A stretch of DNA of 64,000 nt from Ricordea florida (lineage: Eukaryota > Cnidaria > Anthozoa > Corallimorpharia > Ricordeidae). This document shows, piece by piece, positions 1 to 64,000 of the stretch (its first letter is position 1; every line of letters begins with the position of its first letter). The DNA lies in the NCBI GenBank assembly GCA_949710005.1, contig OX453273.1, positions 9,894,246-9,958,245 of the forward strand. The letters are read 5' to 3'. The position numbers and the translations under genes are program-made. The notes below the pieces were generated by a model. That model had not been told where the DNA came from. It worked only from the letters and a program-made list of their open reading frames with translations, and made no database searches.

Positions 1-405
1 ATTACGTCAACAGCTCGTGCTAGTTCTGTGTTTCTATCGAGTTATAGAAACACGATTTCTAACCAATCAGCGCGCGTACTTTCTTGGGACTGTTTTCTAA
101 TAACAATTATTTACTACAATATTCGCCTCGCCCCTTTTCAGTAGTGGATAAGCAGTGGATAAGACCAGAGCGAGTTCAGATTGCTTAAAAAAAGCCAAAC
201 AGTTCGTTTGTTTACTGATAAAGCTGCTTTTTTATACTATTCGTGTCTTACAATAGCGGTACAATTAAGCTTTAAACACTAGTTCAAAATTGGTTTCAAC
301 AAGTCTTGGATTCAAAGGACCAAGTACCACATTATCAAAAATATCCAGTCCTTGAAAATTGTTTTCAAGTATTTTGACCAGCAAAGGTGACCATTTCACA
401 TGCCT

Positions 406-470
406 AAAACAGGAATTTGTCTCAGAGAAACAGGAATTTCTTTCAGAGAAACAGGAATTTGTCTCAGAGA
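406..470. repeat. 21-bp minisatellite, three copies
   Basis: Three head-to-tail copies of a 21-bp unit containing ACAGGAATTT, spaced exactly 21 bp apart. The small ORFs on both strands here are a by-product of the repeat. Confidence 0.8.
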
Positions 471-639
471 CATTCCACGAAATAGATCGCAAACTACTCT
501 CAATTTATGACTTAAGTTATTTTAGCTTTAAGAACGACCAAAGAACAAGGAGTAAGAAAAAAGATGGCTTGTCCATGGCTTGTTGTCCTTGTTAAGGCTG
601 CCGGTCTATTGCAGCAATCGAGTATTTGTGACAGATGTA

Positions 640-735
640 CTTTTCAGTACTGTCACAGGCAAACTCGGCTAAAGCAAATCTGAATCCTCTCAGTTGGATT
701 CAAACCTACGATCTTCCGACTGCTGGTTCAGACGC
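640..735 (-). repeat. Diverged tRNA-derived repeat fragment (SINE-like)
   Basis: On the minus strand the order is an anticodon-arm-like segment followed by a B-box-like GTTTGAATCC. A second copy with the same order of blocks lies at about 51055-51150. The two are similar but diverged, as expected for an old tRNA-derived SINE family. No full cloverleaf is visible. Confidence 0.4.
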
Positions 736-3700
736 TCGTAGGAGACTCGTTGGAACAAGGCCATCAGTTAGACTTGGTTCTAGGACAAAGAGCGAGTCTC
801 TATATGCAGACCTCGACCATAACGCAAGAAGAATAGTACAAGAGTATTTTTTAAAAAAAAAACCTAAAAAAAACTAAAATTTGAAGAGAGATGACTTAAG
901 CCTTGTTTGAACGGTTTCATCACGACAAACTCCATGCAGATATTTATGTAATCAGCCTTCTTTCCCAAATAAACGGACTTCCTACAGATCAATATTGCCT
1001 TCATCTTTTTACATATCTGTTTACTATTAAAACACCACCTTGAGTAAATAGAATTTGCCGTTGATCTTTTTATTGATTATATTTGCTTCATAACAAAAAA
1101 AATTAAACTTTCGTTGGTTCCTCTTTATTTAAAGAGCGTTGTTTACTTTAAACTGCACGCTGTTCAGAGCTGTAAGGTACATTGAACATTCACCCTACAG
1201 ACTCGACTTTTCATCTTGTACATAAAAAGCCGGCTTTGTTGTTAGCATTGGTAGACCTTAAAAATGCTAAGTCGTTCGAGCGGAAACTAAACTGTCTGAT
1301 TTTTTCCTATATTATGAACGTTTCTCTCTACCAGTATATTTCCTCCCCTTCTTGATTAAGTTTAATTAGTTGGAATTAGCGAGAAACTCAGTCTATGAAT
1401 GCTTGATTTCTCGTGATTGTGAAGCCGCGTTGATGATCGTTTCGTTTCCAGCTAAATTTAGAGTTCTCTGTTTGGCACATTTCATGCAGAAGAAAACCAT
1501 GTCGTTTGTCGATGCAATAACTTTTTTTAAAAGGAGCCAATAATTTTCTATTTTCAAAAACAATAAACAAATTACCTATCTTAGTGTAAAACAAAAGTTA
1601 AAAATTCAAGGGGGATTCTAAATCTTTTACTCTAAAATCAGGAAAACATGATATTTTGCCCATAGTTTCGTTTCAACGCTCGTTACTTATAATGTTGATT
1701 TGAATTGTGCAGTTATACAAAAAGATAGTGGCACGAAACCATGTTTTACACTTCTAAGCTGACAACAGTAAACGAGTGTATGTGAGAAAAGGAGCAGTGA
1801 GATTTGAAATTTGATAATTTGAAAGGCAAGGACACTTTTTCCTGTCCAACGCGAACATTAGTTTCGAAGCAAGGACTGAAATTCGATGCGTGATTGAAAC
1901 TATTTTCGAGAGCGTATAAAACTCAAGTTTGTCTCTTCTTTATTAAAAAGCCTAAACGAGTGTTTCCCTCGATGTAGAGACGAGCAATTTTTCAAAGTTC
2001 ACAACTGTGCTCAGTGGACCATTGTTAGTCCAAAAGTGAAACACGACCGTGTAAACCACATATATACACTACTACACCGATATTTGGTTGCAATTGACTT
2101 AACTAATCACTTTTATCAGCCCTCGTTCATGAGGGTAAAATATTTACTGAGCAAAGATATAAGAATTGTTTGCTATGGTTTCACGACGGCAAACAATTAT
2201 TTTTTAAACTATGTAAACTTTAAAATGCATGAAAAGTTTTATTCTCGCGAGACAAATATTTACTCACGGCAAACTCAATCAAACGGGGCCTTGAAATAGT
2301 GAGCACGCGAAAACACCGAAATTTAAAGGACGAAAATTAGTTCATGTGAGAATGCTTATGTTAGAACAACGAACCCGGAATTTTCCAGAGTGGAAACAGA
2401 CCAGTGCCAGTGGTCAAGAATTCATGATAGCTAGGCGGTACAACTAATATTCTTAAGATTACTTTCCCAACTGCAAGGGAGGGAGGGCATGTGAAGATTT
2501 TTCCGAAGTTTGAAAGCGCTTAAATGGAATTCAAAGTTACGAGAACTTACAAAAACGAAATTGGTGGAAAGTTTCCTAGACGTAAATCATTTGGTTTTAT
2601 GTTATTTTAGGGAAACAAAAGAACCAAAATGTCGAGTTGGGTCTTTTGTCTCACGAAGACACAACAACTTAGTTTGTGAAACGTCAAGTGCCTTTCTTCC
2701 AGGTTTCATTCAAGCTACGGTGCAAAATTACGAATCTTTTTACAAGCAAATTTTGGCTTTATCACGGCTTCGATTCTCACTGGCGGATTTTTGTCTCTGA
2801 GAAAACTGACAGCTTTTTGCGCCCTTACCTTTGTTGTCGGTCTACAGATAAGATTTTGACTTCGCTTTTAATCCAGCCCAATTGTCCACTTGGTTAACTG
2901 TGTTGATTTTTTTGAATCAGGACGACACTGTTTGAGAGTTCATATACAAAATTATTTCGAGCGAACCGGTGGAAAAAAGAGATTACAGAGGCGGCAAACG
3001 CCTTTGATGTCTCTCTCAATAACATGATCAGTTGTCAATAATTTTCGTCTTTGACATGAGACCGGTATTGAGTTAACAACTTATTATAAATATCCAAAGA
3101 AATGAGCCGGCGTTAATATCGGCATATCCTGGTTGAGAGTTTTCCTTTCGTAACCACACTAACTCTTCAACTTGCACGGCGCTGAGCTGTATAGCTGGCC
3201 GGTAGTCTGTCGTGTAGCCGCAATTAGAAAGGTGTCGGGATAATTGTTCAAAACAAAGAAAAAAGAGTTGGGCCGAATAAAGGGAAATTACATTGAAAAC
3301 TGGAAAGTTCGGAAATCAGAGTTTAGGAGTTTTAAACTAGTACGGATAAACATTGCTATAAAGTTTCGTCAACAGACAGAAAACGAACGAATTCGTCTTT
3401 AGTGCTAAGAAACAGGAAATTTTTTGCGTTCATCTCATTAAACATTTAATAACGCGGCTACTTTGAAATACTTTGCAGGAGCGACGCACATAGGAAATCC
3501 AAGCGAATTTGTTAATTTTCGGAAACAAGGGCGACTTTTGAGTGGAGAGCTCAAGACAGGCGTGTTATCTTATTAAAAGAGTATTTATGAAGAGGACAAC
3601 CTACCATTGAACATATATAATACCCGGTCATTGTTGCTTTGAAATCCCTACAAACCTAAGAATTCAAAGAAACGCTAAATGTCGGGGTAAAAAAAAACAA

Positions 3701-3863
3701 AGAATGAACATCGAAAATTCTAAGGCGACTAAATACGCACTTTAATGACTTTTGTCTCCGATATTGTATACAGAATAAACTGATAAGTGGGAAGATTGGC
3801 CCCAAGATTGGCTGCCGATGTATTTGAAGTTTAGGTATGAATGAATGATCAAAGACTTCTTCT

Positions 3864-4208
3864 CCCGGGGGGGGGGGGGGGGTACTTGGGTTAATGTTTG
3901 CTGGGTATGTGCCGCTGGCCTCTCAGAGCCCCCACCCCATTTTAGTCTATTTTTCGGCCAATTATAGACCCCATCTTAGTCACTTTTTGGAAAATGTAAT
4001 TTTTGCGACCCCAACTTAGTCACTTTCTATTTATGCATCTACCTGGTCAATCCTTTAAAAAGCCGGGCCATCCAAAATTTGCGACCCCATTCTAGTAACT
4101 CTATTGAAAATGCGACCCCATTATAGTCACTGCAGTTGTGAAAATGCGACCCCATCCAGCGGCACATCCCCATTAGGCTCCTGTAAGGGAGTACCCCCCC
4201 CCCCCGGG
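3864..4208. repeat. Fold-back element with CCCGGG(G)n ends
   Basis: Begins CCCGGG followed by a long G run and GTACT, and ends AGTACC followed by a long C run and GGG, so the ends are inverted repeats. The interior holds about five diverged copies of a unit like GACCCCATCTTAGTCACT. It looks like a non-autonomous palindromic element. Related G-tract elements lie at 9990-10245 and 47523-47783. Confidence 0.7.
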
Positions 4209-6009
4209 CTTCTTAACAAAGCAGGTTTTGATTATTTCGTTTTCTCTATCAATTATCTAAAGCGAGGCCTCGCTCTGTGACCCTAAGATTTCACTGCACT
4301 TGCCCAAACTTGAAATATCAATGGAAACTGTTGTAGCTTTGTGAGATTTTCTTTTGTGCGAGAAGTGCATCAAATAGATTTATCCATCGATTGTTTTGGA
4401 TTCTTAGGGTTTCTAGCGTTCTAAGCCATTGAAAATATTTTCTCTACCCAATTTTTGCGGCTAAGTTCCGACTTCTTTAGCACTGGAGAAACAAGAAAAG
4501 CTTTATTTTCAAAATATTGCTTGTTCAGATAACAGTTCATTTACCAGATTTCTAAGAGTTTATAAAGAACAGCGTGGTTGGTAATTAATGAATTTCCTTG
4601 ATGAGAATTATTATCTTAAAGCATTTCGTTATAAGTTCTTTGAGTACAATCACTGTGTTCCGCCATCGTTTGAAAACGCAGTTGGCCGTGAAGAGTGGCA
4701 AATAATGAAGATGCAGGTCCAAGCTTCCGTCGAAAGACAATCAGTTTGCCGCATTGTGGCATATTACAGTTTCGCCGACAGATAATGAGAGTGTAATCGG
4801 AACAGAAATGAGATGTGGCAACAATAGAAAGAATTGAACTAAGCGATACAAGATGTGCTGATAAAAATCATCCCACTACATATTGATAAATAATATTTAC
4901 ACTGTTTGTCTGTGATTCTGTGACAAACTCTTGGACTCCTTTCTAGCCTCTGTTGTAAAATCTTCATAAAATTCGAGTGTCTCTGTCTCACGCGTATCCC
5001 TTCCACCTGACGCGTTCGGCGTATTAAAAAAGAGCAATGACTGGACCGGGCTATAAGTCATTAAATAACTGCATTACTAAGAGATAAATAAGAAGAAACT
5101 CCCGCCATATCGGTACGCTTTGAGACTTCCTTTGAATTGCGCTCAGGAAAAGAGGTCTTTAAGTACGATGTATAATGTCAAATCATGGCTTCCTCCCCGC
5201 CCTAATATTCCGGCCGGACATGTGTTACGGGGCCTTATTAAAATGTTCAATAAGGATCCTTGACTCGTATTAAAGTACTTGATCGCTAACTAATTGTTTC
5301 TCAAGCCATTATTCTACCCATTTGTACGGTAATTAATGTCGAAATTAATTATCAGACGCCGAGTGACTTTTTGTCCCTTATCTTACATTTGACATCAGGT
5401 AACCATAGTTAGTACAGAAGACTATGAGGCGACGAATGAAGTCAATTCTAGCTTATATAGCCGTTGAGGACTGAGTCGAAATCTCATGGCTAAAGATCCG
5501 AAACTTTTCGTAAAAATATGAAACACTAACTTTACAAAACCGTTCTTTTACCGTGTTTCTAAAGGAGAAAAGTCTTCTTCCGTGACAAAGTTTGATGGGC
5601 AGAAATGTATTCATTGCCAAACTCGAATGTGAGATAATGCACCTGGAAATGTCCCGAAAACTTTCAAGACTGAAGTCGGAACAACCTAAAAGTTAACCAA
5701 AAGAGTGTCTTTTAAACACAGTATGTCAAATCCAGTCACGGTCCAATGAAAGACGTTTAATACAATGTTTTGACTTCCTGAGGCCCAAAACGCTAATTTC
5801 TGAACTTTCTAAACTATGGTTACACAAGTTTTTCCACAACTTTTGTAATAATTAGACAATTAAAAATCCAAAATAAAGACTAATGTTATTTACGAATAAG
5901 ATGAACTAGCAGCAAGCGGGAAAAAATGGTCCTTTCTTAGTTAAGCAGCTGTACTGGCTTTCATGTGGGCTTTGCCTTTCATCTAACATACAACCGGACT
6001 GTTTTAATT
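4209..6009. other. No gene seen
   Basis: Unique-looking AT-rich sequence without a recognisable exon. About 5560-5670 contains one diverged copy of a dispersed sequence that recurs at 12828-12945; both share the string AAAGTTTGATGGGCAGAA and a nearby AATGTCCCGAAA. Confidence 0.45.
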
Positions 6010-6248
6010 CAAGAAATTGGGATAATCAAACAAGTTGATAAAGTAATTTTTACCACCGTAAGGTAAACGAGGGGGGTGCTGACGTTTCGAGCGTTAGTCC
6101 TTCGTCAGAGTGATGCCGCTCCGAGCTTTCTAAAATCTGTCCCATTCGCTCTGACGAAGGGCTAACGCTCAAAACATCAGCACCTCCCTTTTGACCTTAC
6201 GGTGGAACAAATTACTTTATCAACTTGTTTAATTATCCCAATTTCTTG
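6010..6248. repeat. Fold-back MITE, arms CAAGAAATTGGGATAATC
   Basis: The left arm (CAAGAAATTGGGATAATC, then CCACCGTAAGGT, then GCTGACGTTTCGAGCGTTAG) is mirrored by the right arm, giving an imperfect palindrome of about 240 bp. A second copy occupies 50685-50884, and degraded copies are visible near 10260 and 55221. It has no coding capacity. Confidence 0.8.
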
Positions 6249-6490
6249 TGTTTCAATTCCCCACTGACGCAGCACCAGTTTCTTTAGAAACTATCCGCAC
6301 CATAGTTGCCGATTTATATTCAAGGGCTAACGCTCAAAACATCAGCACCTCCCTTTTGACCTTACGGTGGAACAAATTACTTTATCAACTTGTTTAATTA
6401 TCCCAATTTCTTGTGTTTCAATTCCCCACCGACGCAGCACCAGTTTCTTTAGAAACTATCCGCACCATACTTGCCGGTTTATATTCAAGG
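6161..6490. repeat. 165-bp tandem duplication of the MITE right arm
   Basis: The right arm of the fold-back element plus about 80 bp of its flank is repeated head to tail with a period of 165 bp (GCTAACGCTC at 6161 and 6326). The copies differ by only a few bases, so the duplication is young compared with the element. Confidence 0.85.
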
Positions 6491-6771
6491 TTAGAGTTTG
6501 CAGTGAAACTCTTCTCATTATAAAACTGTACAGTGTAGTTTGAGCATGATTTTTTCTTATAACTGGAATTGAAGCCTCATCCTATTATCCTCTTCAGCTC
6601 AACAAATTTTGCTTAAGCCTAGAAGACTGGGGAATAGAGAAGCGCTGCCGAGAGCGCGTGCGTCCAACGTTTTCAAACAACCATGCAAATTTTCTTCAAG
6701 TAGTTTTCGGAAAAAAAAAGAGAAAGAAACTCGAAGATTTTGATCAATAAATCAAGGCCTAGTCTACATCT

Positions 6772-6920
6772 GATTTGATTTTCTGAAAAAAAAAATATTG
6801 AAATACGCTTAGAGAAACGAGTAGTAAAACCTTTGGCGTTAAAAAGATTTGATTTTCTGGAAAAAAAAACTGAAATACGCTTAGGAAACTAGTATTAAAA
6901 CCTTTGGCGTTAAAAAGATT
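6772..6920. repeat. 74-bp tandem duplication
   Basis: GATTTGATTTTCTG, an A tract, GAAATACGCTTAG and CCTTTGGCGTTAAAAAG occur twice in the same order with a 74-bp period. Confidence 0.8.
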
Positions 6921-7184
6921 TAAGATGTGGGGAGACATACGCCTTCAACACTCAAAAATTCTAATCGAAGTATACCATTTCTTCTTTTATCATTCCGTTT
7001 CGCTTTGCCTAGGATGCTTCTAAAGGGTTGGATGAAGATATTTATCCCTGGGAAAATCTTGCATCCAGAACAGATTGGTAGTTTTCAACACGTAAAAATA
7101 TAATTAAGTGGCTTATTAAAAGACTTTGTAAAGAGCAGCTGATATATCCAATAACCGATCTCAGATAAAAAGAGCACAATGGAA

Positions 7185-7375
7185 GAAATAAACTAGGTAT
7201 ACTGTTCAGTAGCATTCCGAAAAATGGTCACACTGCATGGTTAGAACCACACTGTATAGTAAGAAAAACAGTACCACAGTTTAGTTCCGTTCAGTAGCTT
7301 TCTAAACGGTATGGTCACAGATGAAAAAGTTAGAATCACACTGTGTAGTAAAACAAACAGCGCTACAGATTCGTT
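7185..7375 (-). repeat. ~107-bp dispersed tandem repeat, reverse-orientation cluster
   Basis: Contains reverse-complement copies of the about 107-bp unit (CAGTGTGGTTCTAAC, GGATCAAACCATGCAGTGTG, AAAGCTACTGAACAGTACTG) that is in forward orientation at 11.5, 15.5 and 19.4 kb. Only this cluster and the one at 29540-29850 are reversed. Confidence 0.75.
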
Positions 7376-7509
7376 ATTGATGAAGCGTGTTGTCAAGATG
7401 GCTACATATTGATCCATATTGACCTCTTCGCGTTTTTATTGACCGAGATGTAATCCAAGCCAACATCCAGCCATCTTGACCGACAAAGCTTGGTAAATAA
7501 AGGATTTAT

Positions 7510-7510
<1 letters not shown>

Positions 7511-7551
<41 letters not shown>
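7511..7551. repeat. (AT)n microsatellite
   Basis: An uninterrupted alternating AT tract of about 40 bp. Confidence 0.95.
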
Positions 7552-7555
<4 letters not shown>

Positions 7556-8810
7556 ATTTCACATATGTGCACACCGGAAAGATATTTAATGAATGATAGA
7601 TCCTTGCAATTATGTAAGCAACATGGTCAGTTGCCAAGATAAGACCTGAAAGCAACGTTTATCATATGACCAATTCGTTTTGTTCTGTTTTGTGGGACAA
7701 AACAGGAAATCCCGACAGGGCAAGATAGGCCCATCTCGCCGGAAGCCAATCAAAATTCAGGATTCCCTTCATCTTGCCCGCTTGCAGTACCATTCACATA
7801 ATTTCAAAAAGATCCTGTACGATGCATCTGTCTTTGTATTTAAGTGATTTATAAAACTGTTTATTTTTAGCGGGGAAAATGTAAATTTGCCTTGCCTAAA
7901 TCTGGACAAATCAGCTTAAATCCCCTACTATAGGTAGTTTGAATGTTCCTTAACTCATTTTTGTGGTGGTACATTTAAAAAATAAAATCTACATTGAGAA
8001 TTACAAGCAACATTTTAACAAAAATCGCGTGAGTTTTACAGAGGGTAAGTTAGCGTTACCGGATGTCACATGGGGCAAATGTCACAAAGAGTACGATATG
8101 GTTTTCCAGTTTTCCTGTAGGAGGTTTTACAATTTAAAACGAGTTTCCTCGCCCCAACACAACAATATGCCACCTACTTGCGACTGAACCAGTTTCGGCA
8201 GTTAAATGCATCAAATAATTTCATGACAAAGAACTTCATCTGATTTACCTTTATGCATCCTTCGTGACTTCATGAGTGCCGTCTCTAAGTGAGCAGGAAT
8301 GGCATTGCGGTTGGTGTGCCGAAGTATTTAAAATTCCACAACTTGATCTGAAATGATGTTAACATCCCCGAAAATCAAGCAAATTATTGCTTACGATGTT
8401 AAATTCCATCGAAAATGTGACATGGACTCACCTTGGGGTCAGAGACATCTGCGTACATTTTCCTCAAGTTGTGAGGCTTTATAGCTTCGAAACACTGCCA
8501 AGGAATTGACCAAAATTCCGTTCCCGAAACTGCCACCATGTTTACTTCCCAGTGCTGCAAATGTGGCTTACGGCAGAGTAACCACGTCTCTAGTTCCAGG
8601 CAATCTCTCGCGAATATCTCGCGCGGAGTCTCCTTAAATTCCTCGAGGTGTTGATTGCGACAAGTATAAACCGATTACCGTCTTTATTCGATCAACCGCC
8701 CTGGATGCTTATTAAATTTTTGGCCCTTGAGAGTGGGCGCTCAATTGAGGTGGGCGATGTTCGAGTTGAGTACTTCTTAGATTAACGAGAAACTCAAGAG
8801 CGTGAACAGA
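7552..8810. other. No gene seen
   Basis: Non-repetitive AT-rich DNA. The longest ORF, at 7963-8187 on the plus strand, has no family signature or splice context that I recognise. Confidence 0.45.
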
Positions 8811-9153
8811 CAGGGGCACCCAACGTCAATATTCGGAAAATATCTGTTCGGAAGACGATTGAGATCTAGAGTTTTCGGAATATTTGTTAAAAAAATTTCT
8901 TGCTTGTTTGCCTCTCCTAGGATTTTCGAACATCTAAAAAATGGTATTATTGCCCATTTTTAACGGATTTTTAACGTAAAAAGGTCACCTAGAATTTTCG
9001 GGAGCCCTTTTTCTGGCTGAAATTTTCGAAAAGGTAAGTTTTGATCGCTATAATTTTCGGATCACAAGACTTTTAGCTAGGAAATCCGAACAGATTAACT
9101 TTAACAATGCTATGTTTAAGTGGTTTGAACTATATTCTCGTTGGGTGCCCCTG
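8811..9153. mobile_element. 343-bp MITE, TIR CAGGGGCACCCAACG, 6-bp TSD
   Basis: The left end CAGGGGCACCCAACG is exactly mirrored at the right end (CGTTGGGTGCCCCTG). AACAGA directly precedes the left end (8805-8810) and directly follows the right end (9154-9159), a 6-bp target duplication. The interior is AT-rich with several near-copies of GAATTTTCG and no ORF. Confidence 0.85.
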
Positions 9154-9989
9154 AACAGAGCATACCTGGCAATCCGACCGCGAGGTCGATAACTAAGTAC
9201 ATTATGTAGGAGTAACGAAATGTCTATAGTAAACTAAAGCTACAACAGGCGCTAATTCGAGGTTGGGCCCTTATTCCAATAAATACGGTAGTTTCTACTG
9301 AGTGAATAATAACATATATGCAAACATTTCAACTTGCTGATTGGCTGAGAGAAAGTCAAAGGTTAAATTTAGTGCAGAAAATTGAAATAAGTTCTTTGCA
9401 TGTATATTATTAACAAATAATCAAATGATTTCGATCACAATTTTGAAAAAATAAGCACCCGTTAATTATTCAAAGATAACAAACTAAATTGCACTCGCCC
9501 TGAAGTCTAGTGCAATTTTTTAGAATTTACTTGAGCTCATTTAGTCCAAATTGCACTCGAAAACTGGTGTTGCGTCGGGGAATTATTAGTTGTGCCATCG
9601 TAAGATAACAGAGAAGCTGACGTCAAACCTGAGTACAAAGGAGTCAGGTTATCATGTTTATAAAGAAACTGGTCGGTGGAAAATAGAGACACACAAAAAA
9701 CCGTTTGTCAAACGAGTCGATGAAGTGAGTTTTACTTTTGATCGCTTTTAGTGATCGTTGGTACCCAATTCTTTTGTAAACAATTTTCAACAGCATGTTT
9801 TATATATTTTATTGTACATAGTCAAGAGAAAATGACATAGTCTATATTTGTTTTCACTTTTATTCAGGGAAACTTAATAGGGTTGACCTCCAGTTTTTGC
9901 ATTTCAAGATGTTCTTCTGTAATCTTATTTTTAGCATCTTGAATAAAACTTATTTTCCTTCTCTTTCTCCTTACCACCGTGATATTTAA
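9154..9989. other. No gene seen
   Basis: AT-rich DNA. The segment 9478-9560 has scattered AATTGCACTCG motifs like those in the hairpin element at 56224-56340, suggesting an eroded relative. No exon recognised. Confidence 0.4.
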
Positions 9990-10245
9990 GGGGTGCTGTC
10001 CGAGAGAGGGGACTCGCATCTGAAATGGGCGGGGATGCACGTCGTCTCGCTTAGGGATGCAAATTTCGGATTTTTTTCTCACTTAGGGTGTTCTGGGCAA
10101 AACTGCTGTGTTTTAACCTGGTCTCTTCTAGGGGTCAAAAAAGCTCGGGCCACGCCCAGCTCGGTCTCCTTTAGGGGTTTAATAAAAAATATTTCGATAA
10201 ATATCCCCGCCTCTTTCATATACCAGTCCCACCCTCCCCGGGGGT
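9990..10245. repeat. G-tract fold-back element, copy related to 47523-47783
   Basis: Starts near a G-rich end with GGGACTC and ends CCCTCCCCGGGGG. Its plus-strand translation shares many residues with the minus-strand translation of the element at 47523-47783, so these are two inverted copies of one family rather than two genes. Confidence 0.65.
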
Positions 10246-11499
10246 ATGACGTAAATTCACTCTCACGAAGGGCCAACGCTGGTAAAACGTACGTTATTAA
10301 CTACTTTGATAAACTGTTTTTTGTTTGTGTGTTTCGAGCATTAGCCTGTAGACAGTTTACTTTAAAACCAAAATGTTAATTTTATTTACAACGGAGTTAC
10401 TTTTATGATAGTGTTACACACTTGGTACATTATAATATCGTCAATGTATAAGACACTCAAGTAAGATCTATCGTGACATCAAATATGAATCGTAACGTTC
10501 TTAGAATATCTCCTAATAGAGAAATGTGACACGTATGAACATTTTATAACATTTCAATAATCGCACATGTGAGCGAAATATTGCAGTACCGGTACCTTGG
10601 ACCCTGGTTTTAATGTAATATACTTTTTGATTTAGAATAGTAACACTACTTTCTTTCAAGGAGATTAATATTGCGTACTATAAACTTGGTTATTGAGTTG
10701 TAACCGCTTCCATTATTTGATTCCCTTTGTCAAAAGTACATAAACCAGCATCATTTAGTGGTGTCATCTTTCTTTAGTATGCATCTACTAGTGTTCACAA
10801 ACACTGTTCTCTTATTGGCTAAGCTACTAGCTATCTGTTCTGTAAGAGAAAGTAAGTAGAGAAGTGATCAAACAGTGTGTGGTTGTCAGGAAAATGGTGG
10901 CTTTGTCGTAGCATAGCTTTAAAGTAAAGTAGTAGATTTATACCAAAATAATTAGATTATTCGCCCTCGATTTTTATGCGTGAAAATCATAAAATTTTAA
11001 AATTGTCAATAAGAAAGGCACTACTAGATACTTCGCGTCAAATTACATGACGCCTTAGAGTTCTGCACTTGATTCGCTGATCAGGCTTGGAAAATAAAAG
11101 TATTTTCTTACGTTACCTCCAACGTGCTCATTAGGCCCAATCTGATTGGCCATTTGAGTCGAGACCATAGTGACCGATTCTTGAATGGCCTGGTAACTTA
11201 TTCTGCTATTGTGTAGTAAAGAAACGTTTAATGAAATGTCTGGTACGATTTCCAATAAAAAGTGAACTTTTCAACTGGTGTTATACAGTAACACTTCAAA
11301 TCGATAACACAATGAAATAGAGAAAGTTTCCTTCTCTGTCCCTTTAGGTTTCTTCGTTTATATAATTCTTATTTATTATTCTATAAATAACAACTTTGCC
11401 ATTTATAACAAGTATATATCTGGAACAGAGCTTCAGCGTAGTACTATTTGCTGCATAGTGGGACACCAAGGTTTAAGGTTAATTTGCACTGTCACATGG
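10246..11499. other. No gene seen
   Basis: AT-rich DNA beginning with a degraded piece of the 6010-type fold-back element near 10260. No recognisable exon. Confidence 0.4.
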
Positions 11500-12071
11500 A
11501 CCAGCCACTGGAAAGCTACTGAAGAATTCGCTGCCATAGTATTTCATCGTTTATTGTATATGGTTCTGACTTTATGACCTCTTTTTCACTTCTTTTTTTC
11601 TGTGCATTAGACCATGCAATGTCACCATTTACGGAGTGGTTACTATTGTTTGTTTTACTATACAGTGTGGTTCTAACGTTTTCATCTGTGGATCAAACCA
11701 TGCAGTGTGACCATTTTGTGTAAAGCTACTGAACGGTACTGTACTGTGGTACTGTTTGTTTTACTATACACTGTGGCTCTAACGTTTTCAAAAGCGGATC
11801 AAACAACGTATTGAAACCATTCTTTGGAAAGCTACTAAACAGTACTGTATTGTGGTACTGTTTGTTTTATTATACTAGAACGGTTCTCATCTTTTTCACT
11901 GATTTGTGGAGCAAACCATGCAGTGTGACCATTCTTTGTTCAGTTTTGTTTTAATATAGAGTGTGGTTCTATTTTTTTTATCTGTGGATCAAACCATTTA
12001 GTGTGGCCAATAAGCTAAAGAACGCTACTGATCATAAACAGTAATGTACCGTGGCACTGTTTATTTTACTT
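11500..12071 (+). repeat. ~107-bp dispersed tandem repeat, main cluster
   Basis: About five diverged head-to-tail copies of the unit CAGTGTGGTTCTAAC...GGATCAAACCATGCAGTGTGACC...CTGAACAGTACTGTACTGTGG. The array is interrupted by the transposon at 12072-12534 and resumes at 12535 for about 80 bp. Confidence 0.75.
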
Positions 12072-12534
12072 AAGGGACCGGTCATTATCTATGTTGGGGG
12101 AGGTGGGGGGATTTTTTTTGTTTTAGCATGAAAGAAAAAGCGTGACCCACCCCTTTAAGCCCATTAGTTAATTCTTGACCCACCCTCATGTAACTTTGTT
12201 TAAGAGGTGACCCACCCCCAGCTCCCTTCAATCTATACCTCGATAAGGAGTTCCTGTTCACTGAACGAAATCAGCATATCTTGTGGACCAGTGTCCTACT
12301 CTGCGGCCACTTCTTGTTGATGTGCCTTCTTGTATTGTTACTACTGTCATCATCTGATTCAGTTTCGCTTTCACTTTCATCACACAAAACAAGGTCATTG
12401 TTACTGTCACTCTCATCACTGTCCTCACCAACTCTGACGCTTTTGGCCCACCCCTTTTCTCTAAAACAAAATAGGCCTGGCCCACCCCATGATTTTTCCC
12501 CTTACCCCCCAACATAAATAATGACCGGTCCCTT
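12072..12534. mobile_element. 463-bp TIR element, ends AAGGGACCGGTCATTAT
   Basis: AAGGGACCGGTCATTAT at the left end is mirrored at the right end, and the similarity continues through TATGTTGGGGG. The element splits one copy of the ~107-bp repeat: the left flank ends in its TTTATTTTACT part and the right flank resumes with GAGTGTGGTTCT. I could not settle the target duplication. ORFs on both strands are repeat-driven (CACCCC and TCATCA tracts). Confidence 0.75.
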
Positions 12535-12625
12535 TGAGTGTGGTTCTTCACTGTGGCATAGTGCAGCACTGTTCAGTAGATTTCCAAAAGGTGATCATTC
12601 TGCACTGCGACACCCTGCAACACCG

Positions 12626-13804
12626 TATGGTGACAAAAACTGACTGCACTTTGATAATTAAAGGGTAACGATCTGAGCGTCAAGGAAGCACAGTCAGAAT
12701 ATAGTTTTATAGATAAAATTATTAATTCATTAAAATCAATAGACTGTTCTTTTATCAAAGTGTTTATTCTCTTCTGGCGCACGTTTCTCAAAAGCACTGA
12801 AACCCACTCAAAAAACCTGTTCTTTTAACGAAAAGGGAGTTGTCTTCTTGTCTGGCAAAGTTTGATGGGCAGAACCCTGTTTGTTTAGAAAACCAAAGTG
12901 TGAGTTAATACGCCCGAGAATGTCCCGAAACGTGTCGAGACGTTCTCGGGTATCTCGAGCTGAACGTATGCCTCGTCACCACTTCATGGATTGCATTCAC
13001 GCATTTGCGCATGCTCTGAACAGTCATTCGTTTTACCAGAAGCAACGATCAGTTTGGATCACAAGTCTGGAATGTCGTTTGCATCCCATGGGTTTCAAAA
13101 ACTGACTTTCAAACAGCTTTTGAAGCTCTTTTCATAGTTTCTTTGTTCTTTCCAAATCACTGTACAGTGCAGTTGTAAATAAGGAATAAGACTGAACATG
13201 ATTGAACGCCTATTTGCGTAATTCAACTCGTGCATAAAATGGTACTATAGCTATAATCTCTGAGGTGAGCTACAAATCCAATGACCCTGTATGGTCTTAC
13301 ACGAGCACTTTCTTTACCGAACTTCTTGAACTTCCCCGGTCCATTTTGCAAGGCCTAGAAAGATAACGAAGCCATACGGGTGGCACCACGGATCGCATTC
13401 ACAGGCTCATTTTTATCAGTTGTGTTTCGCTTTCAAGCAAAGTAGTTGAGCACGAGAAGCCTTCTGTACAAGCGACAAAGACGAAACCGAACCTTGACAA
13501 ATTCTTATCAAACCAGGACCAAGGTCATCAAAAAAAATTGACCGTGGTAATGTCTATGGTTATTTTTTCTACTTAGGTGTCTAGAGTGTTTATAATGAGT
13601 ATTTCAGCACATAACTGATATCACGTATTAGTATACACCACACAAGTGAACAGTGCATTTCGCGTGTTCTGATTGGTTTACTCGGAGGTGATTGGCAAAG
13701 TACCGATTCATCTTCGAGCAGCCGAAGAGAAACAGAATGGTCTCTCGTTTCGGTTTCCGAAGAGGAAATTATTTGAATAAACGCTAGTTATTTAGCTTGT
13801 GTTG
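12626..13804. other. No gene seen; one dispersed repeat copy
   Basis: Contains the 12828-12945 copy of the repeat shared with 5560-5670. The plus-strand ORF at 12881-13105 runs through that copy and is not convincing. Confidence 0.4.
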
Positions 13805-14210
13805 TACATACTAAAACAATTATTCACCTCAGGCAGGAGTCGATTACTAGCAGCCTCCATCTCCTATACAAAACCCTTGGAGTCGAAACGTTATTCAATG
13901 CGTAATAACCAATCAACCAATCAGAGCGCAATTCAGTCGTGCTTTGTGTTCCGCCGCCATTTTTTTTTCTCACTACGGCAATATGCAGACGTCCTCGGAA
14001 ACAATGTATTTTCGCGTGAGAGCCTGTTCTAAAAATAATTCTTTACGGGAAAGGGTTGATTCAAGGGTACAGCACATATGGAGGCTACAAGTAATCGGTT
14101 CCTGCCTCAGTGTCGGTGAAAGTGGCGGATATTTACCTCGCCGCTTTGCGGCTCGGTTAATATCGAACACTATTCACCTCCACTTCGGTGAATAATTCTT
14201 AATTATTTGA
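13805..14210. repeat. Inverted-repeat element with ACAATTATTCACCT ends
   Basis: The start ACAATTATTCACCTCAGGCAGG and the end GGTGAATAATTCTTAATTATT form imperfect inverted arms. GTCGATTACT, close to the left arm, is partly mirrored by AGTAATCGGTTCC further right. It belongs to the same broad family as the hairpin at 57970-58074. Confidence 0.55.
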
Positions 14211-14998
14211 CAAAAATTCCGCAATATAGTCTCCAAATGGCTGAGACAAATGACTGGGTTTGCTGTTCACTGGTTACAGCCCTGGAGCCCGTTACTCGAA
14301 AGTTCCGATAACTGGAGCCTGCAAGAGAACATAAGGGACAGAGAGGGAAACTACTTGGTGCAAGTAGTTACCGTAGTTACCGTGACTGGTAACTTCTTGG
14401 TGTAAGCTGTGGTTTGAGAGGTTCACCCGTAAATAGAGTGGTCTGCGTTAGAAATATAGTGGCCAAGCTTTACTTTAGCAACCTCAGCTGCACTCTAGTA
14501 CTTCAGTGTCCTTAATCATCCCATGCTTACTTTAGCGTCCTTACCGTGTGATTGCCTACACCAAGCAGTAACCTTGACAACACCAAGTAGTTACCACAGA
14601 GAGGGACACTCCAAGTCCAGCCCTTGGGATATGAAAACTTCAGAAAAGTTATTTTTAGACAAGGAAGCCTGATTTCCGAGAGGTCCGCATGCCTCATGGT
14701 GATGATCATGGATGCTCGTGGCGTACCAAGTAAGACTCTTGTTTATTAATTCCGCCTCAATAATCCATAATTGGAGAAACTCCAACAGAATTTTGGTCCG
14801 CGTCGATACCATTGCTATTACAAAGTCGCTTACCAGGCCCGCTGAGTTATCGAGTCTCTCGAGAAACGGGCCCCTGTTAAACGCAAACCCTAACCACTCC
14901 TAATAGGGAAATATTTTTTGACTACTTACTGGAAAATTGTAAATCCTTCCCTCCCCTCCCTCTCTAAATACACTTATAATTACGTCATTTCCAGTTGT
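14211..14998. other. 3' flank of the homeobox gene
   Basis: No exon recognised. It lies directly downstream (minus sense) of the HLX-type stop codon. AATAAA overlaps the stop codon itself at 14998-15003, and pyrimidine-rich low-complexity DNA sits at 14945-14965. The 3' UTR limit cannot be placed. Confidence 0.4.
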
Positions 14999-17900
14999 TT
15001 ATTGTTCAGCTTTGTCTGTTGAATCATCTGGACTCGATGAGGCTACAGTTTCTCTCGCTTCCTGTCTCCATTTCATTCGTCTGTTTTGAAACCATACCTT
15101 CACTTGGTTGTCGGACAGTCCCAACATGGATGCCAACTGATGCCTGTCGGCTTTTGTCAAGTATTTCTGAAGTTGAAAACGCTTTTCTAGTCCCTTTCGT
15201 TGTAGATTGGAGAACACTGCCCGTGTCCAAGGCCGTCGAGGTTTGCGCGGCTTAGGTTGACCGGGAAGGACTTGTCCTGGTATAGTTTTGTTTAGAACTG
15301 ATGCACTGTAGTCCCCGTAAACGCCTAAAGAATCGTGAGATCAATATAAACACGTGTCTTCTTTGGCTGTACCAAGTGATGTGGTTCGATTTACGTTTCC
15401 CTTTCTTTTTGATATAATAATGAGGATAGAGAACGGAAGTAAAAATTGAACCAAATATTAAATCTAAACACATACACTAAGCGTAAGTCGATAATGTTAC
15501 TAAACGTATTCGTCTAAATTGTGTACTGTGGTACTTTTTTGTTTTACTACACAGTGTGGTCCTAACGTTTTCATCTGTGGATCAGACCATGCAGTGTGAC
15601 CATTCTTTCTAAAGCTACCGAACAGTAGTGTACTGTTGTGTTGTTTGTTTTATTTCCTGTATGGTTCTTACGTTTTTCATCGCATGTAAATGAAACGATG
15701 TAGCGAGACCATTCTTTACAACTTGGGCCTACTGTTTGTTTGAACTGAACAGAATGATACTGGCTTTTTATTATACAGTCTGGTTCTAACTTCGTCAGCT
15801 TTGGATCAAACCAGACAATGTGACCATCTTTTGGAAAGATATTGAACGGCACTGTTTTGTTGTGTTGTTTGTTTTATTTCTCGTATGGTTCTTACTTTTC
15901 TCGTATGTGAATGAGACGATGCAATGTGACCATTCTTTAGAACTTGGACCTAATAATGTTATTTTCTAGTCAGTTCTACACAAATTCGTTATCTGAGGAA
16001 TTTTTTTGCACACGGTAATTAAAGTGCTTAAGACACTGAAAGTTTGCTTATCGTTATCTACTCACCAGCTATAGAGCTGAAGGAGTAAGGGTTGTGATTG
16101 TAGCAAACCTCACAGCTGGAATGAAGGAGAGATCCACAGAGGAAAGGTGACGCATGCGCAGCTAAGTAAGGCGAGGTCCAGTAGGCTGCATGAAGATGAT
16201 CGCAGGGATTTGCCACCATTGAGTGACCACCTGAAACGAACACAGTGAAACGTTATGAATTGACAAGGATGCTACAGCTGAAGAGTGAGGCCTCAAATTT
16301 TCTGCATTGTTTTAGTAACCTAAAACCGTAGCCCGGTTAGCTCAGTTGGTCCGTAGGACGCCGGCCAGTCCGCGAGCGGGAGGTCGTGAGTTCAAATCCT
16401 CGGCCGGAAAAACACTTAAGGTCTTAAAATAACTGAGGAGAATGTGCTGCCTTTGTTATGACGTATACAAATGGTTAGAGATTCTAGTCTTTTCGGATAA
16501 GGACGAACAACCGTAGGCCCCGTCTCACAGCACTGTTCTTGAGTGACGTTACAGATCCCACATGTACAACTCTGTTCGAAAAGAGTAGGAGACGTAGACC
16601 CCGGTGCTGTGCTCAACCTTTGTAAAAAATATCGATGTAAAGCGCCTTTAAACATATCCATATGAAAAAGTGTGCTGTACAAATTCATCATCATTATCAT
16701 TATCATTAGGGAGCTTAAGCACGCGCGTTTTTGAGACGCGGACGGCAACCAAAAAAGAACATTTCGCGTGCCAAGACAGTGGTGTCTCCCAGATTTTTAT
16801 AGTGATCATCTCCAATGGAGAAAAGATACTAATCAATGTAAATGTGGTTGTGTGAAGACAAGTTAAGAGTGAAAACAGCTCACTTCCGGTTGCCGTCCGC
16901 GTCGCAAAAACGCGCGTGCTTAAGCTCCCTAATTATCATTACCTAAAACTTCTTAAAACTTCTAGACTTAAGCCAAGGTCTGCTCTGCGTAGAATGATAG
17001 AAACTATATCTTGAAAATGAAACTGAAGCTAAATGTCATCCGATTTGCATCTGAAATTATTGCACCTGAAATAACATTTTCTCCGATTTGCATCGCAAAT
17101 GAATAGAGATGCATATGATTTGTATTTGTAATCAAATGGTGACGAGTGACATGAGTGAATAATTTCACTCACGCGCAAGTGAAATTATTCCCCAATTTCA
17201 CGAGTATACCATTTGATTACCTATTAATGTCATGAATGACAAATTACTCCTCAATTCCAAAACCTAGGCGCCATTTTGGCACCGTAGGAGAAGTTGTCAT
17301 AGCAACATTGTAACTTCACATGTGAAATTATAAATTAACGTTGAAATTTCGCGCCAAAATTAAGGAGTAACTTGTCACCCATGATATTAGTATCTGAAAT
17401 TATTGCAACTGAAACTAAATTGTACCTGATTCGAATCTCAGATTATTGCAACTGAAATTAAATTGTACCTGATTCGAATCTCAGATTATTGCAACTGAAA
17501 TTAAATTGTACCTGATTCGAATATCAGATTATTGCCACTGAAATCAAATTGTATCTGATTGAAATCTCAGTTTATTGCAACTGAAATCAAATTGTATCTG
17601 ATCTACTTGTTTGACTCATATGACTAAATCAATTATTGCAACTGAATAGAGTTGCATCTGATTTGAATCTCAAATCATTGCAACTAAAATTAAATTTCAT
17701 CTTATTGGTATCTCAAACCATTGCAACTAAAAAGACGAATTGCATCCGATATGCCTTCCAAAACATTGCAACTAAAATAAAATGGAATCTGATTTACATC
17801 TTAAGTAATGGTCCGGCTAAGAAGCAGGCAGAAAAACAATAGGGCTCGGCAATATGTCAGCTAATTTTGTGGTGCTAATTGGCGCATAGAACAAGAGCCA

Positions 17901-20900
17901 AATTTGGTCGAGGGAGAGAAAATAAGGATATGGAAAAGACAAGGTCTAAAAATTACGTTTTTTGGAATTTTTTCATTGTTTTTTCGGGATTTTTTTGGTA
18001 TTAGCCAATGAGATGAGGCGATTTAAATGGAACTAGACGCTCTCGGGAGCGTTCACTCGGGCTACACTTGATAATAAGGCTTCGAACAAACGTGAATGTG
18101 GGTTTACGCCTACGTTTTGTATATATTGTATATTATATGGTTGGTTCCACGACCGCAAAAAACCTACCAGACTGTATATCGCACCGTAATTGTTGTCGAC
18201 GTCGTGTTTAAGCTGAGCGATTTTATCAGAAAGTTTTCTAAGGTTTTACAGAAATTTCAGTGGGTTTTTTACTAATCGAATTAATGTTGACCAATCAGCT
18301 TTCTTGGTTTCCACGGTAAAAAACAGTCGTGAAACTTGATGCCATTCATCTGATTCCAAGTTATCGAAGGCGAAGAAGCGATATGTGGGAAAAACAACAA
18401 TATTACTCCTCAATCGCGGGATATACTTTTCTTCCGATTTAGCCTTATTGGCCCTGTTCCCGCTAATCTCTTTCCACACGACCACGCAGAAAAAAAAACT
18501 TGAGTTTGAATGAGAAAAGATCCATGGATGATTTTGAAATAAGGCGCCTCGCTTTCATGCCTTCAGGGACACCGCAGACCGTGAGCAGCGCAGGCTTGCT
18601 CATTCTCGACGTTGTCGATAGACTTATAGGAAACCGAAACCTAGACTCGTGCTACCACAGGTAGCCCGAGTAATTAACAATTAACTGTTCGCACCTTTTT
18701 AATGAGTTTTGCCGTACACCTGCCTACCTTTTAGCCGGACCATTACTTAAATCATGTCAGCTGAAACTAAATTGCATTTCATCGGCCTCCTAACTAAATG
18801 CAAAAAAAATTAAATTGCACCAGGAATAATGGGCTCCTGATTGCACCTGATTTGCATTTCGAATCATTGCAACATCGTTGCAACAGGAATTTAATTGCAT
18901 GTCATGAATTGGATCTAAAAATCATTTTGATCTTCTCCTAGTGCAAACAAAAGAGGACATTAAGGGTAATTGCCTTTAGCTTGAATTATACATAGAAATA
19001 ATTTTAGAGAACATGCAGGTCACTTGCATCTGTTTAAGACAGCAGGGCTAGCAACACATTGAGCCGCCTACATTCACTGTGCCAGTTTGACCGGGCATGC
19101 AAATTAGCAATTAGCAATTGCTTACTATTCTCCAAAATAATATAAATTCTAAATGCAGCAACATCAAGTCAAAGTTGAGCCTTGAAGGCAGCAAGTGTTT
19201 GGCGAAATTTTTTTCGCAAATTGTATTAATGTTATTCGATATTTACTAATCATGGAGCTGAGTTGCGCAAAATTTATTCTCACGTGTTGCTCAAAGGAGC
19301 ACGTCACAGTGAATTAAATATTGATACTGTGGATCACCCCGTGTTTTGTAAGCATTCTTAGGAGAACAGTATTGAACAGAGCTTTACTGTGGTCTATTTG
19401 TTATACAACTCAGTGTGGTTCTAACTTTTTTCATCTGTGGATCAAACCTTGCCGAGTCTGACCATTCTTTGGAAAGCTACTGAACAGTACTGTACTGTGG
19501 TACTGTTTGTTTACCATTCAGTGTGGTTCTAACGTTTTCGTCTGTGGATCAAACCATGTAGTGTGACCATTCTTTGGAAAGCTACTGAACAGTACTGTAC
19601 TGTGGTGCTGTTTGTTTTACCATTCAGTGTGGTTCTAACTTTTTCACCTCTGGATGAAACCCTGCAGTCTGACGATTCTTTAGAAAGCTACACTGTGGTA
19701 CTGTTTGTTGTACTTTCACCGTGATTCTAGCAATTCCAAATAAGGATAAAAAGATTCGAGGGTGGTGGTCAGTTTAAGTTAAGTATAGTTCTAACTTTTC
19801 TATTTCAGTTGAACAAAACTACACATAATTCATTAGTTCAATGGATTATTAAGAAACTCCATGCGGTTAGCTTTGCCTTTGTACATATCTCAAAAATGTG
19901 TGGAGTCAAAGGTGTTTTGTGTGTGTGAGTTTGGAACATTACAAGGAAGATGCATTGATCATTACAAACCGAGGCTTTAAAATCGGTCGCTCACTTCACA
20001 ACCAGAAAATAACTCAGTGCAGGGTTACTGATGAGTTTTTGATCTTGCACTTAAGTAGAATGAATGTAATATTTAATGCAGTTGATGGCATTACGCAGGA
20101 GTTCGAGCTAATTAAATTCAGATCTAAAAGCCCATAATATTAACAGATCGTTCGGTATTTTTCCATCGTGTGTGGGAAAGTAGAAACAGATAAATTCGAT
20201 TTTGCTGCAGCTGATAGCATCAGAACGTCAACCAAAGCTGACTATGACAGCGAATGGAAAGAATTTCATGATGAACTCTGCACATCACTTCTGTGTCGAA
20301 GCTGGCATTCAAGTCAATCATAAAATCATTGTACAAATGGCAAAGTATTCCTTAATGCATCCTGTTGTTGATATATTGTCAAATAGCATTCTCATCGCAA
20401 GTTTTAGCTAATTAAGGAAAACAAACAAACGCTGGGGTTAAGATTTTGTGGTATATCAATGATAATAGAGCCATTATTGCTCTAATAAAGTTCAGATTGT
20501 GCTAAACGTATCTGTTGTCGATGAGCACGGTGAAATATTAAACTGAAACGCCATGAAGTCAAGAAGCGATGCAGAATAATTTGGTAATTACAACAAGTTT
20601 TCAACAGCGATTTTCCTGCTAAACTTTAACTCATTTCGTGCCTACTTTTTCCGGTCACCATGTAACCTCATTTTCTGCGATCACAGTGGCTTTCCAAAAA
20701 CGTGTCAGTTTCCATTCCAACTGAGCACGTGTTTCTATTGATGTCAAAAGCCTTTCTCTCGAGGTTAATGACAGCCTTTGAAATTCTTATGGAGGCCCTG
20801 GTAGGGCTTTTGCAGTGCAAGATTGCCGCCATGGGTGGCCTCGGTAGACCAGAGAAAATGGCTTCATTTGACGTAACTTGTCACTTGACTTTGCAAACTT

Positions 20901-23900
20901 TCTCACGCAAACCGAAATTGTCCCGTGATTCGGGCCGGGCTCTATAAATAGTCCTTTGTTCACCGCGAAAGCCACAGAGTTTTGTTATACAGTAAAAATA
21001 TTTGTCTTTCCGACTGGCCGACGAATGATGACCATTTCAGCTTTTATCGCATTTAGAAACAAAGCTAGCCAAACAAGTAAATGGATTTGGGGAAACAGAT
21101 TCAATCTATTATCGCGCCCCTATTGTTTTAGACTCGTTGATCTGTCGAAGCTTCATTCAATGCGACTTGAACCGCATTATCTGTTCCTTAGGCAAAGTGT
21201 CAGACTTTCTCGGCAACAAAGGAATTACAGGCTTGAGGGCGCTACTGTACTGGTCCCATTAACTCGTTTTTGTATCCGAGTTTGATTTTTGTGAACAGCT
21301 ATTGGGCGGGAACCGTCGACCTTGCGGTGACAGCTCATACAAGAAAACGGGCGTTTAAGTTTAGATTGAAACGCAATACACCATTATGCCACAAAACGCT
21401 TGCGTGAGTTGCCACTTGAAAATGTCAGCGAAAAAATCCAGAGTATTTTATTTAACCCCCTAAGGACCACACATTTGTGCTAAAAATTCCTCAAAATCTT
21501 CGCTGAGAAAAGAAATTCGCTCAGTAACATTGTTCAGCGCGGGCAGACTGGACAGTCCTGTCGTCAGCTCTTTATTGCAGACTTTGTTTGAACAGTTTAC
21601 AGCCTATTTCGCTGACCACAATGATGATAAAGAATTAAATAAAAATGCCACCAAAAAACAGCTGCCGACAAGGGAAAGGAAATGAACGCAAATCTTGTGT
21701 TTTTCACGCCTTTGTGTTCAATTGAAAATTACAATACACACTCCTTAGATATAACTGCCTATTCGCTTCCTTTTGTCGCGCAAAATGAACAATGAAGACA
21801 TCTTTTTCAAAGGAGTTTTTACGTGTAATCGGATTAAGCAACAAGACAAACTTTCTTTCATTGAACTTTCAAGACAAGAGTAAAAGGATTAACACATTCT
21901 CAATTTCAAACGCTAGTTTTGTTGTTTCAACAGACACACGGGTTCTTCAGTATACCTTGCATAGTGAGCCGTCCTTGATAACCCTTAGCTGGCGAATAAT
22001 GACTCACATTTCTTGAAGACGTTACGCCATTTTCCAATTCAGGCACGCTGCTTGAAGTGGGAATTTTTTAGCTGTTAATGCTCACTGTACGTGGTGCTTA
22101 AATTTCTCATCCTAAATACACAGATATTTGGTCCAATCATCAGTACGAATCAGACTGAAGTTAAGGGCAAAACGCACTGAAAGATATCTCTTTAACTTCT
22201 CAGTGGTATTCCCAAGTACGCGTTTTAAATGGAAAACGCCTTTGAGAAGCAAATATACCACCTCCTTTGCACGCTTTAGCAACATTGTAAAAGAAGCATT
22301 AAAAGTCTTCCCCCTTGTTTATCCGAAAACGAATTTCTTTCATCGTTTCCACACCAAAGATGCAAACAAAGGAATGAAAATACAACATGAAAGCAATTCT
22401 TTTATTTTAGACATCTCCGCTGTACGAACTGTAATCTCAGTAGACATTTAAAAGAAAACTGTTTGATCAGGCAACTTTCGGCAACACAAATTAACTTTTC
22501 CATTTCTTCGACACACGCAAACAAAAGTTTATCTCAGCCAATCAAGGCAAAATCGGAGCCAGCAACTATTCCTGCTTTGTAGAGCGTTTATGTTTTTTTT
22601 TTAAGACCCTGCTTCGGAAGCGCTAGATATCAAACGTACACAACGTTTGCCAGCAAAAACAATATATTCCCTGCCGAAGTTTTAGCACCAACAAATACGG
22701 TTTATTCAATCTTTGTGTAAATGAATGAGTCAGTGTTGTAAGTTGAAGGCTGTCTTGGGAATTCACCATGTTCAATAGAACATTGTAAGTTTCTCAAAGG
22801 CCCCTGTTTTTCACGAGCTCCCGTGTTAGTGTCTTGATTTATTTATTTGTTACTTAAAATAAAAAGTAATGGAACTTTCTGATAGTTTTTTCTGTTTGAA
22901 TAGGAGACACGTATGTGGAATACGTCTGCAACATGCTCTGCTCACTTTGAGTTCAACACTCTCACTCGCAAGACCATATCACGCTGCATGTTGCCCACAT
23001 TACTGGAAATCAATAGGTATTCAGCGATCATTCAAGGCTGTCGTTACGGTAAAATTGTACCAATAATTCAGTCTCATGATACGCAACTTCTAGTTTGTTA
23101 TGTATCGCTCGAAAGTTCTTCTAGCACTGACTGAAAACTCTGATGGGGTTTCAATCAATGGGTTTGGCTTTCGTCCATAAGCACATAAGAAAAATTAATG
23201 ACAAAATTCTTCACTGCACCACCTGCGCTCGTGAAAAACACTCATAAATAACTCATCTTTCCACATTATCTGTTCCTTTTAAACTCGCGTCTGCATTACA
23301 AATTTTATTCAAGCAGAGACTTATTACTTTAGCAAAAACTTGCCATTCTTTTTTTTTATATAGAACGGGTGAGTAAATGGCAGATTTAAGCTAGTGTAAC
23401 TGAGACCTTGAGACTTTGGTATTCTTTGTGATTCACTCTATTAGCTAAAACAGGAAATACAAATCTATCTCAGGGCTCAAAAAGGTTGGGGAGCTTCTAT
23501 AAAATGAAGGCAAACTTTTTCGTTTTACTACTCGCGGTTATATCAAAAGCGGATACCCAATCTTAACACTCTAGCGTGTGTTCTAGACATTTCCCCCTAG
23601 CAAAATGTTTTCTTTTATCCTAGCTTATATTCTTGGCTATAGGAAACTTGAACATCCAACTAAAGCCGAAGTGACGCACGATTTGACTTATCGCTTTTTC
23701 TCTATATATCGATCTGCCACTGGAGTTTTAGATGCTTTCAAAAAATGTACATTAAATAGACATCTGTAAGAAAACAAGAGATGATGTGTCCCTTTCCTAT
23801 CACATTGTTTTTGAACAAACTACCATGGCCCAAAATGGCTTTCACAACGGGAATCTCTTTCTTTAGATCTCTTTAAGCCTAACAACTAGAAAAGTCGCTA

Positions 23901-25260
23901 GGTGTTTTGGTTTCCCTGTCTGTGCTCACTCCTATTAAGTACACAAACGGTGTTTAAAAATATGGTATTTCTTTTTGAAACAAAACACCGCTGAATTGTA
24001 AATCACGCGAAATACACTCCCCTAATCGTGATGGCGGAGATAACGGCTTATATTTAAAGGCAAACTGCGCTCTGTGACGCGCGCTTACAACACCTATTTA
24101 CAAATAGAAAACTAAAACAAATTTTTGCCCTTCTTTCTGAGCGCCATCCACTTCAACAGTTTTATTCCAACAAGAGTGTGACTTCCGTAAATATCTCCTC
24201 GATACAATGGCGACGCTAAATCCTTTGTTTGACATGGAAAATCACGAGAAGTTTAAAGCATGCCAGTCGAGAGATGCAGATAAAGAAACTGGAAAGAAGG
24301 AAAACCTCCTTTAGAAGACACGTCGTTGACCGCCACGACACAAATCCGTGTAAGACAACAAGAAATAAATGCAAACTGTCTCTGTTAAATAGGAGCGATT
24401 ACTCGTGTATTGGATGCAACATTTAATGGATGAGATTTCCCTAAATCAATTATAAACCTTTTCATGTTAACCTTTGAGGAGGATTAGAGGCTTTCAACAA
24501 ATTAGTTACAAATTTGCAACACTGTGTTTTCGGTCCGTGTTCGATGCATCCCGAAACTACTTGGCGCTGCACCGAATAAGTTGTTTTCCTACATGATATT
24601 AAAAAATGATCCCCAAACGTTGGGAACTATCACTGAAAGACTCTACACACACAACTAAAGTCCTGTAACAGCGAGAACACACGGGTTATGAGAGATTTTT
24701 GTTCACTACGCTTGAAGTCTACTGCGGTAGATCCAGAGCTAATCGTAAACAATCTAATTTGTCCCTTTGTTAACTGGATCGCGAGATAAGATGCCTCGAA
24801 TGTGTCAAATCCCTGCTCTGCCAAGCTGTGGAAATCTTGCAGATCTAACAACCTTCACCTGGTAAATTTTAGCTTCTCCCGTACAGCGCATTAGTTCATT
24901 TATAACCTGCCTAATTGATTTGCACAAATGAAATTTCGAAGAAGACAGTAATAGACCCACAAATCAATCCTTGCATTGGAAGCTGGGGCATCTTCGCCGA
25001 GTCGTGTTTCAGTTTGGGGCCTATCGATTAAACTAAGTTTCCTTACCAAGAAGCGCCAATCTTTCTCTTTGCTCTGTTTCACTTCTTGCCAATATTTGGT
25101 CCACGCCAAAATTGAGGTTCTGGTAGCTAGGTACAGGGCTTGCTATGGCTATAGTACTGCTAGCAACATCGGACCTCGAACCATGAGGTCTAGCCAAAAT
25201 GTCGTCTATGCGGAACGAAGACAATCTTCTGTCTTCCGGGGAATTTATCTGTATGTTCAT
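14999..25260 (-). CDS. HLX: HLX-type homeobox transcription factor (3 exons)
   Basis: Nuclear DNA-binding regulator of the HLX (H2.0-like) class. Exons: 25260-25047, 16230-16066 and 15324-14999, spliced at GT/AG with phase 1 at both junctions (donors GTAAGG and GTGAGT, acceptors TTTCAG and TTTAG). The sum is 705 nt, 234 aa plus stop. The start is the first ATG after an in-frame stop. The homeodomain is at about residues 157-216, with WFQNRRMKW in helix 3 (Gln50, Asn51), and [15 protein letters not shown] is diagnostic of HLX. Two eh1-like Groucho-recruitment motifs, FRIDDIL (16-22) and FGVDQIL (51-57), match the two in vertebrate HLX in kind and order. The protein is about half the vertebrate length because the low-complexity linkers and long C-terminus are absent. 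The homeobox has no intron. Intron 1 is 8.8 kb and full of repeats; intron 2 holds a ~107-bp repeat cluster. Confidence 0.93.
15516..15960 (+). repeat. ~107-bp dispersed tandem repeat cluster in HLX intron 2
   Basis: About four diverged copies of the unit also seen at 11.5 and 19.4 kb. It fills most of the 741-bp intron between HLX exons 2 and 3. Confidence 0.75.
16328..16706 (+). mobile_element. tRNA-derived SINE
   Basis: The head resembles a tRNA: A-box TAGCTCAGTTGGT and B-box GAGTTCAAATCC at normal spacing, but the acceptor stem does not close. It is followed by a ~280-bp unrelated body and a simple-repeat tail of (ATCATT)n. This is the layout of a Pol III-transcribed SINE inserted in HLX intron 1. 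Confidence 0.75.
16707..16932. mobile_element. MITE nested in the SINE tail
   Basis: Inverted arms GGGAGCTTAAGCACGCGCG... and ...CGCGCGTGCTTAAGCTCCC extend about 40 bp with few mismatches. On both sides lies ATCATTA tail sequence of the SINE, so this element jumped into the SINE tail. Its interior contains only short ORFs. Confidence 0.85.
17128..17400. repeat. Two adjacent hairpin elements
   Basis: The first has arms TAATCAAATGGT / ACCATTTGATTA around GTGAATAATTTCACTCACG (17128-17230). The second has arms like ATGACAAATTACTCCTCAATT / AATTAAGGAGTAACTTGTCA (about 17230-17395). Both look like small palindromic MITEs. Confidence 0.65.
17396..17800 (+). repeat. 43-bp minisatellite array, left part
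   Basis: The unit contains ATTGCAACTGAAATTAAATTG and CTGATTCGAATCTCA. The period is exactly 43 bp over at least four copies (units at 17441, 17484, 17527, 17570), then decays. Similar sequence starts earlier, near 16990, and resumes at 18751 beyond the inserted element. Confidence 0.85.
17805..18746. mobile_element. 942-bp TTAA-flanked TIR element
   Basis: Perfect 16-bp inverted ends GTAATGGTCCGGCTAA, each bordered by TTAA (17801-17804 and 18747-18750). TTAA duplication is typical of piggyBac-like and Kolobok transposases, but the ends are not enough to choose. It interrupts the 43-bp minisatellite. The one moderate ORF inside (18485-18246, minus, 79 aa) is not a recognised transposase; the copy is probably non-autonomous. 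Confidence 0.8.
18751..18905 (+). repeat. 43-bp minisatellite array, right part
   Basis: Diverged units (AACTAAATTGCATTTCATC and relatives) continue the array interrupted by the TTAA element. Confidence 0.6.
19345..19735 (+). repeat. ~107-bp dispersed tandem repeat cluster in HLX intron 1
   Basis: Well-preserved copies; CAGTGTGGTT starts at 19411, 19519 and 19625, giving periods of 108 and 106 bp. This is the best cluster for defining the unit. Confidence 0.85.
19736..25046 (-). other. Repeat-poor part of HLX intron 1
   Basis: More than 5 kb between the ~107-bp repeat cluster and HLX exon 1 with no inverted-repeat element or tandem array that I could see, unlike the surrounding DNA. ORFs are short and unconvincing, including a 35-codon one at 24208 on the plus strand. 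It may hold regulatory DNA, but no specific site is claimed. Confidence 0.4.
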
Positions 25261-28200
25261 GTCTGCCCAAAGATTTGGTCGCGAGCTAGCTAAAGAAGAA
25301 ACTTGAATGCCGTGGGTTTGAGAAGAAGGCCAAGACAAAAGAAGCCCATCAAATGTCGCCCTACAAAGGCCCACGGGGAGCAAAAACTGACAGCGTGTTG
25401 TTGATTGTCATTTCAAGTTCCATTAGCGTTGATTTGTTGATTTATATCATCTTAACTTTTCTTTGTCAATGGGAGACATATACATATAGACGTAATGTGC
25501 TTCCTGAATAATGCTTTTTGAGAAAGATCTCGATTGATATCTTTATCCACAGATGGGACGAGCAAACCTGTATCACGCAAGGGGTTGTCCAACCTCAATT
25601 TGCACGGATTAGTAAACGATACGTTTGATTGTTTCCCCGTTATCTAGGAAAACTCCGTTTGATTTCTAAAGTAAAGAACCCCAAAAAGCACAAATGCCAA
25701 GCAGAATCGAGGTAAAACCAACAAAATTTCTCTTATGCAAGCTACACTTGAGCCCCAGGCACGTCTTTTACGACACCCATATCGAATGGTGTAAAGTTTA
25801 CGAGATAGGGCATCGGTAGCCAATTAGCACCCATTTATGGGATAAACGCCATTTGTTCATTTGAACAGCCATGCATCCTTGGTCTTAATTAATGCATCAC
25901 TCTATCAATCTCGTGTGTATTTTTTTAGAAGATGATTCAGATAAGGTGTTTAAGTTCGCATTATACGCAGCGAACTATATAATGTTTTTCGATGACGTTT
26001 CTGCGCTGTTTTGTTTTCAAACAAACGGCCGCAAAAATGGATGGATAACTAAATATACCGTTTGATGACTTCTGCTGGCAATCTCAACGAATTTTATCTT
26101 TAAGATAATAATTCAATTATCGACTGATTATGACGCAACTTGATAGCGGGCTTAGGAAATGACACCCCAGCGGAAGGCCGGGTTTTTCAGTGTTAATGTA
26201 GAAATCCGATAATAATACGCTTATATGCCAATATAGAGATAAATATTAAGCGAGCTTTTGTAGCAGGGACAAATACAGGCATGGAAGAAAAATTAAAATA
26301 TGGACAAATTCAAACATAATACTTTCCATTTTGTCATCAATTGACCGGGCATATTGCCTGAAACAACACAAGCCTTTGGAGATAGAAGCAAATGGTTTTA
26401 CTAGGCTATTTGTATTGCATAGTTAACGCCTATCAAATTGATACGCGTAAGACAGGTTTTCATAAAAAGATCTAAGAGCGATAGAAACCACAGAAACTGA
26501 CTTTTAGTTGAGTTCGGGAGGATAAAAAAAAGCAACAGTCGTGAAAAACGTGCCTCGACTGCATCTCATCGTGAAAACGAGCGAAATAATCGAACATTTT
26601 ATATAACCAACAGTAGGCTTTTATATTTATACCAAGCCAAAGGTCGTATTGCTTAAAAGATTTCAACGATCAATAACTAACGACACGTCTGTATCGCAGT
26701 TCAATCTTACTATACATCATGGCTAGTTTGTGGGCGGATCATAAGACATGTCACCGGCCCTACGTACGCTGTAATGGTTTCTAATTCGCCTGGATATAAC
26801 CTGAAGGTCTAGCTTCCTTTGTATCTATTTTCTACATCCGCCGAAGTTACAGAACAAAAATCAACCCAAGATCAACTCAGGGACGTTTTTTTTAAAGTGC
26901 TCTCTAACGGGTTAGCGAATGAAAAGTTCACCTCTAAACAGCTGTTTTCGAGCTTTCATTGAAGAGATATTTATTTCTGCCGGCCAATTAAATACCCATC
27001 AGCCACTAACCGCTAGAAATGGAGTGTATTTTCTATTTCAGATGCTTTTATTAGGTTATTATTATTATTAAAATTTTTTTTTTGTCTTTGTCTATCGTGC
27101 GGACTGCAGCAACAAATGGCCATCGTCGGTTGAAACTTATCTCAAGAAATAATCTTCGTTATTGAGCTAATCAGAGACATTTTATCTGCTTTCTCAGTTT
27201 CAGCAGACAATACCCTCGCTTCACATCACCTATCAAGAAAACGTTTATTTTCTCAAACCTGATGAAAGTAAAGGCCCAGTCACGTTCGCTGCGAAAACTT
27301 TGCGGGCGTTTGATTGGCCGAACGAAAAACATGAAGCCTCACACTATCTTTAAAGGCCGTTACTCGGTGCGCACAAGTTTTCCTGAACTTGACAGGTTCA
27401 CAGTTTTCTTACCATATATATTTGTACACGTTTGTGTTTGTAAAATTTTATTTTCTTTTTAATTTCATATTACTTTGGTTGTTAATAAACTAAACAATCC
27501 TTTCAGTTTCGACACTGCCATCACTCCAACAACGCTAAGAGCTGCAGTGTGTTTGCTATTTCTGCTGAAGATTCCAAGAGAAACGTACACTTAAGTAAAC
27601 GATGTTGTTGAAGACAAAGTTGCAGACGGCTGCATGCGTCGAAAGTGAAATCACTGCCTGTTGCTGAAACAAAACAAAAAAATTCCCTAGTACCTGCGGA
27701 ACATTTTTAATTGTCAGGTTTTGGCTCAAACTTTAGTATACCAAGTCTACCCTCACTCATCTAATCTGGAATGCTTTACATTCTTATGTTGACCTTTCAT
27801 TCACAAGTAAGCTAACCTTTACATTCTTCGTTTGTCAGTTTGTATTCTCATACGAAAGTTTTCTACAATACCTTTCAGCGAAACATGTGCCAATTTTAAA
27901 CCACGCTGTCTACAGACGTTGCTGGATGGAAAAAATCCGCCGGCCTCAAGTGTTCTGTTTGAGTTCTTAAAACTGCATAATTTCCTAGGTTAGCCACAAC
28001 CGAAAGCCAGTTTGCAAAACGCGCCATGCAACACAAAGGTGAATAATTGGCATTTATTCTCATTTTAATAGCTCAAAGTGTGCCTCTAGTCATCTTCAAA
28101 AAACACAAACCTTTATGGAGATTTTTCTTTGTGGTGTTTGTTCTTCGTTGTCACATGGCGTGCTACCTCCAAGCAAAACAGCTGTTGGCTTGTTCTGAGA

Positions 28201-29539
28201 GTAAACAATTAATTTGCCGTTTTACAAAGCATTGTGTTCAGCATTCAGGGGCCTGTTCACCTGCTTGGCAAGGCAGAACTTTCATAAATCCGGTTCGATA
28301 TACCGTTTGACAGACTCAAGAAACGTTTCCAAGTAATTGTCCACAGTGGTTGCAGCCTACTGACTAGCTATGGTAACAAAACTTCAAAGAACTGAAAACT
28401 TGAAAAAGTATGACGGACTGTTGTTTCAAACCCATTATCAAAAACGCTCGTTTTACTCTGTAACGGTGTGCTCAACTAGTTTGCTGGGTATCTACGGTTT
28501 CCACGTAAATTCAAATCCCCGCCGCAAGCTGGCAAGCGCCGGCCGATCTCCTAAATAAGTTACTTAATTTAAATGTAATTTATTTATTTTGCATAACTCC
28601 TTTCATCACCCGTTAGTCACACGATTCAACTTGCGGTTCATTCGTCCCGTTCCAGGCAAAGTAATGCAGTCTGACCTCCGAGCACTTCAAGACGCTTCGG
28701 ATTAGCATTCCTATTTGCTGTTGTTCACGTAATTTTGGTGGACTTCCAATAAGTCGGAATTCATGGGGAAACATTTGACTTTAATTCTGTTATAGACAAA
28801 ACAGTTTTGCAATCGTCGAGTCCAGCGCAGACTTGATTTCGCTTCGAGACCTGCTGTACTGTCTCGTCCGTCTATTTATCCTACCTAACAAAAGGCTAAC
28901 GTCTAATTATCGCGTCATCGCGCCATAAAAGACACGAGATCTTTTTGATTGACGAGAGCAGCTGTAAAATTCGTTGCTTGTTCAAGCCATAAGGATGATT
29001 TGAGATAGCGTTTTAATTCAGTCTTGTTCTATTTTGGACCGAGTCAAGGTCGTTTCTTTTGATTGCTCCATTGAATGTTACGTTCCGCGTGTTATGTGCG
29101 TTTTGGCATGTCACTTTTGTTTTTATAGAACTTCCCTTTCATCGATGATATCATGTGTGCTGTTTCATGCTGTTGGTTTGTTTATATTTTTATAAACTGG
29201 TATTAAAAGAAACTATTAGAGCAATTTTGTCGATGTAGTTGGCCTTCCCGGATTTCAGGAAAATTCGATGACTGCCGTTAACCGATTTCCGGCATCAAAT
29301 CCTGTCAAATGTATTTACAAACTATCGTGTCACAGTGTCTTACTGGAGTCCTATCGTTAGAACTTTCTCATTGCCAAGTGTGCAAACGAATGTGACTGGA
29401 GTAAAGCAAAATATGATTTTCAATACAGAACTGGGAGAGTTGCTCACAAGTCCTATTTAATGGCTTTTCTAAAAAAATGTCCGCATTGTACAGTATTACT
29501 GGAATTTAATTGAGACCCTCGCAGCATGGATTGATTCGC
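25261..29539. other. 5' flank of HLX, no gene seen
   Basis: About 4.3 kb upstream of the HLX start codon with few repeats and no recognisable exon. It presumably includes the promoter and 5' UTR of HLX; no TATA box or initiator can be assigned with confidence. Confidence 0.4.
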
Positions 29540-29850
29540 AGACAAAAAGGTAAAGCCATACTATATAGCAAAACGAAAGCTTAACAGTACATTATTGTTC
29601 AGTACTTAGCTTTCAAATTTATAGTCAGGCACACTGCATGGTTTGCTCCACAGATGAAAAAGTTATAGCCACATTTTAACCGACGTAAAACAAACAATAC
29701 CACAAAACGGTACTATTCAGTAGCATTTCAAAAAATGGCCACACTGTGCGGTTTGATCCTAATATGACGAAGTTAGAAGCACATGCAATATAGTTAATCA
29801 AACAGTGCTATTCAGGGACTTTCCCCAGACTGGTCACACTGCACTGTTTC
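29540..29850 (-). repeat. ~107-bp dispersed tandem repeat, reverse-orientation cluster
   Basis: About three diverged reverse-complement copies (CACACTGCATGGTTTG, GAAAAAGTTA, ACAGTACC motifs). It lies just outside the left end of the large transposon at 29996. Confidence 0.7.
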
Positions 29851-29986
29851 CGTCCCGTAAGGACGGTGTATCAGACTCGTATGAATTTGCTTTGCAAAAC
29901 GCGTAACTAGACAAGTATTGTCAGGATCCCATCATGAGCAAGGAGCGTTCTTCTCCCCTATGAGTTCTGGAGCGGGTATTTCGATA

Positions 29987-29995
29987 GACAGTTAC
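29987..29995. repeat. Target duplication of outer transposon, left copy
   Basis: GACAGTTAC directly before the left inverted repeat; the same 9 bp follow the right end at 47497-47505. Confidence 0.85.
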
Positions 29996-30188
29996 AGGAG
30001 CCCATGACCCGGAGCCTCCATCTCCCATATTGACTCTATGACACAGCGTATTTACACCTTAGTCTATTTTTGGAATCACTTTTACCGCGATAATATTACG
30101 CAGCCTGACACACCTCCATCCCGCCTCCAACTTTGAACCAATCACGTAGTTGCTTTTACTGTAGCTTTATTTACGCATTCATTCGAAA

Positions 30189-30827
30189 ATGGCGAGCGAA
30201 AGCGGGTGCTTCTCTGATAGTCAATCTGAATTTTCCAGCGTCAGTGATGAGCTTTCTCCGCTAGAATCAAGCTATTCACAAAGTGAATCCGATGGAAGTG
30301 ACAAAGAAACCAGGGATCTCTCGGGAAAAGGTTCGAAATCTGATAGAAAGAGAAAAACCTTAGCTGGTCGGACGAGCGCCAGTGGGAGTCGTGGAAAGAA
30401 ACAAGTCCAAACTACCGATAAAAAAGTGGCAAAGGGACTTAGCTTTTCTGAAATGGATGAACTGTCATTATGGGTATTCGACGTATTCTCTAATGAAGAA
30501 GCAATGAAAGTGGAAAGCGAATTGCGGCAACGACTTTTGAAATCACTAAGATTAAAAGCCTTCGACGAGCGCCGGAAATTCGCCTCACACTTGACAAGCG
30601 AAGCACAAAGGGGTAATTTTAGTCTTTTGATTACTGGATTTTGTAGGAAATTCGCGACATTGTCAAAAGAGTGCTATAGGACTGGAGTAATAAAAGAGAG
30701 AAAGGCTGCTTTTTCTGTAGCATGGATGAAACTTTTAGCCAATTTCCAGCCCGGAAAGAAGTCCCAAGAAAGGATTATTCTCGAGCGCTGTTTGCCGGCA
30801 CACAACATCTTTTCCCACGAGGACGTT
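30189..30827 (+). pseudogene. 5' part of outer-transposon gene 1, truncated by Polinton
   Basis: 213 codons from an ATG 193 bp inside the transposon end to the exact Polinton junction. The N-terminal ~80 residues are Ser/Asp/Glu-rich then Lys/Arg-rich and probably disordered; after that comes an alpha-helical segment with many charged residues. The reading frame is open, but from 30828 it runs into the Polinton terminal repeat and stops at 30926, so the protein is cut. Its continuation starts at 45108 in the same frame. I did not recognise the family; a transposon accessory or DNA-binding protein is a guess. Confidence 0.8.
30823..30827. repeat. Polinton target duplication, left copy
   Basis: ACGTT directly precedes the Polinton end and also directly follows its right end at 45103-45107. 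Polintons usually make 6-bp duplications; only five bases match here (GACGTT on the left, ACGTTC on the right). Confidence 0.8.
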
Positions 30828-31101
30828 AGTAGTAGGGTGGAGGGGGGATACCCGGGATTTTTTTATCGGGAATTTATCAAGGATTTTATCAAGGAATTTA
30901 TCAGGTATTTTAATTTGCATCATTAATTTATCAGGAATTTATCAAGGATTTTATCAAGGAATTTATCAGGTATTTTAATTTGCATCATTAATTTATCAGG
31001 AATTTATCAAGGATTTTATCAAGGAATTTATCAGGTATTTATCAAGGATTTCAAAAAATAAAATTAAAAATTGGTTTAAAGATATAACATGAAATATCAA
31101 A
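30828..31101 (+). repeat. Polinton left terminal inverted repeat
   Basis: Starts AGTAGTAGGGTGG and reaches the ATG of the 31102 gene. It contains three head-to-tail 65-bp units (GCATCATT at 30917 and 30982), each built of TTTATCAAGGA and TTTATCAGG-like sub-motifs. It differs from the right repeat by a 12-bp insertion near 31038 and a few A-tract length changes. Homology continues past the ATG into both terminal genes at lower identity. Confidence 0.93.
31075..31080 (+). promoter_or_regulatory. TTTAAA box of the left-end gene
   Basis: TTGGTTTAAAGATATA, 21 nt before the ATG at 31102; identical in the right terminal repeat upstream of the polymerase gene. Confidence 0.6.
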
Positions 31102-31779
31102 ATGGAACGGCAAACAGTAAAAGAACTGGAGAAGCTAAATGTGAAACAATTGAAAGCCCTAGCCAAAGAGCTAGGTATTAAAGGATATTCTAGAATGCTT
31201 AAACCCGAACTCATTGAAACTATAACACAACCACAAGTACTAAACATGAATATTATTGAAGAACCTATACCTGATATTAATGTTACCACCACTAAAAACC
31301 ACAAACAACCTATCAATCAAGTATTGGAAAAACTAAATGTAGAACACATGAGAGCCCTAGCCAAAGAGCAGGGTATTAAAAAATATTATTGGATGACTAG
31401 ACCTAAACTAATTGAAGAGTTAGGTGATATAGACATAGACCCAAACAAATTATCGAATATTATTGATAAAATAACAACAAAAAAGTATAAGTGTATTCAT
31501 GGAGGGTTTAAATATCAATGTAAAGAGTGTCACGGATCTCAAATATGCCCCCATAATCAAAGGAAATCACGTTGTAAAGAATGCAACGGTGGTAGTATTT
31601 GTGAGCATAAACGGGAGAGGTATATGTGCAAAGACTGTAAAGGTAAAGGAATATGTATTCATGGAAAACAAAGATGTTTTTGTAAGTTATGTGGAGGATC
31701 TCAAATATGCGAACACAACAAACAGAAGGCGCATTGTAAAAAGTGTCGCAAAACACAAGATACACAACAAAAACATTAA
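31102..31779 (+). CDS. SAP-like domains plus zinc-binding Cys/His repeats
   Basis: 225 aa, function unknown. Residues ~1-45 and ~75-110 are two copies of a SAP/Rho-N-like helix-extended-helix segment (LKALAKELGIKGYSRM), a fold usually linked to nucleic acid binding. Residues ~130-218 hold five 18-residue repeats of the form C-x-H-x6-C-x2-C with a linker such as NGGSI or GGSQI, which should bind five metal ions. From memory, similar Cys/His arrays occur in large DNA viruses and algae; this was not checked. The first SAP-like segment is shared with the polymerase at the other end. It is probably a nucleic acid-binding regulator or replication factor of the Polinton. It is not one of the standard core genes. 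Confidence 0.85.
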   Translation: MERQTVKELEKLNVKQLKALAKELGIKGYSRMLKPELIETITQPQVLNMNIIEEPIPDINVTTTKNHKQPINQVLEKLNVEHMRALAKEQGIKKYYWMTRPKLIEELGDIDIDPNKLSNIIDKITTKKYKCIHGGFKYQCKECHGSQICPHNQRKSRCKECNGGSICEHKRERYMCKDCKGKGICIHGKQRCFCKLCGGSQICEHNKQKAHCKKCRKTQDTQQKH

Positions 31780-32011
31780 GTTATATAACGCAAGTCAGTG
31801 TTACATAACAAAATTTACCTTGTGACTCATCTACAGAATTTACATTGACGTAATAACATTCCTGAGCGACGTTAGAAACCAGCCTTTTAAAAGTAAACTT
31901 CAAATCCACTTTCCAACTTGCTTGTTGCTATGTCGTAAAAGTATGTAATCTATTGTTATACACGTGCGTACTAATTTACACACAATAATAATCACGTGAA
32001 ATACTCATGAA

Positions 32012-33559
32012 CTACCGAAATAGATACCACGCTAATCCACCAGCGACAACTATAAATGTTAATATATTCTTTTCATGTTGCGTTGAGTCTATATTATTTT
32101 CGTGTTTCGTTGAGTATGTTTGCGTTGAGTCTGTTTTCATTGGTGGTTTTGGTTTCGTTTCAGATATATGCGGTAACTTTAACTTTGAAGATCCCATGTT
32201 ATGTTTTATTCCAACCTGTTTTGCTTCAGTGTTTAGGGAATTATTCACTCCAAAATTCATATCGCTACTAGCTTTCATAAGTTTGTTATTAAAACCAGTC
32301 ACGCTCTCAGTGTTGATTATCATATTACTAGGCATTAGCCATACACCAGGAGCAATAGCTAAATCAAGCCGTAATTTCGCTTCCTGTATAGCTAATTGAT
32401 ACCTTTGGATAGAACTAGAAATGTCATTTTCAATAACACTACTCTCAAAAAGGGATAAGAATTCTTGTTGAGTTTCTATCGCTCCACCACCATTGCCGTA
32501 AATTGAGTTTCTAGTGTTGACTTGCGCTCCCAATATACAGTAAACAAAAGCTTCAACAGATCGATTCAATCTACCAAGTCCAGCTTTAGTGAGTCCATGA
32601 CCACTTGTTGGGATAAACCAAGCATATTGGAAATCAGCAAAATCGTCATTACGGATGAATGAGATGAGATTACCTTTTTCTTTCTTACCTCCCTCATCAG
32701 CAAATTTACCACCTTCACCAGGCCACTGATCAGCTTCATCATCGTAATTCCTTACAATATGAACATTTTGATTTCCTCCACCTCTTCCATTGTATCCAGC
32801 ACCATAATCAATAAATATATCACCCAATCCTCCGTTTCTACCACCTTTCCATCTAAAATCAGAATTATTACCAATTCCAAATTCAGCGCACAATCGTTGA
32901 TATGCGACTTTGTTGTAAGGATTGTTGTTTATTACAAAGGGTTGCTTACCAGGTAGGGGAAGACTCAATTCATAAAGTATTCGTCTTATGGTGAAATACA
33001 CATGAAATTTAATGAAGCTACTCACGACTTTGGGATAGTTGAGACTCTCAAAAGGACTTATACCACAACCAGAGGTCGCACACCATACTGCAAAGTTTAG
33101 TTGTTGAGGCCAATAATTCATATCGGGTGCGTTCAACCATTTTCTACTCTGTTTACCAAATTTGAAAGTCACAACTTGGGATGTAAATATGTTTCTCATC
33201 TTTGCTGTGAATTTCTTAGTATTAGATACGTATATATCCAGTGAGGTAAGCATTTTTGTAATATTACTTGTAAAGTCATCAAAATCAATTGCAGGTATTG
33301 GATAAGATCGATTGGTTATAGTTAAACTCTTTGGGAATGAACTCAATGCATAATCATTCAATCCTAAATCTTTCCACAACAGTCTTTTTAAACGGGGTGA
33401 TAGGTCTTCAATCCATGTTTTTCCAGTGGGATCATCATTAGACATGATTGTTGTACCATTAACTTTCCACTTAATGTATCCACCATACGGATCAGCTACA
33501 ACTTCGAATTGACCTGTATCAGCCTTTGGATATCTTTCTCTGAAATCATTGAGTAACAT
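32012..33559 (-). CDS. Polinton protein with C-terminal membrane anchor, unknown function
   Basis: 515 aa. I do not recognise the family. Residues 1-230 are mixed alpha/beta with many aromatic residues. The middle (~240-310) is rich in Gly and Asp, including RWKGGRNGGLGDIF and GPGEGG-like runs. Residues ~315-430 form a second compact part (TKAGLGRLNRSVEAFVYCI). A disordered Lys/Thr/Ser-rich stretch precedes a hydrophobic C-terminal helix (FIVVAGGLAWYLF). It is the last and largest gene of the virion block, so a structural role such as spike, penton-associated or membrane-anchored virion protein is inferred. TTTAAA lies 29 nt before the ATG. Confidence 0.85.
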   Translation of the reverse strand: MLLNDFRERYPKADTGQFEVVADPYGGYIKWKVNGTTIMSNDDPTGKTWIEDLSPRLKRLLWKDLGLNDYALSSFPKSLTITNRSYPIPAIDFDDFTSNITKMLTSLDIYVSNTKKFTAKMRNIFTSQVVTFKFGKQSRKWLNAPDMNYWPQQLNFAVWCATSGCGISPFESLNYPKVVSSFIKFHVYFTIRRILYELSLPLPGKQPFVINNNPYNKVAYQRLCAEFGIGNNSDFRWKGGRNGGLGDIFIDYGAGYNGRGGGNQNVHIVRNYDDEADQWPGEGGKFADEGGKKEKGNLISFIRNDDFADFQYAWFIPTSGHGLTKAGLGRLNRSVEAFVYCILGAQVNTRNSIYGNGGGAIETQQEFLSLFESSVIENDISSSIQRYQLAIQEAKLRLDLAIAPGVWLMPSNMIINTESVTGFNNKLMKASSDMNFGVNNSLNTEAKQVGIKHNMGSSKLKLPHISETKPKPPMKTDSTQTYSTKHENNIDSTQHEKNILTFIVVAGGLAWYLFR

Positions 33560-33588
33560 TTTATTCTTTATGTTGATAATAAGATTTT

Positions 33589-33594
33589 TTTAAA
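33589..33594 (-). promoter_or_regulatory. TTTAAA box of the 515-aa gene
   Basis: GATTTAAAAA on the minus strand, 29 nt before the ATG at 33559. Confidence 0.5.
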
Positions 33595-33660
33595 TCAACA
33601 CCGTTCTTTTCTAATACCAACCTCATAATTCCATCCTACAGGCGTTTTCTCAAATGACAT
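33595..33660 (-). CDS. Possible 21-aa micro-ORF
   Basis: An ATG three bases after the stop of the 193-aa gene opens a 21-codon frame (MSFEKTPVGWNYEVGIRKER, then Cys) ending just before the next gene's TTTAAA box. It fills a gap of about 100 nt in an otherwise tightly packed block. Small basic peptides exist in related virions, but nothing here proves translation. Confidence 0.3.
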   Translation of the reverse strand: MSFEKTPVGWNYEVGIRKERC

Positions 33661-33662
33661 TT

Positions 33663-34244
33663 TCAACGTACGGGAGTGGTTAGCTCCTTTAATATTTCTC
33701 GCATCTGATTCATATTTAAGTTTTTTTCTGTATCTTTCCGGTTTTTTTGACGGATTTCGAGTTTTAGTTTTTCAAACTTGTCCACCTCTGCTAAAATTAT
33801 CGAAAATTCTTGGTCAGAGATAGCGTTATCTTTCAGTGCCTTTGAAACCAAGTCGTGAATGGTATTTACTTTTGCTTTTGCTAGAGAAACTGTCTGTTCA
33901 TGTTTACTAACTTTATGTGAAAGTCGTTTAGAAGCCGCACCGCATCCAACCGATATTCCACCACAAAGACCACCAACCGCTCCTAATGGGATACCAACAA
34001 CAGCACCAAAACCAGTAAGAGATGTTCCAAGTCCACCTGCAGATAGGATAACTGAAAACACCCCACTACCAACACTGATTTTAGTAAATATCCCCCTAGC
34101 TCTATTGTATTTTTTCCTAACATCCTCGTAATGTCTAATTTCCTTCTGAAGATTATGTACTACTTCACACGATTTTTGAAGCCTGAAATTATTTGGATCT
34201 CCTTTCATAGGAACTTGCGGATAAATTCTACTGTACTCATCCAT
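33663..34244 (-). CDS. Polinton protein with Gly-rich hydrophobic hairpin and coiled coils
   Basis: 193 aa. Residues ~20-50 and ~105-175 are predicted charged helices or coiled coil. Between them, residues ~55-100 form a long Gly/Ala/Val-rich hydrophobic segment (FSVILSAGGLGTSLTG) that could fold as a membrane hairpin. The layout resembles membrane-active minor virion proteins, but no family was recognised. The ATG directly follows a run of twelve A, and the upstream gene overlaps it by 40 nt in another frame, so translational coupling or slippage is possible. A variant box (TTTAAG on the plus strand at 34272) lies 27 nt upstream. Confidence 0.8.
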   Translation of the reverse strand: MDEYSRIYPQVPMKGDPNNFRLQKSCEVVHNLQKEIRHYEDVRKKYNRARGIFTKISVGSGVFSVILSAGGLGTSLTGFGAVVGIPLGAVGGLCGGISVGCGAASKRLSHKVSKHEQTVSLAKAKVNTIHDLVSKALKDNAISDQEFSIILAEVDKFEKLKLEIRQKNRKDTEKNLNMNQMREILKELTTPVR

Positions 34245-34621
34245 TTTTTTTTTTTGCTGACAGGTTCGTTATTTAAGTTAGGCTTTTTTCCATTTTCATC
34301 AATAACCCATAAAGTAAAGTAGTTGACTGGATTTTTGGTTTGTGGAACTTTTAAACAAGGATGTTTTTCATATGGTGGAATAACAGCTAGTAATTGTGAG
34401 GGTTTAAGTTCTAAATTTTCACCGATGGGTTTACAACAATTTGAATATGAAGACTTTAACTCTATAAGATCACACATTAAGTATAAAGGATTTGAATAGT
34501 TTGCTTTACGAAGGTAACCAAATTGTAATTGTATCTCTTTTACATTGGTTAAGGGTGGATCCAGATAAATTCTTGTTTCAGGAGTTAGCATAGTGATAGA
34601 TAGAAAAATTGTATCATTCAT
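34205..34621 (-). CDS. Small beta-rich Polinton protein, possible minor capsid
   Basis: 138 aa. Short alternating hydrophobic stretches (LTPETRIYLDPPL, NYFTLWVIDENG) suggest a compact beta sandwich. With the place in the virion block, this makes a single jelly-roll minor capsid or penton-like protein plausible. Polinton pentons are often larger, so this is only a candidate. The last residues (SKKKKW) are encoded by a twelve-A run shared with the start of the next gene. TTTAAA lies 29 nt before the ATG, inside the 3' end of the upstream gene. Confidence 0.8.
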   Translation of the reverse strand: MNDTIFLSITMLTPETRIYLDPPLTNVKEIQLQFGYLRKANYSNPLYLMCDLIELKSSYSNCCKPIGENLELKPSQLLAVIPPYEKHPCLKVPQTKNPVNYFTLWVIDENGKKPNLNNEPVSKKKKWMSTVEFIRKFL

Positions 34622-34635
34622 TATTTTGTTTTTAC

Positions 34636-35601
34636 TTAGCGCCTCTTCTTTTTAAATTGTTCCACAAAATATAGAACCACAGCCACTATCAACAACCAAG
34701 CGTTCTTACCTAAAAATCCAATAACCTCACCTGCAGTCTTGAACAGAAAGCTTACGATAGCTCCAACCATTCCAGGCAATATTTCACCGAGTTTCTTACC
34801 AATAGTTTTCAAACCGTTACCAACACCTTTACCCAATTTGGTTAGACCTTTAGAAAGATTAGAAACGATAACACCAATAACCACACCTACAGCACTCACA
34901 ACGGCAAAGACTGTAAAACCGTACTTTTTAAAGATGGCCTTCACACGATCCCGTAATGACATTTTTTCCTGGATTTGCTCAATCTCACGCTCCCGGTTAG
35001 CTATCTCATTATCATCATCAGCAATTTCTCTCTCTAGAGTCTCTATTCGGCTACTATCCTCTGGAATATTAAGCGGCTTATTTCTTAGGAATTTTATTTC
35101 CTCCTTCTTTTTGTTTTGTGATTCTTTTCTCTTATCGATCTCACGATAATTAGCTTCCACAACTTCTTCTGCTCTAGGACCTAAATCATTTTTCAATTGA
35201 TTGGGAAGTATTTTACTTTTATTTTTTAATGATTGTAATTCACCATCTAGAAGAACATAATCAGCTGGATTTACTCTTCTTAAATTAACAACTACTGATT
35301 TTATTCCATCTCCAATATCTTTGAAGAATGTTATGAATTTTGAAGTTTTTGCATGTGGATAGTACTTTTTGAGCTCTTTTTCAGCATCATTTTGATCTCT
35401 CATTCTTGTATCTAACAAGGGATTTTTTTCACTACCACCAAATGAAGTTCCTTCTTCATCATCAAGGTCAATTGGAAGAGTGGTGGATGTCTTTGTGGTT
35501 GGAGTCATATAAAATGTATCATTCCCATCATCATCACCCACATTATATGGATCATTTAGTTTAGTTGGATCTAAATCCGGTATATCTGAACCTTCTGCCA
35601 T
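34636..35601 (-). CDS. Polinton coiled-coil protein with C-terminal membrane segments
   Basis: 321 aa. Residues 1-70 are acidic and disordered (DDEEGTSFGG). Residues ~130-215 are a strong coiled coil rich in Glu, Lys and Arg. Residues ~222-320 hold hydrophobic segments (FAVVSAVGVVIGVIVSNL, WLLIVAVVLYFVEQF) around a Gly/Lys amphipathic stretch with KxLGKGVGNGLK-like repeats; the tail is basic (KKKRR). The layout suggests a membrane-active or DNA/membrane-linking minor virion protein. The family was not recognised. Confidence 0.85.
   Translation of the reverse strand: MAEGSDIPDLDPTKLNDPYNVGDDDGNDTFYMTPTTKTSTTLPIDLDDEEGTSFGGSEKNPLLDTRMRDQNDAEKELKKYYPHAKTSKFITFFKDIGDGIKSVVVNLRRVNPADYVLLDGELQSLKNKSKILPNQLKNDLGPRAEEVVEANYREIDKRKESQNKKKEEIKFLRNKPLNIPEDSSRIETLEREIADDDNEIANREREIEQIQEKMSLRDRVKAIFKKYGFTVFAVVSAVGVVIGVIVSNLSKGLTKLGKGVGNGLKTIGKKLGEILPGMVGAIVSFLFKTAGEVIGFLGKNAWLLIVAVVLYFVEQFKKKRR
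34651..34656 (-). promoter_or_regulatory. TTTAAA box of the 138-aa gene
   Basis: AATTTAAAAAG on the minus strand, 29 nt before the ATG at 34621. It overlaps Phe-Lys codons of the upstream gene, so it may be chance. Confidence 0.4.
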
Positions 35602-35627
35602 AATTTTTTACTCATCAGTAAGAAATC

Positions 35628-35633
35628 TTTAAA
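35628..35633 (-). promoter_or_regulatory. TTTAAA box of the 321-aa gene
   Basis: CAGTTTAAAGATTTC on the minus strand, 26 nt before the ATG at 35601. Confidence 0.6.
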
Positions 35634-35649
35634 CTGGTCACACAATTAA

Positions 35650-36042
35650 TTAAAATAATTTACTAACCATATAACCCAATGCCAACATACCACCACCTAC
35701 ATATGCCATCTCCCCCATCTTTTGATTGCTACTAGGTCTATAATAATCAGAGAATTTTGGTTCATGTGTTTGACTATACAATTTCAAAGCTTCATCTGTA
35801 TTCGAAATATTTTGTGAAGCCTGGTGTTTAGCATCTTTCTTTTGAGAGTACCAATCAATGAGATTCTGTCTTTTTTCCTGGTATGTAGCATAATCTTTTT
35901 GATATTTTTCTATTGCCTTGTCGTGTCGTATTCGCTCTGAATCTGTTTTATCACCTGAGAGATATTTTGCAAGATATGAGCCACCAACGAAGGTAGTAGC
36001 ATTCAAAATAGCTCCACCAACCATCATTGCTATTGCTGCCAT
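35650..36042 (-). CDS. Small Polinton membrane protein, 130 aa
   Basis: Begins with a Gly/Ala-rich hydrophobic helix (MMVGGAILNATTFVGG), followed by a charged central helix (~residues 35-75, many Lys, Gln and Tyr) and a Tyr-rich linker. It ends with a second hydrophobic helix (MAYVGGGMLALGYMVSKLF). Both ends could insert in a membrane. I think similar proteins accompany other cnidarian Polintons, but this is memory only. No exact TTTAAA box; TTTAAT lies close to the ATG. Confidence 0.8.
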   Translation of the reverse strand: MAAIAMMVGGAILNATTFVGGSYLAKYLSGDKTDSERIRHDKAIEKYQKDYATYQEKRQNLIDWYSQKKDAKHQASQNISNTDEALKLYSQTHEPKFSDYYRPSSNQKMGEMAYVGGGMLALGYMVSKLF

Positions 36043-36048
36043 AAGTCT

Positions 36049-36267
36049 TTAATTTGGTAAAATCTTTTGATCCTCTAAATATGTTTTTAGGTACATACTA
36101 CCGGATAGGACAGCGACCCATTTAGCATAGTTTGTAATACTTGAGGATGGATCGTTTATGAATGATTCTTTCATAGCCTTTTTAGCTACATATCCAACTC
36201 CAGCGGCTAATCCGATAATGACGGCTGAATCAGTAACAGTTTTTACAAGTTTATTATCAGTTGACAT
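36049..36267 (-). CDS. Small Polinton membrane protein, 72 aa
   Basis: Two hydrophobic segments (AVIIGLAAGVGYVAKKA and WVAVLSGSMYL) separated by a short polar loop. The stop lies only 6 bp before the next gene's ATG. Function unknown; a membrane or virion component by context. Confidence 0.75.
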   Translation of the reverse strand: MSTDNKLVKTVTDSAVIIGLAAGVGYVAKKAMKESFINDPSSSITNYAKWVAVLSGSMYLKTYLEDQKILPN

Positions 36268-36293
36268 GATTTTTATTGAGGATATAGAAAACC

Positions 36294-36299
36294 TTTAAA
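36294..36299 (-). promoter_or_regulatory. TTTAAA box of the 72-aa gene
   Basis: CTAGTTTAAAGG on the minus strand, 26 nt before the ATG at 36267. Confidence 0.6.
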
Positions 36300-36308
36300 C
36301 TAGTTTCC

Positions 36309-36716
36309 TCAGAGCATTACTATTTTAGGAGTTGGTTGGGTAGGTTGGGTAGGAATATTTGAGGGTGGAACTTTAGTTGGAACGTGAGATAAATCAACTA
36401 TTCTGTTTTTGTAGTATCTCATAAACATGTCAACTGCAGTAAACCCTATTCCAACAATAGATAACACAGTAGTAAAAGATAGCTCTGGAATCCATGCTTT
36501 AGATTCGCTCTCTTCATTGGAATTTTCTTCCTGTTTAGTCTCCGATTGTTCCTTTTCACGTTTCATTTCCCTAGCTAATGCTTCTTTGGCTTTTTTGTTA
36601 TATTCTGCTAGTTTCTTACCGGCAGCAACCTTTTTAGGATCTTTCTCTTTCTTTTTTGGATCTTTCTTTTCAGGTATGGGATCCATTGTAATTTGTTCAA
36701 CAACTTCATCAGACAT
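36309..36716 (-). CDS. Lys-rich Polinton protein with one membrane segment
   Basis: 135 aa. Residues ~15-70 are strongly charged, with KKDPKKKEKDPKKV-type stretches, then Glu-rich. A single hydrophobic segment (TTVLSIVGIGFTAVDMFM) covers about residues 83-100, and the tail is Pro/Thr-rich. The basic half could bind DNA and the hydrophobic segment a membrane. Function unknown. TTTAAA lies 29 nt before the ATG. Confidence 0.8.
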   Translation of the reverse strand: MSDEVVEQITMDPIPEKKDPKKKEKDPKKVAAGKKLAEYNKKAKEALAREMKREKEQSETKQEENSNEESESKAWIPELSFTTVLSIVGIGFTAVDMFMRYYKNRIVDLSHVPTKVPPSNIPTQPTQPTPKIVML

Positions 36717-36745
36717 GATTATTTTATTTCACAAAGTAAAGAATC

Positions 36746-36751
36746 TTTAAA
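36746..36751 (-). promoter_or_regulatory. TTTAAA box of the 135-aa gene
   Basis: TGATTTAAAGATTC on the minus strand, 29 nt before the ATG at 36716. Confidence 0.6.
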
Positions 36752-37270
36752 TCAGTTGTGCTCAGTGACCTGCTCAGTTTTGTTAGAATCATCAGTATTT
36801 GTACTTGAAACTTCTTGTATTTTGTTGATTTTAATGTGCTTTACAACCTGAAATAGTCCGCTGGCAAGTGCTACTAATCTTCCACCTTTTAATGCTAAGA
36901 GACCTACAAAGTTTGTCAGTTCACGATTAACCAACTCATCATTCTTCAAGTCTTTACAAAGCGCTTCTATGTCATCCACAGGAACCATGTAAGAAATGAC
37001 ATGAGAAACTAATTGAAGAGATGAATCTACTAATCCACCACTAATTTTCTTACCTAATACTGTCTGATATCGATTATAATATTTTTCAACATCTTTTACC
37101 GTGAGTTTCTTTATATCACCGAGACTCATATCAACACCTAAATATTCCTTTGTAGTACCAAGAGATGCGAGAATAGCTAGTGATTCTTGTTTTATTTCAA
37201 TATCATCATTATATTTTACCACATCTTTTACCTCAGTCTTTTCTTCTATATAATCTTCAACTTCTGTCAT
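36752..37270 (-). CDS. Polinton helical protein, 172 aa, unknown
   Basis: The N-terminal ~25 residues are acidic, followed by predicted helices (SLGDIKKLTVKDVEKYYNR) and a hydrophobic helix near residues 122-145 (FVGLLALKGGRLVALASGLF). The C-terminus is polar. It lies directly downstream of the packaging ATPase gene, 31 nt after it, inside the virion block. No family recognised. Confidence 0.8.
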   Translation of the reverse strand: MTEVEDYIEEKTEVKDVVKYNDDIEIKQESLAILASLGTTKEYLGVDMSLGDIKKLTVKDVEKYYNRYQTVLGKKISGGLVDSSLQLVSHVISYMVPVDDIEALCKDLKNDELVNRELTNFVGLLALKGGRLVALASGLFQVVKHIKINKIQEVSSTNTDDSNKTEQVTEHN

Positions 37271-37300
37271 CTTGCAATTTTCTAATAAAACATAGATTCT

Positions 37301-37306
37301 TTTAAA
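37301..37306 (-). promoter_or_regulatory. TTTAAA box of the 172-aa gene
   Basis: TGATTTAAAAGAATC on the minus strand, 30 nt before the ATG at 37270; overlaps the ATPase stop codon. Confidence 0.55.
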
Positions 37307-37928
37307 TCACCGAAGGAATCTCTAAATAACATTGGAATGGATAACGTAAACATAAACAGAGTCTAGAATATTTTTCAGTTTTCAGCATTTCTACAAACTT
37401 TTTACATGTTTTAGAGTCTAAATCACCTCCATAATCTTCGAAAATCATCTTCATACCTTTCTGTGATGGATTATGGAATGTAACCACACAAGCGACATTT
37501 TCACGGAATGGTTTTGCAATGGATGTTAATTGCTGAGTGAGAACCCACACTGATAATCCATGATGCCTTCCAGAGAATGCTAAATCTATAAACTTGTTCG
37601 ATCGTTTCTTTAGATCTTTCGATACAGCACAATCGTCTAAAATTACTAGTGTATTTGTACCAGAGAACAAAGTTTGACAATCAGTTAATAACTCGTTAAT
37701 CTCATCGCTGTTACTAGCATCTGGTGATAATACTAAGAAACGTTTATCTCCGTGAGCAAATTTATGATAGGTTTTATTTTTAGAATAAGTTGGACATATG
37801 AGAATAATATATTCAAAAACTTTTTGGAATGGTCCCCTCAGTTGATCTGTGATATATTTTGTCTTTCCACAATTTGTTGGACCTGTTATAATGCAATGAA
37901 AAGGAATTTTATCTCGTAATTCTTCCAT
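37302..37928 (-). CDS. Genome-packaging ATPase (A32/FtsK-HerA type)
   Basis: 208 aa P-loop ATPase expected to drive DNA into the capsid. Walker A is GPTNCGKT at residues ~16-23. Walker B is TLVILDDC at ~93-100, ending in Asp-Asp. A downstream VWVLTQQ at ~128-134 fits the sensor Gln of this class. Length and motif order match the short A32-like ATPases of Polintons and related viruses. It sits next to the major capsid gene, 7 nt downstream of it, as expected for a morphogenesis module. No exact TTTAAA box precedes it, so it may be read from the capsid promoter. Confidence 0.93.
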   Translation of the reverse strand: MEELRDKIPFHCIITGPTNCGKTKYITDQLRGPFQKVFEYIILICPTYSKNKTYHKFAHGDKRFLVLSPDASNSDEINELLTDCQTLFSGTNTLVILDDCAVSKDLKKRSNKFIDLAFSGRHHGLSVWVLTQQLTSIAKPFRENVACVVTFHNPSQKGMKMIFEDYGGDLDSKTCKKFVEMLKTEKYSRLCLCLRYPFQCYLEIPSVI

Positions 37929-37935
37929 CTTTTAA

Positions 37936-39174
37936 CTAATACATAATTGATCTTAAGTTTGAATTCATGATCTCCATCAACGCGTCGGCTACCACAAACA
38001 TGTAACAGGTGATATTTCCTGATCCTCCAACTTCTCTTTTCATTTCAAGTTTTACTCCATCTCTTGTGTTGTTCAAGGCCAGCCCTCCTCCATGAATACT
38101 ATTGTCGGGGTGAGTTCTCAAGTCAATCCATATAGCAAACTTGTTAGCATAAAAATCATTTAGCTTGACACCCTCTCTACCGAAACGTTTCTTTACCGAA
38201 TCCCAGAAGTCTGACGGTTCCATTCCCTTGGAGTATAGACGGTTTGGTATACCGTCAACGTTAATCTTGATTGATGTAATATTCGGATTGACAAACCTTT
38301 CAGAATCTCTTGCTCCTCCACCGTATCCATCTGTGAACAAGCACAATATCCCAGTCATTGATCTCCTAGGTAGATTAATGTTCTCGTTTATGAAACTGTC
38401 ATTAGGTTTGGAGATGGTAAAAGTTTTGTGGAGAAGGACATTCTCGTAAAAGAATACTTTACCAACCTGATAAGCTGACTGAGCCTCATTAGCTAAGTAT
38501 TCACTTGAGATACAAGAATATTCCAACTCAAGGTTTGCGATTTTGTAAGTTGGAGTTTTGGTCGTGTCAGAATAAACAACAATATCATAAACTGGGGCCA
38601 GTGTAATCTCAAAGATTAGTGGATGAGGTAACGCCTTTGGATAAAAAACCCCATGATTGTTGAGAATAGGATGGTTTAGTGGGATACGGTACTTGGTGTT
38701 GTATACTGCTGCAAGAACCACTTCCTTATCTTTTCCTGAGGTTACCTTGTCACCCGCTTTTGTCCTAATCTTCCTTATGTTTTCAGAAGAAATACCTTGT
38801 TTTATTCCATCCTCACGATCTTCAGCTGTTAAGTATAAGTCATGGTAGGTTTGAAAGAGATCGTATCTTTGAGTATCCTGTAGTGTTTCTCCACCAAAAA
38901 GAACCCTGAGTCTGGATACAAGGTTACTGCCTACGTTATTCACAAGGGTGTTGTTAGCATGACCTTCAACAGTCAAGTCAAATAGTAGAGATACACTTCC
39001 TGGGACAATCACTACATTCTGAGAAAGTTTTGGAATATTTATATATAAGGTTTCTCCAGGACTAGCGGATGATGGATTTAGTGTAATTCGATTCAGTGAC
39101 GATTCCGCTTTCAAACCGAGAGGCTCTAGTGGAATCCTGTTTGGATTAATTTTTTCAGGTATAGCTTGTGACAT
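37936..39174 (-). CDS. Major capsid protein, probable double jelly-roll
   Basis: 412 aa with short alternating beta stretches throughout and few helices. Two halves each show jelly-roll-like spacing: ~20-230 with RIPLNHPILNNHG and PLIFEITLAP, and ~235-410 with LPRRSMTGILCLF and FAIWIDLRTHPDNS. The position next to the packaging ATPase and the block it heads support assignment as the Polinton major capsid protein. It is somewhat shorter than many Polinton capsid proteins. The start is the only ATG before the Pro-rich N-terminus, and TTTAAA lies 29 nt upstream. The call rests on context and strand pattern, not on a structural match. Confidence 0.78.
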   Translation of the reverse strand: MSQAIPEKINPNRIPLEPLGLKAESSLNRITLNPSSASPGETLYINIPKLSQNVVIVPGSVSLLFDLTVEGHANNTLVNNVGSNLVSRLRVLFGGETLQDTQRYDLFQTYHDLYLTAEDREDGIKQGISSENIRKIRTKAGDKVTSGKDKEVVLAAVYNTKYRIPLNHPILNNHGVFYPKALPHPLIFEITLAPVYDIVVYSDTTKTPTYKIANLELEYSCISSEYLANEAQSAYQVGKVFFYENVLLHKTFTISKPNDSFINENINLPRRSMTGILCLFTDGYGGGARDSERFVNPNITSIKINVDGIPNRLYSKGMEPSDFWDSVKKRFGREGVKLNDFYANKFAIWIDLRTHPDNSIHGGGLALNNTRDGVKLEMKREVGGSGNITCYMFVVADALMEIMNSNLRSIMY

Positions 39175-39203
39175 ATTTTATTTTAAGGATAGGTAGAATA
39201 TTC

Positions 39204-39209
39204 TTTAAA
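39204..39209. promoter_or_regulatory. TTTAAA box between capsid and integrase genes
   Basis: Palindromic TTTAAA in the 49-bp divergent spacer: 29 nt before the capsid ATG (minus) and 14 nt before the integrase ATG (plus). The flanking AATTTAAAGAAT fits the minus-strand consensus better. Confidence 0.6.
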
Positions 39210-39223
39210 TTAGTAACGAAAAC

Positions 39224-40198
39224 ATGTTATCAAAAATATACTATTCAACTTATGGATATTGGAAAGGGTATTCTGCCATTCCTAAATTAGCTGAAAAAGC
39301 AAAAGTTAGTGAAGATGAGGCTAAAAGATGGCTTGAGAAACAGGCGATGTGGCAAATCTATCTACCAGCTCCAAAATATATACCTAGGCCGCATTGGAAT
39401 GTGGAAAAACCGAATCAGATTCACCAAGCGGATTTATTATTTTTACCACATGATAGAGTAGGAAGAAAGACATATCGATATGCTCTGGTTGTGATTGATA
39501 TAGCTAGTCGATACAAAGATGCAGAACCATTAACATCAAAAGAAAGTCATGAGGTATCAAAACCCTTCAGTAATATTTACTCCAGAAAGTTAAAATATCC
39601 CAAAACATTAATTGTTGATCCTGGAAGAGAATTTATGGGAGATGTAACAAAACTTATGAACATACATAATGTAAACATCCAGAGAAGTGAAGCTGGAAAC
39701 CATAGAGCTCAAGCATTTGTTGAAAGAGCAAATAGAACATTATCAGAAAAACTATTTAGTCATCAATATGCTCAAGAAATGATTAGTGATGATAGGTCTA
39801 GAGTATGGGTGAAACGATTACCAGCTATTTTGAAAACTTTGAATAGTCAACCTACACGCCTTACTGGTAAAGAGCCTGAGAAAGCTATAAAACTGAAAGA
39901 GGTTGATATTGATCCTCCAAAGTATAAAAGAGTTGTTGGATATGATGAGGTTAGACTACCACCTGGTGTTAAAGTTAGATACTTACTCGCTCCGGGTGAA
40001 CTTGAGGGTGGTGAACGAAGACGAGCTACGGATCCCATTTGGAGTATTCAGGTTTATGATATATCACGTAGTGTGGTTTCATCTAATCAGCCAGTGTTGT
40101 ATCATTTACTAGATGGCCCGAGGCGTGGTTTTGTGAGGGAAGAACTTCAGGTTGTACCAGACGATACTGAGCTGCCGCCTAATTCTGTGATGAAATGA
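39224..40198 (+). CDS. Polinton integrase (retroviral type, DDE)
   Basis: 324 aa integrase that joins element ends to host DNA. The N-terminal ~60 residues form a helical region without a clear HHCC zinc motif. The catalytic core carries D70 (HQADLLFL), D132 (VDPGREFMG) and E167 (FVERANRTL), with 34 residues between the second and third, as in RNase H-fold integrases. The C-terminal ~80 residues end in a beta-rich module (VLYHLLDGPRRGFVREELQVVP) like the SH3/chromo-type tail of such enzymes. It diverges from the capsid gene and ends 1 bp from the polymerase stop. All catalytic residues are present, so the enzyme may be active. Confidence 0.95.
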   Translation: MLSKIYYSTYGYWKGYSAIPKLAEKAKVSEDEAKRWLEKQAMWQIYLPAPKYIPRPHWNVEKPNQIHQADLLFLPHDRVGRKTYRYALVVIDIASRYKDAEPLTSKESHEVSKPFSNIYSRKLKYPKTLIVDPGREFMGDVTKLMNIHNVNIQRSEAGNHRAQAFVERANRTLSEKLFSHQYAQEMISDDRSRVWVKRLPAILKTLNSQPTRLTGKEPEKAIKLKEVDIDPPKYKRVVGYDEVRLPPGVKVRYLLAPGELEGGERRRATDPIWSIQVYDISRSVVSSNQPVLYHLLDGPRRGFVREELQVVPDDTELPPNSVMK

Positions 40199-40199
40199 G

Positions 40200-43100
40200 C
40201 TAATACAAAGGCTCTGTGTGAATTCCGTCGTCTGCCACAATACGTTTATCGTAGTAGGCGCTCAATCCTAATTTATTTTGAGTGTATGTTACAATTTGAT
40301 TATTATTAACTCTAAAGCCGGTATTTTTTACTTTATCTATCACCCCGTTCAAAGCTTCGTAGTATCGATTCCATGTCATATCATTTTGCTTTCTGGAGGT
40401 TCCTTTGCAACTAAACTTTGTTTTTCTGTTCGGGTCTTCGGCGTAATAACATTTTGGTGCAAGAGCAATCATTCGGACCCCCTTAAACTCCAGCCTGAAC
40501 AGCCCGGGTGTCTTGTCGTGGTATTTTGAGGTTGATAGGAATTTTTCTTTCCCCCCACTAAAGTATTCTTTTTGTAGTTCAGGTTTTATAATCTTGTCAA
40601 AATTTTCATCTGAAAGAGCCATGTACATGCTATCGGTGTCCATCTGAATAAGTTCAAAATCACTTCGATCTACATATTTATCAAGGAAGTCGTGGTAAAA
40701 TTCCAACATTCGAAGTTTAGCTAATTGGTATACTGCGATACCACATTGATAAGGTCGATTTACGTTTACCTGACGTTTTCGTTCTTTTATTTCATATGTT
40801 TCATTGATGACTTCCAAATCTTCAAAGAAAGGACTTCTAAAAGCCTTATCAACCTCCTTCTCGTCTTTAGTATATCTTATTTTTGTGTGTCTTTCGAGAT
40901 CTTCGATCATTTTTCCATAGAATGAATTTCCTTTTAGTTTGTAAGTATCGCCCAGTTCTTTGCAACCTTCATACTTGGAATTCAGTTTTTCAATCAACAC
41001 TTGAAGGTCTTTGTTCTCTTCAATCAATGGGACTATGGAAGGGAATTGCTTCAATTCATTAATAATGGTGTCGACATCATCTCTCTTGTTGTCATTAACA
41101 GCTTTGCGTAACTTTGCGGTCATAACCTCGATATCACCATCTCTTCTAGCGCTACTGACTTCATCTGGGAACCATTTAAAAGGTCTTCCTGCTTCATATT
41201 TTAAAATCTTGTGTACAGCTGTTACCTCTAAACCATGATTAATATACCATTTCAGTAGGGGTGTATATAGCAGGATCTTATCCGCCCTTGTCACCCCAAG
41301 CAATTTTTTAGTACCTTTTAGAGTTTTTCTGCCAGTGTCTTTTTGGTATTGTTTCATATGTTCAGGTACTAGATCTTCTGGAATACTATCTACAACGAAC
41401 AACGGTGAAAACTCTTCAAATTTCTCTCTGAGATTGTTAGGGACATGGATATCCACTTGACAAAATCCGAAAAGGTTATTAGCGATAATGTCTTCACAAA
41501 ACTTTTTAACATATTCAGAATCTGTTGGCTTTAATGGCTCAATGAATTCCTCTTTACCACATGGCATTTCTTGACCCGAGCAATTTAGATATAAACTGTT
41601 CGCATCATAACCACTGACAGACTTACAAGTTTTTGGGTCTTTATATTTATGGGGGCGAATATTTGTCATATCTTTCTCTGCATAGCGTGTAAACACAATA
41701 CTAGGCCCTCCAACCATACCTGTTTTCAAGAGTTCATAAGCCTTGTTTTTAGGACATTCTGTACATTCTTTCCTTACCTTGGAGCACTCTTTACAATCCT
41801 TTTTACTACAAGTCTTAGCACATTTGTGAAAGCAAGGTTTACCTGGAGCATATAAGGCAGGCTCGTCTCTCTTATTCTTTTTTATGGCTTTATTAAGCAC
41901 ATACATCATTGAGATACCTGGGATAGATACAGCATCTTTTAATATATCAATTTCATCTGGGTAATATTGCTCCCGTGTCTTTTCTAAAGCTTCTACGAAA
42001 GGTACAACGTCAGCTAGGTTATACTCCCTCAACCAATCCATCATGGTAACACAACCCCTCTTTTGAAATTCGATCTTAAATTCTTCATATTCTTGATGTG
42101 TCACTGTGATTTTCTGATGGAGGCTTGAGTAAAAGTCTTTATATTCCACAGGGCCTACGTGAGAAAGCTTGTCATAACTATCCAACCATTCGTAAGGAAA
42201 GACAAGTTTTTGTGTTTTACAGTTGTTTGCTTTACACCACTTATCAAAAGAGAGTCCCGGGGCTAAGTAGGACATTGCATCTAAAAATTTAAAATGGTCA
42301 GTTGTCAGGAACATATATCTATTCTCTTTCTTCGCCACAAAAATCTCTCCAGCTTGCTCGGTCATGTGTTTTACAAAATGTTTTTTGATCATATTGATAT
42401 CATACTTGCCACTATTGAACCCTAAAACAGGAACTTGATTACTCCACTTTCTGTACTGCTCTAACACGTTCTTGGGAATAGAATCTTCATCAGGCAGCCG
42501 GTATTCTCTTCCAACTTTTTCGATAATGACTTTGCGTCGGTGTTCTAAATCTGTAATAAAGTCTTTGATAATCTCTTCAGGGTTTGAGTTTACAAGAAAG
42601 GTGGGTTCATTTGTAAAATTATCGGTGATAGCAACACTAACTGGAATATGTTTGTTACTGAAAGTTAGGTCGTCAGTCATCTGTTGAGAAAGTTTGGAGA
42701 GCGATGCTTCAAAATCGTAAACAATAAAATATGGGTATGGGGTAAATTTCTTTTCAAGTATCATATCACTTAATTCAGGTTTTTCATGCTCCCAAACCGA
42801 TACAACATTATACCCCAAGTCTTTGATCATCTTTTCCATTTTGAGAGTTTCATTGTATCTCTTTTCATCGTAACTTGAACAGCGGCAGCCGTGCCATTTA
42901 CACCCATAGAATTGAAAAACTGTCTTAGTCTCAGGCTCGTATCCATCAACCAAAATCTCCTTTTTACCGCTCTTCACACACCGCTCACCCCCACGCCCAC
43001 AGAGAGCGTGATGAATGTGTTTTCCCATATGTCTAGCCTGTTCTTCGATCCATCGACACCCTGAGTAACTAAATTGGGTATTACCTCCATAAAACACCTT

Positions 43101-44837
43101 TTCTGAACTGTTCATGATGTTTTTGAACTTTTCCCCTTTGCATATCAATTGTGTCTTTCCTCCCGAACATCTTTTTTCTGTGATGTGTCTATTGTAATTA
43201 TCATGTCTGTTAAATCTTTGCTCACACCCAGAACATTCCCAGAGTTCTGTTAAAAGATTTATATCCTTGATGTAGAAACAGTGACCATTATAATAGCGTC
43301 CGATATCTAAAAATGGTAAATTATTTTTGAACTGGTCTTTCACAAACACTATTTTCCAAACCTTTTGGTTTTTTGGTTCGTACATACGGATGTTAATGGA
43401 AAACATCTTAGCAATACCCTCAAAATCAACATGTTTCGTTTTTCGCACGTCTGAAGGTTTCAATTCTTGGTTATCATAAAAATCTCGGGCTAGTTTTAGA
43501 GCCTTTCTTGTAGTATCCTCTGCAGGTCTAGGGATATTATCACGATAGGCAAAGTAAATAACGAGACACCTCCAGACACATAGATTGTCTTTCTTATTGT
43601 CGATGGCGTGAATGCATTTCTTATTACGTAGCCAATCTGGTAAGGGTCCACACCCCATTAAAGGCTCGTTGCTGTGAATAACTTTTACGGTTATCTCAGT
43701 AAACTCAACTCTGCCTTGGTATATGCCTGGGGTTTTAACGACCTCTGTTGCTGGTAGGTACGCTTTGATCCACACTTCTGCATTCTCCAAATCCAACCTT
43801 TTGGTCTCACACCTTTCGATATATCTCTCAATTTCAGATAAACTTGTAAAAGTCCCCTCCCCACTAAGTGTTTTGCAATAATCAGCTTTTTCTCCACCCC
43901 CACGATGAATTTTAGATGAAAAACTGTAAACAATCCTTACACGCATCTCTATTTCAGGTTTGATTTTGTCAAAAACCATGTTTGATACGTCATTATTTAG
44001 ATCAGCATTAAATTCGTGGGTATTTGGGTTTGGTGGGTTTTGTTCTTCCCTTTCCTCACTCCCTCCAGTGTTAGTAAATCTAAAAGTTATTGGAGGCCGT
44101 AGTGTGGCTGGGGTAGGTTTTTGTGGTTGGTTGGTGGTATTTTTTCCAGAGGTTGGGGTTGGTTTTTGCTTCTGGTTGGGAATATTTTTTCTGGGGGCTG
44201 GGATGATGATTTTTTTATTGGTGAGATCTGTAAGCGAATCATAAAACTTTTTTCTGTCCGCCACTTTGAAAGTTTTGTTTATTGTTTTAGGGGCGGGTCT
44301 TTGCGACTGATTAGGTATATTTTTATTAGTGGTAACTGTAAGCGAATCATAAAACTTTTTTCTGTCCGCCACTTTGAAAGTTTTGGTTATTGTTTTAGTG
44401 GCGGGTCTTTGCGACTGATTAGGTGTATTTTTATTAGTGGTAACTGTAAGCGAATCATAAAACTTTTTTCTGTCCGCCACTTTGAAAGTTTTGTTTATTG
44501 TTTTAAGGGCTGGGATAGGTGTGGGTTGGTGAAGTTTAGTACGTGGGGCTGGGATAGGTGTGGGTTGGTGAAGTTTAGTACGTGGGGCTGGGATAGGTGT
44601 GGGTTGGTGAAGTTTAGTACGTGGGGCTGGGATAGGTGTGGGTTGGTGAAGTTTAGTACGTGGGGCTGGGATAGGTCTTTGTGGTTGGTTTTGTATAGGT
44701 TCTTCAATAATATTCGTGTTTAGTACTTGTTCTTTTTTTATAGCTTCGATGAGTTCTGCTTTAAGCATTCTAGAATATCTTGGAATACCCAGCTCTTTTG
44801 CAATGACTATCAATTGTTTTACTGTTTTCCGTTCCAT
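40200..44837 (-). CDS. POLB: Protein-primed family B DNA polymerase with extra N-terminal domains
   Basis: 1545 aa replicative polymerase of the Polinton. Exonuclease motifs: DFEA (~707), GFNSGKYDIN (~805), YNLADV (~938). Polymerase motifs: A YDANSLYL (~1075), B GNSFYGK (~1302), C MDTDS (~1400). All key acidic residues are present. N-terminal additions in order: SAP/Rho-N-like segment (1-35) shared with the 31102 protein; four PIPAPRTKLHQPT repeats (~50-110); three ~36-aa repeats around KTFKVADRKKFYDSLT (~110-225); an OTU/papain-like-looking segment with NLCVWRC and GHCFYI (~420-525); a C2H2 finger (~530-555); and a nuclease-like motif VDGYEPET...CKWHGC (~625-650). It is longer than many Polinton polymerases. 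The start abuts the terminal repeat. Confidence 0.96.
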   Translation of the reverse strand: MERKTVKQLIVIAKELGIPRYSRMLKAELIEAIKKEQVLNTNIIEEPIQNQPQRPIPAPRTKLHQPTPIPAPRTKLHQPTPIPAPRTKLHQPTPIPAPRTKLHQPTPIPALKTINKTFKVADRKKFYDSLTVTTNKNTPNQSQRPATKTITKTFKVADRKKFYDSLTVTTNKNIPNQSQRPAPKTINKTFKVADRKKFYDSLTDLTNKKIIIPAPRKNIPNQKQKPTPTSGKNTTNQPQKPTPATLRPPITFRFTNTGGSEEREEQNPPNPNTHEFNADLNNDVSNMVFDKIKPEIEMRVRIVYSFSSKIHRGGGEKADYCKTLSGEGTFTSLSEIERYIERCETKRLDLENAEVWIKAYLPATEVVKTPGIYQGRVEFTEITVKVIHSNEPLMGCGPLPDWLRNKKCIHAIDNKKDNLCVWRCLVIYFAYRDNIPRPAEDTTRKALKLARDFYDNQELKPSDVRKTKHVDFEGIAKMFSINIRMYEPKNQKVWKIVFVKDQFKNNLPFLDIGRYYNGHCFYIKDINLLTELWECSGCEQRFNRHDNYNRHITEKRCSGGKTQLICKGEKFKNIMNSSEKVFYGGNTQFSYSGCRWIEEQARHMGKHIHHALCGRGGERCVKSGKKEILVDGYEPETKTVFQFYGCKWHGCRCSSYDEKRYNETLKMEKMIKDLGYNVVSVWEHEKPELSDMILEKKFTPYPYFIVYDFEASLSKLSQQMTDDLTFSNKHIPVSVAITDNFTNEPTFLVNSNPEEIIKDFITDLEHRRKVIIEKVGREYRLPDEDSIPKNVLEQYRKWSNQVPVLGFNSGKYDINMIKKHFVKHMTEQAGEIFVAKKENRYMFLTTDHFKFLDAMSYLAPGLSFDKWCKANNCKTQKLVFPYEWLDSYDKLSHVGPVEYKDFYSSLHQKITVTHQEYEEFKIEFQKRGCVTMMDWLREYNLADVVPFVEALEKTREQYYPDEIDILKDAVSIPGISMMYVLNKAIKKNKRDEPALYAPGKPCFHKCAKTCSKKDCKECSKVRKECTECPKNKAYELLKTGMVGGPSIVFTRYAEKDMTNIRPHKYKDPKTCKSVSGYDANSLYLNCSGQEMPCGKEEFIEPLKPTDSEYVKKFCEDIIANNLFGFCQVDIHVPNNLREKFEEFSPLFVVDSIPEDLVPEHMKQYQKDTGRKTLKGTKKLLGVTRADKILLYTPLLKWYINHGLEVTAVHKILKYEAGRPFKWFPDEVSSARRDGDIEVMTAKLRKAVNDNKRDDVDTIINELKQFPSIVPLIEENKDLQVLIEKLNSKYEGCKELGDTYKLKGNSFYGKMIEDLERHTKIRYTKDEKEVDKAFRSPFFEDLEVINETYEIKERKRQVNVNRPYQCGIAVYQLAKLRMLEFYHDFLDKYVDRSDFELIQMDTDSMYMALSDENFDKIIKPELQKEYFSGGKEKFLSTSKYHDKTPGLFRLEFKGVRMIALAPKCYYAEDPNRKTKFSCKGTSRKQNDMTWNRYYEALNGVIDKVKNTGFRVNNNQIVTYTQNKLGLSAYYDKRIVADDGIHTEPLY
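44250..44700 (-). repeat. Coding tandem repeats in the polymerase gene
   Basis: Two in-frame arrays inside the polymerase N-terminal region: four 39-bp units (GGTGTGGGTTGGTGAAG on the plus strand) encoding a Pro-rich 13-residue repeat, and three ~108-bp units encoding the KKFYDSL repeat. Units are nearly identical at DNA level, so the arrays are young and likely to vary in copy number. Confidence 0.9.
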
Positions 44838-45102
44838 TTTGATATTTCATGTTATATCTTTAAACCAATTTTTTAATTTTATTTTTTTGAAATACCTGAT
44901 AAATTCCTTGATAAAATCCTTGATAAATTCCTGATAAATTAATGATGCAAATTAAAATACCTGATAAATTCCTTGATAAAATCCTTGATAAATTCCTGAT
45001 AAATTAATGATGCAAATTAAAATACCTGATAAATTCCTTGATAAAATCCTTGATAAATTCCCGATAAAAAAATCCCGGGTATCCCCCCTCCACCCTACTA
45101 CT
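44838..45102 (-). repeat. Polinton right terminal inverted repeat
   Basis: Reverse complement of the left repeat with the same three 65-bp units. It ends directly upstream of the polymerase start codon, so the repeat carries the promoter region of that gene. Confidence 0.93.
44859..44864 (-). promoter_or_regulatory. TTTAAA box of the polymerase gene
   Basis: TTGGTTTAAAGATATA on the minus strand, 21 nt before the ATG at 44837, within the right terminal repeat. Confidence 0.6.
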
Positions 45103-45107
45103 ACGTT
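45103..45107. repeat. Polinton target duplication, right copy
   Basis: ACGTT, matching 30823-30827. Confidence 0.8.
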
Positions 45108-45620
45108 CATTCCTTGCTCAGTGTTATCCACGAGCTGGTGTACACGGTAATGCACGATCACATTCGAACACGGAATTAAAGAAGAGTCCACCAGTGAAGG
45201 CACCAGTACTTCGGTACAACTTAGTAAAGAATCGGATGAAACTTTCTACCGATGTGGCGGTGCAGCTGTACAAAAAATGATAAAATTGAGGAAGGAAACC
45301 CTAGCTGGAAAGAAAAAGCGCCTAAAGATTTCTTCAAAAAGAAAACCAATTATGGTAAAGGAGCTACAAATTCTGGAAGGTCTTGTAATGAAAGACAAAT
45401 CTGTTATATCCCAGAGCTAAAAAATTTAGACGAGGGAAAGTTAACATTTCCAAGGGAGGAATTTATTACTTTTTTGCATTCGGTGGACGATGAAGTCCGA
45501 GAATTCCCCACTGACAACAATTTACGGAAGTACCCTTCAAAGTTCCTGCGAATGTGTCAAAACTGTGTGAAAAACAATGAGCGTTTGGAAATGGATTTCA
45601 GATATCTTGTAAAATCTTCG
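45108..45620 (+). pseudogene. 3' part of outer-transposon gene 1, two frameshifts
   Basis: Directly after the Polinton target duplication the frame of the 30189 ORF resumes for 23 codons, then meets TAA at 45177. Coherent coding sequence continues in the +1 frame from about 45172 to a stop at 45418, including a segment around FYRCGGAAVQKM. It then returns to the original frame at about 45411 with ELKNLDEGKLTFP and runs on past FRYLV at about 45612. Two compensating one-base shifts thus break the gene independently of the Polinton. The open frame goes on to 45833, but there it overlaps the convergent minus-strand gene, and the true end is unclear. Function unknown. Confidence 0.7.
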
Positions 45621-46983
45621 CCGTTGAACATAGCTATGTGCGCGGAGACATTGTCCACAAACACGGAACCATCTTGGGTCAGAGTCATCCTTACGAGCTT
45701 GGGAACTTGGAACATGCCAAAATTTGAGTGCAAACTGTTAACAGGGCCTGCCACTTTTCTGACTGTTTTAGGAATGTACCCTAATTTCGCTTCCACGTCT
45801 TCTAGACCAATTAGTCCAGGACATAGCGTATGAAATTGGCTAAACCAGCTCGAGACCAGAGAAATCACTTCTTCACAACCGAGGGAAGAGAGTGTCCCTT
45901 TTGTTACATCCTGAAATCCATAGATAGTAGATTGCAAACGCCAGAAACCATCGGAAAAAATGACAAGTCTTACCGGTTGAAAAGGTCCCGTTTTACTGCT
46001 GTACGTATGATCCCTTGATGCGTGAACAACTAGTGCTGATTCAGGGATGGAATTCTATTCTTCGTGAAGAAATGGCGAGTGTCGATCGGACAAGGAAATC
46101 AATTCACAAACGAATCCTAACCTTTCCAAGTTACCACACCACTCTTCCCGTTGCTTCCGCTCTCTGCACGACGAATCGTCAAACTCCTGTTCTGTACTGA
46201 GTTTCCCCTGGCTTTTCTGGCTTAACAGGCTCTTTACTGACAGTGGACGTTCTTCATCGCCAGGAGTCGAAGCTGAGGCAGACACTGGAACACTGCTAAT
46301 GCTGAAAGCGGTACAGGATCCAGAATTGTTGCTCGTTTTCGCAACTTTCTCCTGCAAAACGCTTCATATATACAGTCAAACCCGCTACCAGCAGTGGAAA
46401 CAAAAACGAAATGAACCTCTACGTGAGCCGAAACAAGCTGAATCAAAATGGCGCTCTGCGGACGACTAAATAAAACTAAATTTCCGTCAGATAATTCGAA
46501 TCTCTTATACAGCCGGTTCGGTCGTGTAAGCACGTACAAGAGGGAAAAGGAAATGAACGAAAAGCCTGTGCATTATCGAAGATTTAGACGCCTACAGTAC
46601 AGGAACCCAAGTTTCCTTCGCAGACACAAAGAGCGCTTACCATTTGAATGGAATTTTCGATGAATTTTTTGCGACAAATGGTACTGTACTTTTTCTCGTC
46701 AACGGGAAACGGAACGGATTGATCTGTACCATTTGATCCGAAGTCTCGGATGCCAGTAAGCTGGGACCTAATATCAATGTTTTCCTGCACTACTTAACTC
46801 AAAAGCACGAACCGTTGGAACAAAAGAAAAACATAACTATCAACAACCAAAACTTAAAGCTTTCACACCTGGGGTGCAATTGGTGTGTTGGAGGAACTGG
46901 AAGAGATTTGGCGAGGAGAACAAGTAGTTTTCGCATCGATAAACTTGTAACACTTGATCATGATCATTCGCGATATCCGCCAT
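45557..46983 (-). pseudogene. Outer-transposon gene 2, intron-containing, one in-frame stop
   Basis: The best-supported exons are 46784-46641 (acceptor TGCAG, donor GTAAGC, 48 codons) and 46351-45557 (acceptor TTTTGCAG, 265 codons), joined in phase 0. A possible first exon begins at the ATG at 46983 and ends near 46870, but its donor and phase do not fit cleanly. The second exon is open except for a TAG at 46055-46057; the frame is the same on both sides, so this is a single nonsense change. The protein has a Ser-rich stretch and then a compact mixed-composition domain including RLVIFSDGFWRLQ. No transposase signature was recognised, though the position makes a transposase the first candidate. 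Confidence 0.55.
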
Positions 46984-47496
46984 GCTGTCATCTCGAAAAT
47001 ATTAACGTGAGCAACCTGGCACTGGTATTTTCAAATGGTACAGAAATTTGCGGATATTCCGGTACAACCGAGAAAAAGGTAATACCTTGGAAGGTATTAC
47101 TTTTTTTCCGAAAACGTTCCACTGGAATAAACCGTTCCATTTGAACTTTTACCGGAATTCCCGGTTTTTCCGTGCAAATGGTAAGTGCCCAAACTCCCCG
47201 GCCATTTCCTATTTACCGCTTGCGTACATGTCCGAAAAAATGCAAAGTAAATACTGCAGTGTATCATGGGTAGTTCACTAGCAAAATCAGAAATGGACAA
47301 CATCAAATGTGGGACTTTAGAACGGTGGAGGTGCGCTAGAACTATCGCCTCCTGCATGTCCGCCATTTTTTTATTTCTCACTTGGAGGCAACAACAGCCA
47401 ATTTCGCGGGAAATAGTCATTCTAAAAATAGCGTAAGGTGTAAATACGCTGTTGCCCCTGTACAGGGGAGATGGAGGCTCCGGGTCATGGGCTCCT

Positions 47497-47505
47497 GACA
47501 GTTAC
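47497..47505. repeat. Target duplication of outer transposon, right copy
   Basis: GACAGTTAC, identical to 29987-29995. Confidence 0.85.
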
Positions 47506-47522
47506 TTTTAGAAACGCACGTT

Positions 47523-47783
47523 CCCGGGGGGGGGGGGGGAGACTCCCATATGGAGTGGACGGGGATGCTCGTCAGAAATTTTGAATTCAACCCCTAAAAG
47601 AGACCAATCAAAATTCTTTCTGTTTTGTTATTTCTTGGCGTGCAACCCTTAACGAGACCTTGACGGCTAAAAATAATGCCATTTTGTCCAAAACACCCTA
47701 AGCGAGACCAAAATCCGAAATTTACACCCCTAAGCGAGACAACAAGCATCCCCGTCCATTCCACATGGGATTCCCCCCCCGGG
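47523..47783. repeat. G-tract fold-back element
   Basis: CCCGGG plus a G run at the left and a C run plus GGG at the right, with inner mirrored blocks (ATGGAGTGGACGGGGATGC / GCATCCCCGTCCATTCCACATG). The interior has repeated CCCTAAGCGAGAC motifs. An inverted relative lies at 9990-10245. It sits 17 bp outside the outer transposon. Confidence 0.75.
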
Positions 47784-50684
47784 AGCGCGTTGTCCTCTGC
47801 ACTTCGCCTCATAACAGCTTCTACATTTTTATTGCTGCTTTAAATCATTGCAAAGGGTTGGTCAAGTTGGAGTGGCTTTGTTACAAATAGAGATTTATGA
47901 AAAGCAAGCCACCTTCTTGCAGAGTGCTATGACCTGAGCAATTGCTGAAAGGGGTTATGGGGTTGCAAAGTGATTGTGCTGAGAAATGGCCTGTACAAGG
48001 GGACTACACGAAAATGACTGAAATGGAGACTTCTTTTTTGTGCAAAGCTTACTTGGCAGCGATATTGCTTTTGCCAACAAGTGTGAATCTCGGCGAAAAC
48101 ACCATCATTTCAGTGCGAAAGGCCTTTCTAAAAGTAACTAGGGACCGTTTATTTTTTACGAGGAAGGGGGGGCTGGTGGGATTGTTTTTGGGGGGCATGC
48201 GAAAAAAAACGGCTTTCGAGGGGGTCCATCCCCAAAAAATTTAAAGAAAAGGGGGGTTACCTGAAATATTTTCGCAATACTTTGAAATGGGATAATGTTT
48301 TAACACTGGAGCCCATCAATGAAATCGCTGCTTCAAGAGGGGGGGGGGGGGGACATGTGAAAAAAATTAGCAAGCTGAGAGGGGCTAACGCAATTTTTAA
48401 GTGGTTCTTCCCGAATCACACCAACCCACTCCCTCGCTAAAAATGAGCGATCCCTCAGGTCTGTCAAAACGCCCGATCAAGAATGTAAAGAAGTGGAATG
48501 CTTCTAGCAATAGGCTTTTAGTGTTGTTTATAAAACAGTATAAAGGCATCCTGCAATCAAAGCCTTCAAGTTCTCTAACACTGAGCTTATATCTTTGTTG
48601 TACAATCTTATCTTATCACAGACCACATACTGGTGCCCTAAGGCAGACTTAGCCAGTCTAAAACCAAAATTCAGAATTCTTGGAAATATTTATTTTATAG
48701 GCTTAATATGAACAAAAAAAAATTGGTTTCAAAAAAAAATGTTCAGCGATTTCCACGACGAATTGAAAGAGGAAAACCAAGGCACTTGCTTCAATCGGAG
48801 ACTATAATAAATACGGGCGTTTTGTTAAATGCGTGATCTCAGTTGAAACGCTTTCGACCCCTGTAAACAGAATTTTTCCATAGACTCTACCTCAGTCATA
48901 ATTTTTTCTGCCTATGGCCCTGGGTTAAGAGAATTTAAATGCGAATCAATGTGATAACAAGAGCGGTTAGATTATTGTGACCTTTCAGAGAAACGCTGTG
49001 AACGTATTTAGACTATGCGGTAAATGTCACTCTAAGTCGATTTGGCAAAGTCGTTGCATTCGGATGAAATACTTACTTGAAAATGTACACTTTAAAATTC
49101 CTTTTTTCGAACACAAGAAAAAAAAATGTCATTTTAAAAATGACCTTGATTTGCTCCGACAGACTACTCCAACGAATTAGCGAAAGCGACGCCAAATATG
49201 GCTATAGAACAGACCACTTCCTTCAAACTTTGATTGAGCTTTTTCTCCTGATGTATGCCTTCGTATTGATTTTTTTTAATAAATAAAGGTGCGATCTATT
49301 ATTGTAGCTTCCGATCAAACAAGGTCAAATTTTCCGTCACAACTCCTCCGAGACGAAATTCCGATAAGCGACATAAGAATCTTGACAAGTGCCGACATAG
49401 CTGCTTGCGAAATTCAGACAGGGGATGTGGGTACCCCCCTCCCCCTAACAGGGCCTCCTTTTTTAAAATGCATGTGAAAATCTCCCACTGACCCAGTTCC
49501 AGTATAGATAATCAACTGGCTTCATGTACAATTTGGAATAAACAAGAAGACGCCTGAAGGCGTTTACGCGGGATGTGTTGGTTTAAAATTGCTGACGCAA
49601 TATATTTTTTTGCTGATTGTGCGATCATGGATATCCATGGTGCAATCCAACCTGACTTGCACGTGATTCGGAGTTACAGTCAATAAAAGTCACACAATTT
49701 TTTTCGGGACAGGCTCGGGATACAGGAAAGTTAAAAAAACAAGGAAATTTTTTACTCCCAAGACGACGAAAGGAATGCGCTACCAAATTTTATTCGCTGG
49801 CTGACTACGTCATCCCGCGTAGTAAGCACAAGTAAATTTCTCAAATACTGCAAGCGGGTGAGAAATATGCCAAACAAATATAATGCTCAGAAAATCAGGT
49901 TCAAGGAGGAAGTCATCGAATCCGTGATTTCATCATGCATGATAATGGTAAACATTAGTGTCTGGAGATCTGCCAATCAGAAGTATTTAAACCAAGCAGG
50001 AGCGAATCGCTCCTTCTGCAAACGTGCCTCTCGAGGTGTTTCATCCACTGGTAAACCGATTTCAGAGTATCAATTCTAATTGAAGATAAAACGGGCGATG
50101 GCTTGTTCAACAAAACTTGAAAATGATTTCAACGATTTATCACTGACCCCGTTTATAAGGTGCACTAGTTGGATGAGGAGTTCAAAGAAAAGTGAACATA
50201 ATTACCAACTTGCCACGATAACATTTAATAATTCGTTCTTACACATATGCTTTCTAGATCAAATGGAATATTTTTCCTCCGCAGTATTTGCGCAAATTGA
50301 AATCTGAAAACAATTACATAATTACTTTGAAAGTAAAATAACTGCAGTGCAAATATATGATTCATTACACATACTATAAAACTTTTGATTGTATAAGCCT
50401 TTTTTCTGTATTTTACCAATAAATTTCACTTACAACATCTGTTCTTTTTCACATGTAGAGCTTCCCATCAGGTGGGCCTAATTTTGTACTTAAGACTTCA
50501 AAAAATAAAATGTTTTATCGTTGAAGTTACTTTAAAATATCCCGAAGATATTCTGATAAGGACAACAGCTGCCTCCTCGGAGTCCTTGTGTTAGAGAAAG
50601 ACAAACGTTTTATACAATCTGAAATAAGTATTGTGGGGATAGTTTCTAAAGAAACTGGTGCTGCGTCGGTGGGGAATTTAAACA
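47784..50684. other. No gene seen; G-rich low-complexity patches
   Basis: No recognisable exon. The segment 48136-48250 starts AGGGACCG and is G-rich, reminiscent of one end of the 12072-12534 family, but no second end was found. A run of about 13 G lies near 48340. Confidence 0.4.
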
Positions 50685-50884
50685 CAAGAAATTGGGATAA
50701 TCAAACGAGTTGATGAAGTAAGTTATACTATCATAACATGATAGGGAGGTGCTGACGTTTCGAGCGTTAGCTCTTTGTCGGAGCTCCTACGAAGGGCTAA
50801 CCGGCTCGAAACGTCAGCACCTTCCTTTTACCTTACTGTGGTATAACTTACTTTATCAAGTCGTTTGATTATCGCAATTTCTTG
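50685..50884. repeat. Fold-back MITE, second copy of the 6010 family
   Basis: The arms CAAGAAATTGGGATAATC / GATTATCGCAATTTCTTG and the inner GCTGACGTTTCGAGCGTTAG / CTCGAAACGTCAGC match the element at 6010-6248. The flank GTTTCTAAAGAAACTGGTGCTGCGTCGG is also shared in inverted order. Confidence 0.8.
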
Positions 50885-52242
50885 TGCACAATCGGAATTG
50901 TTTCAAGGATGTGAAATAAATTCTATATTTACACCGCATTAAGAGATTAGTTGACATTGACCTTCGAAATATTTACGTAGTTATGAGATAACGAAGATAG
51001 CACAGTATATATTGAGCCTGGAATATTTGAGGAAAAGTGTAGTTTTGGGCAACTCTAGCAGGCAAATTCGGAAAAATCCGAGTTCTCTCAACTGGAGAGA
51101 AATCCACGACCTTTCGATTACTAGTCCAGAATTCACGGAATTGCTGTCAGATTAAGGTCACTGTAGACCTTCGAAGGCTGAATTTTGCGAATTTTTTTTT
51201 CTGTGCTCCTGACATAGCTAAAACATCGATTTAAAGTTTGGTGAAAAAAGTTGTTTGAAATCATTCAATGATCGCGAGATTTCGGGGAAAAACTATTTTG
51301 GAGAAGAGTTAATAAATAACTAAAGGCGTTCTAATCCCATTAAACACATCCAGCGCCTACTGATTTTTCGCGGCAAATCTTATCGGGGACTAAAATTACA
51401 AACATTTGAATACTTTGTTTACATTGAAAGTTGTGCTGTGTCGCGTCGTTTTGGCCTTTGGTATCAGTGAATATGTAGAATCCGTGAAAACTTACGTTAT
51501 GAATTCATCGAAAAGAGAAAAGACGCCTTGGACAAAATCTCGTAAGAAACCTGGAGAAAAAGAAGAAAGGCGATTTGTTTGATGAAAGCAGGAGGAAGCA
51601 CGCCGCCAGTGACAAAAAATTCCTGGTTTGACCAGCCTTCAAGCGATGTTTTAGGAGTCTCACATCCTTCAACTTCCAGAGGTTGGTGCCGGTAGTTTAA
51701 AGCTGGTGGCTTCGAAAGCTGCTACCACTGGTTTAGCAGAATCTGACTCGACCAGTGGTTAGGAATCGAACGAAAGCACAGAATCGGAGGAATTGGAGTG
51801 TGACCACGTTTTGTTTTGGAACTCGCTCGGTTGACTGGATGTTTGGTACTTTGGAGGTCGTCACAACTTTTCTTCCCTTTCGCTGATTAGTGCCTGTTCT
51901 CTTTATTGTTTTTCCAGAGGCTTTTCTCGTTGATTTAACTCTACCCATGTTTTCGCCGCAATCACTCGACGGTGTTCGGCTGCGACTGCAAAACTTCCCG
52001 CAAATTTAATGAGCTATTTTTGTTGCGTGCGCTCGGGGATCCGAAGCTCGTGTTTCATTGGTGGGCGGCATGACCCAGTTGACAGCCGCTCTGATGAGGT
52101 GTGATAAGCCTTTAAAACTTTAGGAGTCTAAAACTCGGGTTTTATTCTTGCGTGGATTTCCTTGCTTCAAGCGAATTAATAGGGTATATAGATTTGACGG
52201 ATTCTTATGAAATTTGGCCAAAATGTTCCTTGGTTATCAATG
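50885..52242. other. No confident gene; low-GC and ORF-like debris
   Basis: Apart from the tRNA-derived fragment, 51490-51950 has short ORFs on both strands, with a basic 71-aa one at 51948-51733 on the minus strand beginning MGRVKSTRK. It could be the remains of a transposon gene, but I see no conserved motif or splice structure. Confidence 0.35.
51055..51150 (-). repeat. Diverged tRNA-derived repeat fragment
   Basis: On the minus strand an anticodon-arm-like block (GGACTAGTAATCGAAAGGTC) precedes GTGGATTTC. The second copy is at 640-735. Confidence 0.4.
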
Positions 52243-52395
52243 CGAAAAAGGGTGTGAGGCTTTTTTGATATTCCAAATACTTCTCCTTTTACGCGCTCTC
52301 ATGTGACGAAGATCGGCAAATATTCAATTCGCCAACTTCAAAATAGATTTTCTCGGCAACCAGTCGGAATATCGAAAAAGCCTCACACCCTTTTG
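52243..52395. repeat. 150-bp MITE, arms AAAAGGGTGTGAGGC
   Basis: AAAAGGGTGTGAGGCTTTTT and GATATTCC at the left are mirrored as GGAATATCGAAAAAGCCTCA then CACCCTTTT at the right. Confidence 0.8.
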
Positions 52396-52845
52396 TAGTC
52401 TATCACCTACTGATTGACACTGTGCAGTTTGTTTGGTCGTACTTGCGAGCAGAAAGGCAGGTAATTCAGTTTAACAAATAGTGTCAGTTTTGCGTTTGAA
52501 GGCCAGCGCGCGCTTACCATTAAATCAAATCTTAAAACAAAATATTTCTTCTTATTCTACATTTTATTAGCTTTACGATGATATATACTTTTCTATGGTT
52601 AGAGTATCAGCGGCGCGCATAACAATGATTCTTCGGAAGACACCCCTGAAGGTCTACAGTAACCTTAATTCACATTTTTTTGCACCAGATCAAACAATGC
52701 TGTCAGTTCTTCTTTCTTTTTATGATTTACATATTCAATTTTTTGGACTTTCTTCCTTCCTCACGCAGTCGAGTTGACGTGAGTACCATTCCCTTCGCTG
52801 GTCGATTGACTAGTTTCCAGTGTTTCATGTCGCGACTGTTGCTTA

Positions 52846-52857
52846 TCCAAGATGGCG
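52846..52857 (+). promoter_or_regulatory. YY1-like element at the EIF3K start codon
   Basis: CCAAGATGGCGG overlaps the initiator ATG, resembling the AAGATGGCGGC motif common at TATA-less ribosomal and translation-factor promoters. Inference from motif only. Confidence 0.4.
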
Positions 52858-53935
52858 GACGAGATGAGAGAAAACGTAGCTCAACTTTTAAATGGCATAG
52901 ACAGGTACGCGAAAGGAAAAGGGTACTATTTGGATTTTGGAAATGCTAACTGATGACCATTCAAGCGATCCATTTCGTATTAAATGATTAACAATAGTGG
53001 TTTACCCAAAGAATGTGGCATTCTCCATGTGTAACTGGAAGCCACGTGTGTGACTGTTAAGGGATTATAATATTTTCGTAGCAATTCTGTTCAGTGGCAT
53101 AAGTGAAGTTTTGTCTTCTGCTTAGACGTATGGTCATGAAGACATGTACGCCGAATTAAAATATTATTGTCACTTAGAGTCAAGTCAATTAAATCCATCG
53201 CGAGGGACCACCAAGGTAAAATGAGCCAGCTGTTTGATTTTAACGGAGAAACAAAGGTCAAAAAGTGAAAAATACATTCATTTCGGTTCAGTTTTTGAAA
53301 TTTGAGCTTAGAAGTAGTACCAAAAAAAATGGTAATTATTGTCTCCAAAAAACAGTAATTATAACAGCAATTATAAACCAAGACAGGACTCCAGAATGCC
53401 GCTATGGAAATAGCTGCAGCATTCAATAATGATAGGTGTGATTGCTATAGTAATAATAATTATTATGTTAATAATAATAATAGTGATAATAATAATAGTA
53501 GTAATAATAATAATGATAATAATACATGTAAGGTTCATGTTCAGATTTCAGCCTCTCTGCACTTATGGATTAGCAGCCTATGGTATTAACAACTGTACAC
53601 AATGAAGGCTAATAATAGTATATTACATAATTATAGTTTTCGTGCTGTACATTGTAAGAGTTCTGAAATTATTTGTTCAATAGATTTCTGTTAATATTTC
53701 AGGTACAACCCTGAGAATTTGACAACTTTGGAACGCTATGTTCACCTTCAGGTTTGCTTGGGAAAGAGTAGTTTTGTTTTGTTTGTAAGATAAATGTAAC
53801 GTACAAGAGCCTTTTTTGACACTACAGTCAACTCCCAACAACTTGAACCCTTGATAACTCGAACCTCCCTCTAACTCAAAGCAATTTTTGTTTCCCTTTA
53901 ACCCTTTCACTCCCAAGGGGTCTCCATTTGACGAC

Positions 53936-53972
<37 letters not shown>

Positions 53973-54049
53973 AGTCACTCTTGGGAGTGAAAGAGTTAAG
54001 GGAGATAGTTTTTAACCCTTTCACTCCCAAGGGGTCTTCATTTAACGAC

Positions 54050-54086
<37 letters not shown>

Positions 54087-56640
54087 AGTCACTCTTGGGA
54101 GTGAAAGAGTTAAGTCCTTTTTTCAATAATTTTACCCTCGATAACTTGAACCTTTTTCAATTTCCCTTGAAGGTTCAAGTTATCGGGAGTCGACTGTAGT
54201 ACTCTTTACTGTGTGGCTGGTTTCTGTGAGCAGGCAAAATAAGGTGAATAACAAGTTCTGATTAACTACCTGAGCAAATTCCCACTTTGTCACACTAAAC
54301 AAAGCAAAATGGGCATATAATAAATCCTTTGACCAAACTTGTTTGGTCAAGATGGCTGAACAGTAGTTGAGTTGTGAAGATCAATAAAAGGGCAAAAACA
54401 AATGAGGCCAGCATCCAGTCATCACAACCTTGAACAAGTTTGGTCAGAAGTGCATATGAACTGACTTGTTTGTTTAGTAGCTCTCATTATCACAAAGACT
54501 GATAAGAAAAGCCCTAAGCATAGAGGGAGATTATTCAATATGGCATTTCTAGTAGAGCAGTACTATTTTGGACAACCTTATTGGGCATGGTGCAAATATT
54601 ATGTGTGAACCAAGGAAGCTGATTGGTCAATATTAATCCTTGGAAACAGTAAACAACCTGAGATTGTGTTCAAATTTAAAACCAACAGCGAAGAGAAAGA
54701 CTGTACAATGTAAAAAACTTTGAACAACCAGCTCTTTTAAGGCTTCCACACATATAAAAGTCAATGACAAATTGAAGTAAACAAATTATCTTACTAATTT
54801 TCAGCTTAAAGCCAAAGCATTGACTGCATTTAATAAGTTACAAATTTATCAAATGCTTTTCTTTCTTTAAAATATCTCGGCTATAAACCAAACCCCAATT
54901 ATCACTGAGATTTCTGTATAGCCTTCAAAATTTTTCTGAAAAATCGCTTATCTTATAAGTAAATAACTACTGTATCATCACTTTGAGACAATATTTTTAT
55001 TCAGGTTTATAGCTTAACCAAGAAGACTTGTATTGTTACCTTTTGCTCACAGTATATTGTTCTCTCTAGGTTTATAACAATGCGTATGACATGGATGCCA
55101 ATCTGGCTGTATTGAAGCTGTAAGTATATGATTGATGAGGGTTGATCGAATGGCAAGCAATTGGTTAAGTTTTTTTTGGAATGATGAAGGAAATCCTATA
55201 ATCGTTCTGACAAAGGTCTTGTACTTGAAACATCAGCCTTGGCCTTAATAATTAAATACTAATAATTGTTAATGATGGTGGTATAACTTGCTCCAACAAC
55301 TTGTTTGATAATCTTAATTTTTATGCTCCAACTTGTCACCAATACAGTACCCACTTCACTACAAAGCTAACACTGTACCCTGCAATAGACTGACATTCAA
55401 CCTTCCTGTTGAATAATTTGATATGTGTTGCATCTCATTCAGCAATATTTTTTTTTTTCAAAATGCAATAGTACCTGTTTGGACAATGTAATTAAATCTT
55501 TTCAATGGTACAAGGCCAATGTATGTACACTTTTTAATACAGTTGACCCATTCATCTGTAATCATGGATATTGTGCAGACTCTCTGTCTATGGAATCTAA
55601 TTTGTAATACAGTCGTACCTCGCCATCTCAAACCCGGTTATCTTGAACTCCCTGCCATTTCGAACTATGTTTAGATTCTGCCCAAAATCAATCCCAGTTA
55701 TCTCAAATGACAGTTGATAGACAAACATCAGAAAGTGTCAGAACACAGCTGGAAAACACAGAGAGTTTCTTTGCATCACCAGGGCCATCTACTGGACCCG
55801 TCTGTCAACTGTCCAGACAGATCTGTCAACAGCTCATCCATGGACATTGGAATTGTTATTTTATTGCTTCTAAACACATTTTTTCAATGAAAGTCGTATG
55901 ACTAATAGCAATTGTGAGACAGTATGTGATGTTAATGATTAATAGATTTTGTTAAATTTGAGCTTGACCTGCTTATCTTGAAGCCCCACTATCTCAAAGA
56001 ATTTTCTGTTTCACTTAAGAGTTTGAGATAGCAGGGGTCAACTGTATATCAAACACCCAATACACATGTTTTATCACATATATCAAACATTGAAAAAAGA
56101 GCTTACATGTAAATGTCATTCCAAGTGTAACAGCTCTTTGAGGCATTTGAATATGTGATGAAATACATGTATTTAGTGTTGGTTATAGGTTATTAGTAAA
56201 GGTAATCATAGGGTTTCGAGTTCAATTTGGAATTAATTTGCACGAGTGAGTTTTTCAAAAAGCTGAAATTGCACGAACCGCTTCGGCGAGTGCAATTTCG
56301 GCTTTTTGAAAAACTCACTCGTGCAAATTTATTCCAAATGGAACGAGAAAAACCGTATGATTACTTATTAATAATATAAACATGAAAAAATTTGCCTGGA
56401 GGAAGTGCCGGACGATCTCATTGCGGACAGGAAGTGACTGATTTGACGCGGATTTGACACTTTATTTACTGATTAGCTGATGAAGATCAGTTGATAATGC
56501 TACAAACTCAAAGCAAAAATATTTGCACATGGAATCGTCGAAAAAAAAATTGTCGATGTGTAATTTGCACTGGTGTTACACTTTTTGCATTGGTGTTACA
56601 CTTTTTACACTGGTGTTACACTTTTTGCACTGGTGTTACA

Positions 56641-56679
<39 letters not shown>

Positions 56680-59148
56680 TTTTTTCATGTATATTATTAT
56701 AAAGAGAAATGAGCCATGTTTTATCTAAGATCCAAGTTTCTCATGATGGATCATCTCCTTTGTTTAATTAGCAGCTCATTCTAACAGCAATAAAGTGATA
56801 TTTGTTTACCAAACTTTTGATGACCATATTTTATCAATAAAATTCTTACTTGCTGCACAGGTACCAGTTCAATCCTGCATACCATCAGACAACAGTCACC
56901 ATGCAAATCCTACTCAAAGCTCTGATGACGTTACCAAATGCAGACTTCATCATGTGTCGAAGTCTTATTGATGATGCTTACGTATCCTTTAGTTGTACAA
57001 ATTTGTAATGCCCTAAAATTAACGTAAGTCCACCTAAGTTATAGTTAATTGTGTTGAAATACCAATCCATAGTGAAAAACAGCAGCAGAAAACAGACCTG
57101 GTATTAGTAAGAATAGGTGTCCATAAACACTTATTTGGGCTGAACAGGATTTTCTCGATTGTTGGGTTCATATTGAAACCTATATAGGGATATACTGTAA
57201 GATACAGGCAATTCTTATCTGCAAATGCTTTAACGTTAGTGACATGAACAGTTATAGCTGTGTAGTTAGAAAAATTTGGATATGTGTGCACATAATTATG
57301 TTACACAGGGGCTGTCTTTTTTGTGATTATTTACCAGCATGCTTAAAAGGTGATTACTATGGCTCAACACATGTCCAATACACCAGACCTGAGTGGAGTA
57401 GAGTAAAGGCTAATGTGATTCAACTACCAGATGTCAATTTGAGAAATAGAGCAAAAGGCAAAACAGACAATGCATTGATAAAAATTAGAAACACCCCCCG
57501 ACCCTTCCCCAATAAAAATGTGCAATCTTAGGTCTATCTGGAGGCAGTTTTCAGTAGGATCTTGGAACTTGTCAATTGCCCATCAGTTTTATTAGAAATG
57601 TACCTGGTGAGTTTTGAACCAAGTGAAAGTTTGAAACAAACCTTGACAAATTTTGAAAACACAGCAACAAGATCCAGCTATAGCACGTGTCATTAAACTT
57701 GCTGAGCTCCTGGAGACATGCAGTTTTGTCGAAGCCTGGGTTAGTGGTAGTTTGCCTCATTAATCACTCGAAGTATTGCTGTGTCAGTGCCGGTCAGCAG
57801 TATGTAGTCATGTTATGTTTGGCTCACAAATTAGCAGGTCTCTCTCTCCCAGCCATCTTCCTTTTTCCTTGGTCTGTGTTTAAAGCCCTCTGTACGTAAT
57901 GCCATCTACTTCACAATCCATTTCTTGACTCCTCCCTTTCTTCCCAACTTGTGCTGCTTAGAATTATTTAACAATTATTCGCCAAAGGCGAAGTGATTAT
58001 CGGTGAATATTCACCGAGACAAAATTGAGGTGTATATTCACCGATAATCACTGAGCCTGAGGCGAATAATTGTTTTAGTATAAATACAAAGGTGATTATT
58101 TCAAAAAGAGAAAAAAAAAAGCATTGAAACACGAAAAAAGTTTATTTCATCAAAAGCACGCAAAAGACTGGCAGCCATTTTGTTCGTGGAGGTGATTATT
58201 GGCTGATAATCCGAGATAGCGAACCAATCAGAGCGCAGGATTTTGTATAATCACCTGAGTATTTATACTAAATAATATTATTCATTGAGTACCTGTTTAG
58301 ATAAAAGGATCACTTCATATTTTCATGTGTTTTAAGGCCATTTTATATTTTGAAGAATGCCTGAAGTCATGCTAAAGACAGATGACGAACTACAGCTAGA
58401 ATAGAAGTCATCTTGTAATTTGCAACTATTGGAACCAAGGCCACTCAAAGAAATTTTCATACAAATTTTCATATTGATACAAATTACAAATATCTCTTTT
58501 TGACACTTAACAACAGATTTGTGGTGAGTTTCTACTGACTAAAATCATTCTTTTGCAATCTTGCTATTGTGCAGTTGTAGAGCAAATTATATAAATTTTA
58601 TGCAAAATATTAAAATATTTGTAGAGATAGTATTGTTTAGATACTTGATGGTAATTGGATAATTTATATGAAAATTTGTTTGGGTTGCCTTGGATCAATT
58701 AGTGGTACTGTAAACGTTGCTCAGCCTCATCAATAGTTACCATTTCATTGTTTCATCAGTTTGCTCAATAGCAAAAGATAATTGTAGTTGGACCACTTGA
58801 TTTCTCCTAGAAATACCTTGAGGAGGAAGAGTCGCTTGTAGAAGGAATAGTTGGTTTTCATGATGCTATTCGAAAATGTGAGTGTACATTTAGGTTGTTT
58901 GGTTTCTATCTATTTCACATCTACAATCTTTGCAAAAAATGTTAGACCTCTCTGATAGGCCAATTTTTCTCCTGCAAAAGCATCACAACTGGCCCCATAT
59001 TAATTCCCTGCTCTGACACCCTCCTCTCTTAATGTTGAGGTTACCAATATAGCAAATCATGTACTAGTGACATTGATTGATCATCACAGTTATGTACACA
59101 ACTTAAGCAGCTGTGAAATTGAAGCCTAAAAAAAATTCAGGCTGGAAT

Positions 59149-59192
<44 letters not shown>

Positions 59193-62100
59193 CCAACTGA
59201 GCTATCAAGCCAACTGGGAGCTGGTCATGTTGTGAGTTCATAATGCAGAGTAATATGTGATGACATTGATTGATCATCACAGTTATGTACAGTTGTGTGC
59301 ATAGCACATCATGTTATTTTTTTTATCTCCACGGTATTACCTTTGTAATCAGTACCCATGTTGTTTGTGGGGGGTTGGGGAGAGGGGAGGTGGTGGGGGG
59401 GGGGGGGGGGGGGGCTAGTCGAAGATGTGTGGCAATTCCACAAAACTTTACAAGAACATCAAAAACTTGGTCATGGGTCCAAGGCGTTTTGACAAAGATT
59501 GTAGTTGGTCCAGCCAATGAACATGAAGGGTCCACAGTCTGTCTCCACTTGGAGTGATCTTGAGCAAGGCTCAGGGCTTGATACCAATTTGTTCTCTTCA
59601 TTTTTAGATGTTTTACTTATGGTGGCCCAAAAGTGCCACGGCAATTTCAATTTCATCACGGCAACTTCAATTTAACCACGGCAATATCAATTTGATCACG
59701 GCAACTTCAATTTAACCACGGCAATTTCAATTTGATCACGGCAACTTCAATTTAACCACGGCAATTTCAATTTGACCACGGCAATTTCAATTTGACCACG
59801 GCAACTTCAATTTAACCACGGCAATTTCAATTTGATTCACGGCTCAAATTGTCTCGTGACACAGTCAGCGGAATTACAAATATTCCGAAGGTACCTTGTG
59901 CAACTAACGTGGCATTGAAGATGGCGGACGGCGGGAAAGTGATGAACAAAGCGCTGTTTTGTGGAAATTGTGGTGCTTCAACTCCATTGGGGTCGAGTTC
60001 TCGAACTATTTCTTCAACTAAGCTCCTGGGAACACGTATTCCCTTCCGCTGTAGAGCATGCCAAACACTTCGGTAGCCAATGGTACTCCCTGGACCGTCA
60101 ATGATTTCCATTATGGCGTCTCTCAAAGATCCTGGGCAGAACTCAACACCATTTCTTTGGAAACTGTACTGTTTCAGTCTTCTTTTTTTTGGTGCTGACT
60201 TCTAAGGATATGCAAAATTTCTCTATACTTGTGACCCTTGTAAAACAACGACTCGAGAACCGCTTTATTTACTTCTTTCACTTTCCCGCCGTCCGCCATC
60301 TTCAATTCCACGTCAGTTGCACAAGGAACCTTCGGAATATTCGTAATTCCGCTGACTGTGTCGCGAGACAACTTGAGCCGTGAATCAAATTGAAATTGCC
60401 GTGGTCAAAACTTGAAAATTGCCGTGGTCAAATTGAAGTTGCCGTGATCAAATTGAAATTGCCGTGGTTAAATTGAAGTTGCCGTGATCAAATTGAAATT
60501 GCCGTGGTTAAATTGAAGTTGCCGTGATGAAATTGAAATTGCCGTGGCACTTTTGGGCCACCGTATTTACTGGATAGTTAGAATGGCCACAGTATTGCCT
60601 AAAATTATCTGAGCATTTCTCACACAATAAATTGGAAAAGTCAGTCATGTCACTTGCAATTCTTGTGCAGATCATTTTTGTTTCACACACGAGTGCGCAT
60701 TTCCTGTATGTTGTATTGTATTTTCCAGCTCTTTCCAGTGTCTTCAAAGTTTTATTTGACATGACTAGATGATCACACCACTTCCAACACTAAGGAACTA
60801 CTACAAGTGTGAATCAGTTTTACGTGCACGTAGAATGAACCTGTATCATTAGTGCTACACTTTACATTACATTTCAAGGCCGCTTGTATCCAATCAGGAT
60901 AGAGCTTCAGCAGAAATTATAACACCTGTTGGACATTCATTGTCACATAAATATCTGTTTTTCATTTTAAGTATAGTATTTAATAGGAGGGAAAAAATGG
61001 TATCCGGTCGATTAGCCCCCAAGTCGATTAGCCCCCAGTCGATTAGCCCCCACTAAGTCGATTAGCCCCCAAGTAAAGTCAACCAGCCCCAAACGAAAAT
61101 CTGTTTTCAACTTACTAGATTACTCTTCCTCGGGTTTCTCGTTGCTTGGAATTGAAGTCAATAACTTTAAGATCGTTTGTTCGTTCGTCCGTTGAGGGTG
61201 ACTGGATTTCCTTTCTTCTTTAAACTTTACTTTGCGTTTAAAAACTTCATGACTGTTGCTTGATTTTCGTTTGGGGCTGGTCGCCTTTTACTTGGGAGTT
61301 AATCGACGTAGTGGGGGCTAATCGACTGGGGGCTAATCGACTTGGGGGCTAATCGACCTACAACCGAAAAAAGTGCTTTCCAACCTCCCCTCACTTTTCG
61401 TTCTTGTCGACCGTTGCAAGGCCTCTTTAGACAGTCCTCTCTTCTGCAGATTATCTCTGCTTATATCAAGCATTGGAGGAAAAAATCGCTTTCTTCCCTC
61501 TCCTCAGCTCGCCTGACCCTGTGCCCTTGCACGACCTCCTTTAAAAGATTTTTTCCCTACTCATTCTGTTCTATATTTTTTATAATTGCGGCATTTTTCA
61601 TTATTTGTAGTTGTTAGTTATGTTATTGGAATAACATACCAGACAATGGACAAAGCTCTGATATCAGAACTTCTAGGTGGACTTCAAGGTAAAAACCTTC
61701 TTTAGTTGAACATTAGATTGTAACACAGCAGTAAACACCTAATATCATTACCATCACTCATTAGCTCTTTACCCAACGTCGTCATTTCTAAATTAATTAA
61801 CTGTTTTGCTCTTGGATGTCATGAAGAATAACAGTGCAATGTAAAAGCATGATAATTAGAATTGAGAAATGCATCAATTCAAAGATGATGTATTTGATCT
61901 GACACCATGTAATACCGGCCACGAGCACTGCAGCATTACACGCGCGTATCGAGTGTATAAAACCGCCATATTGGAAATTTCACGACTGTAAAAATTTACG
62001 CGCGATTTACGTGTAAGAAATATGCTGATTGGAGTATTTTACACGCAGAATTTCTTGTAGTAGAGGACAGCAGAGCCGATTTTGTCTTTTGACGAAAGTC

Positions 62101-62981
62101 GCAGTGTGATTTTGTGGTCGTGTGCAAACAGCGATTTTCGCGGAATCACTTATTTAGTATGTTTGCCGAACTAAGAAAGTGTGTGCCACTGATTTTGGAG
62201 AACTGCTAATCAGACCCCAGAAACATCCGGATCAATATCAGTTTCTGGGCAACCGTGCACCTACCCCTCCCCTAATCCAACAAGTTATAATGAGTTAAAA
62301 AGTTAGCGTTAATGTTGGTTTAGGGGAGGGGTAGGTGCACGGTTGCCCAGAAACTGATATTGATCCAAACATCCTAGCAGGCAGCTCAAGATAATCAGTT
62401 GTGAAAAATAAGACAAGGGAAAACTATTCGAGCTCAAAATAGCATTAATTTGGGATTAGCCGAGTTTGAATAGCAAGGCGAGGCTTCAGCTACCAAGTGC
62501 TGGCTTACAACAAATGGGCTCATTCCGACTTGTTTGTAGAAAAGGGAAGTTCGTGTACGAGGAGTTCGTGTGCGAGGAGTTTCTTCGCGAAGCGAACGAT
62601 GTTGGGGGATAAGTTACTCGCCCCGCCCTCCTGCCTCTTCGTATCGCACTTCGCGCTCGAACTTCTTCCTCTCGGACTCATCTTCTCCCTCGGCGTCTTT
62701 GAACGCCGCTTACCCAGGCTAACCTATTTGGAAATTTGTGAGAACTTACGGGGAATTCCGCTCGTATACTGTTTTCGTACAAGTTACTGAATCGCTTCTC
62801 AATGTCATTTTCAGGCGAAGACCTCGACAATTGGATCAGAGAACAGAACTGGACGATCAAGGAAGATGGAAAGGTTTCTATTTGCAACCAGGAGGCACAT
62901 ATAAAGTCCAAGAACATTGCAGAAAAAATCGACTTCGACAGTAAGGAAGTTCCTCATTGCACGGTCCAGGGGACGATTTAA
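52852..62981 (+). CDS. EIF3K: Eukaryotic translation initiation factor 3 subunit K (8 exons)
   Basis: Cytoplasmic eIF3 subunit acting in 43S complex assembly. Exons: 52852-52904, 53703-53751, 55070-55119, 56861-56981, 57665-57739, 58811-58877, 61611-61688 and 62815-62981, all with GT donors and AG acceptors and matching phases. The sum is 660 nt, 219 aa plus stop; human EIF3K is 218 aa. The product follows the family along its length: [17 protein letters not shown] near the start, then [26 protein letters not shown], and IAEKIDFDS near the end (HAM and winged-helix PCI-like regions). The C-terminal dozen residues diverge. The start sits in CCAAGATGGCGGAC, which resembles a YY1 site often found at starts of housekeeping genes. 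Introns carry many MITEs. The gene appears intact. Confidence 0.97.
53405..53530 (+). repeat. (AAT)n-rich low-complexity tract in EIF3K intron 1
   Basis: Imperfect AATAATAAT with GATAAT and AGTAAT interruptions. The Asn-rich ORF here is not a gene. Confidence 0.85.
53825..54196. mobile_element. TA-flanked MITE (pogo/Tigger-like ends), EIF3K intron 2
   Basis: Begins CAGTCAACTCCCAACAACTTG and ends CAAGTTATCGGGAGTCGACTG, an imperfect inverted repeat with TA on both outer sides. The CAGT...ACTG ends and TA duplication fit the Tc1/mariner-pogo group. It carries the palindromic tandem pair at 53900-54114. Confidence 0.7.
53900..54114. repeat. Two tandem ~100-bp palindromic units
   Basis: AACCCTTTCACTCCCAA ... 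TTGGGAGTGAAAGAGTTAA occurs twice, 114 bp apart, with near-identical interiors (GACTAAAATCGTCTGGCG). Each unit is itself an inverted repeat. They look like a separate MITE family inserted or duplicated inside the TA-flanked element. Confidence 0.85.
55610..56044. mobile_element. TA-flanked pogo/Tigger-like MITE, EIF3K intron 3
   Basis: The ends CAGTCGTACCTCGCCATCTC and GAGATAGCAGGGGTCAACTG are imperfect 24-bp inverted repeats flanked by TA. The small internal ORF (55707-55901) shows no transposase motif. Confidence 0.75.
56224..56340. repeat. 117-bp hairpin element
   Basis: An almost perfect palindrome: TTTGGAATTAATTTGCACGA, GTGAGTTTTTCAAAAAGC and TGCACGAACCG are mirrored around CTTCGGCG. It would form a long stable hairpin in RNA or single-stranded DNA. 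Confidence 0.9.
56563..56643. repeat. 20-bp minisatellite, four copies
   Basis: TTTGCACTGGTGTTACACTT repeated with exact 20-bp period; one unit has CATTGG and one has ACACTGG variants. Confidence 0.9.
57970..58074. repeat. Palindromic MITE, arms AACAATTATTCGCC
   Basis: AACAATTATTCGCC and GTGATTATCGGTGAATATTC at the left are mirrored by the right arm ending GGCGAATAATTGTT. Related AT-rich sequence (GTGATTAT, AATCAGAGCGCAGG) continues to about 58260. Confidence 0.85.
59068..59291. repeat. 31-bp direct repeats around a tRNA-like cassette
   Basis: TGACATTGATTGATCATCAC plus AGTTATGTACA occurs at 59068-59098 and again, identical, at 59261-59291. The tRNA-like sequence lies between them. Confidence 0.85.
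59140..59211 (-). tRNA. tRNA-like sequence (possible tRNA-Ala GGC or tRNA-derived repeat)
   Basis: 72 nt that fold as a cloverleaf: acceptor GGCTTGA / TCCAGCC (6 of 7 pairs), D arm GCTCAGTTGGTAGAGC, and T arm ATGGGTTCGAATCCCAT (perfect). The anticodon stem CTGCA/CGCAG has one mismatch and a loop CCGGCAT. The loop lacks the universal T33, which argues against a working tRNA. The setting between 31-bp direct repeats in an EIF3K intron favours a tRNA-derived mobile repeat. Confidence 0.5.
59395..59415 (+). repeat. Long G homopolymer
   Basis: A run of about 20 G after GGTGG repeats; likely length-variable and prone to sequencing error. Confidence 0.85.
59618..60565 (-). mobile_element. 948-bp integrase-type transposon relic with long TIRs and 6-bp TSD
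   Basis: The ends TATGGTGGCCCAAAAGTGCC and TACGGTGGCCCAAAAGTGCC (rc) are bordered by TTTACT at 59612-59617 and 60566-60571. The inverted repeats are about 300 bp and are made largely of alternating CCACGGCAATTTCAATTTGA-type units. They reach inside a coding start: MADGGKV is encoded by both arms, at 60293 minus and 59922 plus. Between them lie minus-strand fragments (60302 to about 59990) with a helical domain around [11 protein letters not shown] and [20 protein letters not shown]. This resembles the N-terminal region of integrase-core proteins; the catalytic part is deleted. IS3EU or Ginger-type parents are possible. Confidence 0.75.
61006..61358. repeat. Fold-back element with GTCGATTAGCCCCC repeats
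   Basis: Four direct copies of GTCGATTAGCCCCC at the left are mirrored by three or four GGGGGCTAATCGAC copies at the right. Inner blocks mirror too (CCAGCCCCAAACGAAAAT / ATTTTCGTTTGGGGCTGG). Non-coding MITE in EIF3K intron 6. Confidence 0.88.
62229..62366. repeat. 138-bp palindromic MITE
   Basis: GGATCAATATCAGTTTCTGG, GCAACCGTGCACC and TACCCCTCCCCTAA are mirrored exactly at the right arm, about 46 bp per arm without mismatch, around an AT-rich core. The high arm identity suggests a recent insertion. Confidence 0.9.
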
Positions 62982-63227
62982 TGAAACATTTACAAGTGTA
63001 ATTGAAAAGTGTATAATTTATGTTGTGGTTCAATTTTTGCTTGGTTTAAATTTTATTTTCCTTTGTTTTTTTGGTACGATAATGTATGATGAGTTTGAAA
63101 CCAAGGATAAAACTGAACCACAACATGAATATTGTTTTCAAACAGTAAAACAATAGTTACACTAGTAACATACATTTATAAAGGCTTCATTAAATTGATC
63201 CCTGTGTGGACAGCCGAGTCGGTAACC

Positions 63228-63453
63228 GGTAGTTTCGCCCGATGGTCAGTTCGCCCGAACAAAAAGTCGTTTCGCCCAGACTTAGTAATCCCTTCGCCGT
63301 ATCCAACGTCTGGTCTCCTGGACTATTTTAAGGCGTTTCAATTAGTAAACCAGTTGTAACATTTGTGTCGATCAGTTTCTCGACGATCAAGAAGTTCAAA
63401 CTCAGTGCAAAGGCGTACGTTCGAGCGAACTGACAGTCGGGCGAAACGACCGT
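63228..63453. repeat. 226-bp inverted-repeat element
   Basis: GGTAGTTTCGCCCGATGGTC and AGTTCGCCCGAAC at the left are mirrored by GTTCGAGCGAACTGACAGTC and GGGCGAAACGACC at the right, with several mismatches. No ORF of note. Confidence 0.75.
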
Positions 63454-64000
63454 AAACCCTGCAGTTCAGTGACTTGTAATTTTGCGCTGCATCTCATTAT
63501 GCCGGACTAAGTTGGGCAGCGTTTACAAACCACGAATCAGCTTAAATTCAAAGACGAGATACACTTCCAGATACACTTGGCGAGACACCATAAATACCCA
63601 ACTTTGTGTCGTATTTTCAACTCTCTTCTCGGTGTTTTATATTATGAAATACAGTTTTTCATCATAGATCAAACAAAGGGAAGAGTTGAAAAAAGGACGA
63701 GCAGCGGAGTATTTGAGACATTTGATATGTGTATAGCTTCTCACAAGTTATGATTTGGAAGAAGTTAGCGATGCAATAACGAGCCGTGTTTTATCAGATA
63801 TCCAAAGACGTCATGGTGCTTGCTACAATGTTTGATTTGTGCCCTCCAATGCAATCATCGTTTTGTGGAAAGAAATCTTAATTTCTCTAAAAATAATCCT
63901 TCCGATTTCCAAACACCTAACATGGCATGATTTCCTTTGACTTGGTTTATGGATCGCGGATGTAGTTTATATAATTAACTATCTCATTCTTTTCTTTTTT
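63454..64000. other. No gene seen at the window end
   Basis: AT-rich DNA downstream of EIF3K without a recognisable exon or repeat. Confidence 0.4.

Follow-up and report, generated by a model that had tools for sequence, protein, structure and literature searches.

A well-preserved Polinton/Maverick-type element with a probable PLV/PBCV-1-like capsid protein in the genome of Ricordea florida

Introduction

Animal Polintons are described as combining a polymerase, an rve-type integrase and AGT-type ends (PMC8097293, PMC4642659), and the same layout is found in the element reported here. Integrated viruses of the PLV type are common in protists and algae, and the capsid found here resembles the PBCV-1/NCLDV type, but this layout makes a protist or algal window very unlikely. 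Vertebrate Mavericks carry intronless ORFs and AGTAGT/ACTACT ends, as does our element, and the ranges given for their terminal repeats (46-1,447 bp) and total length (12,723-24,620 bp) include its values; their description also lists a protease and a named minor capsid protein, whereas here no protease match was obtained and no penton was identified (PMC8097293). The 134 intact vertebrate Mavericks of that survey, whose search set was built with perfect 6-bp repeats, are flanked by 6-bp target repeats, in contrast to the 5 bp observed here (PMC8097293). An adenain/Ulp1-type protease was reported as identifiable in 74% of Polintons (PMC4028283). Polintons have been argued to be viruses, yet Maverick particles were given as unobserved in 2021 (PMC8097293).

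Polinton-like viruses (PLVs) have a double jelly-roll capsid protein and an ATPase, as here, and lack the maturation protease, for which no Pfam match was obtained here (PMC4642659); as described there, they are devoid of an rve integrase with one exception, whereas the present element has one. Integrase, capsid and ATPase genes are likewise shared with Mavirus-type virophages (PMC4642659). Two Polintons of Nematostella vectensis have an rve integrase, a Polinton-type polymerase and a PLV-type capsid, a set similar to the one found here, the likeness being one of description only (PMC4028283, PMC4642659); a Polinton of this species is named P-3_NV in PMC4028283. The capsids of these two sea-anemone Polintons belong to the group X PLV clade, and chimeric elements have been suggested (PMC4642659). 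Our element fits the description of cnidarian Polintons with a PLV-type capsid, as given in PMC4642659 and PMC10120064.

We analysed a 64-kb window (64,000 nucleotides) from Ricordea florida. It holds an element that is a Polinton/Maverick by its ends, integrase, packaging ATPase and modelled capsid fold, well preserved and of a known kind, complete at its ends and with its large genes open. With a probability of about 90%, we take it to be an integrated virus-like element of the Polinton/Maverick type whose capsid protein is short and PLV/PBCV-1-like. For Polintons with a PLV-like capsid, mentioned briefly in the sources cited above, it provides a full-length example.

Results and Discussion

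Boundaries and insertion site

The element extends exactly over the interval of the original prediction, correct to the base, and its ends comprise the following features.

30828..45102, Polinton-type element, one element of 14,275 bp
30823..30827, target repeat acgtt (5 bp) at the left end, read from the sequence
45103..45107, target repeat acgtt (5 bp) at the right end, read from the sequence
30828..31040, + strand, left terminal inverted repeat, identical core; starts AGTAGT and contains a 65-bp unit in 2.8 tandem copies
44890..45102, - strand, right terminal inverted repeat, identical core; its end is ACTACT, with the 65-bp unit in 2.8 copies
31041..31270, + strand, inward extension (82-91% alike) of the left inverted repeat, overlapping the initial codons of the 225-aa ORF
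44693..44889, - strand, inward extension of the right inverted repeat, overlapping the initial codons of the polymerase gene
30189..30827, + strand, ORF of the left flank, truncated by the element; joining the flanks keeps its frame open for 20 codons more, up to a stop

Positions 30827-31040 and 44890-45103 form inverted repeats that are 100% complementary over 214 nt. The outermost base of each is part of the flanking target repeat, so that 213 nt lie within the element. The repeats had been called nearly identical, which their core bears out in full, and the target repeat said to be still visible is indeed present at both ends. Inward of the core, the likeness falls to 91% (76 nt) and then to 82% (147 nt), a gradient that may reflect an evening out of the ends while the element is copied. 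With no difference in 213 nt, the rule of three places the end-to-end divergence since insertion at or below about 1.4%; the predicted recent age thus stands as an upper bound only.

Terminal inverted repeats with AGT-type ends are those of a Polinton/Maverick. The 6-bp target repeat of vertebrate Mavericks is replaced by 5 bp (acgtt) in the single copy examined, for which a sixth base mutated since insertion is a possible alternative to a true 5-bp stagger.

The frame at the left flank may have been interrupted by the element, as its sequence weakly suggests. When the flanks are joined with one target repeat retained, it remains open for 20 codons past the junction (codon 213). By simple arithmetic a random join would stay open this far about four times in ten, and we dropped the joined flanks as proof of an interrupted gene. 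Among the ORFs outside the element (52 stop-to-stop ORFs of at least 85 aa), none of the 10 scanned matched Pfam at E 0.01. Two ORFs flanking the element gave, respectively, no Pfam match and one weak match (E 0.025).

Coding content

The 13 ORFs of the element occupy 13,169 of its 14,275 bp (92%), and the widest gap between them measures 232 bp (31780-32011). In 200 mononucleotide shuffles of the element, stop-to-stop ORFs of at least 150 aa occurred at a mean of 0.05, compared with 11 in the real sequence, so the ORFs did not arise by chance; the longest had 1548 aa in the real sequence vs 179 aa after shuffling. Across the whole window, 12 start-to-stop ORFs reach 150 aa. Nine are genes of the element. 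Of the other three, one lies antisense within the polymerase gene, one extends across the boundary between the left flank and the left terminal repeat, and one is immediately to the right of the element.

The ORF lengths were as originally described, and the polymerase-like, integrase, ATPase and capsid genes are open in a Polinton-type element, as had been claimed. About nine further genes had also been called open; their lengths hold, while one of them, encoding 138 aa, is without its usual tail, so that not every gene was confirmed as undamaged.

Terminal Rho_N genes and integrase

Three ORFs are described here.

31102..31779, + strand, 225-aa ORF with two stretches of Rho_N (SAP-like) and, after them, a repeat region rich in Cys; Rho_N E 1.9e-13 (Pfam)
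39224..40198, + strand, 324-aa rve-type integrase; Pfam rve E 1.1e-6, IS481 transposase E 6.5e-13
40200..44837, - strand, 1545-aa polymerase-like protein with a Rho_N start, two in-frame repeat blocks and family-B motifs seen by eye
44212..44676, tandem repeats in frame within the polymerase gene: a 108-bp unit x 2.8 (44212-44510) and a 39-bp unit x 4.4 (44507-44676)

The 225-aa and polymerase genes both read inward, one from each end. Their products share a similar Rho_N start (Pfam E 1.4e-11 in the 1545-aa protein), because the similarity of the inverted repeats extends into the first codons. The tandem arrays sit in the N-terminal part of the 1545-aa protein. Further along, by eye, we found strings at residues 708, 807, 939, 1075, 1300 and 1398 that we take to be the exonuclease and polymerase motifs of family B, arranged as expected. 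Against the polymerase reading, neither the 1545-aa protein nor its pieces matched a polymerase profile in Pfam. Similarly, no polymerase match was obtained with its C-terminal 866 residues in PHROGs or with its C-terminal 486 residues by tblastn on a phage collection, and PDB sequences gave nothing useful, the match at E 0.0095 being to the Rho start domain. Two other strings, at 417 and 518, could be the Cys and His of a vOTU-like domain, again judged by eye. A vOTU-like domain with Cys and His is described in PMC11071308.

The rve-type integrase expected of a Polinton/Maverick is present. Its rve score lies 3 bits under the curated Pfam cut-off, and the IS481 transposase match reaches 48.8 bits vs a cut-off of 224; a PDB sequence search gave nothing useful. 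From family biology one would expect the linear element to be copied from its terminal repeats by its own protein-primed family-B polymerase and to be inserted by the integrase through a staggered cut, giving the short target repeat.

Particle genes

Two particle genes were assigned.

37936..39174, - strand, major capsid protein of 412 aa, modelled as a double jelly-roll
37302..37928, - strand, 208-aa packaging ATPase of the Pox_A32 family; Pox_A32 E 9.7e-13, terminase large subunit E 1.6e-9

The Pox_A32 match is above the Pfam cut-off, giving the element a packaging ATPase of the A32/FtsK type. By sequence, the capsid protein reached Pfam Capsid_N at E 0.014 only, and PDB sequence searches with it and with the ATPase yielded nothing useful. 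Its structure model is a double jelly-roll, nearer the PBCV-1 kind than hexon and resembling the PBCV-1/NCLDV type. A different fold would have spoken against the original prediction, and this objection failed. The protein has hundreds of relatives (at least 120 listed) and starts and ends as its closest relatives do. Together with the ATPase, it would build and fill a particle, to judge from related elements. Among the 50 matches listed for the capsid model in the viral structure library, an entry named 'Penton capsid protein [Adintovirus sp.]' ranks ninth.

The remaining ORFs, apart from the 138-aa gene treated below, are as follows.

32012..33559, - strand, 515-aa ORF, conserved, with a hydrophobic C-terminal segment; relatives found, fold model poor
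33663..34244, - strand, 193-aa ORF, no family above cut-off
34636..35601, - strand, 321-aa ORF, no family above cut-off
35650..36042, - strand, 130-aa ORF, no family above cut-off
36049..36267, - strand, 72-aa ORF, no family
36309..36716, - strand, 135-aa ORF rich in Lys and Glu, no family above cut-off
36752..37270, - strand, 172-aa ORF, no family above cut-off

For the 515-aa protein 1616 relatives were found, the best at 93%, and both its ends are as in the closest of them. Its fold model, made from 40 sequences, was poor (pLDDT 50.1) and had no match in the viral structure library at E 1e-3; PDB sequences gave nothing useful. We considered this protein as the penton and drew no conclusion from such a model. 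The capsid and 515-aa lists, with 120 matches listed each, contain longest contigs of equal size (12,278; 15,804; 16,053; 13,958), which suggests that the two genes occur together in at least four relatives.

A full virion gene set had also been predicted, and this claim was not supported. None of the 13 annotated ORFs matched a protease in Pfam, and no penton (single jelly-roll minor capsid protein) was identified, the 515-aa model being poor and the family of the 138-aa protein giving no useful profile or PDB match. The lack of a protease match is what one would expect if the element belonged to a lineage that does without the adenain/Ulp1 protease, in which a PLV-type capsid module, which comes without a protease, had been joined to a Polinton polymerase and integrase, leaving a particle kit complete except for one small gene. 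We give this origin somewhat better than even odds. The ORFs fill the element so closely that its largest gap is too small for the usual protease gene, and PMC4642659 provides both the protease-free PLVs and the two possibly chimeric sea-anemone Polintons with a group X capsid. Moreover, among animal capsid genes, those of cnidarians alone are described as falling outside the main Maverick-Polinton cluster (PMC10120064). Against such a protease-free chimera, one of the eight ORFs that have no assignment may encode a protease of very divergent sequence.

More tentatively, the element could represent a numerous and widespread Polinton lineage that joins a short PLV-like capsid, absence of the Ulp1/adenain protease, a shared DNA-binding module (Rho_N/SAP-like) that the inverted repeats have placed at the start of both terminal genes, and a 5-bp rather than 6-bp stagger; that all of these hold together we consider rather unlikely. 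Scans of the IMG/VR viral contigs confirmed no relative, and hence gave no sign of a free form of the virus in that collection.

The 138-aa gene

One conserved small gene departs from its relatives.

34205..34621, - strand, 138-aa ORF for a small conserved protein, here without the C-terminal tail and about 95 residues shorter in the middle than the 220-aa form

We found 25 relatives of this ORF. A C-terminal tail, with small variations, is present in 22 and absent in three, as it is here. The description of the element as structurally intact is not supported in view of this missing tail. The gene looks damaged, and from its sequence a loss of function is likely, short of proof because three relatives also end without the tail. 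The internal difference is of another kind: some 95 residues in the middle are extra in four of the 13 aligned relatives (220-221 aa) and absent in the other nine and here. As the shorter form is so common, we dropped this loss as damage of the present copy. With 14 members of the family, Pfam gave two matches, each from a single member (best E 0.019), and PDB no useful one (best E 1.4).

The missing tail bears on whether the element is a once complete copy now losing its genes, and either a genomic fossil or dependent on other copies. Such decay is possible, at rather less than even odds. It would account for the absence of a feature that most relatives keep, but the large genes are open, the terminal repeats identical, and the capsid and 515-aa proteins retain the start and end of their closest relatives. 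In addition, the three tailless relatives leave room for simple variation, and the internal loss, common to nine aligned relatives, does not count as decay of this copy. Given the damaged-looking 138-aa gene, and since protease and penton were not found, this copy, suggested at first to be perhaps still mobile or virion-forming, may or may not form particles. As a near-complete copy whose capsid protein has hundreds of relatives, it is a good candidate for studies of the capsid alone and of transcripts. Finally, in place of the tail, the frame of the 138-aa ORF crosses an A-run and continues into the beginning of the 193-aa ORF.

Terminal genes

The 225-aa ORF and the putative polymerase gene, which both read inward from the ends of the Polinton/Maverick-type element, begin with a similar N-terminal Rho_N module:
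31102-31270, + strand, start of the 225-aa ORF
44693-44837, - strand, start of the putative polymerase gene

The module is common to both genes because the inverted repeat extends into their coding starts. The outer part of this repeat is identical between the two ends, and identity falls to 82% in the coding part.

The N-terminal part of the putative polymerase gene also carries two in-frame tandem arrays:
within 44212-44676, 108 bp x 2.8, 94% matches
within 44212-44676, 39 bp x 4.4, 100% matches

This region is likely a stretch of variable length.

Relatives of the capsid protein

Among the 120 listed relatives of the 412-aa major capsid protein, one cluster at 66% identity (P0067) holds 4980 member sequences, versus 254 in the second largest, and its size points to strong amplification of an element in one or more genomes. 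Two distinct relatives, P0005 and P0025 (82% and 75% identical, respectively), have the same longest-contig size, 31,594, and therefore may represent two elements of the Polinton kind on one contig.

Sequences to the right of the element

A tRNA-Ala gene was mapped to 59139-59211 (Rfam, 59.9 bits). Its anticodon, GGC, is unusual for a eukaryotic tRNA-Ala, and the gene may therefore be part of a tRNA-derived repeat. Further right, a large inverted repeat (59618-60565) has 150-nt arms, 98% complementary and both built of 20-bp tandem units, and a second (61006-61358) has 72-nt arms (96%) with 16-bp units. Both resemble non-autonomous elements whose ends carry tandem repeats.
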